The notes under the pieces were generated by a model, which was given only the letters and a program-made list of their open reading frames with translations, was not told the DNA's origin and did no database searches. 57,404 nucleotides of DNA, taken from contig JAUYAK010000067.1 in NCBI GenBank assembly GCA_030693515.1, positions 1 to 57,404 on the forward strand. Direction: 5' to 3'. This DNA comes from Opitutaceae bacterium. GTDB taxonomy: Bacteria > Verrucomicrobiota > Verrucomicrobiia > Opitutales > Opitutaceae. Made by a program: the position numbers and the translations under genes. Shown piece after piece: positions 1 to 57,404 of this stretch. The first letter of the stretch is position 1; each line of letters begins with the position of its first letter.

Positions 1-15
1 CACTTCGGCGTTTGC

Positions 16-96
16 GTAGCGGCGGGCGTCCCTCCCCGCCGGTTCAGGATCCGGGGCGATCGCCAAACCACGGCGGGCCGGGACGCCCGCCGCTAC
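16..96. repeat. Extragenic inverted repeat (REP-like)
   Basis: A perfect 17-bp inverted repeat: GTAGCGGCGGGCGTCCC at 16-32 and its reverse complement at 80-96, with a 47-bp GC-rich spacer. It lies just upstream of the first gene. It could form a long stem in RNA or act as a repetitive extragenic palindrome. No T-run follows, so it is not a classical terminator. Confidence 0.7.
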
Positions 97-113
97 GACG
101 AAGGCCCGCGCCC

Positions 114-1580
114 ATGAACGCCCTCCTCGCCCACCTCGGCGTGTCGCTCCGGCTCCATTTCCGGAACAAGATGGCGCTGCTCTACGGCTACCTGTTCCCG
201 CTGATCTTCCTCGTGGCGTTCTGGGTGCTCTACCGGCACGAGAAAATCCCGCTGCTCCGCCACATGGGCGAGCTGCTCACGGTGGCCGCGCTCGGCGGCG
301 CGTGCTTTGGACTGCCGACGACGCTCGTGAGCGAGCGCGAGCGCGGCGTGTGGCGGCGCTACAAGCTCTCGCCTGTGCCGACATGGGCCTTTGTCGCCAG
401 CACGGTGATCGCGCGCTACCTCATCATCCTCACCGCCGGCCTGCTGCAGCTCGGCCTCGCGCTCGCGATCGGGATGACGCTGCCCGCGCACCCGCTGAGC
501 CTGCTGGTCGCGTTTACCGCCGTGTCGTTCGCCTTCATCGGCCTCGGCCTCGTGATCGCGGCGCTGGCCGACAACGTCCCCGCCGTGCAGGCGTTGGGGC
601 AATGCATTTTCCTCCCGATGCTGATCATCGGCGGCGTGGCCGTGCAGCTCGCGGCGCTGCCGCTGTGGGCGCAGCACGTCTCGGCGTTTTTCCCCGGGCG
701 CTACGCCGTCGAGGCGATCCAGGGCGCCTTCACCGGCCAGGGCCTCGCGGGCGCGCGCTTCAGCCTGCTCGCGCTGGCGCTGGTCGGCTTCGCCGGCTGC
801 CTCGCCGGCGCGCGGCTCTTCCGCTGGGACGCGCAGCAGCGCTTCTCCGCTCTGCGCGGCAAAGCCTGGCTGCTCCTCGCGCTCGCCGCGTGGGTCGCCG
901 TCGGCCTGCTCGCCGAATGGCGCGGCCGCATCGCGGTCCCCGTGGACAAGGAAATCCCGCCGCCCGCGGCGAAACCCGCGAGCCCATCCGCCCCCGCGCC
1001 GACGCCTGCCCCCACGCCGCCGGTCGCAGTCGCGCCGACGCCCCTTCCGACTCCCGCTCCCGCCCGCCCGCTCACGCCGCCACCGCCCGCTCCGCCGGAG
1101 CCACCGTGGGCCAAGCTCACCCTCGCCGATGCCGAGGCCCTCGACTACCAGGTGCCGCCCGACAACGGCATCGTTTCCCCTTTCGCCGCGCCCGACGAGG
1201 AACCCGAGGATTTCATGAAGGAGGAGGTCGATGGCGTGCGAAACAAAATCGCCACCTGGCCGCCCGGCACCGACGGCGACGATCTCCGCTGCGTGCGCAA
1301 CCTCCTCTACATCGCCGCCGTGCCCGACGCGATTCAGATGCCGGTCGAGCGCTACCTCCCGCGCGTCGTTTACAACCACCTCATCGACACCTACCCGCGC
1401 GAGAAACTGATCAAGATCCTCACCTACATCGCGCAAAACCCCGAGGCGGGCATGGTCATCACGGACATCTCCGACCTCGGTATCGAAGGCGCCGCCGGCG
1501 ATCCGATGGTCGTCCGCGAACGCGCCTACCTCTATGCGATCAAGATGGTCGCGCGCCTGACGGGGAGGAAACAGGAGTAA
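114..1580 (+). CDS. ABC-2 type permease with proline-rich linker and C-terminal soluble domain
   Basis: Predicted inner-membrane permease of 488 residues. The first 270 or so residues hold about six or seven hydrophobic segments in the ABC-2 pattern, beginning with a basic amphipathic stretch (LRLHFRNKMALLYGYLFPL). The conserved SERERGVWRRYKLSPVP loop follows the second segment. A final membrane helix near residue 265 leads into a Pro/Ala-rich linker (about 279-335) and a soluble C-terminal domain of about 150 residues that I do not recognise. ABC-2 permeases pair with a separate ATPase, probably encoded left of the window. The ATG at 114 is chosen because the hydrophobic pattern starts there; upstream codons give a Pro/Arg-rich non-protein-like stretch. 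The linker and extra domain are unusual for the family. The substrate cannot be told. Confidence 0.8.
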   Translation: MNALLAHLGVSLRLHFRNKMALLYGYLFPLIFLVAFWVLYRHEKIPLLRHMGELLTVAALGGACFGLPTTLVSERERGVWRRYKLSPVPTWAFVASTVIARYLIILTAGLLQLGLALAIGMTLPAHPLSLLVAFTAVSFAFIGLGLVIAALADNVPAVQALGQCIFLPMLIIGGVAVQLAALPLWAQHVSAFFPGRYAVEAIQGAFTGQGLAGARFSLLALALVGFAGCLAGARLFRWDAQQRFSALRGKAWLLLALAAWVAVGLLAEWRGRIAVPVDKEIPPPAAKPASPSAPAPTPAPTPPVAVAPTPLPTPAPARPLTPPPPAPPEPPWAKLTLADAEALDYQVPPDNGIVSPFAAPDEEPEDFMKEEVDGVRNKIATWPPGTDGDDLRCVRNLLYIAAVPDAIQMPVERYLPRVVYNHLIDTYPREKLIKILTYIAQNPEAGMVITDISDLGIEGAAGDPMVVRERAYLYAIKMVARLTGRKQE

Positions 1581-1618
1581 ACGATCAAACCCATGCAACC
1601 GGTGGCTTCGCTTGGGCT

Positions 1619-1721
1619 GGGGGAGCGCACCCGTCTCGGGTGCGGGTGTCGGTGTCCCGCCGACATCTCCGAAGCCCTCGGCGAGACGCCGAGGACAGCC
1701 TGCGGGACGCAGGCGCTCCCC
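1619..1721. repeat. Extragenic palindromic repeat
   Basis: GGGGAGCGC near 1620-1628 is mirrored by GCGCTCCCC at 1713-1721. Nested short palindromes lie between them, for example ACCCGTCTCGGGT and GCCTGCGGGACGCAGGC-like segments. It resembles the repeat before the first gene in composition and placement. No gene is supported in 1581-1789. Confidence 0.6.
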
Positions 1722-1789
1722 GAAAAATCTCTCACCCGCCTCGTCGCAACCAAACCGCGGCACGCTGCGGGGTCTCGGAACCCTCTCGA

Positions 1790-2440
1790 ATGAAAATGCC
1801 TTCCCCCACCGTCGTGCGCACGACGCTCTTCATCCTCTTCGTGATGACGCTCGTGTGCCTCCCCTTCGCGATCTGGGGCGAGGAGTTCGTGCTGCCGCTG
1901 CTGAAATCGCGCGAGCAACAGACCGGCGCCCTCATCGCCATCGCGGTCGTGCTGCTCGCGGCCGACTCGGTGGCGCCGATCCCGTCGAGCCTCGTGATCC
2001 TGTTTCTCGCCGCCAAGGCCGGCTGGCTCGCCGGCATCTTGGGCGGCACGCTGGGCATGAGCGCGGGCGTGCTCACCGCCGCGTGGCTGGGACGCTTCGC
2101 CGTGGGCCGGCTCGCGCCCAAATTCATCCCGGATGCCGAACTCACCCGCTTGCGCGAAGCCCTGCAACGCCGCCTGTGGATCACGCTCGCCTGCCTCCGC
2201 AGCGTGCCCGTGCTCGCCGAGACCTCGGTCATCGCCGCCGCCGCGATGGGCGTGCCCGTGATGCGCATCTTCACCGCCACGCTCCTGCCCAACTTCGTCG
2301 TCGCCGTGATCTATTCGGTCGCCGCCGACGATTCGTGGCAGACGGCGCTCGTGACCTTCCTCGCCACCATGATCGCCTCCTATGCGCTGTGGCGGATCGC
2401 GGGGCGGGAAGTGACCAAGCCCCCGGCGGCTTCAGTCTGA
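1790..2440 (+). CDS. TVP38/TMEM64 (VTT/DedA-like) membrane protein
   Basis: A 216-residue integral membrane protein with five or six hydrophobic segments. The central part has the SNARE-associated/VTT-type pattern: a small-residue-rich helix (ADSVAPIPSSLVILFLAAKAGWL), then a glycine-rich helix (GILGGTLGMSAG), an amphipathic Arg-rich loop and a membrane segment with an R-S-V-P-V turn. DedA-superfamily proteins act in lipid flipping and envelope homeostasis; the substrate here is unknown. The ATG at 1790 opens the hydrophobic N-terminus. It stands alone, about 60 bp before the oxidoreductase gene. The family call is moderate, the membrane nature certain. Confidence 0.7.
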   Translation: MKMPSPTVVRTTLFILFVMTLVCLPFAIWGEEFVLPLLKSREQQTGALIAIAVVLLAADSVAPIPSSLVILFLAAKAGWLAGILGGTLGMSAGVLTAAWLGRFAVGRLAPKFIPDAELTRLREALQRRLWITLACLRSVPVLAETSVIAAAAMGVPVMRIFTATLLPNFVVAVIYSVAADDSWQTALVTFLATMIASYALWRIAGREVTKPPAASV

Positions 2441-2497
2441 TTTTGGTATTCCACCCAGTCGCGCACCTGTCCTTCATCGCGCACCCCACCTTTCCCT

Positions 2498-3742
2498 ATG
2501 GCCACCCCCAAACGTCTCGGCGTCGGTTTCATCGGCAGCGGTTTCATCACCAAGTTCCACATCCAGTCGTGGCTCGCGGTGCGCGACTCGGACATCCTCG
2601 GCATCTGGAGCCCCAATCCTAAGAACGCCGCCGAGGCCGCCGCCTACGCCCGCTCGCTCGGCGTCGGCCAGGCCCACGCCTACAAGTCGATCACCGAGAT
2701 GGTCGCCGATCCGGCGATCGATGCGCTGTGGATTTGCGGGCCCAACCACAAGCGCGTCGAGAATCTCGAGGAGATCGTCGCCGCGCTTGAGGCGGGCCAA
2801 GGCACGCTCAAGGGCATCGCCTGCGAAAAGCCCCTCGCCCGCAATGTCGCCGAGGCGCGGCGTTGCGTGGCGCTCATCAAGCGCGCGGGCGTGCTGCACG
2901 GCTACCTCGAGGATCAGTTGTTCACGCCGGGGCTGATGAAGGGCCGCGCGCTCGCCTGGGCGCGCGGGGCCGCGATTGCCGGGCGCCCCTACCTCGCGCG
3001 CGCGGCCGAAGAGCACAGCGGGCCGCACATGCCGTGGTTCTGGCAGGGCGAGCAGCAGGGCGGCGGCGTGCTCAACGACATGATGTGCCACAGCGTGGAG
3101 GTCGTGCGCTTTTTGCTCAGCGATCCGAAAAAACCGCGCGCGAGCATCCGGCCCGTGAAGGTCACCGGACATATCCACTCGCTCAAATGGTCGCGCCCGG
3201 AATACGTGAAGATGCTCAAGCGCACGATGGGCCCCGCGGTGGACTACGCGAAGCGGCCCTCCGAGGACTTCGCCCGCGCGACAATCGAGTATGTCGATGA
3301 GGCGGGCCGCCCGCTCATCGGCGAGGTCACGACCTCGTGGAGCTTTGTCGGTGCGGGCCTGCGGCTCTCCGCGGAGCTGCTCGGACCGGAGTATTCGTTC
3401 GCCCACAATTCGCTGAACACCGGCTCGCAGCTCTTCCTCAGCCGCCGCATCACCGGCAAGGCGGGCGAGGACCTCGTCGAAAAGCAAAACGCCGAGCAGG
3501 GCCTCATGCCCATCGTCGGCAACGAGGCCGCGGAATACGGCTACGAAGCCGAGAACCGCCACTTCGTGCAGTGCTTCCTCGCGGGCAAGCAGCCCGATCT
3601 CACGTTTGACGACGGCCTTGAGGTCGTGGAGCTGCTGATGACCGCCTACATGAGCGCCGAGCAGGGCCGCACCCTGCCGTTCCGGCCCAAGGGCCTGGAG
3701 AAATTCGTGCCCGCCGTCGCACGCGGAGTCTGGAAACCCTGA
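2498..3742 (+). CDS. Gfo/Idh/MocA family NAD(P)-dependent oxidoreductase
   Basis: A 414-residue cytoplasmic dehydrogenase. The N-terminal Rossmann fold has the dinucleotide-binding signature GFIGSGFI at residues 10-17. The family's CEKPLA motif is near residue 109-114; its lysine is the usual catalytic lysine. The C-terminal half is the substrate-binding domain, with a GGGVLNDMMCHSVE segment typical of the family. Members oxidise or reduce sugars, inositols or sugar acids. The next genes, a transporter and a sialidase-like protein, suggest carbohydrate use, but the substrate is not readable. The length is normal. The gene sits 57 bp after the VTT gene and 161 bp before the transporter. Confidence 0.9.
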   Translation: MATPKRLGVGFIGSGFITKFHIQSWLAVRDSDILGIWSPNPKNAAEAAAYARSLGVGQAHAYKSITEMVADPAIDALWICGPNHKRVENLEEIVAALEAGQGTLKGIACEKPLARNVAEARRCVALIKRAGVLHGYLEDQLFTPGLMKGRALAWARGAAIAGRPYLARAAEEHSGPHMPWFWQGEQQGGGVLNDMMCHSVEVVRFLLSDPKKPRASIRPVKVTGHIHSLKWSRPEYVKMLKRTMGPAVDYAKRPSEDFARATIEYVDEAGRPLIGEVTTSWSFVGAGLRLSAELLGPEYSFAHNSLNTGSQLFLSRRITGKAGEDLVEKQNAEQGLMPIVGNEAAEYGYEAENRHFVQCFLAGKQPDLTFDDGLEVVELLMTAYMSAEQGRTLPFRPKGLEKFVPAVARGVWKP

Positions 3743-3903
3743 CCCGTGCCCGCGAATCACGCGAATAGGCGCGCATCGAAGCAGGTCTTCGCGCTCATTC
3801 GCGCTCTACGCGGGCACCTCTGTCGATTCGATCGAGATTAGTGTTCATTAGTGTCCATTAGTGGTTCAAAGATTTTGTTTCCCGTCCCCTCGCCTCAACC
3901 CTC
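3743..3903 (+). repeat. Intergenic segment with short direct repeats
   Basis: No gene. Near 3838-3863 a short unit (TTAGTG with a TTCA or TCCA spacer) is repeated three times in tandem, just before the transporter gene. The same kind of low-complexity wording (CTCTGTGCCCTCTGTGGC) precedes the sialidase-like gene near 5350. These look like genome-wide intergenic repeats, not regulatory elements. Confidence 0.45.
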
Positions 3904-5241
3904 ATGACCCACCCCACCTCCACGCCCCGCGGCTCGCTCTTCACGATGATGGCGCTCCAGTTTTTCATCTGGGGCGCGTGGCTGCCGCTGATCTTCGGCT
4001 ACCTGCCGAGCCTCGGGTTCACGCCCACGCAGCAGTCGCTCATCCTCAACGCGTTTCCCGTCGCGTCGATCATCGGCATGTTTTTCAGCAACCAGTGGGC
4101 GGACCGGCGGTTCAACCCCGAGAAATTCCTCGCCTTCTCCCACCTCGTGGGCGGCCTCGCGATCCTCGGCTGCGGTTTCACCAAGGAGTTCATGCCGTTC
4201 TTCCTCCTGATGCTCGTGCACTGCCTGCTCTACGTGCCGACGATCTCGATCACCAATTCGATCGCGTTCGCCAACATGAAGGACCCGGAGAACGAGTTCG
4301 GCCTCGTGCGCATGGGCGGCACGGTCGGGTGGATTCTCGCAGCGTGGCCGTTCACCTTCATCTTCGTCAACTGGGACGCCGTCGCCGCCGCGAAGACCTC
4401 GGGCTTCGTGGACTGGCTCGGCGCCGCCCTCGCCAACCCGCTCTCAGGCGATGCGGCCAAGGCCGCGACCAAGTGGACGTTCATCGTGGCCGGCATCGCG
4501 TCGCTCGCGCTCGCCGCGTTTGCGCTCACGCTGCCGCGCACCGCGGCAAAACCCGCGGCGGCGGCCGGCGGTTCGCTCGCCTGGGTCGAGGCGCTCAAGC
4601 TGCTCAAGCACCCCTTTGTCCTCGTGCTGTGGCTGGTCACGCTCGTCGATTCCTTTGTCCACAACTGCTACTTCAGCTGGACCGGCGTCTTCCTCGGCAC
4701 GCCGGTGGCGGCGGGCGGCGTCGGCATCGCGCCCAACTGGATCGCGCCGATCATGAGCATCGGCCAGGTCGCGGAGATTGGCACCATGTTCATCCTCGGC
4801 GCGACGCTGAAGAAGTTCGGTTGGCGCACCACGATGATCGTCGGCATCCTCGGCCACGCGGCCCGGTTTGCGGTCTATGCCTTCATGCCGGAGAGCGCGA
4901 CGGCGATCATCCTCATCCAGGTGCTGCACGGCATCTGCTACGCGTTCTTCTTCGCGACCGTTTACATCTTCGTCGACGCGTATTTCCCGAAGGACATCCG
5001 CTCCAGCGCGCAAGGCCTCTTCAACCTTCAGATCCTCGGCGTCGGCGCGTTGCTGGCCTTCTCGATCTGCCCGTGGCTCATGCAGGAAGTCTATACGAAG
5101 GCCAATGTGGTGGACTTCAAGGGCCTCTTCATGGTGCCGATGCTCGCCGCGTCGGGTGCGGCCATCGCGCTCGCGCTGTTCTTCCACCCGCCGAAGGTCG
5201 CCAAGGTCGGCGTCGGGGCTGCGGCCCCCGTGCCGCATTGA
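3904..5241 (+). CDS. MFS transporter, nucleoside:H+ symporter-like
   Basis: A 445-residue inner-membrane carrier with about twelve hydrophobic segments. The N-terminal region (MMALQFFIWGAWLPLIFGYL) resembles the NupG-like branch of the major facilitator superfamily, as does the RMGGTVGWI segment after helix 4. A central cytoplasmic loop (about residues 215-235) separates the two six-helix halves. It lies between an oxidoreductase and a sialidase-like gene on the same strand, so a sugar or sugar-derivative substrate is as likely as a nucleoside. The ATG at 3904 starts directly before the first conserved segment. Confidence 0.85.
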   Translation: MTHPTSTPRGSLFTMMALQFFIWGAWLPLIFGYLPSLGFTPTQQSLILNAFPVASIIGMFFSNQWADRRFNPEKFLAFSHLVGGLAILGCGFTKEFMPFFLLMLVHCLLYVPTISITNSIAFANMKDPENEFGLVRMGGTVGWILAAWPFTFIFVNWDAVAAAKTSGFVDWLGAALANPLSGDAAKAATKWTFIVAGIASLALAAFALTLPRTAAKPAAAAGGSLAWVEALKLLKHPFVLVLWLVTLVDSFVHNCYFSWTGVFLGTPVAAGGVGIAPNWIAPIMSIGQVAEIGTMFILGATLKKFGWRTTMIVGILGHAARFAVYAFMPESATAIILIQVLHGICYAFFFATVYIFVDAYFPKDIRSSAQGLFNLQILGVGALLAFSICPWLMQEVYTKANVVDFKGLFMVPMLAASGAAIALALFFHPPKVAKVGVGAAAPVPH

Positions 5242-5387
5242 GGTGGTTACGGGCGCGGCTGAGCAAAAAGATTCTTTCGACCCAGGGCGCACAGAGCGCA
5301 GCAAGCGTTCACGGAGACGGACAAACCCTCGGTGAACTCGGACCGAAACTCTGTGCCCTCTGTGGCAAATCTGGATTCCTCACCGTT

Positions 5388-6557
5388 ATGATACGCCCAA
5401 CCCTCCTCGTGCTTGCAGGCTCGCTCGCTTTTTCGGTGGCCTCGCTGGAGGCCGCGCCCGCACTCCGCAAGGTCCGCGACCTCGTCATCTACCGCGACCC
5501 AACCTTCTACGCCGCGTTTCCCTCCGTGGTGCAGCGCCCCGACGGCGAGCTGCTCGTGGCGTTTCGCCGCGCGCCTTCGCGTCGCGCCCTCGGCGAAAAA
5601 GGCGAGTCCCACGTCGATCCCACCAGCCAGCTCGTGCTCGTCCGCTCGCGCGACACCGGCGCGACGTGGTCCAGCCAGCCCGACCTCATCTACGCGCACG
5701 CCTTGGGCGGCTCGCAGGACCCGTGTCTTCTCCAGCTCCGCGATGGCACGCTGCTCTGCGCGAGCTACGGCTGGATGTTTCTCAACGCCGAGGGCTCGGC
5801 GAGCCGGCCGCTGCCGAATTTCCAGAGCAAGCCCGGCGTGCATTTCCTCGGCGGCTACCTCGTGCGCTCCGCCGATGGTGGCCGCTCGTGGCAGGGGCCC
5901 ACCTATCCGCCGCACATTGCCCCCGAGGTGAACCTCGATCCCTACGGCCAGCCGCTGCCCGCCTACAACCGCGGCGCGTTGATCGAAGGCGCGAGCGGCC
6001 GGCTCTTCTGGGCCGTCGCCGCCAACGACCGCACCGCCCCGCGCAAGACCTCCACCCACCTGCTCGTCTCCGACGACCGCGGAGCAAGCTGGCATTATTC
6101 CGCGCCGGTCGGCGTGGACGACAAGGTGACCTTCAACGAAACCTCGATCTACGAGACCCCGAAGGGCGACCTCGTGGCGTTCATGCGCACGGCCAACTTC
6201 GACGACCACGCCTGCCTCGCGCGCTCGACCGACGGCGGGAAGACCTTCCAACCGTGGCAGGACATGGGCTGGAAAGGCCACCCACTGCACGCCCTGCGCC
6301 TGCCCGACCAGCGCGTGCTCCTCGTCTACGGCTACCGCCACAAACCGTTCGGCATCCGCGCCCGCGTCCTCAACGCCGAGTGCACCGATTTCGCCACCGC
6401 CCCCGAAATCGTGCTCCGCGACGACGGCGGCACGACCGACCTCGGCTACCCTTGGTCCGTCGTCCTCGACGCGAAACACGTGCTCGTGACCTACTACCTC
6501 AACGTCGCCGACGGCCCGCGGCACATCGCGGGGACGGTTCTCGAATTGAGCAAATGA
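5388..6557 (+). CDS. Sialidase-like BNR/Asp-box exported protein
   Basis: A 389-residue predicted exported six-bladed propeller protein. The N-terminus is a signal peptide (MIRPTLLVLAGSLAFSVASLEAAP) with likely cleavage after the AxA-like site. At least four Asp-box motifs (S-x-D-x-G-x-T/S-W/F) are visible: RSRDTGATW, RSADGGRSW, VSDDRGASW and RSTDGGKTF. An arginine in the first blade (AFRRAP) fits the sialidase arginine triad, but I cannot confirm all three arginines or the Tyr/Glu nucleophile pair. Together with the transporter and dehydrogenase it suggests a small glycan-use cluster. It could be a non-catalytic carbohydrate-binding propeller. Confidence 0.8.
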   Translation: MIRPTLLVLAGSLAFSVASLEAAPALRKVRDLVIYRDPTFYAAFPSVVQRPDGELLVAFRRAPSRRALGEKGESHVDPTSQLVLVRSRDTGATWSSQPDLIYAHALGGSQDPCLLQLRDGTLLCASYGWMFLNAEGSASRPLPNFQSKPGVHFLGGYLVRSADGGRSWQGPTYPPHIAPEVNLDPYGQPLPAYNRGALIEGASGRLFWAVAANDRTAPRKTSTHLLVSDDRGASWHYSAPVGVDDKVTFNETSIYETPKGDLVAFMRTANFDDHACLARSTDGGKTFQPWQDMGWKGHPLHALRLPDQRVLLVYGYRHKPFGIRARVLNAECTDFATAPEIVLRDDGGTTDLGYPWSVVLDAKHVLVTYYLNVADGPRHIAGTVLELSK

Positions 6558-6940
6558 CAACGCGCGCAAAGATCGCTCACTGGATCACTATCGGGTGCCT
6601 GGCCTACTGCGCGGGCCTCTATGTAGCCAACGGACTTGAGAAAAACTGGATCGACGCCTTCGCGATCACCTTTTGGTCGTTCTTGGCGTTCATGGTTTAT
6701 CAGCGCCCGAAATCATGGGGCTTTTGGGTAGGCCTCTTTTTGCTGTTCGTGATCCCAATTCAAACCTGGCTCTGGCAGTTAGCCGTTACCCGGCTCAGTC
6801 CCGAGCAGAAGGCGGCTCAAGGTGTAAACGAAAGCTGGGCCATGTTCTCGCTTTCCGTGCTTCCATTGGTTGCGGGCGGCATCTGCGGCATCGCACTCAG
6901 GTGGGTTTGTCCCGCTCAAGAAAAGCAGCCTCAGGCGTGA
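6554..6940 (+). CDS. Small membrane protein, function unknown
   Basis: A 128-residue protein with four predicted membrane helices at roughly residues 8-25, 30-48, 54-76 and 95-115. Its ATG at 6554 overlaps the TGA of the sialidase-like gene by four bases, so the two are translationally coupled. I recognise no family. Its base composition is slightly less GC-rich than its neighbours. Confidence 0.7.
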   Translation: MTTRAKIAHWITIGCLAYCAGLYVANGLEKNWIDAFAITFWSFLAFMVYQRPKSWGFWVGLFLLFVIPIQTWLWQLAVTRLSPEQKAAQGVNESWAMFSLSVLPLVAGGICGIALRWVCPAQEKQPQA

Positions 6941-6949
6941 TCCTCTCTC

Positions 6950-8011
6950 GTGCCTGCCGCTATTAACGATCTCACCCTGCCCGACCTCGAGCGCCAGCTC
7001 GCGGCGTGGGGGTTCAAGCCCGCGCACGCCGCGCGCGTGCTACGCGGCTACTACGCGAGCGGCGGCGAACTCAACGACGATCCCGCGCGGCCGTTTCCCG
7101 CCGGCCTGCTCGATCAACTGCACGCCGAGTTTCCGGCCTCCGCCGCGCCCACCCTCGCCGCCCGCCAAGTCGCCGACGACGGCACGGCCAAGCTCCTCCT
7201 CCGCCTCGCCGATGCGCGCACGGTCGAGACGGTGCTGATGCCGGATTTCCGCGCCGACCGCGCGGCGGGCTGCGTCTCGTCGCAGGTCGGCTGCGCGATG
7301 GGCTGCGATTTTTGCGCGACGACCAAGACCGGCTTCGAGCGCAACCTCACCGCCGGTGAAATCGTCGCGCAGTTTCTCGCGCTCCGCCGCGAAGCCCACG
7401 CCGCCGGGCGCCGGCTGCAGACCCTCGTCTTAATGGGCATGGGCGAGCCGATGTTGAATCTCGCCGCCGTGCTCGCCGCCGTCGAGCGCATCGCCGACAA
7501 CCGCCTCGGCGCCCTCGGCTGGCGCCAGATCACCATTTCGACGGTGGGTATCGTGCCCGGCATCGACGCGCTCACGGCCGCCGGGCTCAACGTCCATCTG
7601 GCCGTCTCGCTCCACGCGCCCGACGACGCCACCCGCGCCGAACTGCTCCCGATGGGCCGGCGTTTCCCCATCGCCGATATCCTCGCCGCCGCCGACCGCT
7701 TCCAAGCCAGCCGCGGCCGCCCGGTGACCATCCAATACTGCCTGCTCAAAGGCGTGAACGATTCGCCCGCCCACGCGCACACGCTCGCCGCCACCCTCGG
7801 TGCGCGCCGCATGCACGTGAACCTCCTCCGCTACAACCCCACCGGCCTCAGCCTCCGCGGCCGCACCTACGAGCGTTCCTCCGACGAGACGGCCGACGCC
7901 TTCGCCGCCGTGCTGCGCGAACGCGGGCTGGTCGCGCATTTCCGCCGCTCGCGCGGTCGCGACATCGACGCCGCCTGCGGCCAGTTGCGCGAGCGCATGG
8001 CGGCGGGCTGA
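6950..8011 (+). CDS. rlmN: 23S rRNA/tRNA adenine C2-methyltransferase RlmN
   Basis: Radical-SAM enzyme that methylates C2 of A2503 in 23S rRNA and A37 in a subset of tRNAs. It is 353 residues long, normal for the family. The 4Fe-4S-binding CxxxCxxC motif is CAMGCDFC at residues 115-122. The GMGEPMLN motif follows near residue 152. The C-terminal cysteine that carries the methyl group is at about residue 343 (IDAACGQL). Its start is GTG at 6950, nine bases after the preceding stop; no earlier in-frame start fits the family's length. It appears complete and functional. Confidence 0.95.
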   Translation: MPAAINDLTLPDLERQLAAWGFKPAHAARVLRGYYASGGELNDDPARPFPAGLLDQLHAEFPASAAPTLAARQVADDGTAKLLLRLADARTVETVLMPDFRADRAAGCVSSQVGCAMGCDFCATTKTGFERNLTAGEIVAQFLALRREAHAAGRRLQTLVLMGMGEPMLNLAAVLAAVERIADNRLGALGWRQITISTVGIVPGIDALTAAGLNVHLAVSLHAPDDATRAELLPMGRRFPIADILAAADRFQASRGRPVTIQYCLLKGVNDSPAHAHTLAATLGARRMHVNLLRYNPTGLSLRGRTYERSSDETADAFAAVLRERGLVAHFRRSRGRDIDAACGQLRERMAAG

Positions 8012-8096
8012 TTGGCCCTCGCTTCCGCCCCGCCTGCAAATTCCGGCTTCCGTTCGGACCTGCCCGCCCTAGCGTGCCGCCTTCGCCCGCCCGCGC

Positions 8097-8786
8097 ATGA
8101 AACTCTCCGTCGTCATCCCCTGCTACAACGAGGCCAAGACCATCCGCCTCATCGTCGATCGCGTGCGCGCCGCCCCCGTCGCCGACAAAGAGATCATCAT
8201 CGTGGACGACTGCTCGCGCGACGGCACGCGCGACATCCTCCGCACCCAGATCGCGCCGCTCGTTTCGAAGATCCTCTACCACGAGGTCAACCAGGGCAAA
8301 GGCGCCGCGCTCCGCACCGGCATCGCCGCCGCCACCGGCGATGCCGTGATCATCCAGGACGCCGACCTCGAATACGACCCGCAGGAATACCCGCGCCTCC
8401 TCAAGCCCATCATCGACGGCAAGGCCGACGTCGTCTTCGGCTCGCGTTTCGCCGGCGGCGACGCCCACCGCGTCGTCTATTTCTGGCACATGATGGGCAA
8501 CAAGTTTCTCACGCTGCTCTCCAACATGGCGACCAACCTCAACCTCACGGACATGGAGACCTGCTACAAAGTCTTCCGCCGCGAGGTGATTCAGAAAATC
8601 AAAATCGAGGAAAACCGCTTCGGCTTCGAGCCCGAGATCACGGCCAAGGTTTCCAAGCTCGGCGTGGTGATCTACGAAGTCGGCATCAGCTACTACGGCC
8701 GCACCTACGCCGAGGGAAAAAAGATCGGCTGGCGCGACGGCTTCCGCGCCCTCTGGGCGATCTTCAAATACAACCTCCTGCGCTGA
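8097..8786 (+). CDS. Family 2 glycosyltransferase, dolichol-phosphate-mannose-synthase-like
   Basis: A 229-residue soluble GT-A enzyme. It begins with the typical [13 protein letters not shown] strand-loop, then [12 protein letters not shown], the acidic QDADLEYDP motif (the DxD-like metal and nucleotide-sugar site at about residues 86-94) and a C-terminal ETCYKVFRR segment found in DPM1/undecaprenyl-phosphate sugar transferases. It lacks C-terminal membrane helices. It probably makes a polyprenyl-phosphate-linked sugar that the downstream GT-C-like proteins could use as donor. Confidence 0.88.
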
Positions 8787-8827
8787 GGGCGCTCCAGCCG
8801 GGCGTGACCGCCTAGAAACGACGTTGC

Positions 8828-9808
8828 GTGGGCGCACCGTCCCGGCCTTCCTTTTCGCCCGTGCCCTTGCCCGCGATCACCGTCGTCACGCCCGTCTTCA
8901 ACGAGGAGGCCGTGCTGCCCGAGCTGCTCTCGCGCCTGACCGCGCTCTTCGACGCCCATCCCGACTGCGCGTGGCACGCCGTCCTCGTCGACGATGGCAG
9001 CCGCGACCGCACGGCGGAGCTGGTGCGCGCGGCGGCCGCGCGTGATCCGCGGTTCGAGCTCGTCGAACTCTCCCGCAACTTCGGCTTCCAGAGCGCTCTC
9101 TCCGCCGGGCTCGCGCGCGCCGCCGGCGCCGACGCGGTCGTGACGATGGACGCGGATCTGCAGGACCCGCCCGAGATCATCCCGGAGTTTGTGGCGGCGT
9201 GGCGGGGCGGGGCCGAGGTCGTGCGCGCGGTGCGGCGCTCCCGGAGCGAGAAGGGCCTGCGCCGCGTCGGCTTCGACATTTTTCACGCACTGTTCGGCAA
9301 GCTCATCGACTATCCCATTGAGCCCAACACCGGGACCTTCGGGCTCCTCGGCCGGGATGCGCTGGCGACCTTCAACTCGCTTCCCGAGCACCACCGCTTC
9401 TTCCCCGGCCTGCGCAGCTGGATCGGTTTCCCGACGGCCGATGTGCCCTACGACCGCAAGGAGCGCGCCGCCGGCCAGCCGCAGCAGACGTTTCACCATC
9501 TGCTGCGCTACGCGCTCGACGGACTCTTCAGCTTTTCACGCCTGCCGCTGCGTCTGCTCACGTTCACGGGCGTCATCATCGCCAACGCGGGTTTCGCGGC
9601 GGCGATCTTCTACGCCATGCGGCGCATCCTCGATCTCGAGACGGCGCCGACCGGCTACACCACGCTCGTCACGCTGCTGCTCTTCATCGGCGGCGTGCAG
9701 CTGATCGGCATCGGCGTGCTCGGCGAATACCTCGGGCGCATCTATGACGAGGTGAAGCGCCGGCCGCACTACATCGTGAAGCCGCCGGCGCGCGGCCCCC
9801 GGGCGTGA
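8828..9808 (+). CDS. GtrB/ArnC-type family 2 glycosyltransferase with two membrane helices
   Basis: A 326-residue membrane-anchored GT2 enzyme. Visible motifs are ITVVTPVFNEE, LVDDGSRDRT, SRNFGFQSAL and MDADLQDPPE, the last being the metal-binding motif of undecaprenyl-phosphate glycosyltransferases. Two C-terminal hydrophobic segments (about residues 240-262 and 277-300) and an EYLGRIYDEVK tail are diagnostic of the GtrB/ArnC group, which loads a sugar onto undecaprenyl phosphate at the inner membrane. The start is taken as GTG at 8828; an internal start nearer the first motif is possible. The next gene overlaps its stop. Confidence 0.9.
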   Translation: MGAPSRPSFSPVPLPAITVVTPVFNEEAVLPELLSRLTALFDAHPDCAWHAVLVDDGSRDRTAELVRAAAARDPRFELVELSRNFGFQSALSAGLARAAGADAVVTMDADLQDPPEIIPEFVAAWRGGAEVVRAVRRSRSEKGLRRVGFDIFHALFGKLIDYPIEPNTGTFGLLGRDALATFNSLPEHHRFFPGLRSWIGFPTADVPYDRKERAAGQPQQTFHHLLRYALDGLFSFSRLPLRLLTFTGVIIANAGFAAAIFYAMRRILDLETAPTGYTTLVTLLLFIGGVQLIGIGVLGEYLGRIYDEVKRRPHYIVKPPARGPRA

Positions 9809-12042
9809 GCGAAACGGCCGCGCCCCCGGTGTCATCGTGGCGCGAGACCCTCGTGCTCGCGATTGCGGCCGCCGCGCTGACCGTGGCGGCGGCGATGGTG
9901 CTTTTCAGCACCTTCATGTTCTACGACGACGAGGGCTATGTGCTGCACTCGCTGAAGGACTTTGCCGAGCACGGCGGGCTCTACCGCGAAGTTTACACGC
10001 AATACGGCCCCCTGCCCTTTGTCCTGCACTCCGCGCTGCACGCCGTGGGCGTGCCGCTGACGCACCTGACCGGCCGCTTGCTCACGCTCGGGGCCTGGGC
10101 CGGCACCGCCATCGCATGCCTGCTGCTCGCCGGGACGATCACCCGCAGCGTGATCGTGCGGGTCGCGGTGCTCGCGGCGGCGTTTGTCTATCTCTGGGTG
10201 ATGGCGAGCGAGCCCTCGCATCCCGGCGGCTTCATCGTGCTGGTGACAGCGCTGCTCGCGCTGCTCGGCTATCGCGCGATCGCGGGCGGGGCGGTCGCGC
10301 GCTGGGCCCTGCTCGCGGGGGCCGGCACCGCGGCGCTGCTGCTGACAAAGATCAACGTGGGCGTCTTCGCGGCGTTCTCCGTCGTCGCGTGGTGGCTGCT
10401 GCACCATGAGCGCGACGGTCTGCGCAAATGGGCGCCGCTGCTCGTGAGCGCGGCGGGTGTTGTCCTGCCGTTTGGGCTCATGCGGCCGCTCCTCGGCACG
10501 GCGTGGGTGCAGGACTACGCGCTGGTGTTCGCCACCTCGGCCGTGGCCGTCACGCTCGCCATCGCCGCGGGTGCCACGGGGCGCAGCGGGTGGCGCGACG
10601 TCGGGCTGGGGATCGCCGCCGCGGGCGCGCTGGCCTTGATCACGCTGGGCGTCGTCGTCGCTCGCGGCACGAGCCCCGCCGATCTGTTGGAAGGCATGTT
10701 GCTCGGGCCGCTGCGCCAACCGGTGAATTTCAACCTCCGCTTCCTCTGGCCGCCTGGCATCGCGATCATCTCGGTCGGATCGTTGGCGCTGGGCGTCGCG
10801 GCGTGGGCGCTGCGAGCGCGGGCGGCGGCGGCCATCGACACCGCGGTGGCGATTTTCCGTCTCGTCGCGGCCGCAGCGCTCGCGGTCACCCTCGCGCTCT
10901 ACCCCTCGGTGAATCCCGGCTATCACGCCTTGGGCTTCGCGTTGCCCTGCCTCTGGGCCTTTGCTTGGCGGCTCGAGGGCGAGTCGCGGCCGCACACGCA
11001 GGCCCGCGCGTGGGCGACGCTGCTGCTGCTCGGGCAGAGCCTGCACGCGTTTCCGGTGCCCGGCAGCCAGATCGCGTGGGGCACGGTGCTGGTCGTGCCG
11101 CTCGCGGCGATGGGCGCGTGGGAGGCCGCCGTGTGGCTCGGCCGGCGGCTGCCGCCCGCGTGGCGCGGATCGCGCGCGCTGATGGTGGGCGGGCGGCTCG
11201 CAATCGCGCTTGTCGCGGGCAAAACCGCCTGGGAATTCGCGCGCGTCGCCGGGCGCTATCCCGGCGGCCAGTCGATGGGGCTGCCAGGCGCGGAGGCCAT
11301 CCGGCTGCCTGACGGCACCGCCGCGCTTTTTCGGGCGCTGGCCCACAACGCCGTGGCGCACGCCGACCGGCTTTTTTCCCTGCCAGGCACGTTCAGCTTC
11401 AACCTCTGGACCGGTGTGCCGCCCCCCACGCGCGCGAATGTCACGCACTGGTTCTCGCTCCTGAACGCCGAGCGCCAGCAGGCGATCATCCGCGAACTCG
11501 AAGCCCATCCCCGCGCCTGCGTGATCGTCTATCCGGGCCACGTCAAATTCCTCGCCGACCGCGGTCTCGCGCCGAAGGGCCCGCTCTACGACTACGTGCA
11601 GGCCAACTACGAGGCGGCGTTCGGCTTCGACGACGTGGAGTTCCACGTGCGGCGCGGGCGGAAGATCGCGCCGTTTCTCGTCGCGGAGCTGCTCACGCTC
11701 GCCAGCGACGCCGCGCCGGCGGGCGCCGAGAGTTCGCTGCTGCGCTTCGCGCTGCTCACCCCGCCCGCGCAGCCGATCGCACGCCTGGAAATCCTCTCGC
11801 ACGGCCCGGACCCTATCGTGCTGGACGCAAAGAACGCCCGGCTCGAAATCACGCCCGCCAGCGTGCGCGGTGAAGCGACCGCCCCCGCGCGGCCGGCCGC
11901 GTGGCCGGCACAGCCCGGAGGTCCGGCCATCCTGAGCGTGTTTTTCCGCCGGGAGCAGCTGCCGCCGATCGCGCCGGGCGCCACGCTTGTGCTGCGCGAC
12001 GCCGCAGGCCGCGAGGTCTGCCTCGCGCGCCTCGCGCCGTAG
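9805..12042 (+). CDS. GT-C-like polytopic membrane protein
   Basis: A 745-residue membrane protein with about ten or more hydrophobic segments in the first two thirds and a soluble C-terminal third. Just after the first helix lies an acidic YDDEGY motif, in the place where GT-C enzymes (PMT/ArnT-type) carry the DE or DD catalytic acid facing the periplasm. An EVYTQYGPL segment follows, as in glycosyltransferase 39-like proteins. It starts with GTG at 9805, overlapping the preceding TGA, and is therefore coupled to the GtrB-like enzyme that probably makes its lipid-sugar donor. The acceptor is unknown. Confidence 0.75.
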   Translation: MSETAAPPVSSWRETLVLAIAAAALTVAAAMVLFSTFMFYDDEGYVLHSLKDFAEHGGLYREVYTQYGPLPFVLHSALHAVGVPLTHLTGRLLTLGAWAGTAIACLLLAGTITRSVIVRVAVLAAAFVYLWVMASEPSHPGGFIVLVTALLALLGYRAIAGGAVARWALLAGAGTAALLLTKINVGVFAAFSVVAWWLLHHERDGLRKWAPLLVSAAGVVLPFGLMRPLLGTAWVQDYALVFATSAVAVTLAIAAGATGRSGWRDVGLGIAAAGALALITLGVVVARGTSPADLLEGMLLGPLRQPVNFNLRFLWPPGIAIISVGSLALGVAAWALRARAAAAIDTAVAIFRLVAAAALAVTLALYPSVNPGYHALGFALPCLWAFAWRLEGESRPHTQARAWATLLLLGQSLHAFPVPGSQIAWGTVLVVPLAAMGAWEAAVWLGRRLPPAWRGSRALMVGGRLAIALVAGKTAWEFARVAGRYPGGQSMGLPGAEAIRLPDGTAALFRALAHNAVAHADRLFSLPGTFSFNLWTGVPPPTRANVTHWFSLLNAERQQAIIRELEAHPRACVIVYPGHVKFLADRGLAPKGPLYDYVQANYEAAFGFDDVEFHVRRGRKIAPFLVAELLTLASDAAPAGAESSLLRFALLTPPAQPIARLEILSHGPDPIVLDAKNARLEITPASVRGEATAPARPAAWPAQPGGPAILSVFFRREQLPPIAPGATLVLRDAAGREVCLARLAP

Positions 12043-12050
12043 CGCGCTGA

Positions 12051-12800
12051 TTATTTCCGCCGCGCAACGAGCAGCAGACTCACACCAAACGGAAACGGCA
12101 CGCGCCAATGCGCGAGCGCCACGAATTGCGCACGCAACAGCGCGTTGATCGGCCGCGCGGGGATACGGTCCTCGCTGCGTGTCGCGCCCCCGGCGGGCGC
12201 CTGCGCGCCGCGACTGCGCCATGCGCGCCATTTGCGCACGGCCCACACCAAGGGATAGACGAGGACGTTGGTGTAGTTGGCGTGCACGATTTCCCACTCG
12301 CCCGGAGGAAAAAGCGCCCGCAGCTGCGCGCGGTCGTAGCGGCGGAAATGATGCAGCGCCACATCCCAGTCACTCCATAGCGCCATGCTCGCGGGCACCG
12401 TGACCACAGCGAGGCCACCGGGTTTGAGCAGCCGGTGAAAACCCTGCACGACCGCGCGGTCATCGGGCACATGCTCGAGCACATCGAGCGCGGTGACATA
12501 CTCGAGCGAGCCCGCGGGCAGCGGCACCTGGTCGCCGGCGAGACTGAGGATCTGATCCGGGCGGAACCGCGTGCGCAGGAGGCGCAGCGCCTCTTCGTGG
12601 TCATCAAGCACCAGCACGCGGCAGAGGCTTTCCATCTCCTGCGCAAAGCGCCCCGTCCCCGCCCCGCAGTCGAGCAGGAGGTCGCCGGGCCCCGGCGGTC
12701 GCGCGCGCTGGATCCACTCGCGGGCAAAGCGGCGCTTGCCCGAGTAATACCAATGCTCCTGCTCAAGGGCGGCAATGTTGGTGTATTCGGCGGCGTCCAT
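12051..12800 (-). CDS. Class I SAM-dependent methyltransferase
   Basis: A 249-residue enzyme with a SAM-binding glycine motif I, LLLDCGAGTGRFA (about residues 41-53), an acidic motif II (VLVLDDHEE) and a motif near TALDVLEHVPD as in Methyltransf_11/UbiE-like proteins. A conserved LKPGGLAVVTVPA segment follows. A hydrophobic patch near residue 180 may associate with the membrane. The ATG at 12800 is the first one giving a family-like N-terminus (MDAAEYTNIAALEQEHWYY). It runs opposite to the flanking GT-C genes; a role in methylating a glycan or lipid intermediate is inferred from location only. Confidence 0.88.
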   Translation of the reverse strand: MDAAEYTNIAALEQEHWYYSGKRRFAREWIQRARPPGPGDLLLDCGAGTGRFAQEMESLCRVLVLDDHEEALRLLRTRFRPDQILSLAGDQVPLPAGSLEYVTALDVLEHVPDDRAVVQGFHRLLKPGGLAVVTVPASMALWSDWDVALHHFRRYDRAQLRALFPPGEWEIVHANYTNVLVYPLVWAVRKWRAWRSRGAQAPAGGATRSEDRIPARPINALLRAQFVALAHWRVPFPFGVSLLLVARRK

Positions 12801-12930
12801 GCGGGAGGCAGGACGTTGTTTCGCGGCCCCGCAGGCTCCAAGTGCAAAAGCGGATGAAACCCGCCCTGCACTCCCGGCCGGCCGAGTTTCCGCTCGACTC
12901 CGCCGGCCGCCGGGAAAATTTCGTCTGCGG

Positions 12931-14370
12931 ATGACCGACGCCCCGCCCGCCCGCCCGGCTTTGACCGCTGTGCAGCTGGCTGCACGGGCGCTGCTCCTGC
13001 TCGCGCTGGCGCTGCTCGCCGTCTGGCTGTGGAGCCGCCTCTGCCGTTTTCCCTCCGTGCCGTGGAATGACATGCGCCTCGCGCCGTCGGTCGCGCTCGC
13101 GCAGGGCTGGCCCGTTTATCCGACCGCCGACACCGGCACGATCAACACGTGGATGTATGGCCCGCTGCCGCTGCTGCTGTTTCTACCCGCGGCGTGGGCG
13201 CCGTCGGCGGCCGATGCGTTGATGATCGCCGCGGTGATCAACGCCGCGCTCACGATCGGGCCGCTGGCCTTGGTGTGCGCGTTCTGGCCGGCCGGCTCGC
13301 CGACGGGCGCTTCACGCCTCGCCCGCACGGCGGCGTTCGCCCTGTGCCTCGCGTTGTGGCCCGAGCTGCACTACTCGGTGATCTTCTCCGACAACCTCGC
13401 CGTCGCCTGCGGTCTCGTAGGCAACCTCCTGCTCGTGCGCGCGCGATCATCGCTTGGGTTTTGGCTGGCCGCGGCCGTCGCCACCGCCGCGGTCGGCTGC
13501 AAACAGATCGCGCTGGGCATTCCCCTCGCGCAGGTCGTGTGGCTCGGCGTCACCGCCGGCAGCGGCGCGGCGTGGCGCCATGCCGGGCGTTGCGCCGCCT
13601 GCGGCGCGGTGATCGGCGGGGCGCTCATCGCGAAATTCGGCTGGGCCGGCCTGTGGTTCACTCTGGTCGAGATTCCCGGCGGGCTCGGCTGGGCGCCCGA
13701 TGTGGCGCTGCGCCTGCGCGCTGTCGCCGCCGAACTCGCCCTGCTCGTGGCCTTGCCCGCCGTCACGATGATGGTGGCGCGGCGTTTCTTCGCTCCGTCC
13801 GCGCTGCGGCTCGCCGCGCTGGCCTGGCTCTGCGCGCTGCCACTCGGCCTCGCCGGAATGATGAAAGTCGGCGGGTGGACCAACTCTCTCCACGGCTTCG
13901 TGCTTTGGCTGCCACCGGTGCTTGTAAGTGCGCTCGCCCGGCCCACAACCCGCCGCGCACTTGCGCCGCTGGGGGCGGCCGCCGCCGCGCTCGCGCTGAC
14001 GGCCGGCCGCGTGCTGGCGGAGCCCGAGTTTACCCTGCGCCCGCAGCTCGCGGCCTACCATGAGGCCGAGGGCATCGCGGCACAGTTTGCCGGCGCGGTG
14101 TGGTTTCCGATGCACCCGCTCGTCACGCTCTACAGCGACCGCCACTACTACCACGACGAGGACGGCCTCTACACGCGCAGCAAAGCGGGCAAGCCCATCC
14201 CCGAGGCCCAGGCCGCCGCGCACTTGCCCGCCGCCATGCGTGCCATCGCGCAGCGCCACGACTGGACCGACTGGGGCATCGCGCGGCGCATGCTTCCGCC
14301 CCAGTCCGCCGAGACCGTGATCGGCCACTGGACGCTCCGCACCGGCCGGGTCGCGGAAAAAACGCCATGA
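12931..14370 (+). CDS. GT-C-like polytopic membrane protein
   Basis: A 479-residue membrane protein with about ten hydrophobic segments. After the first helix it has PWNDMRLAPSVALAQGWPVY, which matches the position of the periplasmic acidic loop of GT-C glycosyltransferases, although here it is N-D, not D-E. The ATG at 12931 starts a short polar tail before helix 1. It overlaps the next gene by four bases (ATGA) and is divergent from the methyltransferase. The substrate is unknown. Confidence 0.7.
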   Translation: MTDAPPARPALTAVQLAARALLLLALALLAVWLWSRLCRFPSVPWNDMRLAPSVALAQGWPVYPTADTGTINTWMYGPLPLLLFLPAAWAPSAADALMIAAVINAALTIGPLALVCAFWPAGSPTGASRLARTAAFALCLALWPELHYSVIFSDNLAVACGLVGNLLLVRARSSLGFWLAAAVATAAVGCKQIALGIPLAQVVWLGVTAGSGAAWRHAGRCAACGAVIGGALIAKFGWAGLWFTLVEIPGGLGWAPDVALRLRAVAAELALLVALPAVTMMVARRFFAPSALRLAALAWLCALPLGLAGMMKVGGWTNSLHGFVLWLPPVLVSALARPTTRRALAPLGAAAAALALTAGRVLAEPEFTLRPQLAAYHEAEGIAAQFAGAVWFPMHPLVTLYSDRHYYHDEDGLYTRSKAGKPIPEAQAAAHLPAAMRAIAQRHDWTDWGIARRMLPPQSAETVIGHWTLRTGRVAEKTP

Positions 14371-16382
14371 CCCTGCAAGCCCTAAGCAAGCCCGGTCCTT
14401 CGCGCGCGTTCCTCACGACGCTCGCGGTCCTGCTCGCCCTGCTGCACGCGATCCTCGCCGTCACCGCCACAGGGGAAAAGAGCATGACCTCCGACGAGAT
14501 CGCCCACCTCGTCGCCGGCCACGCCTACAACACCCGCGGCGACTACCGCCTCCAGCCCGAGAACGGCAACCTGCCCCAGCGCCTCGCCGCGCTGCCGATG
14601 TCGCTGGCTGGCGTGCCGCAGCCGCCCGTGACGCGCGAGTCGTGGCGCACGGCCGACGTGTGGAACTACGGCCACGAGCTTTTCTACCGGCAGAGCATCC
14701 TCGCTGATCAATGGCTCTGGCTCGGCCGCGGCATGATCGCACTCGTGAGCGCGGCGACGGGGCTCCTCGTGTTTTTCTGGTCGCGCGCACTCTTCGGCTG
14801 GCGCGGCGCGTTTCTCTCGCTCGTGCTCTTTGCCTTCAGCCCGACGTTTCTGGCGCACGGGGCGCTCGCGACCTCGGACGTGACGATGACGTTCTGCTTT
14901 CTCGCCTCCGTCGGCGCCTGGTGGCGGCACCTGGAAAAGCCCGGCGTGAAGTGGGCCGCGATCAGCGCGGGCGCGCTTGGGCTCGCCTTCGTCGCAAAAT
15001 TCTCCGCCGTGCTGCTGGCGCCGATGCTCGCGATCGCCGGCCTCGGCTGGGCCGCGGGCGCGGCGCGCACAGGCGGCTGGGGCGCGCCGCTGCGCCGGCT
15101 CGCGCGCACCACGCTGGTCCACGCGGTCGCGACCTGGGCGATCATCTGGGTGTTCTACGGCGGCCGGTTCAGCGCCTTTGCGCCGGGCCTCGAGGAGGGC
15201 GCGAATTTCAACCACGGCTGGGACTGGATTCTGCCCGGCATGGGCGCGCCGGGCGCGGTGATTGTGGCGCTGCGCGACGCGCACGTGCTGCCCGAGGCCT
15301 GGCTCTACGGCCTGGCGTTCGTGCTGCAATTCGCGAAGGCCCGGGGCGCGTTCATGAGCGGCGACTACAGCGTGACGGGCTGGGTCGCGTTCTTCCCCTT
15401 TGCCTTCCTCATCAAGACCACGCTGCCGCTGCTGCTCCTCCTCGCCGGCGGCGCGATCGCGGGCGGCTTCGCGGCGGCCCGGAAAAAAATCGCCGCGCTC
15501 CGTCCGCTGCTGCCGCTCGCGGCGCTGTTCACCGTTTACTGGGCCACTTCGCTGGCGAGCAACCTCAACATCGGCCACCGCCACATCCTCCCCACTTATC
15601 CGGTGCTCTTCATCGCCGCCGGCTGGCTCGGGCGCTGGCTGGATGGACGGCGGCCGTTCGTGGCGATCGCGATTGCGGGTCTGACGATGTGGCACGCGGG
15701 CGAGTCGCTGCGCGCGCGTCCGCACTACCTCGCCTATTTTAACCCCATCGTCGGCGGCTCCGCGAACGGCTGGCGTCACCTCGTCGACAGCTCGCTCGAC
15801 TGGGGCCAGGATTTGCCGGGCTTGAAGCGCTGGCTCGAGCGCCACGCCCGCGGCGAACAAGTCTTCCTCTCCTACTTCGGCACCGGCGATCCGGCCTACG
15901 AGGGCATCCGCGCGACCGCACTGCCCATGCTGCCCGAGGTCGGCCCGCCGCGCCGCTGGCATGCGCTCACCCCGGGCACCTACGCGATCAGCGCGACGAT
16001 GCTCCAGCACGTTTACTCGAAGGTCCGCGGCGACTGGACGCTCGCGCTGGAGCAGGAATACCAGCAGCTCCGCGCCACGGAGCCCGAGCTGCTCGCGTTT
16101 CAAAACGATCCGGCGAAGCGCACCGCGCTGCTGCGCGACGTGCCGGCGGAAAACTGGAGCCTCGCCTGGAAACGCTACGAGCAGCTCCGCTTCGCCCGGC
16201 TGTGCCACTACCTGCGCGTGCGCCCCGCCGATGCCGTCATCGGCCACACGATCCGTCTCTACCGGCTGGATGCCGCCGAAATCGAAGGCGCAACCGGGCC
16301 ATCGCTCGACGCCTGGCGCCGGCTGATCGAGCGCGCCGTCACCGGGCCGGCCGCTACTGTGCCGGCGGCGGCTCCGCGCTGA
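14367..16382 (+). CDS. GT39-like (PMT/ArnT-type) membrane glycosyltransferase
   Basis: A 671-residue polytopic protein. After helix 1 the loop TSDEIAHLVAGHAYNTRGDY carries the D-E pair expected of protein-mannosyltransferase-like enzymes. A periplasmic HRHILPTYPVLF segment and a C-terminal soluble part follow (STLDWGQD-like: SSLDWGQDLPGLKRWL). This combination is common in bacterial proteins annotated as glycosyltransferase family 39. The start codon overlaps the stop of the preceding GT-C gene, so both form one transcription unit. Its 3' end overlaps the convergent gene at 16354-16382 by 29 bp. Confidence 0.8.
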   Translation: MTLQALSKPGPSRAFLTTLAVLLALLHAILAVTATGEKSMTSDEIAHLVAGHAYNTRGDYRLQPENGNLPQRLAALPMSLAGVPQPPVTRESWRTADVWNYGHELFYRQSILADQWLWLGRGMIALVSAATGLLVFFWSRALFGWRGAFLSLVLFAFSPTFLAHGALATSDVTMTFCFLASVGAWWRHLEKPGVKWAAISAGALGLAFVAKFSAVLLAPMLAIAGLGWAAGAARTGGWGAPLRRLARTTLVHAVATWAIIWVFYGGRFSAFAPGLEEGANFNHGWDWILPGMGAPGAVIVALRDAHVLPEAWLYGLAFVLQFAKARGAFMSGDYSVTGWVAFFPFAFLIKTTLPLLLLLAGGAIAGGFAAARKKIAALRPLLPLAALFTVYWATSLASNLNIGHRHILPTYPVLFIAAGWLGRWLDGRRPFVAIAIAGLTMWHAGESLRARPHYLAYFNPIVGGSANGWRHLVDSSLDWGQDLPGLKRWLERHARGEQVFLSYFGTGDPAYEGIRATALPMLPEVGPPRRWHALTPGTYAISATMLQHVYSKVRGDWTLALEQEYQQLRATEPELLAFQNDPAKRTALLRDVPAENWSLAWKRYEQLRFARLCHYLRVRPADAVIGHTIRLYRLDAAEIEGATGPSLDAWRRLIERAVTGPAATVPAAAPR

Positions 16383-18141
16383 TTTCGGTGAGCCGGCAGA
16401 CCTCGATCCAGCGGCCGCCGAAACGTTTGCGCGTGAGGGATTCGAGCCGGAAATTTTCCGGCAGCACATCCTCGGGATCGACCACGAGGTCGCCTTCGGC
16501 CGTCGTGGGCCGCAGCACGCGCGTCACCAGCACCTCGCGAAACGTCCCGATCGCGCGGTGCCACGTGATCTCGGCGCCGCGGCCGCGCGCGAGCGCGGTG
16601 TTCACCGCCGGGATGCGGTGCAGCAGGTAGGGCATCGTGGCCTTGCTCGTGATGACGAGCACCGGGCCGGGGCGCGCGGCGACCTGCTCAAATTCCCAGT
16701 GCAGCTCGTGCATCACCTGGTTGTGCTCGGTGTAGAACCGGTGCGCGTAGGCCGTCGCCGCAAAGCCCAGCAGCCACACCGCCAGGCCGGCTGCCGCCAC
16801 GCGCGTGGCCGGCCAGCGGCGGTCGAGCGCGTGCGCCGCCCAGCCGGCCACGACCGCTAGGGCGAAACACAGCGGCAGTGCGAACCGCGACGCGATCGGC
16901 TCGTCGAGCCGGCTCCAGTAATAGAACATCAGCAGGCCAAGGTTGGCGGCGATGAACCCGCCAAACCACGCCACCGCGATCTGCGCGGGCGCCCACGCGG
17001 GCCGCTCCGCGCGCGGACGGCGCAGCCAGCGCACTGCCGTAATCGCCACGACCACCAGCGCCGCGAGGCCTGCGAGCGTGAGCCAGAGGGAATTGGGCTG
17101 GTTCGCCGACGCGTTGAAGAAGAACCGGCGCGCGCCTTCGAGATTGCCCTCGAGATAGCGCAAGCCGAAGCGGCTCGTGTCGCCCTCGCGCAGTTGCCAC
17201 AGGATCGGCTTCGACTGCACGAAGCGATCGAGCCATGCGTAGGGCACGAGCAGCAGCGGCGCGATCACCGCCACCCACGGCAGCACGATCCGGCCGGCCC
17301 GCCACCAGCCGAGGGCGACGATGGCGCCGACCGGCGCGACAAACAGCGCGGACTCATAGCGGCACTGCGCGAGCAGCGCCGCGGCGATCACGAGCAGCGA
17401 AAGACGGTCGCCGTCGGGCTTTTCCAGGTAGAGCGTCGCGCCCAGCATCGCCACGGCGATCATCGCGAGGTTGTGCATCTCCATGCCGGCGCCGGTGGCG
17501 TTCTGGCCGAAGAGCGGCAGCGTCGCGAGCAGCGCCACCGCGAGGCTGGCCGGCCCCGCGCGCGACGTAAGCCGATGCACGAGCCAGTAAACGAGCGCGA
17601 GCGTCAGGCCCGTGCAGGCAACGTTGGCGACATAAACGTTCTCCACGCGAAAGCCGGTCAGGTCGTGCAGCAGCGAGACCACGAACGCGAAAAAATAGGG
17701 CCGCTTGTCGAGGAAGGTGTCGATGGCGAGCCACGTGCCCGCAAAGTCGTAGGCCCGGATCGGCGCGCCGATTTCCTTGGTGGCGTGCATGTGCCACGCG
17801 GTGCCCTGCAGCACGTATTCGTCGAAGAGCACCTTGTGGGCAAACGCATCGCTCCACACCGCGAAGAGCGTCGCCGCCGCCACGGCGGCCGTGCCCCAAC
17901 CCGGACGCCATGCGGCCCACGCCGCGCGGTGCGGCGCCGCCACCCGCGCGGCGAAAAACAGCAGGCCCGCGAACAGCGCCAACATGAACGGATAACCTCC
18001 ATGCACGATCAGCTGCTCAATCTGCGCCGGCGAAAAGAGGCGAAAACCAAGCACGACCGCTGCCGCGCCGGCCGCCGCAAACAACGCGAGCCGCGGCCAA
18101 GCCGCGCGATCACGGAGAAGTTGCCCGAGGCGTGGGAGCAT
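16354..18141 (-). CDS. Polytopic membrane protein, GT-C-like (paralogue A)
   Basis: A 595-residue protein with about eleven hydrophobic segments and a soluble C-terminal tail of about 110 residues. The first external loop carries LFDEYVLQGTAWHMHATKE, an acidic pair placed as in GT-C enzymes. It is clearly a paralogue of the next gene on the same strand: shared landmarks are LLHDLTGF, NATGAGMEMHNL, FFFNASANQPNSL and a YYWSRLDEP motif. Only 22 bp separate the pair, so they are probably co-transcribed. Function unknown; a surface glycan or lipoprotein-sugar role is inferred from neighbours. Confidence 0.75.
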   Translation of the reverse strand: MLPRLGQLLRDRAAWPRLALFAAAGAAAVVLGFRLFSPAQIEQLIVHGGYPFMLALFAGLLFFAARVAAPHRAAWAAWRPGWGTAAVAAATLFAVWSDAFAHKVLFDEYVLQGTAWHMHATKEIGAPIRAYDFAGTWLAIDTFLDKRPYFFAFVVSLLHDLTGFRVENVYVANVACTGLTLALVYWLVHRLTSRAGPASLAVALLATLPLFGQNATGAGMEMHNLAMIAVAMLGATLYLEKPDGDRLSLLVIAAALLAQCRYESALFVAPVGAIVALGWWRAGRIVLPWVAVIAPLLLVPYAWLDRFVQSKPILWQLREGDTSRFGLRYLEGNLEGARRFFFNASANQPNSLWLTLAGLAALVVVAITAVRWLRRPRAERPAWAPAQIAVAWFGGFIAANLGLLMFYYWSRLDEPIASRFALPLCFALAVVAGWAAHALDRRWPATRVAAAGLAVWLLGFAATAYAHRFYTEHNQVMHELHWEFEQVAARPGPVLVITSKATMPYLLHRIPAVNTALARGRGAEITWHRAIGTFREVLVTRVLRPTTAEGDLVVDPEDVLPENFRLESLTRKRFGGRWIEVCRLTEISAEPPPAQ

Positions 18142-18163
18142 CGCGTGCGAGAAGCAGCCCGGG

Positions 18164-20035
18164 TCAGGGCAGCTTCTTCATGAAGTTCTCCAGGAAGAGT
18201 TGGCGCGCCTTTTCGATTTCAGCCCGGTCGGCGGGCGGCTTGGGCGCGATCGGGGGCGGGGTCGCGATCGAGACTTCGCCCTCCTTGATATCCGTGATCC
18301 GGCTGATGCGCGAGATGTGCTCCGGATGCATCCGTTCTTCGAGCACGGTCTCGAGCACGAAGGCCGGCCCGAGGTCGTCGCCGTCGCGAAGCACGGGCTT
18401 GGCCCCGTCGACGAGATCGAGCTTGAGCCGCTGGAAGACGAAGAGGTCGGAGAAAATCCGGTTGCGCAGGAAGAACGCGAGATCGGTGCGGCGGGTCACG
18501 GCGACGGTCGTGGGCGTGGACGACACGCGGTGGGTCACCCAAAGCGTCGAGTCGTTGTCGATCATCAGGTAGTCAGACCGCGGCTGACGCTCCATGAAAG
18601 CGCGGCGCCACGCCGTCTCGCGGCCCGCGAGGTATTCCTGACTGTAGGCATGCGCCGCCATCGAAGGCACGCTGCGCAGAATCAGGCCCAGCCCCGCGGC
18701 CGCTAGGAGAGCGCGCACCAAGGCCGGCCGCGGGATCTCCGCCACCACGACCAGCACCGCAATCACCATCGCGAGATGCGTGGGAAGGCTGAGGCGGCGG
18801 ATCACGGGGTCGTCGAACTTGCCCCAGAAATAGCACATGAGGAGCAGGAATTGCAGCCCAAGGCCGATCGAAAAGGCGATCGTCGCGACCATCGCGGGTG
18901 ACTGGGCCGCGAGGGTGCGCACGCGGCGCAGCACGATCACGACGAAGAGCACCACGGCGATCACGCCGACCGCCGAGAGCACGATCGAGTTCGGCTGGTT
19001 TTTGGCGGAGGCGAAGAAGAAGCCGACGGCGTGCTCCAGGTTTTCACCGATGTAGGAAAAGGAAAAAGGCTTGGTGTAGCCCGGCTTGCTGAACATCTCC
19101 CAGGAACTGGCGCGCACATCGAAAATGCGGTGCTGGAGCGGATAATGCACCATGAGCAGCGGCGCCGCGAGGACCGGCCAAGGCAGCAGCGGACGGCCCT
19201 CGCGCCACCAACCCCAGAGGACGAGCAGCGCGACGGGCAGCAAATAAATCACCGACTCGTAGCGCACTTGGGCGAGCAGCAGGCCGGAGAAACAGAAAGC
19301 CGTGAGCGAGGCATCGTCGCGCCGCTCCAGCCACCGCACGCCGAGCAGCACCGTCGCGACGATCATCGTGAGGTTGAGCAGTTCGAAGCCGCCGCCCGTG
19401 GCGTTGTGCGCGAGCAGCGGCAGGCCGGCGAAAAGCACGACCCCGAGCCAGCCCGCCACGCGCCCCGCCAGCATCCGGCCCAGCACGCAGACCAGGCCAA
19501 GGAAAACCACGGTCAGCCCGGCATTGAGCACAAAAGCGTTGCCGGGCCGGTAGCCCGTGAGGTCGTGCAGCAGTGAGAGCAGAAACGGGAAGAACAGCGG
19601 CCGCTTGTCGACGATCCCCTCGATGATCACGAATGCGCCCTGGATGTCGTTGCCCCGGAGCGGCGTGAGCGCCGTCTTATCCAGGTGCATGCTCATCGAG
19701 GTGCCGAGGAGCATGATTTCGTCCATCACGATCTTGAAACCGAAGGACTCGTGCGCGAGCAGCACCGAGGCGCCCACCGCCACAACCGCCGCCGAGAGCC
19801 AGTCAAACGTCCGCCAACTAAGCGCCCGCAAATCCTGCGCGAAGGTCCGCCCCAGTGCCCAGACCAAGAGGGCGAAGGCCACCAGCACGAACCAAAACCC
19901 GGTCTTGGAAACCAGGCTGATCGCGACTTTGTCGGGCAACGCAAAAAAGCCGAACACGACCGCCACGGCGGCAGACGCGACAAAGCACCAGGACCGCCGA
20001 TCAGAAACGAGAGTGCGGAGAAACGTGGAGATCAT
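18164..20035 (-). CDS. Polytopic membrane protein, GT-C-like (paralogue B)
   Basis: A 623-residue paralogue of the downstream gene, with the same arrangement of hydrophobic segments. It carries VMDEIMLLGTSMSMHLDKT in the first external loop, LLHDLTGY, NATGGGFELLNL, FFFASAKNQPNS and YFWGKFDDP. The soluble C-terminal part (about residues 480-623) differs most between the two, suggesting different acceptors. It probably leads a two-gene unit whose promoter lies between 20036 and 20127. The product is membrane-bound; the reaction is not determined. Confidence 0.75.
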   Translation of the reverse strand: MISTFLRTLVSDRRSWCFVASAAVAVVFGFFALPDKVAISLVSKTGFWFVLVAFALLVWALGRTFAQDLRALSWRTFDWLSAAVVAVGASVLLAHESFGFKIVMDEIMLLGTSMSMHLDKTALTPLRGNDIQGAFVIIEGIVDKRPLFFPFLLSLLHDLTGYRPGNAFVLNAGLTVVFLGLVCVLGRMLAGRVAGWLGVVLFAGLPLLAHNATGGGFELLNLTMIVATVLLGVRWLERRDDASLTAFCFSGLLLAQVRYESVIYLLPVALLVLWGWWREGRPLLPWPVLAAPLLMVHYPLQHRIFDVRASSWEMFSKPGYTKPFSFSYIGENLEHAVGFFFASAKNQPNSIVLSAVGVIAVVLFVVIVLRRVRTLAAQSPAMVATIAFSIGLGLQFLLLMCYFWGKFDDPVIRRLSLPTHLAMVIAVLVVVAEIPRPALVRALLAAAGLGLILRSVPSMAAHAYSQEYLAGRETAWRRAFMERQPRSDYLMIDNDSTLWVTHRVSSTPTTVAVTRRTDLAFFLRNRIFSDLFVFQRLKLDLVDGAKPVLRDGDDLGPAFVLETVLEERMHPEHISRISRITDIKEGEVSIATPPPIAPKPPADRAEIEKARQLFLENFMKKLP

Positions 20036-20127
20036 GCAACAGGGGGGCGCGTGGGCCGGACGACACTACCCAAGGAAAAATCAACGCCCCCGCGAGAACG
20101 ATCCACGCCAACGGAAGCCACACTCAA

Positions 20128-20481
20128 TCAGGGAGTGTAGGTGATGGTGCGGGCGCTGCCCACACCCGTGACGGTGACCGTGACCCCTTGCGTGTAGTTG
20201 TCGGGATACGTCTCGCTGGCGATCGTGCTGATCACCTTCACGTAGTTGGTGGCGCCGACGAGATTGACCAGAGCCACGTAGCCGGAACCGGTCTCAAGGT
20301 AGTAGGTGTCAGCCGCGGAGGAGAGCTGGCGGGCGTTATTGAGCACCGCCTTGTCCTGCGAAGCCGCGGTGATTTTCTTGAAGGCCGGGATCGCGAGTGA
20401 CGCGAGCAAACCAATCACGACCACCACCACCATGATCTCAACCAAGGTGAAGGCGCGCGAGGAAAGGGACCGGGAATTCAT
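20128..20481 (-). CDS. Type IV pilin/pseudopilin-like protein
   Basis: A 117-residue class III signal peptide protein. The prepilin leader is short and basic, followed by the cleavage and methylation motif A-F-T-L-V-E-I with the invariant glutamate at +5. A hydrophobic N-terminal helix (VVVVVIGLLASLAIPAF) follows. It lacks the usual glycine before the phenylalanine (alanine instead), which prepilin peptidases tolerate poorly but sometimes accept. The rest matches the neighbouring pilin, with SQDKAVLNNARQ and VGATNYVK shared. It could be a minor pilin, a type II secretion pseudopilin or a diverging duplicate. Confidence 0.85.
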   Translation of the reverse strand: MNSRSLSSRAFTLVEIMVVVVVIGLLASLAIPAFKKITAASQDKAVLNNARQLSSAADTYYLETGSGYVALVNLVGATNYVKVISTIASETYPDNYTQGVTVTVTGVGSARTITYTP

Positions 20482-20586
20482 GACGAAATCTGGGGAAAGT
20501 GGACAGCTAGTTCATTCGGACAGCCCGCACAGGACTTGCGGGAAAATTTAGGGAAACCGCGCGCCATGAGGCCGTGGCGCGGACAC

Positions 20587-20620
20587 AAAAAAGCCGCCCG
20601 GAGCAGGTCCGGACGGCTTG
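20587..20620 (-). terminator. Rho-independent terminator of the 20645-20995 pilin gene
   Basis: On the minus strand a stem AAGCCGTCCGG / CCGGGCGGCTT with a short loop is followed by a TTTT run and TGTG. It lies 25 bp after the stop of the pilin gene and before the second pilin-like gene, so the two pilins are at least partly separate transcription units. Confidence 0.8.
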
Positions 20621-20644
20621 AAAGGCTAAGTCCTGCGCAGCCCG

Positions 20645-20995
20645 TTAGGGAGCGTAGGTGATCGTGCGGGCGTTGGCCACGCCGGTGATCGTGATGGTCA
20701 AGCCCTGCGTGTAGCCCGTGGGATAGGTCTCGCTGGCCACGGTGTTGAGAGCCTTCACGTAGTTCGTCGCGCCCACGAGGCTCGAGGAATTGGCGTAGCT
20801 CGCACCGTTTTCCAGATAATACTGGTCGGCGGCGGCCGCCATCTGGCGGGCGTTGTTCAGGACGGCTTTGTCCTGAGAGGCCACGCGCACCTTTTGGAAC
20901 GCGGGAATCGCCATCGCGGCCAGGAGGCCGATGATGACGACGACGATCATGATTTCAACGAGGGTAAAACCCTTTTGGACGTTTTGCTTGTTCAT
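20645..20995 (-). CDS. Type IV pilin/pseudopilin (PilA-like)
   Basis: A 116-residue prepilin with the canonical leader MNKQNVQKG followed by FTLVEIMIVVVIIGLLAAMAIP, so cleavage is expected after Gly9 and methylation on the new Phe. The mature chain is about 107 residues, with a small globular head and no obvious disulfide pair. Length and sequence suit a short verrucomicrobial PilA/GspG-like protein. It is a close paralogue of the next pilin gene. A terminator follows it and a long leader with a 12-bp palindrome precedes it, both fitting strong, separately controlled expression. Confidence 0.9.
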   Translation of the reverse strand: MNKQNVQKGFTLVEIMIVVVIIGLLAAMAIPAFQKVRVASQDKAVLNNARQMAAAADQYYLENGASYANSSSLVGATNYVKALNTVASETYPTGYTQGLTITITGVANARTITYAP

Positions 20996-21000
20996 GGATG

Positions 21001-21190
21001 GATTGAGACGGGCTGTCAGGCTGATGATTTGATGGATGATATTCGCTCAGGCGTGAGCAGTGACAGGAAGGTATCGGTGCACCGACAGAATCCTCAAGCG
21101 CAAACAAGTGTAAACGACTGACCTATATTGATTAACAAGTAAAATATCCGCTAAATCCAGGGTTTTTAAAGCTTACAAGCATCCAAACCC
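21001..21190 (-). promoter_or_regulatory. Upstream region of the pilin gene with perfect palindrome
   Basis: A 190-bp gap, AT-richer than its surroundings, with no gene. It contains the perfect 12-bp palindrome TCGGTGCACCGA at 21074-21085 and an AT-rich stretch (about 21120-21170) suited to a promoter for the minus-strand pilin gene. The palindrome is a candidate operator; no matching regulator is identified here. Confidence 0.4.
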
Positions 21191-21640
21191 TCAGGCTTTC
21201 TTAGGGTTGGTTTTGGCTTTAGCCTTCCGGGTAGCCGGCGCTTTTTTCGGGCGCGCTGCCGGCTTGGGCGACTTGGGCAAGAAGGTCTTGGGTGATAGTT
21301 CGGTGGCATCGCGCCACAGGCGTTCGAGGCCGTAACGCTCGCGAGTCTCCGCCAGAAAGAGGTGCAGCATCACGTCGAACGCGTCTACCACCAGCCAGCC
21401 GCTCTCCTGCGCCGTCTCCATCCCGACTAGGCGGACGCCCGCGGCATCAAGCACCTTCTCGGCCTCCACCCGCAAGGCCCGCAGGTGGGTCGTGGAGTTG
21501 GCCGTCGCGATCACGAGATAGTCCGTGATCGAGGATTGCTCGGAGACATCGAGCACGGTGAGGCCCTCGGCTTTTTTGTCATCGAGCGCTCCGCAACAGA
21601 GCTTCACGGTGGCCAAGGCGGCCGTCTTTTTGGATTTCAT
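21191..21640 (-). CDS. rsfS: Ribosomal silencing factor RsfS
   Basis: A 149-residue RsfS/Iojap/YbeB protein that binds uL14 on the 50S subunit and blocks subunit joining when nutrients run low. The core domain is residues 10-108, with DVSEQSSITDYLVIATANSTTHLRALR and the family's SGWLVVDAFDVMLHLFLAETRERYGLERLW ending. A lysine/alanine/proline-rich C-terminal tail of about 40 residues is extra relative to the E. coli protein. Its ATG overlaps the nadD stop by four bases (ATGA); nadD-rsfS is a widespread pairing. Confidence 0.95.
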   Translation of the reverse strand: MKSKKTAALATVKLCCGALDDKKAEGLTVLDVSEQSSITDYLVIATANSTTHLRALRVEAEKVLDAAGVRLVGMETAQESGWLVVDAFDVMLHLFLAETRERYGLERLWRDATELSPKTFLPKSPKPAARPKKAPATRKAKAKTNPKKA

Positions 21641-22224
21641 CGCGGATCGCGATAGAGGGAGTGGTCCTTGATGTAAACGATGGCCTTGTGCGGGACGAAA
21701 TAATCCAGCGACAGGCCGAGGCGGCTGCGCTCACGCAGCTCGGTCGAATTGATGGCGAGCAAATGTCCGTCGCAACGATGCAACCGGAGGTCGGGGAGGT
21801 CGGGCCGCGCCCGCACCGGATAGCCGGGCCGCTCCAGAAAGATAAACTCCACCAGTTTCGCCAGTTCCCCGATGTCCTTCCAAAGATGGAGCTTGGGCAG
21901 CTGGTCACCGCCAATCACCCAGAAGAGATCATCGTTCGGGTAGAGGCCCCGGAAGTGCCGCACCGAGTCGATCGTGTAGCTGACGCCTCCCCGGCGCAGC
22001 TCCACGTCGGAGATTTCGAAGCGCGTGTCCCAACCCACCGCCGCACGCAGCATGGCCATGCGATCCTCGGCGGAGGACTGCACATCGTTGGGCTTCAGCG
22101 GAGCCTGTGCCGCGGGCACGAGGATCAAGCGGTCGAGCTGGTGCTGCTCGTAGGCGTCCTGCGCCGCCATCAGATGTCCGAAGTGCACGGGATCGAAACT
22201 CCCGCCGAGAAAGCCGATTTTCAC
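21637..22224 (-). CDS. nadD: Nicotinate-mononucleotide adenylyltransferase NadD
   Basis: Converts nicotinate mononucleotide and ATP to deamido-NAD in NAD synthesis. It is about 195 residues from a GTG start at 22224, chosen because the product then begins with the family's K-I-G-F-L-G-G-S-F-D-P-V-H pattern; a TTG at 22266 would add 14 non-conserved residues. The nucleotidyltransferase motif GGSFDPVHFGH is at residues 6-16. The ISSTEIR-type motif is INSTELRER near the C-terminus. It is the last chromosomal gene before the tRNA attachment site. Confidence 0.93.
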   Translation of the reverse strand: MKIGFLGGSFDPVHFGHLMAAQDAYEQHQLDRLILVPAAQAPLKPNDVQSSAEDRMAMLRAAVGWDTRFEISDVELRRGGVSYTIDSVRHFRGLYPNDDLFWVIGGDQLPKLHLWKDIGELAKLVEFIFLERPGYPVRARPDLPDLRLHRCDGHLLAINSTELRERSRLGLSLDYFVPHKAIVYIKDHSLYRDPR

Positions 22225-22342
22225 CGCGCGGACCGTGGCACAGCCCTCCCGACCGGCAAGGCTCAATTCCCCGCCGCCGTCCCCCGCCTCGCAGTTTGGC
22301 TGGAGTCGGCCGCGCCAGTATCCTTACCTCGCGACTGAAATT

Positions 22343-22383
22343 GCCCGGGTGGTGGAATGGTAGACACTAGGGACTTAAAATCT
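22343..22383 (+). pseudogene. Truncated tRNA-Leu(UAA), 5' half; probable attachment-site junction
   Basis: The sequence begins exactly like a tRNA-Leu: acceptor strand GCCCGGG, a D-arm segment (GGAATGGTAGAC) and an anticodon loop CTTAAAA with UAA. After the loop the 3' anticodon strand no longer pairs, and no T-arm or CCCGGGC acceptor strand follows within 100 bp. The break at the anticodon loop fits integration by a tyrosine recombinase, with the displaced 3' half expected at the other end of the element, outside the window. Confidence 0.8.
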
Positions 22384-22594
22384 GTCAACCCTCCCCTTCG
22401 AGCGTTGTTCGAAAAGCAGTTCATACCGTTCTTTATCATCTACATCCGCATTTGTGCTTGGATTATCGGATACAGCCAATGAGGCGATTTTGGCCACTTC
22501 TTGGCCACTTTTTCGACCGCTCCGAGACATGGCGGACATAGCGGACATTCCTTGCTGGCGTCTTTTAGCGCCGCGCTGATATTGAATTTACCGC
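22384..22594. other. Element end between the two tRNA-Leu copies; no gene supported
   Basis: About 210 bp with lower GC content than the chromosome. It has a tandem pair TTGGCCACTTC / TTGGCCACTTT near 22489-22510 and a short tandem CATGGCGGACATAGCGGACA near 22529-22550. These could be recombinase arm-type or accessory sites of an attachment site. The minus strand reads as an open but unrecognised short tail. ATTGAATTT at 22581-22589 is repeated inside the following tRNA. Confidence 0.45.
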
Positions 22595-22680
22595 GCCCGG
22601 GTGGCGGAATGGTAGACGCTTTCGACTTAAAATTGAATTTCCGAAAGGAAGTGCGGGTTCGAGTCCCGCCCCGGGCACCA
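22595..22680 (+). tRNA. tRNA-Leu(UAA)
   Basis: A complete 86-nt gene. Acceptor GCCCGGG pairs with CCCGGGC before discriminator A, and CCA is encoded. The anticodon arm is TTCGA-CTTAAAA-TTGAA (anticodon UAA, with one wobble pair). A long class II variable arm (TTCCGAAAGGAA) is present, and the T-arm is GCGGG-TTCGAGT-CCCGC. It differs from the truncated copy 252 bp upstream at 6 of the first 39 positions, so it is not a simple duplicate. It may be an element-borne replacement for the disrupted host gene. Confidence 0.95.
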
Positions 22681-22756
22681 TTTTATCGAGCCCTGAATCG
22701 GGTCGAAAACGTGTGGGACATGCAGAGCCCGCGAACAGCTCCAGCCTTGGAGCTTC

Positions 22757-23788
22757 TTATTTTGCAGATGCGCCGTTGATGCGCGTTTCCAACGCAGCCA
22801 GCACGGACACGATCTCTGGCCAAGACGGCGCTGCGCGGAAAAACATTTCCTGCATGGCGTCGTAGTCGCGCTCCAATGCCGCTTGCCGGGCAGCCGAGGG
22901 GACTAATTTCAGCGTTCCCGGCACGGCCGTTTCATAGCTGGCCCAAGCCGCCGGGAAAAACACCTGTTTATGTTCGACCACGCGGGCGCGCAGATCATCG
23001 CGAGCGAGCGCCACCGGCCCGGACGAATGCTGCGACAGGGCGGCGAGATCGGCATAGTGCCGGGAGAATCGTTCTGGGATGGCCTTGTCCGCCGGGCGGT
23101 GGGCTTCGGCGTGCAGGATCGTGGCCTTTTCCCAGAAGGTGCGCTCGATGTCCAATACCGGGACGGTGAACGTCGCATCAGGAAACGCCTCTGGGAACGC
23201 TTCGGCGACATAATCCGCCATGCTCTGCTCGGCAACGGGCCAGCGATCCGAGCGCGCTCCGCATTCGATCCTCACCACGGGACGGACATATCCGCCGCCG
23301 GTGCTTTCGGTAAAGACACTGGGATAGCGCAACAGCAGGGTTTGCGGATCGTCGGCGGCAATTTCGAGAGCCCAGCCTTCAGAACCAAAATCGGTGGTAA
23401 TTTGCTTGCGGAGCGCGGGCGCAACTTCGCCGTGCAGTTTTGCCGCGCACGCAGCGGAGAGTTCATCGAGCAGCTTGGTGCGCTGCTTTCGGCTCACAGC
23501 TTCTTCGGGGTCGCGCACTCCGGAAAACCCAAGCCACTCGCGACTGAGGGAGATGTCGATGTCCTCTGAAAATCGATGGATGACCTTCCAGACCTTCGAG
23601 AGTGAGGTGCCTCCTTTGAAGATAAAGTGGGCTCGCGCGTCCGGCAGAGTGAAGAGTTCGCGCAAGGTCCAGCAAACCCACGTGTCTTTTTCCATCATGT
23701 GGGCCGGGATTTTGAGCCGCTCGCTCGCTTCCGAAAAAAGCGCGCGCCGGTCTCGGTCGGAAAGCTGCCAGAAGGTGGGTTTAGTCAT
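22757..23788 (-). CDS. AbiEii/AbiGii-family nucleotidyltransferase toxin
   Basis: A 343-residue nucleotidyltransferase-like toxin of a type IV abortive-infection pair. Motif I is FKGGTSLSK (about residues 54-62). The catalytic acidic motif is SEDIDISLSREW (about 72-83), with the two aspartates expected of a DNA polymerase-beta-like fold. Characterised AbiEii-type toxins transfer nucleotides to RNA such as tRNA acceptor stems. The start at 23788 overlaps the antitoxin stop by eight bases. Its place next to the attachment site suits addiction and phage-exclusion roles for the element. Confidence 0.88.
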   Translation of the reverse strand: MTKPTFWQLSDRDRRALFSEASERLKIPAHMMEKDTWVCWTLRELFTLPDARAHFIFKGGTSLSKVWKVIHRFSEDIDISLSREWLGFSGVRDPEEAVSRKQRTKLLDELSAACAAKLHGEVAPALRKQITTDFGSEGWALEIAADDPQTLLLRYPSVFTESTGGGYVRPVVRIECGARSDRWPVAEQSMADYVAEAFPEAFPDATFTVPVLDIERTFWEKATILHAEAHRPADKAIPERFSRHYADLAALSQHSSGPVALARDDLRARVVEHKQVFFPAAWASYETAVPGTLKLVPSAARQAALERDYDAMQEMFFRAAPSWPEIVSVLAALETRINGASAK

Positions 23789-24398
23789 CGCGGGCAAGTT
23801 CCAGGAAGAACGGCCGCATCCACGCCGGTGCATAGCGCAGGTCGTCCCGCAGTTGCTTCTTTTCTTTCGCCCCCATGCGGGCACGCAGCGGCTGCAAACG
23901 TTCCATGGTGATGTGGGTGCGCCCAATGTTGCGCAGCGCTTCCGAAACCCAGCCGCTGGCCCGCTCCGCCATCATCATGACCTTTGGCGACCGTCGCTTG
24001 AACTCGACCCCACCGCGACCAATCCCCTGCGAACTGCGCGAACGCCCCTGCACGCCATAAGTGCTTTTCGCCGCCACTTGCGTGCTCAAACCAAGGAGAT
24101 TCGCCGCATGTGCGCCGGAGGTCAGAAGCTTCAGCCCATCACGTCGCGCGATGGCCGCGACGACCGCATCGGCGCCGGCACCGATAGTGCCGATTAAGGG
24201 GTGCTCACGGGGGATTTCATAAACGCCACGCCTCACGCGCCGGATCGTGCCGACTTGAATCAGGCGGGTAAGCACCTTGCCCACGGAACGAGGATCGCCT
24301 AAATCAGCGAGGTCACTCGGCGTAAAAGCCCAGTCCGAGCCCTTGCCTTTGATGCGGCGGAGGACGCTGCCTTGGAGGTTGCCGTAATTTTTCTTCAT
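23781..24398 (-). CDS. AbiEi-type antitoxin / transcriptional repressor
   Basis: A 205-residue protein with an N-terminal winged-helix domain (about 1-75; FTPSDLADLGDPRSVGKVLTRLIQVGTIRRVRRGVYEIP), as in AbiEi antitoxins and DUF6088 proteins, and an AbiEi C-terminal domain. Start ATG at 24398. It overlaps the toxin gene by eight bases, so the pair is one operon. A perfect inverted repeat just upstream (24404-24435) is the likely operator through which it represses its own promoter, as known for AbiE systems. Confidence 0.85.
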   Translation of the reverse strand: MKKNYGNLQGSVLRRIKGKGSDWAFTPSDLADLGDPRSVGKVLTRLIQVGTIRRVRRGVYEIPREHPLIGTIGAGADAVVAAIARRDGLKLLTSGAHAANLLGLSTQVAAKSTYGVQGRSRSSQGIGRGGVEFKRRSPKVMMMAERASGWVSEALRNIGRTHITMERLQPLRARMGAKEKKQLRDDLRYAPAWMRPFFLELARDD

Positions 24399-24403
24399 CG
24401 AAG

Positions 24404-24435
24404 ATGCCGAAAATATGTGCGTGTTTTTTCGGCAT
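24404..24435 (-). promoter_or_regulatory. Inverted-repeat operator of the AbiE pair
   Basis: ATGCCGAAAA at 24404-24413 is mirrored by TTTTCGGCAT at 24426-24435 with a 12-bp spacer. The repeat begins six bases upstream of the antitoxin start codon, so a bound antitoxin dimer would cover the translation start and promoter. The remaining upstream sequence to 24509 is AT-rich. Confidence 0.65.
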
Positions 24436-24508
24436 TTCAAGACCTCATTAAGACCAGAAACCACCGGCTGGTTGCAGCTTAAAGAGGTTCGTCGCACGCG
24501 ATACCCCA

Positions 24509-25111
24509 TTAGGCAGATAATGCAGAAAGCGCTTCTGATTCAGCTGATTGAGGCACCCGCTGCGCCTCGGCAATCAGTGCCGCCTCAAAGAAAGCCTTCA
24601 CGAGGACCTCCCGTGCATGAGGGCAATCCACGATCATGAGCAATTGGGCCTTGGCCGTTTCGGCGAGGCCCGCGCCAAACATGCGCGGCAGTGAATTCGT
24701 CCCAGCGGCCACACCAGCCCCTTCCGTCGCGACACTCCGCAGCATCATCGCCGCCATCGTGAATCGATCATCCGTAGGTCCATGCGCACCGGCACCGCAG
24801 CGGATCTGATCAAATCGCTCGAAAACATCAGCCAAGCCCGACCGCGCGGCAAAAAGCCGGTCCCAGCCCTTTCGCCCACGCCGCTCATATAAGTGCCACA
24901 AATCCGCGTGCGTGTAAGGACGTGAGCACGGGCGGTTGGCCGCCGCTTCGAGGTCCTCCCACCTCCGCAGGTGACGCGTTGTCACACGCAGAATATTCGC
25001 CAGCTCCTTCTGCGAAGGTGGACGTTTAAGACCCTCGCCAAACACCGAAAGTCTCGCCTCGCCGCTTTTGGCGGCGAGCGACTTTCGTGTTGGCTCAGCG
25101 GCAAGTCTCAT
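24509..25111 (-). CDS. Hypothetical protein with N-terminal HTH-like segment
   Basis: A 200-residue predicted cytoplasmic protein. Residues 33-55 (SQKELANILRVTTRHLRRWEDLE) look like a helix-turn-helix of the kind that recognises DNA or acts as an excisionase-like regulator. A hydrophobic helical C-terminal part (about 120-195) follows. No enzyme motif is visible. It lies between the AbiE operon and small element genes on the same strand; control of element genes is possible but unproven. Confidence 0.65.
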   Translation of the reverse strand: MRLAAEPTRKSLAAKSGEARLSVFGEGLKRPPSQKELANILRVTTRHLRRWEDLEAAANRPCSRPYTHADLWHLYERRGRKGWDRLFAARSGLADVFERFDQIRCGAGAHGPTDDRFTMAAMMLRSVATEGAGVAAGTNSLPRMFGAGLAETAKAQLLMIVDCPHAREVLVKAFFEAALIAEAQRVPQSAESEALSALSA

Positions 25112-25230
25112 GTGGTTGCTCCCGACTGTTCCTAATCGCTCAGATCGGTTGCCCGCGTGTTAAACGCTCATCCCGAGGCCCTGGTGAATCTCGGACCGAA
25201 TTTCTTCACGCTCGTTCAACCGCCGCGCAA

Positions 25231-25542
25231 TCAGGCCGAGTAGCGGCCATGAAACACGTTCGTGCGGCGATGCACGAGAAACCCGAACTCCATTTTCTCC
25301 GCGTCCCAATGCACCGAGGCGCAGGTGCGCTGCTCGCGTTGGTCCCACATGCGAATCTCCCCGCCGTCGAACGCCGGCGCCATTATGGCGAACATCTCGA
25401 CCGCCTGCGCCGCGGAATCCGTTTTGAATTCCGCCATGAAGTTTCCCGCGCGGACCTGACGGAAAATTTGGGAACGCGAGGCATGCTCGACGGGTGTGGG
25501 TGCCGCTCCCGCGCCGTTCCTTTCAATCATTGTGCTTTTCAT
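25231..25542 (-). CDS. Small hypothetical element protein
   Basis: A 103-residue protein starting at ATG 25542, chosen because AAAGGAG stands seven to nine bases upstream, one of the better ribosome sites in this window. The product is alternately charged, with no membrane segment or known motif; the core is AEFKTDSAAQAVEMFAIMAPAFDGGEIRMWD. It probably belongs to the accessory set of the conjugative element. Family not recognised. Confidence 0.55.
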   Translation of the reverse strand: MKSTMIERNGAGAAPTPVEHASRSQIFRQVRAGNFMAEFKTDSAAQAVEMFAIMAPAFDGGEIRMWDQREQRTCASVHWDAEKMEFGFLVHRRTNVFHGRYSA

Positions 25543-26248
25543 GACGAGGCTCCTTTGGAATTTTTGCCTTTTGATTTCGTCGAAGCTATCGCCCCGACCA
25601 CGGCCACACTTTTCGCACGCATCGCAACGGCTCAATGGAGCGCCCCTGCCGAGTTTGAGGTAAGCCGGCTACCGCTAAATCGGTAGGCGGAGGCCATCGG
25701 CCTAAATCCGAAAACGCCAAGCGTGGAGCCATGCAACTCCACCATCACAGCGAAGCGCCTGCGGACACACAGCGGCCGGGACCGGCCACCGCTGAGGCGA
25801 ATTCGCCCGCAACCCGCCTTTCAGTTTCGCGCGCCACGATGAACACCCTGTTCGTCCAGCTCCGCGCGCATCATCACGCCCTGCGGTCTCGTGGATTGGC
25901 CTCGCCCACGTCCACACGAGGTCACGGTGAACTTCCCGCCGCTTCATTCTCCCACTCGGCATTCCGGCATCAGAGCGGCCTCCGTTTCAGCCGGAGCCGG
26001 CGGATGCGTTCAATGCTGCGAGCGGTTCGCGTTCTTCCGGGCAATTCCGCCACAGCGGAACGTTCTTTTTTCCCGGATCGTTATTGCTCTCTCTGGCGGC
26101 CCCTCCGGCCGGTCCGCCGCTACGCGGACAGGGAGCGTTTGGGTCCTCCTTGAAAGGAATCCCCCCAACCGTCCCCTCGTCCCGGCCGGCACCCCCGCCC
26201 TTCGACGAGAGAGCAATCCCGCTCCTCAAAATCAAAAAAAGGAACGAT
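25543..26248. other. About 700 bp without a convincing gene
   Basis: Between two divergently oriented small genes. Open frames here have skewed, Arg/Ser/Pro-rich translations and no conserved pattern. Several GC-rich inverted segments are present, such as GGCCGGGACCGGCC near 25773 and TCCGCCGCTACGCGGA near 26119-26134. The last part probably serves as promoter and leader for the 26249 gene. Confidence 0.4.
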
Positions 26249-26548
26249 ATGCCCTCGAAAAACGCCCAACCCGCCTCGCCCACCAAGAACGCCGCCACCG
26301 GCCCCAAGCTTCCGGTGAAGACCTTCCGCCTCGGCCGCATCAAAGCCGCCGTGTGGGAGAACGAAGCCGACCAGAAGAAGTTCTTCAACGTGACCTTCGC
26401 CCGGACCTACATGGACGAGGCCAGGAACTTCCACGACACCGACAGCTACGGTCGTGATGACCTCCCGCTCGTCGCCAAGCTGGCCGACCAGGCCCACACG
26501 TTCATCTTCGAACGGCTCGCGGAACTGAAAGCCGAGCAGAGCGAATAA
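26249..26548 (+). CDS. Small conserved mobile-element protein, function unknown
   Basis: A 99-residue protein. The start at ATG 26249 follows AAAAAAAGGAACG, a reasonable ribosome site. After a disordered Ala/Pro/Lys-rich head (1-24) comes a compact beta-rich core: VKTFRLGRIKAAVWENEADQ, then KKFFNVTFARTYMDEA, then an acidic DLPLVAKLADQAHTFI helix. The strand pattern resembles small single-strand nucleic-acid-binding or coactivator-like proteins, but I cannot assign a family. A strong terminator follows, so it is probably monocistronic and well expressed. Confidence 0.75.
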   Translation: MPSKNAQPASPTKNAATGPKLPVKTFRLGRIKAAVWENEADQKKFFNVTFARTYMDEARNFHDTDSYGRDDLPLVAKLADQAHTFIFERLAELKAEQSE

Positions 26549-26562
26549 CCTTCGCCTCAACG

Positions 26563-26592
26563 GGCGGCCGGATACTCCGGCCGCCTTTTTTG
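26563..26592 (+). terminator. Rho-independent terminator
   Basis: The 9-bp stem GGCGGCCGG / CCGGCCGCC (26563-26571 and 26577-26585) with loop ATACT is followed by a run of seven T residues. It lies 15 bp after the stop of the small gene at 26249-26548. Confidence 0.92.
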
Positions 26593-26896
26593 TGTCCTTC
26601 GACGCCAATCCGCCAGCCGAACCAGCATCCGACCGACGCTCGCTTCGCTCGAATCTTCTAGCGACTGCCAGCCGCTGGTTTCGCCATTATACACCCGGTC
26701 AAGGTCGTATCGCTGCGCGATCTCCACCTCGCGGAATCACTCCGCTTCACCCTCGTTGGTCCTGCTGCGCAGGACACGCCCTCGGCGCTCCGTCCACCGC
26801 TTTGACTTTCGGGTGTGGGGCGAAATCGCCAATCGGCAGTAGGCGATAAGGTCACGTTCCGTGATGCACGCCCCACGGGCCGAACGGCATCAAACC
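26593..26896 (+). promoter_or_regulatory. Long leader of the DUF6573-like gene
   Basis: About 300 bp without a gene between a terminator and a start codon. It contains alternating complementary tracts such as CTCGCTTCGCTCGA, CGCTGCGCGATCTCCACCTCGCGGAATCACTCCGC and CCTGCTGCGCAGGACACGCCC. This gives a potentially structured untranslated leader, similar in texture to the region before the DUF932-like gene at 56458. No known riboswitch was recognised. Confidence 0.35.
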
Positions 26897-27265
26897 ATGT
26901 CCTGTGAAAACACATTCGGAGAAACGATCTACTCCTACTCCCGCGCCCAAGCTATCGAGGACGGCATCCTCGTGGACCTGAGCCAAGCCGACTCGATCCG
27001 CCAACACTGGAAATACCCCTTCGCCTGCACGTCGGCGGTGTGGGCCATCATCGAGGAGGCGCTGCAACAGCCCGGTCAGGATGTGTCCGGCATCTGTCAC
27101 GACATCTCCACCATGGCCAAGCTCGCCATCCGCAGCGCAACGGACTTGGAGTTAGTCCGGTTCAGCGTCATCTTCACCGGGCGGACCCACACCCTGAAAC
27201 TGCACATCGGCCCGGGCGACACCGCGGCCCCGGTCCTCACCCTCATGCTTCCTTATGAGGACTGA
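26897..27265 (+). CDS. DUF6573-like family protein
   Basis: A 122-residue protein. The N-terminus FGETIYSYSRAQAIEDGILVDLSQ is the hallmark of a small family found almost only on plasmids and integrative elements, for which I recall the name DUF6573. Its function is unknown. No membrane or catalytic motif is visible; the C-terminal half is a beta-rich stretch. The ATG at 26897 directly precedes the conserved segment. It has its own strong terminator and a long leader. Confidence 0.8.
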   Translation: MSCENTFGETIYSYSRAQAIEDGILVDLSQADSIRQHWKYPFACTSAVWAIIEEALQQPGQDVSGICHDISTMAKLAIRSATDLELVRFSVIFTGRTHTLKLHIGPGDTAAPVLTLMLPYED

Positions 27266-27270
27266 ACGAA

Positions 27271-27290
27271 GGGGCTTCGGCCCCTTTTTT
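27271..27290 (+). terminator. Rho-independent terminator
   Basis: GGGGC-TTCG-GCCCC stem with a UUCG tetraloop, followed by TTTTTT. It begins six bases after the DUF6573-like stop. Flanking ACGAAGG and CCTTCGT extend the stem to both sides, so it may serve the converging minus-strand operon too. Confidence 0.92.
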
Positions 27291-27304
27291 GCGCCTTCGT
27301 AAGC

Positions 27305-28033
27305 TCACGCACTGGCGCGCTCCGTCGGCGCTGCCTTCGCCACGACAGCGGTCGCCTGGAGACTGCGCTGGAATCCGGGATAGTGAATGCGCTGTGCCGT
27401 CACCCAGATATACCCGTTCTGAAGCGCATACAGCATGAGCTGCCCCTTATGGTGCAGCTTCAGTTTCGCCATGATCGCCTTCCGGTGCGTGTTCACGGTG
27501 TATGGCGAAAGCCTGAGCCGTTCCGCCGCCTGTTGGTCATCGGAGCCGTCGCCGATGACCGAGAGCACCATTTGCTCTTTCTCCGTGAGGGCATCGAGCG
27601 TGATGTTCTTCGGGCGCTTCAGATTCGGCAGCATCGTCGGGCTCACGTAGAGCCGACGCTGGATGACTTGTTGCAACGCGGTCGGGAGGTTTTCCAGGCC
27701 TTCCGCGTGTCCGTCGTAAAGCCCATCGTAGCGGATGCTGCGCAATAGATCGAAGGTGCGGGCATCCTTGCGCGAGGTGAGCACGAGGATCGGCAACGCC
27801 GTTTCGATGAACGGCTCCAAGTGCTCCAAGCCGTCCATGTCATCGATCTTCACGCCGGTGATCAAAAGATCCGGCACCTGGGCCTGAATGGAATCGAGGG
27901 CGTCGAACCCGAGTTGAAACACACGCACATCCGCATTCCGCCAGACATCCTTGATGTGGCGGCTGATCAGTTCCCCGTAAAGTTTGTCGCCCTTCAGCAC
28001 CAGGATGCGTGGCGTGGCGTTTTTGGGCAGCAT
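27305..28033 (-). CDS. LuxR-family regulator with degenerate receiver domain
   Basis: A 242-residue response-regulator-like protein. Residues 8-125 follow a receiver fold, but where a phosphorylatable aspartate is expected (strand 3, DLLITGVKIDDMDG) there is T-G. The conserved lysine of strand 5 is also absent, so phosphorylation is unlikely. Residues about 150-210 form a GerE/LuxR helix-turn-helix (LTEKEQMVLSVIGDGSDDQQ, then LRLSPYTVNTHRKAIMAKL). It is the last gene of the minus-strand transfer cluster, two bases after the AAA+ gene. It could control transfer genes by binding a ligand or protein. Confidence 0.8.
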   Translation of the reverse strand: MLPKNATPRILVLKGDKLYGELISRHIKDVWRNADVRVFQLGFDALDSIQAQVPDLLITGVKIDDMDGLEHLEPFIETALPILVLTSRKDARTFDLLRSIRYDGLYDGHAEGLENLPTALQQVIQRRLYVSPTMLPNLKRPKNITLDALTEKEQMVLSVIGDGSDDQQAAERLRLSPYTVNTHRKAIMAKLKLHHKGQLMLYALQNGYIWVTAQRIHYPGFQRSLQATAVVAKAAPTERASA

Positions 28034-28035
28034 GG

Positions 28036-28950
28036 CTACGAGGCGGCGGGGTTCAGGTGCAGTTTCATCCCGTCGGAATGCGGCAGCAGTCGGCCTGAGC
28101 CGTCGCCCCCGCGCAGGAGTTCGCGCGCGAGCGCGTTCCGAACCAGGAGTTCGGCGGCATCACGCATCGGCCTGGCCCCAAGCCGCTCGTGATACCCGCG
28201 GCGAACGACAATTCCTTCCACGGATGGCTCCGAAGAAACCCGATAGCCACGTCCGGCCAACGTCCGGCATTCCTTCTCCACCAGTCCGGCGGCGATGGCA
28301 CACTGCGCCTCGTAGTCGAGTTTGTTGAAGACGACCGTCAGCGTGATGCGGGCGAAGATTTCAGGCCGCAGTTCCCGCTGCGCATCCTGCCGCACGAGCC
28401 GCTCCATCGTCTCATACTTCGACTTCCGGAGCGTCATGATGCGCTGCGCCCCGATGTTGCTCGTGAGGACCACATACCAAGCCGAGAAATCCAGCACCCG
28501 GTTGCGGCCGGTCGTCAGCCGGGCGGCATCGAGCAATTGGAGCAGGACGTCCAAGACCCGCGGATGCGCCTTTTCGATTTCATCGAAGAGCAGCGTGCCG
28601 CTTCCGGCGCACGCATCGAATCCCTCCGCGATCCGTCCCGGTTCATCGTCGGTCCCGAGCAGCAATCCGAGACGCTCCGCCGTCTGGTATTCCGACATGT
28701 CGAGCCGGACGACGCGATTCGGGCCAAGCAGGTCTTCCGTGAAGCGCAGGGTCAGCTCCGTCTTGCCGACGCCGGTCGGGCCGAGAAACAGGAAGCTCGC
28801 TTTCGGCCGGCCGGGCACGGTGAGCCCCAGCTCACCATGTTGCAGCCGCTCGGCGACCAAATCGATGGCGGCATCCTGTCCCGTGAGCACCGCCTTCAGA
28901 CGATCCGGCAAGGTCCGGAGTTTATCGAGGTGTTCGGCGGGGATGCGCAT
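28036..28950 (-). CDS. ClpB/ClpA-like AAA+ ATPase, single module
   Basis: A 304-residue protein resembling the second ATPase module of ClpB/ClpA. Walker A is GPTGVGKT at 57-64, Walker B LLFDEIEKAH at 120-129, sensor 1 TSNIG at 163-167, and a sensor-2 arginine lies in LGARPMRDA near the C-terminus. The usual GYVG aromatic substrate-threading pore loop is replaced by GTDDEPGRI, and there is no N-domain or first module. It probably remodels or energises a partner instead of threading proteins. It sits in the type IV secretion operon, where VirB11/TrbB would be expected but is missing. Confidence 0.85.
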   Translation of the reverse strand: MRIPAEHLDKLRTLPDRLKAVLTGQDAAIDLVAERLQHGELGLTVPGRPKASFLFLGPTGVGKTELTLRFTEDLLGPNRVVRLDMSEYQTAERLGLLLGTDDEPGRIAEGFDACAGSGTLLFDEIEKAHPRVLDVLLQLLDAARLTTGRNRVLDFSAWYVVLTSNIGAQRIMTLRKSKYETMERLVRQDAQRELRPEIFARITLTVVFNKLDYEAQCAIAAGLVEKECRTLAGRGYRVSSEPSVEGIVVRRGYHERLGARPMRDAAELLVRNALARELLRGGDGSGRLLPHSDGMKLHLNPAAS

Positions 28951-28959
28951 GACGGGATT

Positions 28960-29505
28960 TCACCACTTCGCTTCCGTGGCGGCCGTGGCCTTCACTGCCG
29001 CGGGTTCCGACGGGGCGGTCGGCACCGCGGAACGGAGTCGGCCGCGCTCGGCTTCGAGCTGGTCGCGGAGCTTCGCCGCTTCCGCGCTCTGCCGCACCAG
29101 TTGCGCATATTGAGCCTGCATCCGGCGCTCGGCTTCGGCCAGCGCGGACTGCATCGCACGCAACTCCGCCGTGATCGCTTTTTGCGTGGCGAGTTCGGCC
29201 GCGACTTCAGCCTCCCCGGAAAGCGGCGCGTAGCTTGCCGGGGCATAGGTCGTGCGCGGCACGGTTCCCGTGTCGTCGGCAGCGTTCGCCGGCACGATGG
29301 TGCGGCGATAGATGACGTGCGCTTCGTGGCGAATCGAGGGATTCGCCGCCTCGCGATAACCGCGCACATCATAGCGCGTCTCGACCGCTTTGGTCGGAAC
29401 GACGGCAGCCACGAGTGCGACCGGCGGCGGCTCGACCGCGACCGGCTGCGTTGTCGCGCAACCGGCGAGGAGAACCGCAGGAATAATATACCAGAGGGTT
29501 CGCAT
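28960..29505 (-). CDS. Lipoprotein with coiled coil, transfer-cluster component
   Basis: A 181-residue predicted lipoprotein. The lipobox is L-A-G-C at residues 13-16, so Cys16 is the lipidated residue. A proline-rich stretch and a beta-type segment (VETRYDVRGYREAANPSIRHEAHVIYRR) come before a heptad-rich coiled coil (about 105-160). Its position next to VirB10, VirB9 and VirB8 analogues suggests a VirB7-like or envelope-spanning accessory subunit. No specific family recognised. Confidence 0.65.
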   Translation of the reverse strand: MRTLWYIIPAVLLAGCATTQPVAVEPPPVALVAAVVPTKAVETRYDVRGYREAANPSIRHEAHVIYRRTIVPANAADDTGTVPRTTYAPASYAPLSGEAEVAAELATQKAITAELRAMQSALAEAERRMQAQYAQLVRQSAEAAKLRDQLEAERGRLRSAVPTAPSEPAAVKATAATEAKW

Positions 29506-29507
29506 AG

Positions 29508-30632
29508 TTATCCTTGTGATGGGTGTTGAGGAGCGGGCCGGGACGCAGCGGATTCCGGAGCCGCGGGCGGCGGTGTTTTCACGCCCGCCACGCTCGCCTT
29601 CTGCGGATCGACCGACTCGAGAACGTAAACGTAGAACTCCTTACCGGCCGCCACGCGGACGAAGTAGCCGTTTTCCTCGATGTCCTTCAGCGTGCGCTTC
29701 GCGTAGAGATCGAACACGTCGCCCACGCCCTCACGCACACCGTTGGAGACCGAGCCGGTGATCGTCGTTCCCAGGGCGGTCTGCGTTCGGTCCTGCGTGC
29801 CGCGCGCAAAACCGCTCAGCGCGGCGGACGCCAGCAGCTTCAATTCCTGCAAGTCATCCGTCGCCATCAGGCGTCCCTTGATGCCGCCCGAACCATCGGT
29901 GATCCCGTAGCCATCGATGTCGTGTTCGTATTCGCGATCCAACGCCACGCCGTTGAACGCCAGCTCGCGTCCGTCCTGCCAGACGAAGCGCCAGGTGCCG
30001 GCTGCGTTTACACGGTCGCGCAGCCGCCCGGCGCGCGCCGTGCCATGCACGAGCGTGTTGGCGGGAATGACCTTCTTGCCGTTCTGCCAAACGTCTTCGA
30101 GCAGGACCGCGATGACCGGGGTTTCCAGATTCGCGCTATCGATCGTGTTCACGAGTTTGCACTTCAAGAGCGTGCCGAACGGCATGAATTTCTCCGGCGG
30201 CGGGGGAACCGCGCGCTCCGACCGAACCGGAGGCGCCTCATAGGACGCGAGCAACGAGGCGTAGCGAAACTTGCGCGGTTTGGGCTCTGCCGCCGGCGTG
30301 GCCGTGTGCGGTTTCTGACCCGCCGTGGCCTTGGCCACGGGCGCCGCCGGCCGGAAGGGCACGATACCGCCGGCCGTGGCGGGTTCGCCCGCCTGGGCGA
30401 CCACCGGCGGCCGGGCTTGCTGGGGCAGGCCGCTTTCGAGGCCCTGATCCAACGGCACCCGAATTTGACCGAGTTCTACTTTCTTCGTGCTCTGCGCGGC
30501 GAGCTTCGCCGCCTCGCGTTCCTGTGCTTGCTGGCGTCCGTAAATCGCCAGACCGGAAAACAGCACGACGACAAACACGATGAACAACCCGAACTTGCTC
30601 TTGAGGAAATTGCCGATGTTGCGCGGGTTCAT
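29508..30632 (-). CDS. VirB10/TrbI-like type IV secretion protein
   Basis: A 374-residue inner-membrane protein with one N-terminal helix (FGLFIVFVVVLFSGLAIYG, about 14-32). A proline- and alanine-rich periplasmic linker (about 60-120) follows, then a C-terminal domain of VirB10 type starting near FMPFGTLLKCKLVNTIDSANLETPVIAVL. The GTTITGSVSNGVREG segment matches the antenna and channel region. VirB10 spans both membranes and gates the transfer channel. Its ATG overlaps the VirB9-like stop. Confidence 0.88.
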   Translation of the reverse strand: MNPRNIGNFLKSKFGLFIVFVVVLFSGLAIYGRQQAQEREAAKLAAQSTKKVELGQIRVPLDQGLESGLPQQARPPVVAQAGEPATAGGIVPFRPAAPVAKATAGQKPHTATPAAEPKPRKFRYASLLASYEAPPVRSERAVPPPPEKFMPFGTLLKCKLVNTIDSANLETPVIAVLLEDVWQNGKKVIPANTLVHGTARAGRLRDRVNAAGTWRFVWQDGRELAFNGVALDREYEHDIDGYGITDGSGGIKGRLMATDDLQELKLLASAALSGFARGTQDRTQTALGTTITGSVSNGVREGVGDVFDLYAKRTLKDIEENGYFVRVAAGKEFYVYVLESVDPQKASVAGVKTPPPAAPESAASRPAPQHPSQG

Positions 30633-31537
30633 GATTTCGGTGCCTCCGTTGGTGCCGGTGTCGCGGGCTCCGTCGTTGCGACGGCCTCGCGCCGCGAGCT
30701 GTTGATCAAAACGGTGAAGGCGTTATCCGCGCTGAGATCATTGCGTGTGCCGTCGGGCATGCCGACGACCGCGAACTCCGCGTCGGCACTCTCACCAGGA
30801 GCGAGGCTGCGCGGTCCGTTGGCGATGGATTGCTCGAACTTCTCGTTCGCGACCCGGGCCGCAAAGGTGCTCGGCGCGAGATCGACCGTTCGGTCCGTGG
30901 AATTCTTGAGCCGGAGCAAGAACACCACGGCGTCCTCCTTGGAGAAGCGATAGACCTCCTGCACGGTCACATCCACGTCGGGCAGCTCGATCTTTCGATT
31001 CTGCGCCCGGAGGGTGACGCCCTCGACTGCCTTTGGCAGCGACTTCGCCAACACCGGATAGGCCCGCGCGCGGTCCAGCAAGCTGAGCCCGATGCGGGGC
31101 GAGAACTTCACGGGCTCCGGCGGAGTCTCCACCCGCACCGCCGCGGCCTGCGCTACGGGCCGGAATATCACGCTCGCGGTGGAATCGGCCGCGACCGCGC
31201 GAAGGTTGAGCACATAAGCGGAGCGGTCGTAGATTGCGGTCAATCGCGCGACGGCATCCGGCTGGAGACTGCGCACCAAAATGAAGTTCGATCCGGGAGC
31301 ATGGGAGACATGAAAGCGCAACGGCGTGCCTTCCTCGACCTCCACGGATTGCTTCCCGCCCTCGATCAACATGTCCGCTCCTGCCACGGCGGTGATCGGA
31401 CCGGGGAACATGACGGTGGTGACCTCGCGGGACACCAGCACGTCCACCGCCTGCTTCGGATCAAGCGTGGCCTCGCGGATCGCTTGCGCTGCGAGCGCCG
31501 AGGCAAGGCCGAGGAAGAGTGAAAGGGATTTCAACAT
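30629..31537 (-). CDS. VirB9/TrbG-like type IV secretion protein
   Basis: A 302-residue exported protein with a Sec signal peptide (MLKSLSLFLGLASALAAQA). The mature chain is beta-rich. It has an N-terminal half with VLVSREVTTVMFPGPITAV, and a C-terminal beta-sandwich with VYRFSKEDAVVFLLRLKNSTDRTVDL that fits the outer-membrane core-complex role of VirB9. Sequence similarity to classical VirB9 is low and the call rests mainly on length, signal peptide and gene order, between VirB8 and VirB10 analogues. Confidence 0.65.
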   Translation of the reverse strand: MLKSLSLFLGLASALAAQAIREATLDPKQAVDVLVSREVTTVMFPGPITAVAGADMLIEGGKQSVEVEEGTPLRFHVSHAPGSNFILVRSLQPDAVARLTAIYDRSAYVLNLRAVAADSTASVIFRPVAQAAAVRVETPPEPVKFSPRIGLSLLDRARAYPVLAKSLPKAVEGVTLRAQNRKIELPDVDVTVQEVYRFSKEDAVVFLLRLKNSTDRTVDLAPSTFAARVANEKFEQSIANGPRSLAPGESADAEFAVVGMPDGTRNDLSADNAFTVLINSSRREAVATTEPATPAPTEAPKS

Positions 31538-31546
31538 GGCGCGTCC

Positions 31547-32212
31547 TCACGTCTTGATGGGCTCCACCTGGAACGCGGCGACCGCGGTCGGAAACCGCCC
31601 GTTGCGGGTCAGGTCCGGGTTCACCAGGAACTTGAATTTCACCCGGTAGCGAAGCACCTCCGTGATCGGCGCTCCCTGATACGAGCCGACGCGGATTAGC
31701 TGCACGTCAGCTGACGTGTAGAAGGCGTTGTCCCGCGTGCTCAGAATCTCCGGCACGCCGACCTCCACTTTCTGATGGAGGGATTTGGCTTCGAACTCGG
31801 GCTTGGTCCGGTTGAGCGAAGCCTGTGCGGTCTGCGCCGCTTCCCGGAGGAAGAGCTGTTTGAACAATTCAGGATTGTCCAAGCCCGCCGGGTTGCGTTC
31901 GAAGAGCGCCTTGCACGCGAGCTTCGTCTGCATCGCGTGCAGGTCTTTCGCCTGCTGAATGTCCACGACCGGCGACACGTAGTAGGTGCCGAGGCTGTCG
32001 ATCATCACAACCTCGCGCTTGCGGGTCAGTTGCTCGACGAGTTGCTGGCGGTCCCACGCCGACCAGACCCACGCGCCCAACGCGATCAGGAACCAGATCA
32101 ACGACTGGCGCCGCTGGCGGTCAAAGATCGCCAGCAGCGATGATTTCGGTTTCCCGAACTGGGGGCGAACGCGGGTAGGGGGTGCGGAGGCGGTTTCGAC
32201 GTTGGCGACCAT
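31547..32212 (-). CDS. VirB8/TrbF-like type IV secretion protein
   Basis: A 221-residue bitopic inner-membrane protein with a cytoplasmic tail, one helix at about residues 36-54 (QSLIWFLIALGAWVWSAWD), and a periplasmic domain of about 165 residues in the size range of the VirB8 NTF2-like fold. Its C-terminal strands (TEVLRYRVKFKFLVNPDL) are compatible with that fold. VirB8 nucleates the channel. Gene order supports the call; direct similarity is modest. Confidence 0.7.
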   Translation of the reverse strand: MVANVETASAPPTRVRPQFGKPKSSLLAIFDRQRRQSLIWFLIALGAWVWSAWDRQQLVEQLTRKREVVMIDSLGTYYVSPVVDIQQAKDLHAMQTKLACKALFERNPAGLDNPELFKQLFLREAAQTAQASLNRTKPEFEAKSLHQKVEVGVPEILSTRDNAFYTSADVQLIRVGSYQGAPITEVLRYRVKFKFLVNPDLTRNGRFPTAVAAFQVEPIKT

Positions 32213-32217
32213 GGGGG

Positions 32218-32406
32218 TTATTTCTCCTGTGGTTGTTTTTCCGGAGGCTTCGGGATTTTCGGAGGAAGCGCTTTCTCTGATGCGTCGTCGGCGCGTATCA
32301 TGCCGATGAACGCGCGTGCGATTTTCTCCTCCGCCGCAAGAATGCGACGATGGGCCTTGGTGGATTCGTCCGAAGCCTTGGTGATTCTTTGGCTAAGACT
32401 TGGCAT
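32218..32406 (-). CDS. Small charged helical protein
   Basis: A 62-residue product from ATG 32406, overlapping the VirB6-like gene by 14 bases and ending six bases before the VirB8-like start. Most of it is one amphipathic helix (SQRITKASDESTKAHRRILAAEEKIARAFIGMI), followed by a Lys/Pro-rich tail. The start is chosen because codons upstream in this frame are the out-of-frame shadow of the VirB6-like gene. It is probably a minor transfer-complex component; function unknown. Confidence 0.55.
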   Translation of the reverse strand: MPSLSQRITKASDESTKAHRRILAAEEKIARAFIGMIRADDASEKALPPKIPKPPEKQPQEK

Positions 32407-33592
32407 TGGATTCAATGTCGACAGCGGCCTGGTTGGGGTCGTGTTGATGCGGCTGTTTGTCGAAGCCGCTTCGACTCCGCCGACGACCACGGACGTGTTC
32501 GGAAAACTCTGAGGCAAAGGCTTCACTCGCTTCCGCACGCTGGCGCTGTGCGGAGGCTGAGGCTTCAGCCGCCGCCGTGTGTCGGCGCATGAAAGAGCCG
32601 CCATAGAATCCGGAAATACCGCCGATCGCGGAACTGGTGGTGCGGGCGGACGCGCCGCCGCGCGCAGCAGATTCGCCGCCGGCAGCCACCGCACCACCTG
32701 CCGCCGCCGCAATCACAGCCGCCGCACCAGCGCCTCCGGTAGCAGCGGACACGGCAGCGCCGACTCCGCCGGAAAATGCAGATTGCAACACGCCACCGAC
32801 GCCTCCCGCCATGGCGGCAGCCGGATTGGCTCCCATCAGCAAGACCTTTGTCGTGACCCACGGCGCGAGGGCGGAGCTGATAAGCATCCACGAACCGACC
32901 AAGAGGATCGTCAAGGCGGGGGCCGCGAGAGGAGCACCCGTTGCAATGACCGGGACGAGATTCGCGGTCGCCGCCGCGTCCAGCAACGCGTTGGTGACGA
33001 CCGCCGCCATCACCCAGCCGAATGGCCAGAATACGAGGGCCACGAGCCCCAGAATGTATTTTTGTGCTACGCCGACCATCGGTCGCAGCATGAATAGCGA
33101 TAAAAACAGCGGGCTCAGCGACCAGCCTGCCGTCAGCAGCACACCACCGATGAGTTTCACGACATACTGCACACCCCACGAGAGCCAGCCGAAGAGCCAA
33201 AGGAATGCGTATGAGATGGCCGTGCCGATGGACTTGGTCCCCCAGATTATGTCCCAGACACTCGAATTCGGGTTGGCCGCCGTTTTTCCCGCGACGAATA
33301 CGATGAAGCGGTCATCAACCTTCGTGGGATCGACGCCCATCATGGCGGCAAAGGCGAAAACGATGTCGCTGAGCCGCATTAGCCACTCGCGGAGGAAGAC
33401 GGTGCTCAGTCCGATGAGAAATACCTTCGCGAGCAGCCAGATGAAGGTGCCTGCATCCGGTCGGCTGCGCACCGTATGAACGACGAGGCCGACCGAAACG
33501 ATGGCACTCGCGAGATAGGCGCACCCGCCCCACAACGTGGACAAGCCATCGAAGTAGGTTGCGGGAAGGATAGTGCCAGCAGGTGCGGCCAT
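32393..33592 (-). CDS. VirB6/TrbL-like polytopic channel protein
   Basis: A 399-residue inner-membrane protein with about seven hydrophobic segments between residues 20 and 260. A small-residue-rich Gly/Ala region (about 265-310) and a charged cytoplasmic C-terminus follow. This layout is typical of TrbL/VirB6, the polytopic component that passes DNA across the inner membrane. A conserved-looking motif is the W-G-V-Q-Y-V-V-K segment before helix 5. It lies between a lipoprotein gene and the small helical protein in the expected T4SS order. Confidence 0.8.
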   Translation of the reverse strand: MAAPAGTILPATYFDGLSTLWGGCAYLASAIVSVGLVVHTVRSRPDAGTFIWLLAKVFLIGLSTVFLREWLMRLSDIVFAFAAMMGVDPTKVDDRFIVFVAGKTAANPNSSVWDIIWGTKSIGTAISYAFLWLFGWLSWGVQYVVKLIGGVLLTAGWSLSPLFLSLFMLRPMVGVAQKYILGLVALVFWPFGWVMAAVVTNALLDAAATANLVPVIATGAPLAAPALTILLVGSWMLISSALAPWVTTKVLLMGANPAAAMAGGVGGVLQSAFSGGVGAAVSAATGGAGAAAVIAAAAGGAVAAGGESAARGGASARTTSSAIGGISGFYGGSFMRRHTAAAEASASAQRQRAEASEAFASEFSEHVRGRRRSRSGFDKQPHQHDPNQAAVDIESNAKS

Positions 33593-33605
33593 TTTTTGAG
33601 CGGCG

Positions 33606-33845
33606 CTAAGGATTGGCTTTCTTTGGTTCAGGTGCCGGCTCGGATTTCTTCCCGGGCTCGTTCAATTTGAAGAACGGGGCCGATTTGAACGCCTTGGGCA
33701 GCGCGTCCATTTCCTTGCGAGCGGCCTCGGCTCGCACCTTGGCCTCTGCTTCCTCTTTTGCGCGGCGCGCCTCCCTTTCCTGGTCCGCGCAGCCCACGAA
33801 AAACAGGGCCAAAAGCACGACACCGGTGACGAATTTTGTTACCAT
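33606..33845 (-). CDS. Small entry-exclusion-type lipoprotein
   Basis: A 79-residue lipoprotein with a hydrophobic signal (FVTGVVLLALFFVGC) and lipobox F-V-G-C. The mature part is a short highly charged helix (DQEREARRAKEEAEAKVRAEAARKE), then a Pro/Lys tail. Small lipoproteins between VirB5/TrbJ and VirB6/TrbL genes commonly act in entry exclusion (TrbK-type) or as VirB7-like subunits. That role is inferred from size and place. Confidence 0.7.
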   Translation of the reverse strand: MVTKFVTGVVLLALFFVGCADQEREARRAKEEAEAKVRAEAARKEMDALPKAFKSAPFFKLNEPGKKSEPAPEPKKANP

Positions 33846-33884
33846 GGGCAGTTTGTGATCAGACGGTTCTGAAGTCTCGGCCGG

Positions 33885-34694
33885 TCATGGTGACAACGAA
33901 CGCTCGGTCACGTATTGCAGCAGGCATTCGTAGCGGGGTTTGAAGGCCGTCGAGAGTTTCTTGACCTCCTGTTGGGCGAGTTGACGCCGCGCCTCGGCCT
34001 CGGCGTCGCTTTGGGCATTGCTCATCGCGGTTGCCTCCGCCGCCTTCACTTGCACCTGGGCCGCGCTCAACACGACCTCGGCATCGACGGCGGTGAGCTG
34101 ACCATACTGTGCGTTCAGCACCGCTTCGAGTTTCTGCTCCTCGGCCTCCGTTGTTGCCGCCTGCAATGCCTCGCTGGTGTTCGCGATAGCCCGCTTCAAT
34201 TCTTCGCGACGGGTGTAAACGTCACTTTGCACCGCTTTGAACTCATCGACCGTCACGATGATGTCGTGCGACTGTTTGAAGATCTGCGGGTCGCGGGCGA
34301 TCGGGACCCCGTCGAAATCAGGGAACTGCACCTGAACCTCCGGGAAAATCCCACCGCGCGAGTCACCGAACAGGCCGCGCCCATCGACCCGGGCCAGTCC
34401 TTCCGCCCATTTCCTGACCTGCGTCGGCAGGCTGAGATCGGCGCGGAATTCCGGGAATCCTATTATGCTACGCACGGTTGCCATGTCGCCCATGCGTTTG
34501 AGCTGCGTTTCAAACTGCCGGATTTGCTGCACTTGATTCTCGATCTGCGCTGCCTGCTTCGCGATCTGCTCGGTCATCGCGGCGTAGTTCGTGATGCTCT
34601 GCGCGAGATTCGCGAAATCGAATACCACAAGCTGCGCCGACGCGGTGACCGTCGAGACCGCCACCATGATGATAAATGCAAATGCCCTGTTCAT
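33885..34694 (-). CDS. VirB5/TrbJ-like type IV secretion protein
   Basis: A 269-residue exported protein: signal peptide MNRAFAFIIMVAVSTVTASA with cleavage after A-S-A, then FDFANLAQSITNYAAMTEQIAKQAAQIENQVQQIRQFETQLKRM. That is the long coiled coil typical of TrbJ proteins. A glycine-rich middle and another helical C-terminal half follow. TrbJ/VirB5 proteins sit at the pilus tip. Its start overlaps the stop of the upstream gene. Confidence 0.88.
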   Translation of the reverse strand: MNRAFAFIIMVAVSTVTASAQLVVFDFANLAQSITNYAAMTEQIAKQAAQIENQVQQIRQFETQLKRMGDMATVRSIIGFPEFRADLSLPTQVRKWAEGLARVDGRGLFGDSRGGIFPEVQVQFPDFDGVPIARDPQIFKQSHDIIVTVDEFKAVQSDVYTRREELKRAIANTSEALQAATTEAEEQKLEAVLNAQYGQLTAVDAEVVLSAAQVQVKAAEATAMSNAQSDAEAEARRQLAQQEVKKLSTAFKPRYECLLQYVTERSLSP

Positions 34695-35863
34695 GAGCCA
34701 GCCTCCTCCTTGGGCACCACTACGCGGATGACCCGTTTGGTGGGTTCGCGACGCACGCCATCGCGCTCGCTTGGTGGCACCGGGATTTCGTAGTAGGCCT
34801 CCTCGTAGCCGTCATCCGTTCGGGGCCGGTGGTTATCGCGGGCGATCCAGTATTGCTGCTTCACCGCGTTCGACTGGCCTTTTTCGTAGCCGGCGAGAAA
34901 TGCCTCCCGCTGCGCCTTGTTGTTAAAGTAGTTGATGGCTTCACCGACCACGAAGCCCGCCCCTGCGCCGACGGCGGCGTTCTTGGCTTTGCCTTCACCC
35001 TCCCGGGCGCCGATGTAAGCCCCGCCGGCCGTCGTGGCTGCGGTCGTGGCGAAGTCGCGCGTCCGCCCGGCCGAATCGGGGCTCGCCGTCGCACAGCCCG
35101 GCGTGATGAGGACAATCAGCATCACAAACAGCAGGCCGATCAGATACGGCTGCGAGAACGAGAGACTGTCTAGGAATCGTAGCATAGGTAGCATTGGGTT
35201 GAAACAGGATTCGTTGACCGTGAGTTTAGGTTCGTGATGTTGCGCATGGCCCTGACGCTGCCCCTCGCGCGCGCACATCCGGTCGATGGTGTGGGCGATG
35301 AGAACGCGCGCCTCCACCCGCCCTTCGAGAAACGCGACAACGTCCGCCTTCATCCGCAGGCGGTCGGAGGGCAGGAGCAGATGGGTTTCAAGGGCCGCCT
35401 CGACTTCGGCGACTTCCTGCTCATCCACCGGGTCGCGCTCATCCCGTTCGTCAATGCGTTCCGCGTAGGGCGCGAGGCGTTCGAACAAGCGGTCTTCCTC
35501 GACCCTCTCGTATCCCGCCTGAAGTAGATCGAAGCCCGAGCGGCTGACCATCACCGCGGTTGGCTCACCGGACCGCACCGCAGTCGCGGCATCCCCGACC
35601 GTCGTCTCCCGCTCCATGAGCCGGAAGATCAGGGCGTCGTTTTCAATCGCGGCCTCGATATGCCGGTGACGGTTTACGAGCTGAGATGCGGAACCCGGCG
35701 AGTTCGTCTCGGCCTTTCGTGTGACCTGCACGTCCGGAAGCTGCACCAGCACGCGCGGCAGCGGCACGACCTCGCCGGCCGTGCCACGATGCTCGTCCCG
35801 GTAGCTGCGGCCGAGCCCCAGCATCCGCAGCGCCTCGCGTTGGATTTCCTCGTTGGTTTTCAT
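34691..35863 (-). CDS. Composite transfer protein: soluble domain plus TM/lipobox and glycine-zipper domain
   Basis: One uninterrupted frame of 390 residues from ATG 35863 (two bases before the VirB4-like stop codon on the minus strand). The N-terminal part (about 1-220) is a soluble acidic protein with no recognised fold. At about 240 a membrane segment (PYLIGLLFVMLIVLITPGC) ends in a lipobox-like P-G-C. The rest has a glycine-zipper stretch (NAAVGAGAGFVVGEAINYF) and a charged C-terminus. It may be a natural fusion, or two genes in the same frame with an internal start at the ML-P-M-L segment producing a free lipoprotein. Confidence 0.6.
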   Translation of the reverse strand: MKTNEEIQREALRMLGLGRSYRDEHRGTAGEVVPLPRVLVQLPDVQVTRKAETNSPGSASQLVNRHRHIEAAIENDALIFRLMERETTVGDAATAVRSGEPTAVMVSRSGFDLLQAGYERVEEDRLFERLAPYAERIDERDERDPVDEQEVAEVEAALETHLLLPSDRLRMKADVVAFLEGRVEARVLIAHTIDRMCAREGQRQGHAQHHEPKLTVNESCFNPMLPMLRFLDSLSFSQPYLIGLLFVMLIVLITPGCATASPDSAGRTRDFATTAATTAGGAYIGAREGEGKAKNAAVGAGAGFVVGEAINYFNNKAQREAFLAGYEKGQSNAVKQQYWIARDNHRPRTDDGYEEAYYEIPVPPSERDGVRREPTKRVIRVVVPKEEAGS

Positions 35864-35867
35864 GGCT

Positions 35868-38570
35868 TCAGGCGTGGGCGATGATGGCGTCCACCACGTT
35901 GCCGTTTCCGCGCAGCGCCTTCGCGCGCTGATCGAAATGCGCGCCCGAGCTCGACGCACAGTAGAGCATTTCGCGCGAGGCGACGTTGCGCATGGTCACG
36001 ATCAAGGGACGGCGTTCGTCCGTGTGATAGTAGGTGAACTGAGAATACTTCGTCCCGACCAGCTTCTCCGGTTCGGGGTGACTCATGACGGCATCCTTCG
36101 CCGCTTCGGGGATCTGGAAGTCCCGGCTCAAATCCTCGATGTCGGAGCGGTCGCTCTGGCGGAGCAGGAACAGGATGCGGCTGTTGCCGAGGACCGCGCC
36201 GCGGATGTCAGACGCCTTGAACTGCTCGTAGTTCTGCACGGTCGCGACGTTCCAGACATTGTATTTGCGGAGCTGCTGGTAGGACTCGCGCAGCACCTTC
36301 TTGCCGGACGGCACGAGCGAGAAGCGTGCGACTTCCTCAAAGATGTTCCGCTTCCGCAGCGCGCGCGGCAGCCGCATCATGTGCGACCGGGTATAGTTCG
36401 CGATGAGGAAGGCCGCCGCCGCTTTCAGCTCTTCCGCCGACTCCGGGATGTAGCCGAGTTCAAAGTGAGCGATCTTGCCCGTGAGCGAGACGTTCGAGAC
36501 GCCATCGAAAAGTTCGCCGTAGGAGCCGCCTGCGGACCACGGCTCCAGCAGCGTGGCGAGGTAGCGCATTTCCTCGCCGTGCGGCCCGGACGCCTCGGCC
36601 GAAAGCAGTTCTTGCAACTGCCCATGCTGCGGCATTTCGGCCGGCGTGAGCCGCGCGAACGCGAGGTCGCGGACTTGTTGCGCGCCGGCCCCGTCCTTCG
36701 CGAACCGGACCACGTCGCCTTCGTCGGATACAGCGGCGAAGGCGGCCGCCTCATCGCCCCGATGCTGTTCCCATTCGCCGAACTCGAGGAACGCATCGAG
36801 CCCCGTCGCCTGCGGCCCCATCCGGGTCCGGCGATACAGGTCGAGGGCGTAGGCCCGGCGGGCCATGGCCACCGTTTCCTCGGGGTGCCGGTTGAAATAC
36901 CACCGCGCGAAATCCTCGTAGAGGCGGCCGATGGCGTTCGCGAGGAGCGCCTGCCGCAGCTTGTTGCGGTCTTCGTCTTTCGACTGCCCGACCATGAGCA
37001 TCGGCAGCGCCGCCGCCGCGCTCAGGTGCAACCCGGACAGCGGCAGGCCCCGCGTATCGAGGTAGTTCATGGTCAGCTTGCCGTTCGCCTGGACGATGAT
37101 CGGCTCAGCAGACGGATCGACCGTCTTGGCGTAGGTGGTGTAGGACTCACCTTCCTCCACGATCATCGTGTAGGCGTAGAACGGTTCCGTCTGGGTCAGA
37201 ATATCGATGACGTTGACGCTCTTGCCGGAACCGGTGGTGCCGATGACGACCGCGTTTTGGGGCGTCTGGTTGTTGCCTTCGCCGACAAACGTCCGTCCGC
37301 CAACAAGGTTGCCGTTGGGACCCTCGAAAATGAACTCCGCCTGATCGAGGTGGCCCACCGGTGTGGACGAGAAGGGCAGGATGTTCGCGACGAGCGCGTC
37401 GTCGTAGTGATGCCAGAGCGAATCGTAGCGGCTGAACGACCAACCCGGCCACGTGCAGTAAAAGAAGTTTCTCGCGGAGGGTTCGAGGGCGGGCTCGTAG
37501 GCCTGCGCCCGTTCCATGCTGCCGACCGCCGCCTTGAGCGCGGTCAGCTTCGCCCGGAGGTCCTCCCGGTTCCGATCCCACGCGCGGATGATATATTGGA
37601 TGCGGTAGGGTGAATTGTCGTCGTTGCTGTAACGGGCGATCTTCGCGGCCTTCGTGCGCAGGGCCGCGAGCAGCTTCACCTTCTTCAGGCTCTCGTAGTC
37701 GCCCTCGACGCGGTTCAGCTCCTTCTGCTCCTTCTCGATCAGCTCCTCCACATCGACGGACTCGACGTTGACCGTGATCGCGTAGTCCCGGAATCCCAGC
37801 TTCGTCAGCAGGTAGGCGAGGCTCGGGCGAGTCCGCTTCGGCAGCGACTTGAGCACGAGGATTCCGTGGTAGCAGCCATCGAGGTAGAAGCCGGTGTCCG
37901 GTTTCTCCAGCGGACGGCCTTCGCCGAGCCAGCAGTTTTCCTGAATGGATTTCTGCGGATCGAAGAACTCCAGCGGATCGGCGACCTTCTGTTCCGGCAG
38001 CGAGGGGTTGAGAAACTCCAGGAAGTGCTGGAAGTGATCGGCATCGGTCATCGGCCGCACCTGCCCGCCGCTCCCGCCAAAGAGCGCCTGCAGGAACTGC
38101 CCGATCTGGTTGAACTGCTCGGCATAGGTGCCAAGCAGCGCCTCCCGCGTGAGGCGGCCGGCATTCTTGCCGAGCACCGCCGCATCGACCGGCCTCGTGA
38201 AATACAGGCGAAGACGCTCCCGGCGGAGTGCGCCAGATTCGATCATGCGCCAGTAGCGCACGAACCGCTCGTTGCGCTGACGCTTGCTCCATTCGTTCGT
38301 CGCGTGCTTGGCCGTGTCTTCCCGGTAGCGCTGGAGAGGTTTCCGGAAGTCGGAATCGTTCGTCCATTGCACCTGCATTCGCCAGCCGGGTTTCAGGACC
38401 GATAACAACGCTACCAGGTCGGACTCGAATGCGTTGTGATGGATCGGATCGGCGTGCTCCAAATCGGGGGCGATGACTTCAAATCCTCGCGCGATGAAGC
38501 CGCCGCGATGGAGGCCTTCGAAGACAATCATGTCTTCGCCAAAGTAGCCGTCTGCGGGTTCGGTTCTCAT
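35868..38570 (-). CDS. VirB4/TrbE-like conjugative transfer ATPase
   Basis: A 900-residue cytoplasmic ATPase that powers pilus assembly and transfer. The N-terminal VirB4-type domain (about 1-410) lacks membrane helices. Walker A is GTTGSGKS at 444-451, preceded by the QTPQNAVVI strand as in TrbE/TraC. The C-terminal ATPase half contains the VirB4 signature-like region around FLLRQSDRSDIEDLSRDFQIP. Its length fits the TrbE/TraC group. The start overlaps the VirB3-like stop. Confidence 0.92.
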   Translation of the reverse strand: MRTEPADGYFGEDMIVFEGLHRGGFIARGFEVIAPDLEHADPIHHNAFESDLVALLSVLKPGWRMQVQWTNDSDFRKPLQRYREDTAKHATNEWSKRQRNERFVRYWRMIESGALRRERLRLYFTRPVDAAVLGKNAGRLTREALLGTYAEQFNQIGQFLQALFGGSGGQVRPMTDADHFQHFLEFLNPSLPEQKVADPLEFFDPQKSIQENCWLGEGRPLEKPDTGFYLDGCYHGILVLKSLPKRTRPSLAYLLTKLGFRDYAITVNVESVDVEELIEKEQKELNRVEGDYESLKKVKLLAALRTKAAKIARYSNDDNSPYRIQYIIRAWDRNREDLRAKLTALKAAVGSMERAQAYEPALEPSARNFFYCTWPGWSFSRYDSLWHHYDDALVANILPFSSTPVGHLDQAEFIFEGPNGNLVGGRTFVGEGNNQTPQNAVVIGTTGSGKSVNVIDILTQTEPFYAYTMIVEEGESYTTYAKTVDPSAEPIIVQANGKLTMNYLDTRGLPLSGLHLSAAAALPMLMVGQSKDEDRNKLRQALLANAIGRLYEDFARWYFNRHPEETVAMARRAYALDLYRRTRMGPQATGLDAFLEFGEWEQHRGDEAAAFAAVSDEGDVVRFAKDGAGAQQVRDLAFARLTPAEMPQHGQLQELLSAEASGPHGEEMRYLATLLEPWSAGGSYGELFDGVSNVSLTGKIAHFELGYIPESAEELKAAAAFLIANYTRSHMMRLPRALRKRNIFEEVARFSLVPSGKKVLRESYQQLRKYNVWNVATVQNYEQFKASDIRGAVLGNSRILFLLRQSDRSDIEDLSRDFQIPEAAKDAVMSHPEPEKLVGTKYSQFTYYHTDERRPLIVTMRNVASREMLYCASSSGAHFDQRAKALRGNGNVVDAIIAHA

Positions 38571-39172
38571 GCGACTTCCTCCCCACGCTCGGAAATCGCT
38601 TCTTCCAACATGTCCTCCGTGACCGTGAGTTGCTCCTGCACCCGCTCATAGGCGGCGCGGGCCACCACGGGTTGCTCGCGCTTCGTCAGCTCGGCGTCCT
38701 TGCCGCCGGAAGTCTCGCCGCCCAGGCGGCCGTTCGCGCCGGGATGCCGGGCCAGTCCCGCACCTGCCCGGTGCGGGCGCATCGCCAGCTCGCCCGCGTC
38801 CGCCTCGGGAGCCATCGGCGACCCGGCGACGGCGAAGGGATTCGCCGGCCGCCGGACACGCGGGCCGAACTGGAAGGAGAGCAGTCCGGACTCGACCAAC
38901 GCGGATTCGAAGAAGTCGGTGTCGTAGTGCTCCGGCTTGTTGTTCTTCAGCGTGAACACATACGTGACCGACAGCGCGCAGAGCACGACGCCCACCAGCA
39001 GGCACAATAGGAGCGATACCCCGAAGATCCCCCAGAGGAAGATCACCATCAGGATCGTCGCGCCTCCGGAACCCAACAGATACCAGCCGGAGTTCCCGGT
39101 CATGCCCAGGAACTCCCCGGAGGACTGGGCGCCTTGGTTGGCGTCGTGCTCGTTGAGGTGCGTGCCGTTCAT
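38567..39172 (-). CDS. VirB3/TrbD-like membrane protein with long cytoplasmic tail
   Basis: A 201-residue protein with two closely spaced membrane helices (about residues 26-68: WYLLGSGGATILMVIFLWGIFG and SLLLCLLVGVVLCALSVTYVF), as in VirB3/TrbD. A charged tail of about 130 residues follows, longer than usual. VirB3 binds VirB4, whose gene overlaps directly downstream, supporting the call. The ATG at 39172 is the first giving this polar head. Confidence 0.7.
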   Translation of the reverse strand: MNGTHLNEHDANQGAQSSGEFLGMTGNSGWYLLGSGGATILMVIFLWGIFGVSLLLCLLVGVVLCALSVTYVFTLKNNKPEHYDTDFFESALVESGLLSFQFGPRVRRPANPFAVAGSPMAPEADAGELAMRPHRAGAGLARHPGANGRLGGETSGGKDAELTKREQPVVARAAYERVQEQLTVTEDMLEEAISERGEEVA

Positions 39173-39197
39173 GGAATCGGACCGGGTTGGGCCCGGC

Positions 39198-39617
39198 TCA
39201 GGGGGCGAAGGTGCCGACGCCCGACGCTTCGAGTCCCATGTTGCTCCACATCGTGCGCACGATGGCAAAGGCGAGTCCGCTCACCATGGCCCCGGCGAAG
39301 GCCCACTTCGCGATGGATTGCCGGCCCATCATCATGGCGACACCGGCCGCCACGATGCCGACCGCGGCGAAGGTTCCGCTCAAATACATGATGATTGCGT
39401 TGCCCGATTCGGTCGCGGTTCTGAGATCTACGGCCGCGGCACGGGCCAATGACGGCAGGGCCAGGGCGGTGAAGCATAGCAACACGAGCTTACGCCCGCT
39501 GCCGTCCGCCGGCTGCGGGCGGCTTTCCGCATGGAGGTGCAACGCGCGCATCATCATCGCCGCACCGGTCACGAACGCCACATAGGGCGTCACAAGGGTT
39601 AGAATTGTCATGTTCAT
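39198..39617 (-). CDS. VirB2/TrbC-like major pilin
   Basis: A 139-residue preprotein from ATG 39617, preceded by GAGGAA at good spacing. It has two N-terminal hydrophobic segments with an A-R-A-A-A cleavage-like site near residue 60. A mature chain with two helices (IIMYLSGTFAAVGIVAAGVAMMM and WAFAGAMVSGLAFAIVRTM) separated by a short basic loop (GRQSIAKW) follows, the hallmark of conjugative pilins. Position next to VirB3/VirB4 genes fits. A 235-bp gap before it probably carries a promoter. Confidence 0.85.
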   Translation of the reverse strand: MNMTILTLVTPYVAFVTGAAMMMRALHLHAESRPQPADGSGRKLVLLCFTALALPSLARAAAVDLRTATESGNAIIMYLSGTFAAVGIVAAGVAMMMGRQSIAKWAFAGAMVSGLAFAIVRTMWSNMGLEASGVGTFAP

Positions 39618-39852
39618 TTGCTGTTCCTCATTTGTGCCGGCGCTTGAGGGGGCCGTTTCCCCGCATTCCACCCGACGCGTTGAAGTGCGATGGACGAACT
39701 GCATGATCGCTGTTCGGCGCCCCGGATACCGGTCGCCGTTCGTATCGATCGAAAAATCAATCGCACGAATGGTAGCGGTGCGGTTCGCCGTCGGATCGAG
39801 GAAATCGCATTTCTCACCGCAGGTTTCCAAGCACGCGGCCGTTATTTTTCCG

Positions 39853-40224
39853 TTACAGAAAAAACGATCCTTGGGTCTCAGTCGCCCGCGCGGGCGGTTT
39901 GGTGAAGCGAAGCTCGCTCGCAAAGGTATCCATCTCGCGCTCCCGGTCCTGGCCGAGTTCAGGCTGGGCGCGCAACCGCAGGAGCGAGCGCTCTTCCACG
40001 GCCAGATAGAGCGGCCCGAGATTGTGACCGCGTATCACCACCAGCCATCCGCCGATCTCGATCTTGAGGATGTCGGGTTCGCCGTGGTCCCAGCGCGCCT
40101 CGACGTAGTGCAACCAGGGGAGGTTGCGGCGCAGTGCCTTGCCGTCGTCGAATGTGACATGGCTCGCGTGGGCCGCCGTGTCGAAATGCAGCTTTGGCTT
40201 TCGGAGGACTGTGGCCGGTGTCAT
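39853..40224 (-). CDS. Hypothetical protein coupled to the relaxase
   Basis: A 123-residue soluble protein whose ATG overlaps the relaxase stop (ATGA), so it is translated with the relaxase. The core is beta-rich (DILKIEIGGWLVVIRGHNLGPLYLAVEE). No known motif. It could be a relaxosome accessory protein. Sequence 39618-39852 between it and the pilin gene is non-coding. Confidence 0.7.
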   Translation of the reverse strand: MTPATVLRKPKLHFDTAAHASHVTFDDGKALRRNLPWLHYVEARWDHGEPDILKIEIGGWLVVIRGHNLGPLYLAVEERSLLRLRAQPELGQDREREMDTFASELRFTKPPARATETQGSFFL

Positions 40225-42941
40225 AGGCTAGGACGTTCACCGTGGGTCTCACCCCGTTGTTGTTCCGCCGCCGCACCGAGCCAGGCCGCACGGATCTGAG
40301 GACTGAGATGGCGCAGCGCGCGTGGCACGAGTTGCTCGTTTTCAAGGATGCTATGACGCGTCATGAACTCCGTCGCTAGTTCCCGGCCCGGATCTGGTCG
40401 GGCAAGCCGACGGAAGATGTCATCTTTGTTGGAGACATAAATCGCGTGTGTCCCTCGGTAACGCGTGTTGCCGACGTAGAACTGGCGGCGGGCCAGCGCC
40501 CGCGCCGCCACTTCGCCGAGCACCATCAGCGACTCCTCGGAAGTGCTGCCCTGCGAACGGTAGGAGGTAAGCGCGTGACCGTAAGTCCACGCTGCGAAGT
40601 CCGGCGGCAGGACATGACCGTCCGTTAGCACGACCTTGTTCGTGACCGGATCGACGTGCGCCACCTGTTTGAAATCACCGTTGGCAAAGCCTTCGTCATC
40701 CTCGCGGCCACGAATCAGGAGTTTATCGCCCGCCGACACAGCGAGTGTTTGCTTTCGGCCCACCTCAAACGCGGCGCGCTGCTTGCGGGTGATCTTCGCC
40801 TCCCGGCCCTTCGGCCCGCGCACCCGCACGCCGTCGGACATGACCGCGACAACCTCAGCGGCCACGCCCCGTTTGAAGAACCGCGTGTCGCGCGCGAAGA
40901 GCAGTCGGTCACCAACGTGGTATTGGTCCCAATGCACTTTCTGCTCCTCCGTCCAGGTAAGAGGCTTCACCGCGTCACGCATGACCTCCGCATCGCCGAG
41001 CAGGCCGACCCGGCGCAGCGCCGGGCGAACCTGCGCGTTGAACCGTTCGATTTCCTCCCAAAAGGGAATCACGACCAAGGTCTCGATTCCTTTCACGCGG
41101 TTGCTGGCGTAGTGCTCGGCCGCACGCCGAAACATCGCTTCGTCGTCCGGCGTTTCACGAATCAGGCCGCGCCGCTCAGCAAACTCGAATGCCTCGCCGA
41201 CCTCGCCCGACGCGAGCAACCGACTGAACCGCCGGTCAGCTTCGTTGCGCTGGCGCAGCACCTCAGCGAGTCGCACGACCGGCGTGCCTGAATGCTTGAT
41301 GACGTTCCGCAGCGCGTCGCCGCGCCGCACGCTGTAATGCTGTTTCGTGTCGCCCACCAAAAGCACACGGGCGCGCACCTCGCGGGCGATCTTCGTCAGT
41401 TGGTCGAGTTGTTGCGTGGACAGAAGACCGGCCTCATCGACCAGCACAACGCGGCCCGCCGCCTGCACCTGCATGGCTTCACTGACCAGAAACCGCTGCA
41501 CCGTGTCTGCGCTGGCAAAGCCACTCTCCACCATCGCATCACGCGCCCGAGTCGTCGGAGCGAGCGGCACGAAGCGTTGACCGCCTGCCGCGACGTGCGC
41601 GCCCTCAATCGCGGTCAACACCGTCGTCTTGCCGGTGCCGGCATCACCGACCAGCACACTCATGAAGTCACGATTCGACAGAATCGCTCGCGCCGCTGTC
41701 ATCTGGCCGGGTGTGAGCATCGCCGGCAGATGCGCGGCATCGCCCAACGCGAAGCGTTGGTTGCGACCTTCGCGCACCCGCTGAACCGTTGCCTCCTCTT
41801 CGCGTCGGATCGGCCGCAGACTCATTTCGCCTTCCTTGCGAATCACGTCGGGATGCGCTTCCAACGCCACGCGCAATTCGCGCCAGCGGTAAAAATCGGG
41901 ATGCAACTCGAGCGCGGCGTTGAGCACCTCGCCTTCGCGCACGACACTACTCCGCTCATAGACGTGCCGCAGTGCCGCCTCCAGCACCGTCCGCTCGTTG
42001 CCGTGCGACCATTGCATCCGCGGCGCCTGCGCGCGCGCCGAACGAACGAGATCGTTCAACGCGTGCGTCTCATCGGCATTCAACTCCGCGCGCTGCCTCG
42101 CGCGCACTTCGGCCGTGCTGACATCCGTCAGCTTATCCTCGCGCGATTCGCGGACGAGGATTTCGACTTCGCGCTTCGTCGGCTTGCGCCCTTTCTTCAC
42201 CGCGTATTCCTCGGCGAGTTTCTGAACATGCCGCGCGCGTTTCGAGAAGCGTTCGCGCAAATGCTCGACGCCGCGGACCGAGAATCCCCTGGAGTTCATT
42301 TCATATGGCTCATAGCCCAGCGAACGCAGCCGCCCGGCCAGTTCACGATACAACACCTGGCGGAGATACGCGGAGGCCCGCAGCATTTCGACCGGTTGCA
42401 ACGCCAGCCATTCGTTGCGCGCCGCGTCCCACGTCGCGTTTGCGAACACCGCATGGCCGTGCAACTGCGGATCGAGGTCGCGGCTCGCGTCGTGAAAGAA
42501 CAGCGCGCCGACAAAATTCCGGGTGAGCCGATAGGCTTCCGTTCCCGCTGCATCACCCCGACGTTCGCGCACGGCGGCGAAGCGTTCCATTTCTGCCAGT
42601 GCGGTTTTGACCGACTCCGTGAAGGCCTCGCGAATCCGGTCATCGCCGCCCACCAGCGCGAGCACGCTCACGTCTTTCGGCGCGGATAACTGAACGTCGA
42701 AAAATGCGACGCGGTTGGCTTGGTCGCGAGCGGTCAATGCCTCGCCGGTTTTCGGATGCCGGTTTTGCCGCAGCGCATCGAACGGTTTGTCCGTCACCGC
42801 GCCTTCCAAGCCGAGCGCCTTGGCCGCTTCGCCGATCCATTCGCCGCGCACTTCTTTTTCGCCTTCCGTCCAATAATCATTTTTCCGCAGGTGATGCGAA
42901 AGATAGTTGGCTCCGTTGCGGATGACTCCGACCGTTATCAT
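40221..42941 (-). CDS. MobF (TrwC/TraI) conjugative relaxase-helicase
   Basis: A 906-residue bifunctional protein. The N-terminal relaxase domain begins with MITVGVIRNGANYLSHHLRKNDYW; Tyr13 and Tyr23 are candidates for the nicking tyrosine. The metal site is the three-histidine motif DPQLHGHAVFAN near residue 160, a typical H-x-H-x(4)-N. A RecD-like helicase follows, with Walker A GDAGTGKT near residue 440, VLVDEAGLLS (Walker B) and a GSTSEESLMV-type motif VI region. It nicks oriT and unwinds the transferred strand. The start is ATG 42941, divergent from the coupling protein across the probable oriT. Confidence 0.93.
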   Translation of the reverse strand: MITVGVIRNGANYLSHHLRKNDYWTEGEKEVRGEWIGEAAKALGLEGAVTDKPFDALRQNRHPKTGEALTARDQANRVAFFDVQLSAPKDVSVLALVGGDDRIREAFTESVKTALAEMERFAAVRERRGDAAGTEAYRLTRNFVGALFFHDASRDLDPQLHGHAVFANATWDAARNEWLALQPVEMLRASAYLRQVLYRELAGRLRSLGYEPYEMNSRGFSVRGVEHLRERFSKRARHVQKLAEEYAVKKGRKPTKREVEILVRESREDKLTDVSTAEVRARQRAELNADETHALNDLVRSARAQAPRMQWSHGNERTVLEAALRHVYERSSVVREGEVLNAALELHPDFYRWRELRVALEAHPDVIRKEGEMSLRPIRREEEATVQRVREGRNQRFALGDAAHLPAMLTPGQMTAARAILSNRDFMSVLVGDAGTGKTTVLTAIEGAHVAAGGQRFVPLAPTTRARDAMVESGFASADTVQRFLVSEAMQVQAAGRVVLVDEAGLLSTQQLDQLTKIAREVRARVLLVGDTKQHYSVRRGDALRNVIKHSGTPVVRLAEVLRQRNEADRRFSRLLASGEVGEAFEFAERRGLIRETPDDEAMFRRAAEHYASNRVKGIETLVVIPFWEEIERFNAQVRPALRRVGLLGDAEVMRDAVKPLTWTEEQKVHWDQYHVGDRLLFARDTRFFKRGVAAEVVAVMSDGVRVRGPKGREAKITRKQRAAFEVGRKQTLAVSAGDKLLIRGREDDEGFANGDFKQVAHVDPVTNKVVLTDGHVLPPDFAAWTYGHALTSYRSQGSTSEESLMVLGEVAARALARRQFYVGNTRYRGTHAIYVSNKDDIFRRLARPDPGRELATEFMTRHSILENEQLVPRALRHLSPQIRAAWLGAAAEQQRGETHGERPSL

Positions 42942-42977
42942 GCTCAAAAGCACGGCCGGAAATCTCGGCTCATACAA

Positions 42978-43266
42978 CCGCCCGCGCCCCCCGATTCTCC
43001 GGTAGCCGACCTACCGCAGAAAGGCTAGGCCCGCGTCCTGATTCGGCACCGTTTTCGATCATCCTCGGCTACGACCAGCCGGGAGGGTGGGCGTGAATCA
43101 ACCGCGCTTTTTTGGCCACAGACGCAATACCCTAACGAGTTCGTTGGGTTCGGGCCGCGGATAAAAACGCCCCCGATCCACGCGTCCTGCGCCTACCGTT
43201 TTTTCGGTAGGCTCCGGCCCTCGCGCTCACGCCCGGGAAAGTCATTTTTCGCCTCAACGAAACGCC
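42978..43266. other. Candidate oriT / divergent promoter region
   Basis: A 289-bp gap between the relaxase and coupling-protein genes. It contains three inverted repeats: CGGTAG/CTACCG at 43000-43016, ACCCtAACGA/TCGTTGGGT at 43129-43149, and CCTACCG/CGGTAGG at 43192-43211 around a T6 loop. The first and third share the same half-site, as expected of binding sites for a relaxosome protein. MobF systems normally place oriT next to the relaxase gene. The nick site is not identified. Confidence 0.55.
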
Positions 43267-44892
43267 ATGAAACCACTCCCGGCACCTCAAGTTTTGCTCC
43301 GCGAATGGCTCCACCATCCGCATGCCATCACGGTCGCCGCGTTCGCTGTCGCCGGGCTTTTCCTCGGGATTGCGGGCTGGTTTATCCATCGGAATCTACG
43401 CCACAATGAGCCCGGTTTACGCGCCCCGCTCACGCTGCCTTTCGCGTTGATCATCTCGGCCGCCGGGGTGTTCGGCGCGGGCCGTCTCCCTGCTCCGTTT
43501 GGGCTTATCGTGGGAGCAGCCGTCTGCGGCCTCGCCGGACTCCTTTTCTTTTACGCCGACCACCGACGTTTCGTCCGTGATCCGGCGAGAAAGATCGTCG
43601 CGGATCGGTGGCAAATCGTCCTCGCCTTCGCTGGCTTCCGGTGGACTCGCGACAAAGCCAACCGGCATTTCTTTTTCTCCGGCGACACCGGTTCCGGCAA
43701 AACCTCCGGCATGAACGGCCTCATGGCCGCGCTCATCAGCCGCAATCCGACGCTCGGCGGCGTAGTGATGGCAAACAAGGGCGATGAGTGGTTTTACCTC
43801 GAATGGCTGGCCAAGAAATACGGTCGCGAGAAGGACATCATCCGCCTCCGCCCCCGTTTGGTGGGCGAACCGGAGAAATCCGCGCACCGGCTCAATGTCA
43901 CCGGCGACGCCCGCCTGCCATTCACCACCCGCGCCCGCATCTTGGTGGACACGGCCGCCGCGCTCAATCCGAAGGATGAAAAAAGCTTCTTCAAAGTGAA
44001 GGGTGCCGCGCACATCGGCCGGGCTTTCGAGCTTCTTGCCGACATTGGCCGGCCGGTCACCGCCACCAACGCCTACGACCTCCTCACGTCCGAGAAAGAG
44101 TTGAGAGCCGCTCTGGAGAAACTGACCACGATAGACCCGACCGAACGCCGCAGCCGCCTTGCCGAGACCTTCGAGCAGACCTACCTCAACCACCAGGCCA
44201 AGGAACAGCGGGCGGGTGAAATCGGCACCTCCCAGAACTATCTCGAATATCTCGGCACACAGGAAATCGCGGAAATTTTCAGCTCCAATGAACCTGACAC
44301 GTGTTCCATCGCCGACGTGGACAACGGGAAAATCTTCTGCATCGACGTGCCCCAGGACTACACGACCGAGCGCCAGTATGTTTTCACGGTCATCAAACTC
44401 CTCATCTACCGCCACGCGCTCAGGCGCTACGCCCTCCCGCCGTATCAGAAATACGCCCTCAACCAGCTTATCTACGTGGGCGATGAGTTTCAAAACGCCA
44501 TCACCGCCAGCCACGACGGGACGAGCGATTTCAACGTCATTGACCGGCTGCGCGACTGCCTGCTCATGCTGGTGGTATCCGCCCAGGCATTCGAGTCGCT
44601 CATTCCGCCGCAGACCAAAGAGCAGGCTGAGGTGCTTGCGCTCAATTTGAAGAACCTCGTCATGTATCGCGCCGCCTCGGAAACCGACGCGCTCCGTTGC
44701 GCCAACGCCCTCGGCAAACATTGGGTCCAACGGGCGACGCGCACCGTGCATCTCGACCACACCGCGCATTCCTACAGCCGAGTGGAGGAGTTCCTCATCA
44801 AGCCTCATGAATTCCGCAAGCTGCCGGACCACACGGCCGTCGTCCGCCACTGCACCAATGGTTTCAGGAAGGTCTCTCTTCGTCCCAGCTAA
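43267..44892 (+). CDS. VirD4/TraD-like type IV coupling protein
   Basis: A 541-residue hexameric ATPase that brings the relaxosome to the channel. Two N-terminal membrane helices are at about 20-40 and 58-95. Walker A is GDTGSGKT at 139-146, and Walker B is LIYVGDEFQN near residue 405. A C-terminal segment MLVVSAQAFESLI acts as the sensor region. The all-alpha domain lies around residues 215-320. It is transcribed away from the minus-strand transfer cluster, across the probable oriT. Confidence 0.9.
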   Translation: MKPLPAPQVLLREWLHHPHAITVAAFAVAGLFLGIAGWFIHRNLRHNEPGLRAPLTLPFALIISAAGVFGAGRLPAPFGLIVGAAVCGLAGLLFFYADHRRFVRDPARKIVADRWQIVLAFAGFRWTRDKANRHFFFSGDTGSGKTSGMNGLMAALISRNPTLGGVVMANKGDEWFYLEWLAKKYGREKDIIRLRPRLVGEPEKSAHRLNVTGDARLPFTTRARILVDTAAALNPKDEKSFFKVKGAAHIGRAFELLADIGRPVTATNAYDLLTSEKELRAALEKLTTIDPTERRSRLAETFEQTYLNHQAKEQRAGEIGTSQNYLEYLGTQEIAEIFSSNEPDTCSIADVDNGKIFCIDVPQDYTTERQYVFTVIKLLIYRHALRRYALPPYQKYALNQLIYVGDEFQNAITASHDGTSDFNVIDRLRDCLLMLVVSAQAFESLIPPQTKEQAEVLALNLKNLVMYRAASETDALRCANALGKHWVQRATRTVHLDHTAHSYSRVEEFLIKPHEFRKLPDHTAVVRHCTNGFRKVSLRPS

Positions 44893-44916
44893 CGCCCAAC
44901 ACATCCATCCGTCTCC

Positions 44917-45198
44917 ATGAACTCCAATTCAGGGTCTGAAACCAACGCCACGACGCTCCTCGCGCTTCGCACGCAGGACGACGCGGTTCGCGTCATTGCC
45001 GAACACCTCAAGGTGAGGGAAATGGGGCCAGCCGATCACATTCGGACGAAGCACGAGGTGAAGGCTTTCGTGGCCTCCGGTGACATCAACGAAGCCGAAG
45101 CGTTGGCCCAGCGTGCCAGCGAGCGACGTGCCGTGAATCAGAGTTTCACGATGAAGATAACGATGACGCAAAAGCGCGGGCAGCGGATGAGCCTGTGA
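44917..45198 (+). CDS. Small hypothetical protein
   Basis: A 93-residue acidic/basic helical protein 24 bp after the coupling-protein stop on the same strand. A repeated-looking helical core (RTQDDAVRVIAEHLKVREM; VKAFVASGDINEAEALAQRASER) suggests a small regulator or chaperone-like product. No known family or catalytic motif. Confidence 0.6.
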   Translation: MNSNSGSETNATTLLALRTQDDAVRVIAEHLKVREMGPADHIRTKHEVKAFVASGDINEAEALAQRASERRAVNQSFTMKITMTQKRGQRMSL

Positions 45199-45313
45199 CA
45201 GGAAGTGCCGGGCGTCGCCGGCGTGCGTCAGGAAATGAATGGGGTCGGTCATGACAGCGCCTACCCCTGCCGCTAAAGTCGCGGAGGTCGGTGTTGCCCC
45301 CTGCACCTCGCTC

Positions 45314-45604
45314 TCACTTCAACTTGCCCGCCTCACCATCCTCCGCGTCGTCACCCATTTTCCAGCATCGATTGGCCAGATGGTCGTCGATTATGGCCCC
45401 AAATCCTGGATATTCGGGATGATCCGCCTTCAACTTCAGGAGCTTCTCGCGGCTGAAAAGGCTCAGGGCGCATTCAAGGAATTCGAGCCACCGCTCATGA
45501 TTTTTGCACTCCTTTCCGAACTTGTCGTTCCCTTCTTCGTCCTTGAGGGGATCGACTCTCCCCTCGTCGCCTCGGCCGGGTTCGACTTTCCACCAATCGT
45601 CCAC
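45314..45604 (-). CDS. Possible small hypothetical protein
   Basis: A 96-residue minus-strand frame with a GTG start. Its composition looks protein-like: charged, with WLEFLECALSLFSREKLLKLKADHPEYPGFG as a plausible folded core. The plus-strand frame over the same DNA (45239-45610) also stays open but is less protein-like. Only one can be real and I favour the minus strand weakly. No family recognised. Confidence 0.35.
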   Translation of the reverse strand: MDDWWKVEPGRGDEGRVDPLKDEEGNDKFGKECKNHERWLEFLECALSLFSREKLLKLKADHPEYPGFGAIIDDHLANRCWKMGDDAEDGEAGKLK

Positions 45605-46044
45605 GGCTAGTTTGAAAATGCGATCACGCGCCAGAAGGCAAGACTTGGGTTGGCCGGATGATGACGATACAACCGACGATTCGGCGTTTCCTCAGGAAGG
45701 CGGAATCGGCACCGAGGTATGCGGTTGTGCGCCCGTGACCGCCCTGCCCCACCCTCCGCCGATTCCGCGTTACGGGACTTGTGCGGAATTATTCTAGAGG
45801 GCGCAACGCTCCATCGATGGGGTTTTTGTTCCGCCATTTAGAGGCGCCGAATTCCCCGTTTGTGGGAAAAGGAGGAATTGGTCGGAGGCGCCACGCTCTC
45901 CTGTTTTTAAAATTCAGGTGCCACGTATGCGATCCGGCGTTCGCCCCACCAGTCGCGCTCCACGTAGCGGAAGCCCGCGCCCCACGCCCTACGAATTCTC
46001 ACCTTGCCGAAACGGGATCGCCGTTTCGCAGTGTAACGCATCCC
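45605..46044. other. 440-bp gap without a convincing gene
   Basis: Lies between the transfer module and the cargo. It contains the paired segments GAGGCGCCG near 45841 and GAGGCGCCAC near 45884, around a poly-purine GGGAAAAGGAGGAATT tract. A short minus-strand frame at 45907-46095 ends in VERDWWGERRIAYVAPEF and could be a gene remnant. Probably the junction between the transfer backbone and the defence cargo. Confidence 0.35.
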
Positions 46045-46851
46045 ATGATCAAATCCGAAGGCGATCTCGAAGTAGTCGTGCTCCTCGAAGCACACTCGTT
46101 GCTCGCGAGCATTATTGGACCGGACTTTTACACCGTCTACGGTCAGCCGCCGGAACAGGACACGTCATTCAAGGATTCGGTGTGCTTCGATCATTTTTTG
46201 GTTCTCGCGCACGAGTTTATCGCCGAGACGCCCGTGAAGTGCGACGGTCAATCGATCCCCTTGTCGTTGCAGTCAGGTCTTAAACGATTCTGCGACCGCA
46301 ATCCCGCAGAAGGCGAAGCCACCGGCCTCACAGAGGCGTTGCGAAACTTTGGCGCGTGGCTAGACGCAGTGGAAGTCGTCAAACGTTGGTCCGCCGGCGC
46401 GAATCAGGAGGTGAAGCTTTCGATTCCGCACAAGCAAATGCTCGCGCTTATCGCCAACGCAGCAAAGCACCAGTTGCTTCGGCTCTCGAGTCAACTCGAC
46501 AAGCTGCGGCGGTGGTGTGCCACAGCCGGCTACACGTTTTCCGCTGCGCAGCTCGTCGACGTGCATGGAGATCTCGTCGACGAACTCCGGGGTGCGTTCC
46601 AGTATTACTCGACCCTCCTCATCGAGCTGCTCGGTCGTGTGTTCATTGGATTGAATCGCGCAGTCTCTGCTCGTTTCGCCAAGAATCCGACCAACGACGT
46701 CAGTCGCATGGACATCCCAGCAGGCGTCACCGATGACGTGTTCAGAAATCTATACGGCAACCTACTCGTTTTTCACAATTACGACGAAGAGCGGATCGCG
46801 CGTTTTACGCCGTTTACCGGTTTACATCGTAAGCGGCCGTATTGGACGTAG
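46045..46851 (+). CDS. Hypothetical helical protein at the edge of the defence island
   Basis: A 268-residue cytoplasmic protein with no hydrophobic segments, rich in long helices. The start at ATG 46045 is chosen because upstream codons are not protein-like. Near residue 135 it has SIPHKQMLALIANAAKHQLLRLSSQLDKL, an N-x-x-K-H pattern reminiscent of HEPN-like or Apea-type helical bundles, but the catalytic R-x(4-6)-H of HEPN nucleases is not clearly present. It converges on the metallopeptidase gene. Function unknown. Confidence 0.65.
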   Translation: MIKSEGDLEVVVLLEAHSLLASIIGPDFYTVYGQPPEQDTSFKDSVCFDHFLVLAHEFIAETPVKCDGQSIPLSLQSGLKRFCDRNPAEGEATGLTEALRNFGAWLDAVEVVKRWSAGANQEVKLSIPHKQMLALIANAAKHQLLRLSSQLDKLRRWCATAGYTFSAAQLVDVHGDLVDELRGAFQYYSTLLIELLGRVFIGLNRAVSARFAKNPTNDVSRMDIPAGVTDDVFRNLYGNLLVFHNYDEERIARFTPFTGLHRKRPYWT

Positions 46852-47058
46852 AGCCGCGAGCCACATCGTTGCTTGGTCAGCGGGCCACGCCCGACGGCTG
46901 AATCCTCGCAACGGACTATGTCTCGCCATCCAGCAATCGACTGGCCCGGAACAACTCGGCCGCAAACAAGCTCCGCCGATGCGAGCCCTATCAGCAGACA
47001 ATTCAGTGTGCCAGCGCTCACAATTAGTTTGCCCCCCCCTAGTCGAATTTGGAGTCGA
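46852..47058. other. Intergenic region between convergent genes
   Basis: About 200 bp between two converging genes. No clear terminator hairpin with a T-run was seen, and no gene is supported. Confidence 0.5.
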
Positions 47059-48207
47059 TCAGGTGAAGCCCAGCATCGTATGAAAGCCTGCTATCCACCG
47101 GTCGTAAAAATGAGGCGTGTGCCAGATCACGGTGAGACCGGACGTCGCTGCGTCGCATAGGTCTTCGGCGTTCGCCGCTTGGAGGGCCTGATCCGGTGGA
47201 GCCGGCGGGATGCTCTGTCTCGGAGTCCTAGGCTGATATTGGGCGATTAGCTCCACGGACCGGGTCGCCAGGCGCGCGACCAGCGCGTCGGGGCAAAACG
47301 CCTTGTATTCGTTGGTCACCGTCAGCCGTGCCGCCATCTGCTGCCAGTCACTCCACACCTCGGAGACTCCAGCGCCCTGCTGCTGCTCCGCGCTCAATGC
47401 GAGATAACTGACCCTAATCCGTGTCGCGTGCGGCGGGTAGTCGCAGTCCACCGCATAGGGATCCATCGTGTTAGCGCGTGAGAGGTCCACCATCGAGAGG
47501 ACATTCACTGCTCCGCAGGTGTAGCTGGCGAAGACGTCGCAGAACACCTCCACCAGTCGGTGTTCGTCCCAGTAGCTGGCGGCCTCGTCGATCTGCCGAA
47601 GACGTTTCACCCTCTGGGCAGGGAGCATCGGACCGAGCTTGTGCCGTTCGGAATCGAAGTGTTCAGCGACCATCTGCTCGAGAGCGAAGACAATCTCGCG
47701 ATGTTTGCTGACGACGCAGTGCCCGAATTCGTGGAAGATGCCGGGAAGGCTGAGAACACTGAGATGCTGATTGGGCGGCGCGAAAAAGACCGGAATCGAG
47801 TGATCGCGGTGGCGGGCCGGGATGATCGAGAGGTCGCGATCGAGGCGGACTAGGATGTCTTCGATCCAGGTGAGGCCGATGCGGTGAGCCGTCTTCAGCA
47901 GCAGCTGCCGCCACCGCAGTTCCTCTTTACCCTGTTGCAGCAGGCCGGCGATGTAGTGCTCGGAGAGATCGCGTAGGTGGGCATTGAGCGTGAAGCAGGC
48001 TTTCTCAGCCACCCACCGCATAGCCGGCTCGGTCAAGGCGTGTTCAATTCCGCGGAGCGTCTGGGCATCGTCCGCGAGCTGGGCCTCAAGCCGATCGAGA
48101 AGTTTGTAGTGCGGGAGGTTTTTATCTCGGAATTCAGCCAGCTTGCGCCGCGACCAATCAAGGTTGGTGGCGTGTTCGACCGCCTTGGCTGCGAGATAGC
48201 GCGGCAT
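47059..48207 (-). CDS. HEFGH zinc metallopeptidase, last gene of the Argonaute operon
   Basis: A 382-residue predicted cytoplasmic zinc peptidase. The zinc motif is H159-E-F-G-H163 in GIFHEFGHCVV, with E220 and D224 of HRLVEVFCDVFASY about 57 residues later as the likely third ligand (gluzincin-like E-x3-D). The helical N-terminal 130 residues resemble no known prodomain. No signal peptide or membrane helix. It starts seven bases after the coiled-coil protein gene, so it is co-transcribed. Its substrate is unknown; it could cleave a system component, a conjugate or a host or phage protein on activation. Confidence 0.8.
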   Translation of the reverse strand: MPRYLAAKAVEHATNLDWSRRKLAEFRDKNLPHYKLLDRLEAQLADDAQTLRGIEHALTEPAMRWVAEKACFTLNAHLRDLSEHYIAGLLQQGKEELRWRQLLLKTAHRIGLTWIEDILVRLDRDLSIIPARHRDHSIPVFFAPPNQHLSVLSLPGIFHEFGHCVVSKHREIVFALEQMVAEHFDSERHKLGPMLPAQRVKRLRQIDEAASYWDEHRLVEVFCDVFASYTCGAVNVLSMVDLSRANTMDPYAVDCDYPPHATRIRVSYLALSAEQQQGAGVSEVWSDWQQMAARLTVTNEYKAFCPDALVARLATRSVELIAQYQPRTPRQSIPPAPPDQALQAANAEDLCDAATSGLTVIWHTPHFYDRWIAGFHTMLGFT

Positions 48208-48214
48208 CGGGAGG

Positions 48215-48628
48215 TCAGCGCTTGCGGATGCGGTTCGAGCAAGCGACAACCTCGCGGCGCAGCAGGTCAAGGATCTGCCGGATCGTCTCGATGTCCTTGT
48301 CGACGGCCGAAGCTCCCGCCTGCAGATGGTCGGAAAGCGACTTCAGGTCGTCCTTCCAGTCCTCCAACGGAGTCTTGCTCACCTTGATGGAATCTACGAT
48401 CGGCGCGAAGTCGGACGAGGGTGCCGGAGGAGACTCCAGACCGTCCAAGACCGATTTCACGAAATCCGTCGTGCGCGCCCGAGCTTGAGCGACCCGCTCG
48501 GTGGTGAATCCGAACTTCGAGGTCAGGCCCAAGCTCTCCGCCTGGATCACTGTCGCGTCGCCGACCAAAGCCTCCAAACGCCCTTCTAGGCGATCGAGCT
48601 TATCCGACATGAAGCCGAGAGAGCTCAT
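48215..48628 (-). CDS. Coiled-coil small protein of the Argonaute operon
   Basis: A 137-residue soluble protein built of two heptad-rich segments (about 1-55, MSDKLDRLEGRLEALVGDATVIQ; about 85-137, ending DIETIRQILDLLRREVVACSNRIRKR) joined by a Pro/Ser-rich linker. Its ATG overlaps the Argonaute stop by four bases. It could form a scaffold or an inhibitory partner joining Argonaute to the metallopeptidase. No family recognised. Confidence 0.7.
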   Translation of the reverse strand: MSSLGFMSDKLDRLEGRLEALVGDATVIQAESLGLTSKFGFTTERVAQARARTTDFVKSVLDGLESPPAPSSDFAPIVDSIKVSKTPLEDWKDDLKSLSDHLQAGASAVDKDIETIRQILDLLRREVVACSNRIRKR

Positions 48629-50943
48629 GCTGCCTCCTCATCCCCTTCTCCGTCCGCGTCAGCGTCGGACAGCCTGGCGTATCGCAAGGCATCGTCGTTC
48701 CAGCGGATCGTGACCGGAAGGGATATCTCGATGTCCGGTGCGTTCCAGTTGAGGGCAGTGAGATAGTAGGCGTCGCGCGCGAGATCCTCGATGGAAAATT
48801 CGCCATCCTGCCGGGCGAGCCTCAGCAAGAGGGTGCTGGCGCTCCTGCCCTGCCGATCCCAGACGCCCGGCTTTCCGGTCGTGGTCATGACCACCGATTC
48901 ATCGTCCAACCGCAGGTAGCTTCCTGGCATCGGATTTTCAAAGCGGGAGCCCGTCGCGCCGAAGAGCCGCAGCGGCAGATGACTCTTGCGGATCTCGACC
49001 ACTGCGACACGACAATCCTCGGCCAACGAGCCGTCGCGCTTGAGTTCGGTGATCACACCCGTGAGTGCGGAGTCTTCCCGCGACCACCAGCGGCCGTCGC
49101 GGTGGATGACGATGCTGCGCAGGGGCACGCCAGCGGATCGTGCCGACATGATGCCGCTTCGAAGCTTGCTCCGCAGATCGGCCGGATTGATCGACTCGTG
49201 CATGCGATTCCGCTGGTTGAACTCGCCGAAGTCGATGTAGGTCGACCGACCGCCGCGCCCGTAAAGGAAGGAATAGCTTACACGATTGTGGAGCACGTCG
49301 ATGCCTGCGTAAAAGTCGTGGGCGAGGGAATCTGCCAAGACCCACGGTTGGATTCCGGCGGCGGTGAGGACGCCAAGCGCAAGGTTGCGAACCCGGCTGG
49401 AGCCCTTACCATCGCGCAGCATCCTGCCGACGCCCCATTCCGTGACACATTGGGTCGGCATGCTAACGAGCGTGTTCTTGAGTTCGCCGTATACGTGGCT
49501 TCCGAGTTGGCGGCCCAGAACGATCACGGGCAGCATGGTCTCGGATGATTCTGCGATCTGTCGCGCCTCCGCGAGAAGGCCTGACCCGGATCGAGGACTG
49601 GATCCCAAGCGGTAGCAAATCTGCCGGCTTACCGTAACCCGATTGCCCGTAAGGGCCGCGAGTTCCCCAACGAGCATCTCTAGGAAATGCTCTCGATCCT
49701 GTCGCGGCATCGTCTCGGGATACATCAGCGCCAAGTCGGGCAGCGGCTGCGTCGAATACGTGCCATGCTTGTAGAGGTAGTTCGTCTTCTCGGAGCGCCA
49801 GACGTTGAATTCGCCTTCGGTGGGGCCTTTGGCACCTGAGCGGCAATCAAGGCACTCCTCGCCCCCGTATTCCAGCGACGGTGGAGCGAAGACGTTTCGA
49901 GGAAACACCATCGGATTAAGGCCGCACGTGACGGTTTTGCCCTCGACCAGCACCTTGCCGACGCGATTGAGGAACACCCGCAGCGCATATACGCGTTCAT
50001 CTGGTGCCATCCACGGTTCCACCGAACACGATCGCATGCCCTCCTCCTCGGTCGTGAAGACGGGATAAAGGCAGGAGGCTGGAACCGCGAAGGCGTCCGG
50101 TCGGCCGTGGTCCCGGACAAACACGGCTTCGTCCCATGGATTCACGGTGACGTTCGGATAGGCCTGCTTGTAGTAGTCGAGAACGGTCTGCTTCCCGTCA
50201 CCGAAGACGAATTCGCTGACCTTCTTTCCGGTCTCGCCGGTGTATTTGCAGCCGAATTTTTTGCTGCCGTTGTCGCGAGTGAAGAGAGCGCGGTCCTCGA
50301 ACTTGATGTCGGTATTCAGGTGCTCACGGAGGATGTCCGCGCGCTCCTCTGGTGAGTGATGCGCCAGTGACTTCCGTCCGATGTAGCGGGTCTGCACATC
50401 GGCCGCCAGGAATGGGTTGCCGTCGATGAAGATGACGGAAAAGCGAATGCCGCGATAGGCGTTCACAACGTCATCAGCCGCACCCTTGTTCTCGGGCTCG
50501 AGGTTGAAGTAGAGATTCCAGCGGATCTTCCAGAAATGCTGCGGTTGGGCCCTGAAGGCGTCGGAGATCGACCGTTCGATGATCTTCGCCGCTACGTCCC
50601 GTTCCGACTCCGAGGCCCCCTTGGGAGTTATCGTGAACACGTCGTCTGTCGTCTCGATCGGGTAGGTGCGGTCGGGAACGTCGTGAACGGTGGCGACGAC
50701 CGGAGTGGAGGCGAACTGAGCGGAAGAAGGCACCAAGAAGCCGGGCACGCCTTGGCGTTTCGTCGGGAAGACCGGGCATTTGAGCTTCCGCCATAGATCC
50801 ATGGCCCACTTCTGCATGCGGACTGCCTGCAGGTCGTCGTTGGGAACGGCGGCCGCGACTCGGAGAAAGCGGAGGGAATAGACGTGGCCTTCCAGGCCGC
50901 TGATCGGAAAGAGCGTGGCTGCGAGGTCGGGTTGATTAGGCAT
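48625..50943 (-). CDS. Long prokaryotic Argonaute with complete DEDD catalytic tetrad
   Basis: A 772-residue protein. A PAZ-like region lies at about 250-295 (TVLDYYKQAYPNVTVNP, then VFVRDHGRPDAFAVPASCLYPVF). The MID domain at about 470-535 has Y485, K489 and Q498 for 5'-phosphate binding. The lysine usual in the next helix (AKLGG-type) is alanine (LTAAG). In PIWI the residues are D549 (GIDV), E583 (MHES, with the spacing of the glutamate finger), D616 (HRDG) and D750 (RWNDD), so guide-directed cleavage is likely. The start is ATG 50943 (MPNQPDL), eight bases inside the upstream gene; the longer frame to 51162 is a shadow. Guide type, DNA or RNA, is not determined. Confidence 0.9.
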   Translation of the reverse strand: MPNQPDLAATLFPISGLEGHVYSLRFLRVAAAVPNDDLQAVRMQKWAMDLWRKLKCPVFPTKRQGVPGFLVPSSAQFASTPVVATVHDVPDRTYPIETTDDVFTITPKGASESERDVAAKIIERSISDAFRAQPQHFWKIRWNLYFNLEPENKGAADDVVNAYRGIRFSVIFIDGNPFLAADVQTRYIGRKSLAHHSPEERADILREHLNTDIKFEDRALFTRDNGSKKFGCKYTGETGKKVSEFVFGDGKQTVLDYYKQAYPNVTVNPWDEAVFVRDHGRPDAFAVPASCLYPVFTTEEEGMRSCSVEPWMAPDERVYALRVFLNRVGKVLVEGKTVTCGLNPMVFPRNVFAPPSLEYGGEECLDCRSGAKGPTEGEFNVWRSEKTNYLYKHGTYSTQPLPDLALMYPETMPRQDREHFLEMLVGELAALTGNRVTVSRQICYRLGSSPRSGSGLLAEARQIAESSETMLPVIVLGRQLGSHVYGELKNTLVSMPTQCVTEWGVGRMLRDGKGSSRVRNLALGVLTAAGIQPWVLADSLAHDFYAGIDVLHNRVSYSFLYGRGGRSTYIDFGEFNQRNRMHESINPADLRSKLRSGIMSARSAGVPLRSIVIHRDGRWWSREDSALTGVITELKRDGSLAEDCRVAVVEIRKSHLPLRLFGATGSRFENPMPGSYLRLDDESVVMTTTGKPGVWDRQGRSASTLLLRLARQDGEFSIEDLARDAYYLTALNWNAPDIEISLPVTIRWNDDALRYARLSDADADGEGDEEAA

Positions 50944-51934
50944 GGGCGTAGCGGTCAAGCGTTTGGCGGCAGAGCTGCCGGAAGCCGCACTGGCGGCAGG
51001 TGTGCACATTGTAGGCGTAAGAGAGTTCGTCCCTGATGATGACTCCGGCTTGCAGGCATTCCTCCCATTGGCGGGTGAGTCGCACGCTGTTTCGGAGCGT
51101 CGAGCGCAGCAGCGGCAACGTTTCGTCGTCCAGCTTGTGGGTTTCGACGACCGGCGACTCATTGCCGAAATAGACGAGGTTGCTCGAAATGGCCGGGGCC
51201 TCCACGCCCAAGCTCAGGAGCGGCCACAGCTGGTAGATGCCAACCTGCAGCTCGTGCTGGCCGAGAAAGGGCGGCTTGTCCGTGGGCGCTCGGCCCGACT
51301 TCCAGTCGTAAATCTCGAAACCCTCGCCGTGCCGGCCGAAGGCCAAGTCCACCTTGGTGATGACTTGGACGCCGTCTTCCCAAAAGCCGGGTGCTTCGGG
51401 TCCCCAGGCATCCGGTTCGATCCAAACCCGGTCTGCGTCCTTCATCCGCGCGATAAGGTTAACCTCGGCCACCCAGGATAGGAACCGCTCCAAGAGGGTT
51501 GCTACCTGATCGCTGGCGGACTCCGGCGATTTGTCGGCCGGCATCTCTCCATAGAAGTGCTCAAGAAGGGCCGCGCCCTCCTTGTCGATGGCGTATGGCT
51601 TCTTGAGGAATGTGCGCTGCGAGGAGAAGTGCCAATCCGAGGCGACCTGCTGGCGGGCTAATGAGATGAGCCGGTCCGCCGTGAGCGGGGTGTCCCCGCC
51701 ATGAGAGTGGAAGAACTCTGCAATCCCGCGATGGAAGACCTCTCCCAACCAAACCGGATACGGTTTGAGCTTCTTCAGGAGGCCGATCTCCCGGAGTTCG
51801 GGAGTTTCACCGTTCAGGCGGCCCCCGGCGAGATACTGGAAGAAGTATTTCCGCTCGCACACCTGCAGCATCTGGTCGCGACTGACGGACCAAGAGCTCG
51901 GCGTGGTGGAGGGGTTGGCAGCAGGCTGGACCAT
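50936..51934 (-). CDS. Cas4/RecB-like PD-(D/E)XK nuclease with Fe-S-type cysteines
   Basis: A 332-residue nuclease. Catalytic motifs appear in order: H68 (GEVFHRG), D196 (KVDLAF), D210-W-K212 (EIYDWKSG) and Q230-x3-Y234 (QVGIY). Four cysteines, C26 near the N-terminus and C313, C316 and C322 at the C-terminus (TCRQCGFRQLC), match the 4Fe-4S cluster of Cas4/AddB-type enzymes. Its stop overlaps the Argonaute start by eight bases. Such nucleases are known neighbours of some prokaryotic Argonautes and may make or trim guides, or degrade the target. It appears complete. Confidence 0.88.
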   Translation of the reverse strand: MVQPAANPSTTPSSWSVSRDQMLQVCERKYFFQYLAGGRLNGETPELREIGLLKKLKPYPVWLGEVFHRGIAEFFHSHGGDTPLTADRLISLARQQVASDWHFSSQRTFLKKPYAIDKEGAALLEHFYGEMPADKSPESASDQVATLLERFLSWVAEVNLIARMKDADRVWIEPDAWGPEAPGFWEDGVQVITKVDLAFGRHGEGFEIYDWKSGRAPTDKPPFLGQHELQVGIYQLWPLLSLGVEAPAISSNLVYFGNESPVVETHKLDDETLPLLRSTLRNSVRLTRQWEECLQAGVIIRDELSYAYNVHTCRQCGFRQLCRQTLDRYAHA

Positions 51935-51946
51935 GGGAGCGGGCTC

Positions 51947-52282
51947 TTATTCCTCCTTCTGGGCAGCTCCGTCTTTGAACGGCGCCCGCGAAGGTTTCCG
52001 TCCGTCCCGAGCGAAGGCTCCGGACGGCAGCGAGTCGTCGCCGCCAACGATGGAATCGACGAGTTTCTTCAGTCTCTCTTTGACCGTCCCACTGGTCTGG
52101 ACGGCCTGGGTCCGGACAGCCTCCCGCTTTTCCGGCGCGAGGGCCGAGAGCCGCTGCATGAACGCATCAACGTCCACGCCTTCAGCTTGGAGGCTGCGGC
52201 GCAGCTCTGCGTTGGTGAGTCCTTCGGTGTCGGAGAGCACCCGGTTCAACCGGGCGGTCGCTTCATTGTTTTGCTGTTTCAT
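51947..52282 (-). CDS. Small hypothetical protein of the Argonaute operon
   Basis: A 111-residue protein from ATG 52282, which overlaps the end of the sigma-like gene by 20 bases. It is mostly helical (LNRVLSDTEGLTNAELRRSLQ, then VDAFMQRLSALAPEKREAVR) with a disordered Ser/Gly/Pro-rich C-terminus. No membrane segment. It might bind the sigma-like protein or the nuclease as a regulator. Not recognised. Confidence 0.65.
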   Translation of the reverse strand: MKQQNNEATARLNRVLSDTEGLTNAELRRSLQAEGVDVDAFMQRLSALAPEKREAVRTQAVQTSGTVKERLKKLVDSIVGGDDSLPSGAFARDGRKPSRAPFKDGAAQKEE

Positions 52283-52862
52283 GGGTCGCTCCTTCAGTGT
52301 TGAGCGCAGCAAGGACGCGTTCTGCGACGGCCTTGAGGCGCCTGCGTAATTCATAAGTCTGGGCCACCGTGAATCCGGTGGCTGCGGTGATTTCGGGTAT
52401 CGTCTCCGCGCCGGTTTCAATGGCGCGGGCAAATTTGGTGAGGTCAGCGCTCCGCTTGACCTGGTTGTCATCATAAAGGCGCTGCCAGAACGACGCGCAG
52501 TAGTCGTCGTCGCCGACGGCATCGGCGGGATTTCCCTCGGCCATGAATGCGACCAGGGTTTCCGGATCCGCCGGCGCCGTGGTCCGGGCTTCCTTGGAGG
52601 TATAGAGATTCCAGAGCACGCTCCGGATGGCGCCCTTCAACTGCACGAGGATGTCGACCCCGGGGTTGATCTTCCGCTGGCCGGTGACGTAGGCGGAGTA
52701 GACATCGCAGACGAGGTCCTCGGGAGTCTGCCCATTGGGGAGCGGTTTCCCTGAACTCCAGCGATAATGGGTGCGCGCCCAATAGAGCGTGAACGTGAGC
52801 AGCTGGAGGCCGACCGACTCCCAGTCGGCCAACGAGCTCTCGTCTGCGGATTCGTGATGCAT
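52263..52862 (-). CDS. Sigma-factor-like protein, first gene of the Argonaute operon
   Basis: A 199-residue protein that looks like a diverged ECF sigma factor. Residues 45-95 (GQTPEDLVCDVYSAYVTGQR, then DILVQLKGAIRSVLWNLYTS) follow the region 2 pattern, in which a D-A-E-D-L-V-type helix binds core polymerase. Residues 145-190 (IPEITAATGFTVAQTYELRRRLKAVAERV) form a region 4-like helix-turn-helix. It heads the operon, its start 165 bp from the divergent multi-ubiquitin gene. It could turn on both operons. A DNA-binding regulator of another family remains possible. Confidence 0.65.
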   Translation of the reverse strand: MHHESADESSLADWESVGLQLLTFTLYWARTHYRWSSGKPLPNGQTPEDLVCDVYSAYVTGQRKINPGVDILVQLKGAIRSVLWNLYTSKEARTTAPADPETLVAFMAEGNPADAVGDDDYCASFWQRLYDDNQVKRSADLTKFARAIETGAETIPEITAATGFTVAQTYELRRRLKAVAERVLAALNTEGATHETAKQ

Positions 52863-53027
52863 GGCGTGTGTATCCCTATGGCTGGCGACCCCGCCACTTT
52901 TGGTAAGAAAAATTCAGATTTCGCGCACTTAATTAAATACGAAAGACAACACGCACCTAGCCCTAGGAGGGGGACGGCACAACGACTCAATCAAGAGTCG
53001 AGGCCGCCAGCAGAAACCACAAACAAG
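52863..53027. promoter_or_regulatory. Divergent promoter region of the Argonaute and multi-ubiquitin operons
   Basis: The only intergenic space between the two operons. It holds an AT-rich segment with TTAATTAA at 52929-52936, a near-palindrome CCTAG-CC-CTAGG at 52956-52967, an AGGAGGGGG tract at 52965-52973 about 55 bp before the multi-ubiquitin start, and an inverted repeat GACTC-N6-GAGTC at 52984-52999. A shared bidirectional control element is likely; individual -35/-10 boxes cannot be fixed by eye. The multi-ubiquitin ATG itself lacks a Shine-Dalgarno. Confidence 0.6.
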
Positions 53028-53723
53028 ATGACTACCAAGTCCTCCCTCAACGCGGCTCCCCGCCGTTTCGCCCTCATCAACGACCGCATTATCACTGCTC
53101 CAAAGGAGGTTGTGCCGGTTTCCGTGCTGCGCGCTCTCGCCAGCATCGCCGCGGACCAAGTCCTGGTCCGTGACCACGGCTCGCCCAACGACATGGTGCT
53201 CGACGACCGCGCCACGGTCGACCTCAACGACGGCAACGTCTTCTACACCCGCGCCCGCTGCGACGCCACGCCGCCGGCCGCCTGCGGCTCGCCGGCCAAG
53301 CTCGCCTTCGCGGTGGATGACACCTTCGAGCTTTCGACCGCCGCTGAACTCCCCTTCGAGGCGTTCATGGCGCTCTTCGGCCTCGAGGCGGGCAAGCAGC
53401 TCTTCCGCGACTTCGAGTCGCCGAACGACCAGCCCGTCGCCCCTGGCTCGGTCCTCCGCTTCAAGGATGGCCCGGTTTTCTACACGCGCGGTGGCCAGCA
53501 CCACGACGCCCGCGTGGAGATCACGATCGACGGCGTGAAGCACAAGGTTGCTCCGGGCAAGACCTCCGGCGCCGACCTCAAGAAGATCGGCAACGTCCCG
53601 CTCGCCGACGAGCTGATCCAGAACATCGGCGGCAAGCTCACGCCCCTCGCGGACGACGCCACCCTGTGCATCGCGGGCGGCGAGGAATTCGTCAGCCACC
53701 CCCGCTGCGGCGCCTCCTCCTAA
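53028..53723 (+). CDS. Multi-ubiquitin-domain protein (three beta-grasp repeats)
   Basis: A 231-residue ubiquitin-like modifier precursor. Three beta-grasp repeats follow each other at about 12-80, 88-155 and 160-225. The first two share landmarks (LVRDHGSPND / LFRDFESPND and NVFYTRAR / PVFYTRGG); the third keeps EITIDG and FVSHPR. The tail is H-P-R-C-G-A-S-S. It has no Gly-Gly, but removing the last three residues would expose Gly228, a plausible conjugating end made by the JAB peptidase. Multi-ubiquitin operons are known from comparative genomics. ATG 53028. Confidence 0.88.
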   Translation: MTTKSSLNAAPRRFALINDRIITAPKEVVPVSVLRALASIAADQVLVRDHGSPNDMVLDDRATVDLNDGNVFYTRARCDATPPAACGSPAKLAFAVDDTFELSTAAELPFEAFMALFGLEAGKQLFRDFESPNDQPVAPGSVLRFKDGPVFYTRGGQHHDARVEITIDGVKHKVAPGKTSGADLKKIGNVPLADELIQNIGGKLTPLADDATLCIAGGEEFVSHPRCGASS

Positions 53724-54064
53724 TGAGCTTCCCTCCCGACCAGATCGCGGAGCTGCAGGCCTTGGTGCCGGGTGTGATGGCGTGCCGGGAAGGAGTGGTG
53801 AGCTACTTCCTCCTTCCTGGCCTCCAGCTGCCCGCCGGCTGCACGCCCTCCAAGGTGGACGCGCTCCTCTGCCCCACGCCGCGGGACGGCTACGAGTCCC
53901 GCCTCTTTTTCAGTCAACTGGTGACGTCGACATCCGCGAGGAACTGGCACGTCACCAACACGCGAATCGTCGACCGGCAGTGGTGTGCGTTCTCGTGGAA
54001 GACCAACAAGACCGGGCTGCGCCTCGCGCAGATGGTCGTCGAGCACCTCTGCGCAATAAAATGA
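53723..54064 (+). CDS. Prokaryotic E2 family E-like protein
   Basis: A 113-residue UBC-fold-like protein whose ATG shares one base with the multi-ubiquitin stop. It has the small-E2 pattern of multi-ubiquitin operons: LQLPAGCTPSKVDALLCPTPRDGY, RLFFSQLV, RNWHVTN, then RQWCAFSWKTN and LRLAQMVVEHL. C57 (LLCP) is the best candidate for the thioester cysteine because it follows the expected strand; C36 and C95 are also present. It would receive the modifier from the ThiF-like enzyme. A non-catalytic binding role cannot be excluded. Confidence 0.75.
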   Translation: MSFPPDQIAELQALVPGVMACREGVVSYFLLPGLQLPAGCTPSKVDALLCPTPRDGYESRLFFSQLVTSTSARNWHVTNTRIVDRQWCAFSWKTNKTGLRLAQMVVEHLCAIK

Positions 54065-54561
54065 AAGTCGAACTCCGCATCCCTTCCACCATCCGCGCCG
54101 AGGCCCTGAAGGACTTGGCTCGACAGCACGCGTTCGCCTTTGAGCGGGTCGGCTTCCTGGCGGCCACGACGACCCTTCTGGGCCTGGATCATCACTTGGT
54201 CCTTATCACGGACTATCACCCCGTGCCTGATGACCATTACATCGACGACCCGTCTGTCGGGGCCTGCATTGGCGGCGCGGCCATCCGCGCCGCGATGCAG
54301 CGAGTGATCGACGAGGGCAAGGGCCAGCTTCACGTGCACCTCCACGATCACGCCGGGCCCACCGGCCCGAGCTTCACGGACCGCAAGGGGCTGCCGCCTG
54401 TGGTCCGCAGTCTGGCGACCGTGGGGCCCAACCAGGCTTCCGGCTATCTCCTCTTCAGCTCGGACTCCGCATGGGCAGAGCTCCGGGTCCCCGGCGTGGC
54501 AGCGCCGGTCTTGGCCACCAAAATCACCTCTGTCGGCTTCCCTCTTCTTTTCCTGAAATGA
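54061..54561 (+). CDS. JAB/JAMM isopeptidase-like protein
   Basis: A 166-residue Prok-JAB-type metallopeptidase. The JAMM elements are an early glutamate (FERVGFLAAT, about residue 26) and the zinc site in QLHVHLHDHAGPTGPSFTDRKGL, giving an H-x-H-x(8)-S-x(2)-D pattern near residues 85-100. Such enzymes release or trim ubiquitin-like modifiers. The start at 54061 overlaps the E2-like stop by four bases. It is the likely maturation protease for the Cys-Gly-Ala-Ser-Ser tail and for removing conjugates. Confidence 0.85.
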   Translation: MKVELRIPSTIRAEALKDLARQHAFAFERVGFLAATTTLLGLDHHLVLITDYHPVPDDHYIDDPSVGACIGGAAIRAAMQRVIDEGKGQLHVHLHDHAGPTGPSFTDRKGLPPVVRSLATVGPNQASGYLLFSSDSAWAELRVPGVAAPVLATKITSVGFPLLFLK

Positions 54562-55376
54562 ACCCTCCCATCGATCAGAGCGCGTTCTCGCGCCAGTCCT
54601 TCCTCGGCCCGAATTCGCAGCAGCACATCGCAGCATGCGTCGTGGGCATCGCCGGGCTCGGCGGCGGTGGCTCCCACATCGTCCAGCAGCTCGCCCACAT
54701 CGGCTTCATGAACTACGTCCTCTTCGACCGTGACGCCATCGAGGAGAGTAATCTGAACCGGCTGGTGGGCGGAACGATGCAGGACGTCATCGATAAACGC
54801 CTGAAGATCGAGATCGCCCGTCGCTTGATTCTCGGGATCCGGCCCGGCGCGAACGTCCGGGTGATCGCCGACGTGTGGCAGAACCAACCGGAGGCCGTGA
54901 AGGGCTGCGACATTGTCTTTGGTTGCGTCGATGGTTTTGACCAACGGCGTCAGCTTGAGGCGACGACCCGCCGATTTCTGATTCCCATCATCGACATCGG
55001 CATGGATGTGTATCGGCCGCCGGGCTGCGCTCCGTCGATTTCCGGTCAGGTAATCCTATCGATGCCGGGCCACGCCTGCATGACCTGTATGGGTGTTCTC
55101 AACGAGCGGAACCTCGCCAAGGAAGCTGCCGCATACGGCGATGCAGGCGCGCATCCCCAAGTCGTCTGGTCGAACGGGGTCCTAGCATCTATTGCCGTGG
55201 GTGTGGCGGTCGATCTCGTCACCGACTGGTCACAGACGCTCAGGGGCTCAGTATACCTTTCCCATCGTGGAAACCTCGGCACGGTTGCCGTGGACCCGAC
55301 GCTTTGCTTCGCGCCATGCACGTGCTGTCACTTCCCCTTGCGCGAGGCCGGGCCGGTGGCGTTTCGTCCTCTGTAA
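54558..55376 (+). CDS. ThiF/E1-like adenylating enzyme
   Basis: A 272-residue E1-like protein. The ATP-binding Rossmann motif is GIAGLGGGGSHIVQQLAHIG (about 34-53). The family's DRDAIEESNLNRL motif, with the arginine finger region, is at about 62-75, and the GCVDGFDQRRQLE aspartate motif at about 125-137. Two cysteine pairs, C-M-T-C in the middle and C-T-C-C near the C-terminus, are probable zinc ligands. It would adenylate the modifier's C-terminal glycine. The transfer cysteine is not clear. It overlaps the JAB gene by four bases and ends the operon. Confidence 0.9.
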   Translation: MNPPIDQSAFSRQSFLGPNSQQHIAACVVGIAGLGGGGSHIVQQLAHIGFMNYVLFDRDAIEESNLNRLVGGTMQDVIDKRLKIEIARRLILGIRPGANVRVIADVWQNQPEAVKGCDIVFGCVDGFDQRRQLEATTRRFLIPIIDIGMDVYRPPGCAPSISGQVILSMPGHACMTCMGVLNERNLAKEAAAYGDAGAHPQVVWSNGVLASIAVGVAVDLVTDWSQTLRGSVYLSHRGNLGTVAVDPTLCFAPCTCCHFPLREAGPVAFRPL

Positions 55377-55402
55377 CCGAAGGAGGGAGCGAAGACCTTC
55401 GG
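55377..55402 (+). terminator. Hairpin after the E1-like gene
   Basis: CCGAAGG at 55377-55383 and CCTTCGG at 55396-55402 form a 7-bp stem immediately after the stop codon. No T-run follows, so termination would be weak or Rho-assisted; the stem could instead protect the mRNA end. Confidence 0.4.
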
Positions 55403-56457
55403 TCTCAGACCCCGCTCACAAAGCGAACCAAGTGAGCACTGTGAAGGCTGCCAAGGAAAGACAGACAAAGGCCGCGGTGGTTTTGACCGTGGCTGCAGCG
55501 GCACTACACCGCCCCGCCCTTACGCCCAGTTGGGCATGAAAGTGTGGACGCTAAATATCTCGGGACAGTGGGCACGTCTCGCAGTCGCGACCATCCCACG
55601 TGAACGGTCGCAACTCACGCCCGAGTGCAACTGCGCCCGAGGGCGCGAATTCCCCTCTCTCGAGAGAAAGCTGAATTGGCCCGCGCGGAACCGGCGGAAC
55701 GCAGCGCGGCGCTTACCACATGCACCTCGAATCCACCTCGAACGAACCTCCTCATCGGACGCGGATCACGCTCTCGAAGCTTCATGCAATCCTCACCGAT
55801 GTTCCCCCGCCCTTCTTCTTCGACAGCAAAAATAACCCGGCTGCCGCGGAAATTCCGTCAGCCGCGAGCGGCCGGAACAGCCGCTCCGGCGCTTGGGTTC
55901 CGCTGCGCGACCGACGTGCGCTGCGTTGGAGACGGCTGCGGTCTCCGCGCTCGCGCCGCCTCCGCTGATTCGTCTCCCGAGCGCGACCATTCGGCGGGAT
56001 CGCTTTCCTCCGCAGGCTGCGGACGCGACACCGGCGGCTTACCGCGCTCCAACCTGCGCCGACTCCACCTGCGCTCCCTTTCGGTCTCTCCGCTCCACGT
56101 CGCGTCCTCCGCGCCGGCCCCGCCCGCTCGTCATTGGTTTTGACCGCTCAGTCGCCGCCGGGGCTGGGTTGCTCGCTCTCGTTGCACCGCTCGCGCCCAA
56201 GCGTAGTTAGCAAAGCCACACCCAGAGGGCTGCCTGATTGTAGCACCTGTGCCGGCTGGCAGTCCTCGGCGCGAGCGCCTCCGCCTGTCCGCGCCTCAAG
56301 GTATTGCTCGCTGCGCTGCGCTCCACCTTGCGCGACGGTGCTGATCGTCGGCATCCCTCCGGGGCGGCCGATTTTCGGTTCGGCTCGGGTGGGGTCCGCG
56401 TAGCGCGGCCCGCTACACCTGCGCCCTCGTTGGGGCGCTGACTAGCCCAACAAAGTC
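55403..56457. other. About 1.05 kb of structured-looking non-coding DNA
   Basis: No convincing gene. Open frames here give Arg/Ser/Pro-rich translations without conservation signs. The DNA is full of alternating complementary GC-rich tracts, for example GCGAGCGGCCGG, CCGCTCCGGCGC, GCTGCGGTCTCCGCGC and GCGTAGCGCGGCCCGCTAC near 56395-56413, mainly between 55860 and 56457. The last 300 bp directly precede the DUF932-like gene. It may be a long structured leader or a decayed region. No known ncRNA family was recognised. Confidence 0.4.
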
Positions 56458-57321
56458 ATGAACACGTTCGATTCCGTTCCCGTTGCTCCCGCCCGCGTCT
56501 TCAAGGCGCTTTCGTCCGATGATCTCCGCCGCTGCGCTCCCTCGGTTTTCGCCGAACACGCCCGGCCCGGCGTTTCCTCCCGTTACACGTTCGTTTCCAC
56601 CCAGCAGGTCGTTGCCCTGCTCGGGGCCGAAGGCTGGGAGCCTGTCAAAGCCTCCGAGCAACGCGTGCGCTTGGAGGACCGCATCGGATTCCAGATGCAC
56701 GAGATTCGTTTCGCGCGTCGCGCCGACCTGGAGGCGGGACCGTTTCAAGTAGGCAGTGCGCGCGCGGAGATGATTCTACAAAACGCGCACGACGGCAGCC
56801 GCGCCTATCGGATCGACGCCGGCCTTTACCGGCTGGTTTGCCGTAACGGGCTGACCGTGGCCGATGCGGATTTCGCGCATGTTTCCATCCGGCACATGGA
56901 CGTTTCAGCGGAGGCGTTCGCGAAGGCCGCGCAATCGGTCGCCGAGAGCACGCCGCGCGTGTTGGAGGCGGTCGCCAAGTGGCAGGCCGTGCAACTCCCG
57001 CAGGCGACGCGGGTCGAGTTCGCGCGTCGGGCGGCGATCCTGCGTTGGGATGCCGACCAGCCGGTGATGAAGTTACTCAGCCCTGAAAAATTGCTGACAC
57101 CGGTGCGCTATGGCGATGCTGCCACCGATCTCTGGACGACGCTCAACGTCGTCCAAGAGCACTTGGTGCGCGGTGGTGACCGCTACATGGGTTACACCGA
57201 GGGCATGGGCATCCGCCGCAACCGGACTCGCGGCGTAGCCGGCATCGGTGAAGGTCAGAAACTCAACAACGGGCTTAACTCCGATATCGGAGTTAGGCTC
57301 CTTATCCCGACATGCCGATAA
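56458..57321 (+). pseudogene. DUF932-like gene with disrupted C-terminus
   Basis: A 287-residue frame. The bulk matches DUF932 proteins of plasmids and integrative elements: RYTFVSTQQVVALLGAEGW, then EMILQNAHDGSRAYRI, YRLVCRNGLTVAD, and the C-terminal RRNRTRGVAGIGEGQKLN. In the family this last motif is followed by a short helix of the L-W-T-L-A-E-K type; here it changes after K-L-N to unrelated residues read from palindromic DNA (57276-57320). The gene seems cut near 57270 by an insertion. Whether the shortened product works is unknown. Role in the family: uncertain, plasmid or phage-associated. Confidence 0.7.
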
Positions 57322-57404
57322 CTCCGACATGATGCGGGAATGTGGCGACACCTTCGAGTAGGCGGTGGCGCCCTGCACACCGATGATGTCGGGATTATCG
57401 GACG
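57276..57404. mobile_element. Palindrome-rich sequence, probable end of an insertion element
   Basis: A perfect 20-bp palindrome TAACTCCGATATCGGAGTTA lies at 57276-57295. Inverted variants of TTATCCCGACAT-CGG occur at about 57302-57318 and, reversed, at about 57383-57399. A further CTCCGACATGATGCGGGA lies in between. Repeated CCGACAT-type half-sites at the point where the DUF932-like gene breaks suggest the terminal of an IS (IS91-like or recombinase-type). The rest lies beyond the window. Confidence 0.45.

Follow-up and report, generated by a model that had tools for sequence, protein, structure and literature searches.

The Argonaute and multi-ubiquitin operons that lie head to head in an Opitutaceae bacterium appear to be linked, and this linkage is fairly well supported; the two operons probably form a single unit of defence or stress response, because the pairing is found again, with different cassettes for tagging, in distant relatives. 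Argonaute and ubiquitin are hallmark systems of eukaryotes, for which the literature searched showed only separate studies in bacteria, and our literature search, limited in extent, yielded no description of an Argonaute operon paired with a ubiquitin operon. Through a recurrent modular pairing the signals to which multi-ubiquitin (Bub-like) operons respond can be approached directly; according to the available part of a published survey, protection against phage has so far not been shown for Bub operons (PMC13373217). The pairing also raises the question of what an active prokaryotic Argonaute (pAgo) does besides cutting, and it marks out a conserved operon of nuclease, Argonaute, small protein and zincin, the last of which is without family in the libraries searched.

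The window is the whole stretch of 57,404 nucleotides that was analysed. Positions 47059–55376 hold ten closely packed reading frames in two operons that diverge from a 165-bp spacer. The first-pass annotation had described two packed head-to-head operons at this spacer, and this description stands: all ten frames are intact at the positions below, with intergenic distances between −20 and +12. In order from the spacer, these distances are −20, +12, −8, −4 and +7 in the left operon (sigma-like protein, small protein X, Cas4-like nuclease, Argonaute, second small protein, zincin) and −1, −4 and −4 in the right operon (multi-ubiquitin, putative E2, JAB-like, ThiF/E1).

52863..53027, no strand: intergenic spacer between the divergent operons, 165 bp
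52263..52862, minus strand: sigma-like regulator (tentative label), 199 aa; intact frame, 43–45% identical to the L008/L009 homologues
51947..52282, minus strand: small protein X, 111 aa; shares 20 bp with the sigma-like gene, homologue in L008/L009 (29–33%)
50936..51934, minus strand: Cas4-like PD-(D/E)XK nuclease, 332 aa; Pfam PDDEXK_1 E = 5.5e-18, PADLOC Aga_Cas4-like_Nuc E = 1.6e-14
48625..50943, minus strand: full-length prokaryotic Argonaute, 772 aa; PADLOC pAgo_II E = 1.3e-51, tetrad D549 E583 D616 D750
48215..48628, minus strand: second small protein, 137 aa, begins MSSLG; intact reading frame, putative coiled coil in the first-pass annotation
47059..48207, minus strand: zincin-type metallopeptidase, 382 aa; H159-E160-x-x-H163 and E220-x-x-x-D224
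53028..53723, plus strand: multi-ubiquitin-like protein, 231 aa, C-terminus ...HPRCGASS; homology to L023/L024/L008/L009
53723..54064, plus strand: putative E2-like protein, 113 aa, labelled by position; 71% and 58% identical to the L023/L024 homologues
54061..54561, plus strand: candidate JAB/JAMM-like peptidase, 166 aa; 61% and 52% identical to the L023/L024 homologues
54558..55376, plus strand: ThiF/E1-like adenylating enzyme, 272 aa; Pfam ThiF E = 3.7e-25, PADLOC E1-E2 E = 2.5e-8
43267..44892, plus strand: ATPase, T4SS coupling protein; 2.2 kb from the Argonaute operon and convergent with it
40221..42977, minus strand: TrwC-type relaxase, belonging to the conjugative-type element that carries the locus; Pfam TrwC 2e-73

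The ten-gene locus is carried on a conjugative-type element. A gene at 22757–23926 beside tRNA-Leu was considered as an integrase and rejected; it is of the AbiEii type, defence-like, and on the same contig as the locus.

The Argonaute operon has a core of four genes (nuclease, Argonaute, small protein, zincin) that is found in eight loci, and in these the presumed active-site residues are conserved. The Opitutaceae nuclease has four cysteines (C26, C313, C316 and C322) together with D196, D210-x-K212 and Q230; D196, D210, K212, Q230, C313, C316 and C322 are kept in all eight core loci and C26 in seven of them. The Argonaute matches VbAgo with E = 8.6e-221 in a PDB search (48% identity over 762 aligned aa, residues 4–758), and positions D549, E583, D616 and D750 are alike in VbAgo (PDB 9v65 and others; 9v7s is named VbAgo-DM). 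These four residues, which by the known Argonaute motifs are the catalytic tetrad, form a complete DEDD in 8/8 core loci, and judged by this intact tetrad the Argonaute is predicted to be catalytically competent. A gene for 118–145 aa between Argonaute and zincin, and the HExxH plus E of the zincin, are likewise present in every core locus. A Pfam search of the Opitutaceae locus gave no significant match for the second small protein or the zincin. When the zincin was compared with the ImmA/IrrE family there was no match by Pfam, and hhalign aligned only a 12-column HExGH stretch; its structure prediction is poor (mean pLDDT 52).

For the ubiquitin operon the Pfam search gave no significant match for the multi-ubiquitin, putative E2 or JAB-like protein of the Opitutaceae locus. 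The multi-ubiquitin protein is 59% identical to that of L023, 49% to that of L024 and 28% to that of L003; the match to PF14452 is 8e-23 for L003, only 0.038 for L024, which is closer to the Opitutaceae protein, and 0.01 for L008. These homologues support its identity as a multi-ubiquitin-like protein. For the 166-aa protein a JAB identity is weakly suggested: the L003 homologue matches PF14464 (Prok-JAB) with E = 0.006, which is weak, the residues E, HxH, S and D are conserved as judged by eye, and hhalign against the JAB part of L008/L009 gives E = 5.5e-4 at a probability of 30%. The putative E2 reaches E = 0.11 in hhalign against the Prok-E2_E part of L008/L009, and four of its homologues were scanned with Pfam and gave no match. 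The best PDB relative of the E1 is Citrobacter BubCD (3.7e-16). Of the gene identities originally proposed, those of nuclease, Argonaute and ThiF are thus borne out by Pfam, PADLOC and PDB and that of the multi-ubiquitin protein by homologues, whereas that of JAB is weak and that of E2 goes by position only.

Neither the sigma-like regulator nor small protein X has a significant Pfam match, and the sigma-like gene is without a Pfam HTH match. Foldseek with a low-confidence model of the regulator (mean pLDDT 64) returned 17 proteins titled sigma factor among the best 21 matches, the best with E = 0.048, none below 0.001, and with TM-scores of 0.22–0.39; AlgU, CnrH and SigW, which we take to be sigma factors, are counted in this tally. 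The model thus weakly supports the sigma label. Sigma-70 region 4 genes occupy the equivalent position in L015/L016; hhalign of the sigma-like profiles against this group did not join the two, and the other regulators also gave no match. Relatives of the sigma-like protein were found neither in the plasmid collection nor in viral contigs. In the 165-bp spacer a sigma-70 promoter scan gave no match, and a script that looks for 7–9-base words on both strands found one 7-base pair plus the palindrome TTAATTAA; the same script found none in the L008 and L009 spacers. HTH genes are present in only two of the eight core loci, L014 and L017, and the Opitutaceae locus is without an HTH repressor. These two are related to the HTH genes of the ordinary multi-ubiquitin loci L003 (L017 45%, L014 42% identity) and L006 (L017 53% over 74 aa, L014 41%), each of which precedes an ImmA/IrrE gene.

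The eight core loci are the Opitutaceae locus, two Verrucomicrobia MAGs (L008 and L009) and five plasmids from Bacteroidota, Rhizobium and a cyanobacterium; their number is a lower bound, since genome contigs were scanned with two short peptide patterns and relatives were surely missed. A multi-ubiquitin operon lies less than 400 bp from the core in five of the eight, divergent in four and downstream in one, or in four of seven if the near-identical L008 and L009 are counted once. By source, the pairing is found in 3/3 Verrucomicrobia and 2/5 plasmid core loci; the other three plasmids have no PF14452 match anywhere, and it should be noted that PF14452 also misses the multi-ubiquitin protein of the Opitutaceae type. 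Within the plasmid collection the group zincin and the group Argonaute match the identical 5 of 72,556 records, and a multi-ubiquitin gene of the L017 kind is found in 84 records, two of them among the five core records. The chance of at least two such core records is approximately 1.3e-5, or 1.8e-3 if 1000 records had a multi-ubiquitin gene, these counts being of redundant records. The whole-genome census covered the phylum of the Opitutaceae locus, where a protein search found the Argonaute in 1/387 genomes, and the zincin was present in 2/374; in the class, an Argonaute profile found 2/384, one of which is the genome of L009 and was not entered a second time among the core loci. Viral contigs contained no relatives of the Argonaute, and plasmids no near DNA match of the locus. 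Four haloarchaeal plasmids matched by the Opitutaceae Argonaute are without a zincin match and were left out of the eight; one of them was inspected, and no multi-ubiquitin gene is annotated in it within 9 kb. Two other candidates were rejected. On the L018 plasmid, a ThiF gene approximately 20 kb from the core is surrounded by type III CRISPR genes, and no multi-ubiquitin gene is annotated there; it was dropped as another linked pair. In G371 (L022), where a HELGH zincin matches the group profile with E = 2.3e-6, 20 kb of sequence gave neither a core nor a ubiquitin match at E 1e-4, and it was dropped as another core locus. A CBASS-type phospholipase adjoins L014. The Opitutaceae pairing as a one-off is rejected, as the arrangement recurs in other loci, and this recurrence speaks for more than chance.

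Three types of cassette stand beside the core: separate genes for multi-ubiquitin, putative E2, JAB and E1 in the Opitutaceae locus; a multi-ubiquitin-E2 fusion with a JAB-E1 fusion in L008 and L009 (Prok-E2_E 2.6e-8 in L008; Prok-JAB 7.3e-6 and 1.5e-5, ThiF 3.8e-19 and 2e-22 in L008/L009); and multi-ubiquitin, ThiF and DUF6527 in L016 and L017. The E1s of the Argonaute loci occupy three separate positions in a tree that has long branches, and a single clade is rejected (p-AU 0.00045). With three tree positions and three architectures, the pairing was therefore made or remade on several occasions, among only eight core loci of which two are near-copies. The E1s of L016 and L017 are sisters (58% identical), their Argonautes are 23% identical and on different branches, and the position of the cassette relative to the core differs between them. 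The Argonaute and zincin trees branch alike, some zincin branches being weak. The spacer is in addition an evolutionary joint: the nearest relatives of the Opitutaceae ubiquitin cassette, with E1s 72% and 64% identical, adjoin other front ends.

It is possible, but rather doubtful, that these are two independent defence systems that met by chance at hot spots of mobile elements, the shared spacer being without functional meaning. The three plasmid cores in which no multi-ubiquitin gene was seen and the 14 other ubiquitin-side loci without a core speak for this, as do the other defence-like genes around (AbiEii on the contig, the phospholipase beside L014), the unequal GC of the two halves (0.614 versus 0.647) and the coupling-protein gene. 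This gene is convergent in all three Verrucomicrobia loci, the approximately 40% identical ATPases lying 14 bp (L008) and 4.5 kb (L009) past the zincin, and part of the co-occurrence may therefore be shared descent of one element. However, a spacing of less than 400 bp in five of eight loci and three cassette types at one site are hard to obtain by chance, and so are the same kind of cassette beside the far-apart Argonautes of L016 and L017 and the HTH shared with ordinary multi-ubiquitin loci.

From the ubiquitin side the picture is different. Multi-ubiquitin operons are far commoner than the Argonaute core, which is in none of 14 other ubiquitin-side loci (13 multi-ubiquitin operons and L004, an E1 alone; stretches of 6–20 kb) and, among the four genomes of the phylum that have a close E1, in that of the Opitutaceae bacterium only. 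The neighbourhoods read were those of 5/136 plasmid records with an E1 match and 7/84 with a multi-ubiquitin match, two of the latter being core loci. The first-pass annotation had proposed the two operons as a unit, against which homologues nearly always standing alone would speak; seen from the Argonaute the proposal holds, with five of eight cores paired, but most ubiquitin operons do stand alone (core in 2/84 plasmid records and in one of four genomes of the phylum). What 8/13 multi-ubiquitin loci without Argonaute have instead is a peptidase of the ImmA/IrrE family together with a regulator or small gene in divergent orientation, PF06114 being confirmed in the four of these eight peptidases that lacked annotation by others, and in the available part of the survey 219 of 544 Bub operons are tied to CapW or CapH+CapP (PMC13373217). 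The presence of regulator and peptidase at multi-ubiquitin loci both with and without Argonaute, and the UvrD helicase that in L033 and L034 separates regulator/X from the multi-ubiquitin gene, would fit a purely regulatory link, in which one DNA-damage signal acts on the two operons via a common type of regulator-peptidase switch and Argonaute and tagging act in parallel rather than in series. This is improbable; it leaves unexplained that the zincin is bound to the Argonaute subclade (the same five records) and is present even where no ubiquitin operon is visible.

Besides VbAgo, the locus resembles three known systems. In the module of long pAgo and Cas4-like nuclease (pAgo_II, Aga_Cas4-like_Nuc) the Argonaute also adjoins the nuclease (Ryazansky et al., 2018, PMC6299218), whereas loci of the Opitutaceae type also include the zincin, the small protein and frequently a ubiquitin operon; the words ubiquitin, peptidase, protease and sigma do not occur in the main text of that paper. 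Bub/polyUbl operons, known from the Citrobacter BubCD structures, combine multi-ubiquitin with E1 and JAB or DUF6527 as do the Argonaute-linked cassettes, and the type 6e operon is reported to consist of polyUbl, an inactive E2-like protein and JAB fused to E1 (Iyer et al., 2006, PMC1779556). Here, however, the front end is an Argonaute operon, and the E2 of the Opitutaceae type is putative and its JAB a candidate. The CapH+CapP switch, of which we take the ImmR/ImmA and PprI/DdrO pairs to be relatives, places a regulator and a HExxH peptidase beside an immune operon, like the Argonaute front end. It differs in that the Opitutaceae regulator is sigma-like rather than an HTH repressor of the CapH kind, and that the zincin is not detectably ImmA/IrrE. 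Bub operons are often under control of the CapH+CapP type, as far as the available part of the survey goes (PMC13373217).

Our confidence is evenly balanced on the reading that the locus is one functional unit of two exchangeable parts, in which the Argonaute operon, as front end, serves for sensing and control and a Bub-like tagging system is the back end. The front end would comprise the regulator (sigma-like plus small protein, or HTH repressor, depending on the locus), Cas4-like nuclease, Argonaute, small protein and zincin, and the back end the multi-ubiquitin conjugation cassette. Argonaute and nuclease would detect nucleic acid that is foreign or damaged and cleave it, and this event, directly or via the resulting fragments, would activate the peptidase. 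In the manner of CapH/CapP the peptidase may then inactivate the regulator that holds the control region in the spacer off, upon which the ubiquitin-like cassette would be made and tag target proteins, presumably to the benefit of defence. What the sequences show directly is the gene content, the conserved active-site residues, the recurrent pairing, the co-inheritance of the core and the kinship of the HTHs of two core loci with those of other multi-ubiquitin operons; the sensing of nucleic acid, the substrate of the peptidase, the control of the spacer, the targets of tagging and the benefit are inferred. As it is the Argonaute operon that contains the control genes, we favour that Argonaute triggers tagging over tagging controlling Argonaute. 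More tentatively, and with some doubt on our side, the sensing could be guide-directed: Argonaute would detect foreign DNA or RNA, the zincin would relay this and ubiquitin-like conjugation would be switched on, the same back end being pluggable also to UvrD helicase or ImmA/IrrE switches. Very improbable is a scheme in which the Argonaute proteins are themselves the target of the ubiquitin-like tag or of the zincin, with tags holding Argonaute in check and the zincin removing or maturing tags. The neighbourhood alone would suggest it, since a peptidase encoded next to such a cassette might process tags; but the cassettes already contain JAB or DUF6527, and the zincin is kept in three core loci in which no multi-ubiquitin gene was seen, so that the processing of tags is probably not its principal role.

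The first-pass annotation had described two packed, divergent operons in the last part of the window, and this description is borne out: ten intact genes are found there, with gaps between genes of −20 to +12 bp and a spacer of 165 bp between the operons. The features of the window that are referred to here are the following:

22595–22680, tRNA-Leu
22757–23926, AbiEii-type nucleotidyltransferase gene, adjoining the tRNA-Leu
35868–38570, TraG/TraC-type ATPase (conjugation gene)
40221–42977, TrwC relaxase (conjugation gene)
43267–44892, coupling-protein ATPase (conjugation gene)
47059–55376, left part, − strand, Argonaute operon: sigma-like protein, X (111 aa), Cas4-like nuclease, Argonaute (772 aa), 137-aa protein, zincin (382 aa)
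47059–55376, right part, + strand, ubiquitin operon: multi-ubiquitin protein, 113-aa protein in E2 position, JAB-like peptidase, ThiF/E1 enzyme
56458–57321, DUF932 gene at the contig end, directly past the ubiquitin operon

Only the nuclease and the ThiF protein among the ten gene products obtain significant Pfam names; PADLOC identifies the Argonaute as well as the nuclease, and its E1-E2 models match the ThiF protein. The closest solved protein is VbAgo for the Argonaute (48% identity) and Citrobacter BubCD for the E1, and both the Argonaute-nuclease pair and the Bub-like operon are of known kinds. The 113-aa protein is a putative E2-like protein by its gene position, and the assignment of the first gene of the left operon as a sigma-like regulator is weak. 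A promoter scan of the spacer recognised none. The window halves differ in GC (0.614 versus 0.647) and GC3 (0.762 versus 0.824), which is in line with separate origins. The multi-ubiquitin protein ends in GASS (at 53712–53723), its homologues of the window type in GGSS, GHSS or GQSS, so that a diglycine would be exposed only once two serines are removed, and not in all of them.

The core of nuclease, Argonaute, small protein and zincin was found in eight loci: the window, two loci in Verrucomicrobia MAGs (L008 and L009, from a genome-contig scan with the Argonaute and VbAgo alignment) and five plasmids. Identical in all eight are D549, E583, D616 and D750 of the Argonaute, H159, E160, H163, E220 and D224 of the zincin, and D196, D210, K212, Q230, C313, C316 and C322 of the nuclease (C26 in seven of eight). 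The Argonaute and zincin trees branch alike, two of the zincin branches being weak. In a Pfam scan the eight zincins matched no peptidase family, nor was any family matched by more than one of them (best Dit_N, 0.0042); hhalign alignment with ImmA/IrrE was limited to the HExGH stretch, from which homology is not demonstrable. Another genome of the same phylum (L022:9427–11158) also encodes a member of this peptidase family, a HELGH zincin of 415 aa, together with a 158-aa partner, with no core or ubiquitin matches within 20 kb.

The two MAG loci are 43–45% (sigma-like protein), 29–33% (X), 43% (nuclease), 46–47% (Argonaute), 30% (small protein) and 32–34% (zincin) identical to the window, and divergent from their Argonaute operon lies a multi-ubiquitin gene (36–37%). 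Their right operon consists of two fused genes, multi-ubiquitin plus Prok-E2_E (2.6e-8 in L008) and JAB plus E1 (Prok-JAB 7.3e-6 and 1.5e-5; ThiF 3.8e-19 and 2e-22); VVGG immediately precedes the fused E2 part, and the E1 is only 23–26% identical to that of the window in the matched part. The two loci are near-copies of each other (Argonautes 97% identical). It should be noted that a convergent coupling-protein gene, approximately 40% identical, is common to the window and both MAG loci, and shared descent of one element may therefore explain part of the co-occurrence there. In the window GC falls from ~0.63–0.73 before 20 kb to ~0.57–0.67 after; this drop beside the tRNA-Leu and AbiEii genes may be the edge of a mobile element.

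Among 72,556 plasmid records, the L008 zincin matched four, and the zincin of the cyanobacterial L018 and the Argonaute of L016 matched the same five, all with the order nuclease, Argonaute, 118–145-aa protein, zincin. In L016 (Spirosoma oryzicola) this core follows sigma-70 and X genes, and multi-ubiquitin, ThiF and DUF6527 genes lie divergently 391 bp off; in L017 (Runella) it follows an HTH gene, and the same three genes come after it in the same orientation, at a distance of 312 bp. The plasmids of Emticicia (L015), Rhizobium (L014) and the cyanobacterium show no annotated multi-ubiquitin gene in the flanks (~9 kb) and no PF14452 match throughout, with a model that likewise fails to detect the multi-ubiquitin gene of the window. 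Pairing is thus seen in five of eight core loci, or in four of seven if the MAG loci count as one. Four haloarchaeal plasmids matched by the window Argonaute gave no zincin match and were left out of the eight; the single one inspected carries no multi-ubiquitin annotation.

The multi-ubiquitin protein of L017 matched 84 plasmid records. That at least two of five randomly drawn records would carry such a gene, as two of the five core records do, has p ~1.3e-5, or 1.8e-3 if 1000 records had one, a rough estimate since plasmid records are redundant and unequal in size. Stronger evidence comes from the partner cassettes, which belong to more than one lineage. In an 18-row tree the E1s of the Argonaute loci occupy three separate places, and a single clade is rejected (p-AU 0.00045, long branches being in play). 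The sister of the window E1 (72% identical) belongs to L023, a locus without Argonaute, and L016 and L017 have sister E1s (58%) while their Argonautes stand apart (23%). Cassettes were thus joined to, or swapped at, the Argonaute core more than once. Among 387 genomes of the same phylum a close E1 was found in four, and the Argonaute only in the window's genome of these.

Multi-ubiquitin operons without the core are, however, the rule among the loci examined: in 13 such loci and in a further compared locus (L004), none of the four core proteins was found within the stretches examined. In five of the 13 (L003, L005, L006, L025, L035) an HTH gene or a small gene diverges from the operon and is accompanied by a peptidase of the ImmA/IrrE family; in three (L023, L024, L026) the divergent gene is sigma-like and is joined by a small gene and a peptidase of the IrrE family, the sigma-like call being an interpretation that in L024 and L026 has no Pfam support. 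The peptidases of L023–L026 (ORF calls) match Peptidase_M78/IrrE at 1.8e-8 or better; the others are taken from record annotation. One locus has a Xre-RES pair (L007) and two have other genes (L031, L032). The remaining two (L034:1108–8316, L033:1091–8298) have genes for a regulator, X and a UvrD helicase ahead of multi-ubiquitin, ThiF and DUF6527, all on one strand; here UvrD apparently stands in for the Argonaute core. The HTH proteins of the Argonaute loci L017 and L014 share 45% and 42% identity with the L003 protein; against the L006 protein the values are 53% (over 74 aa) and 41%. The HTH genes of L003 and L006 each adjoin an ImmA/IrrE gene; by this kinship the zincin may fill the peptidase slot in the Argonaute loci.

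PMC13373217 links 219 of 544 Bub operons to CapW or to CapH with CapP, and states that CapP, once activated by ssDNA binding, cleaves the repressor CapH; according to the title of PMC10904395, the Deinococcus protease PprI senses DNA damage via direct interaction with ssDNA. By analogy, the Argonaute operon is proposed to serve as a front end: the zincin would be activated by guided cutting, or by fragments that Argonaute and the Cas4-like nuclease produce, and would act on a regulator whose inactivation would release the ubiquitin-like cassette. Of this model, the gene arrangement, the residues and the HTH kinship are observed, and its signal, substrate and outcome are inferred. Against this count the prevalence of core-free operons, the three core loci in which no cassette was seen, the shared coupling-protein gene, the GC difference, the promoterless spacer scan and the status of the E2 and sigma labels. 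The first-pass guess that both operons form one unit is better supported than a lone window could show. The whole is regarded as a new arrangement, in which an Argonaute front end is attached in modular fashion to a ubiquitin-like back end. No description of such a unit is among the literature matches listed, and an earlier one may exist: ubiquitin, peptidase, protease and sigma are absent from the main text of a pAgo survey (PMC6299218), Argonaute and PIWI from that on polyUbl operons (PMC1779556), and Argonaute from that of PMC13373217.

The window's genome has a second multi-ubiquitin operon (L026:8268–12396; contig C25, ~17.3–21.4 kb) with a PF14452 match, JAB fused to E1, the divergent genes mentioned and no Argonaute match. 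Finally, in three plasmid loci with two cassette types (L003:10046–13425, L006:10071–13438, L035:8500–12007) the multi-ubiquitin operon is followed by genes for an ATP-binding protein and a peptidase of the S8 family, a possible further partner module.
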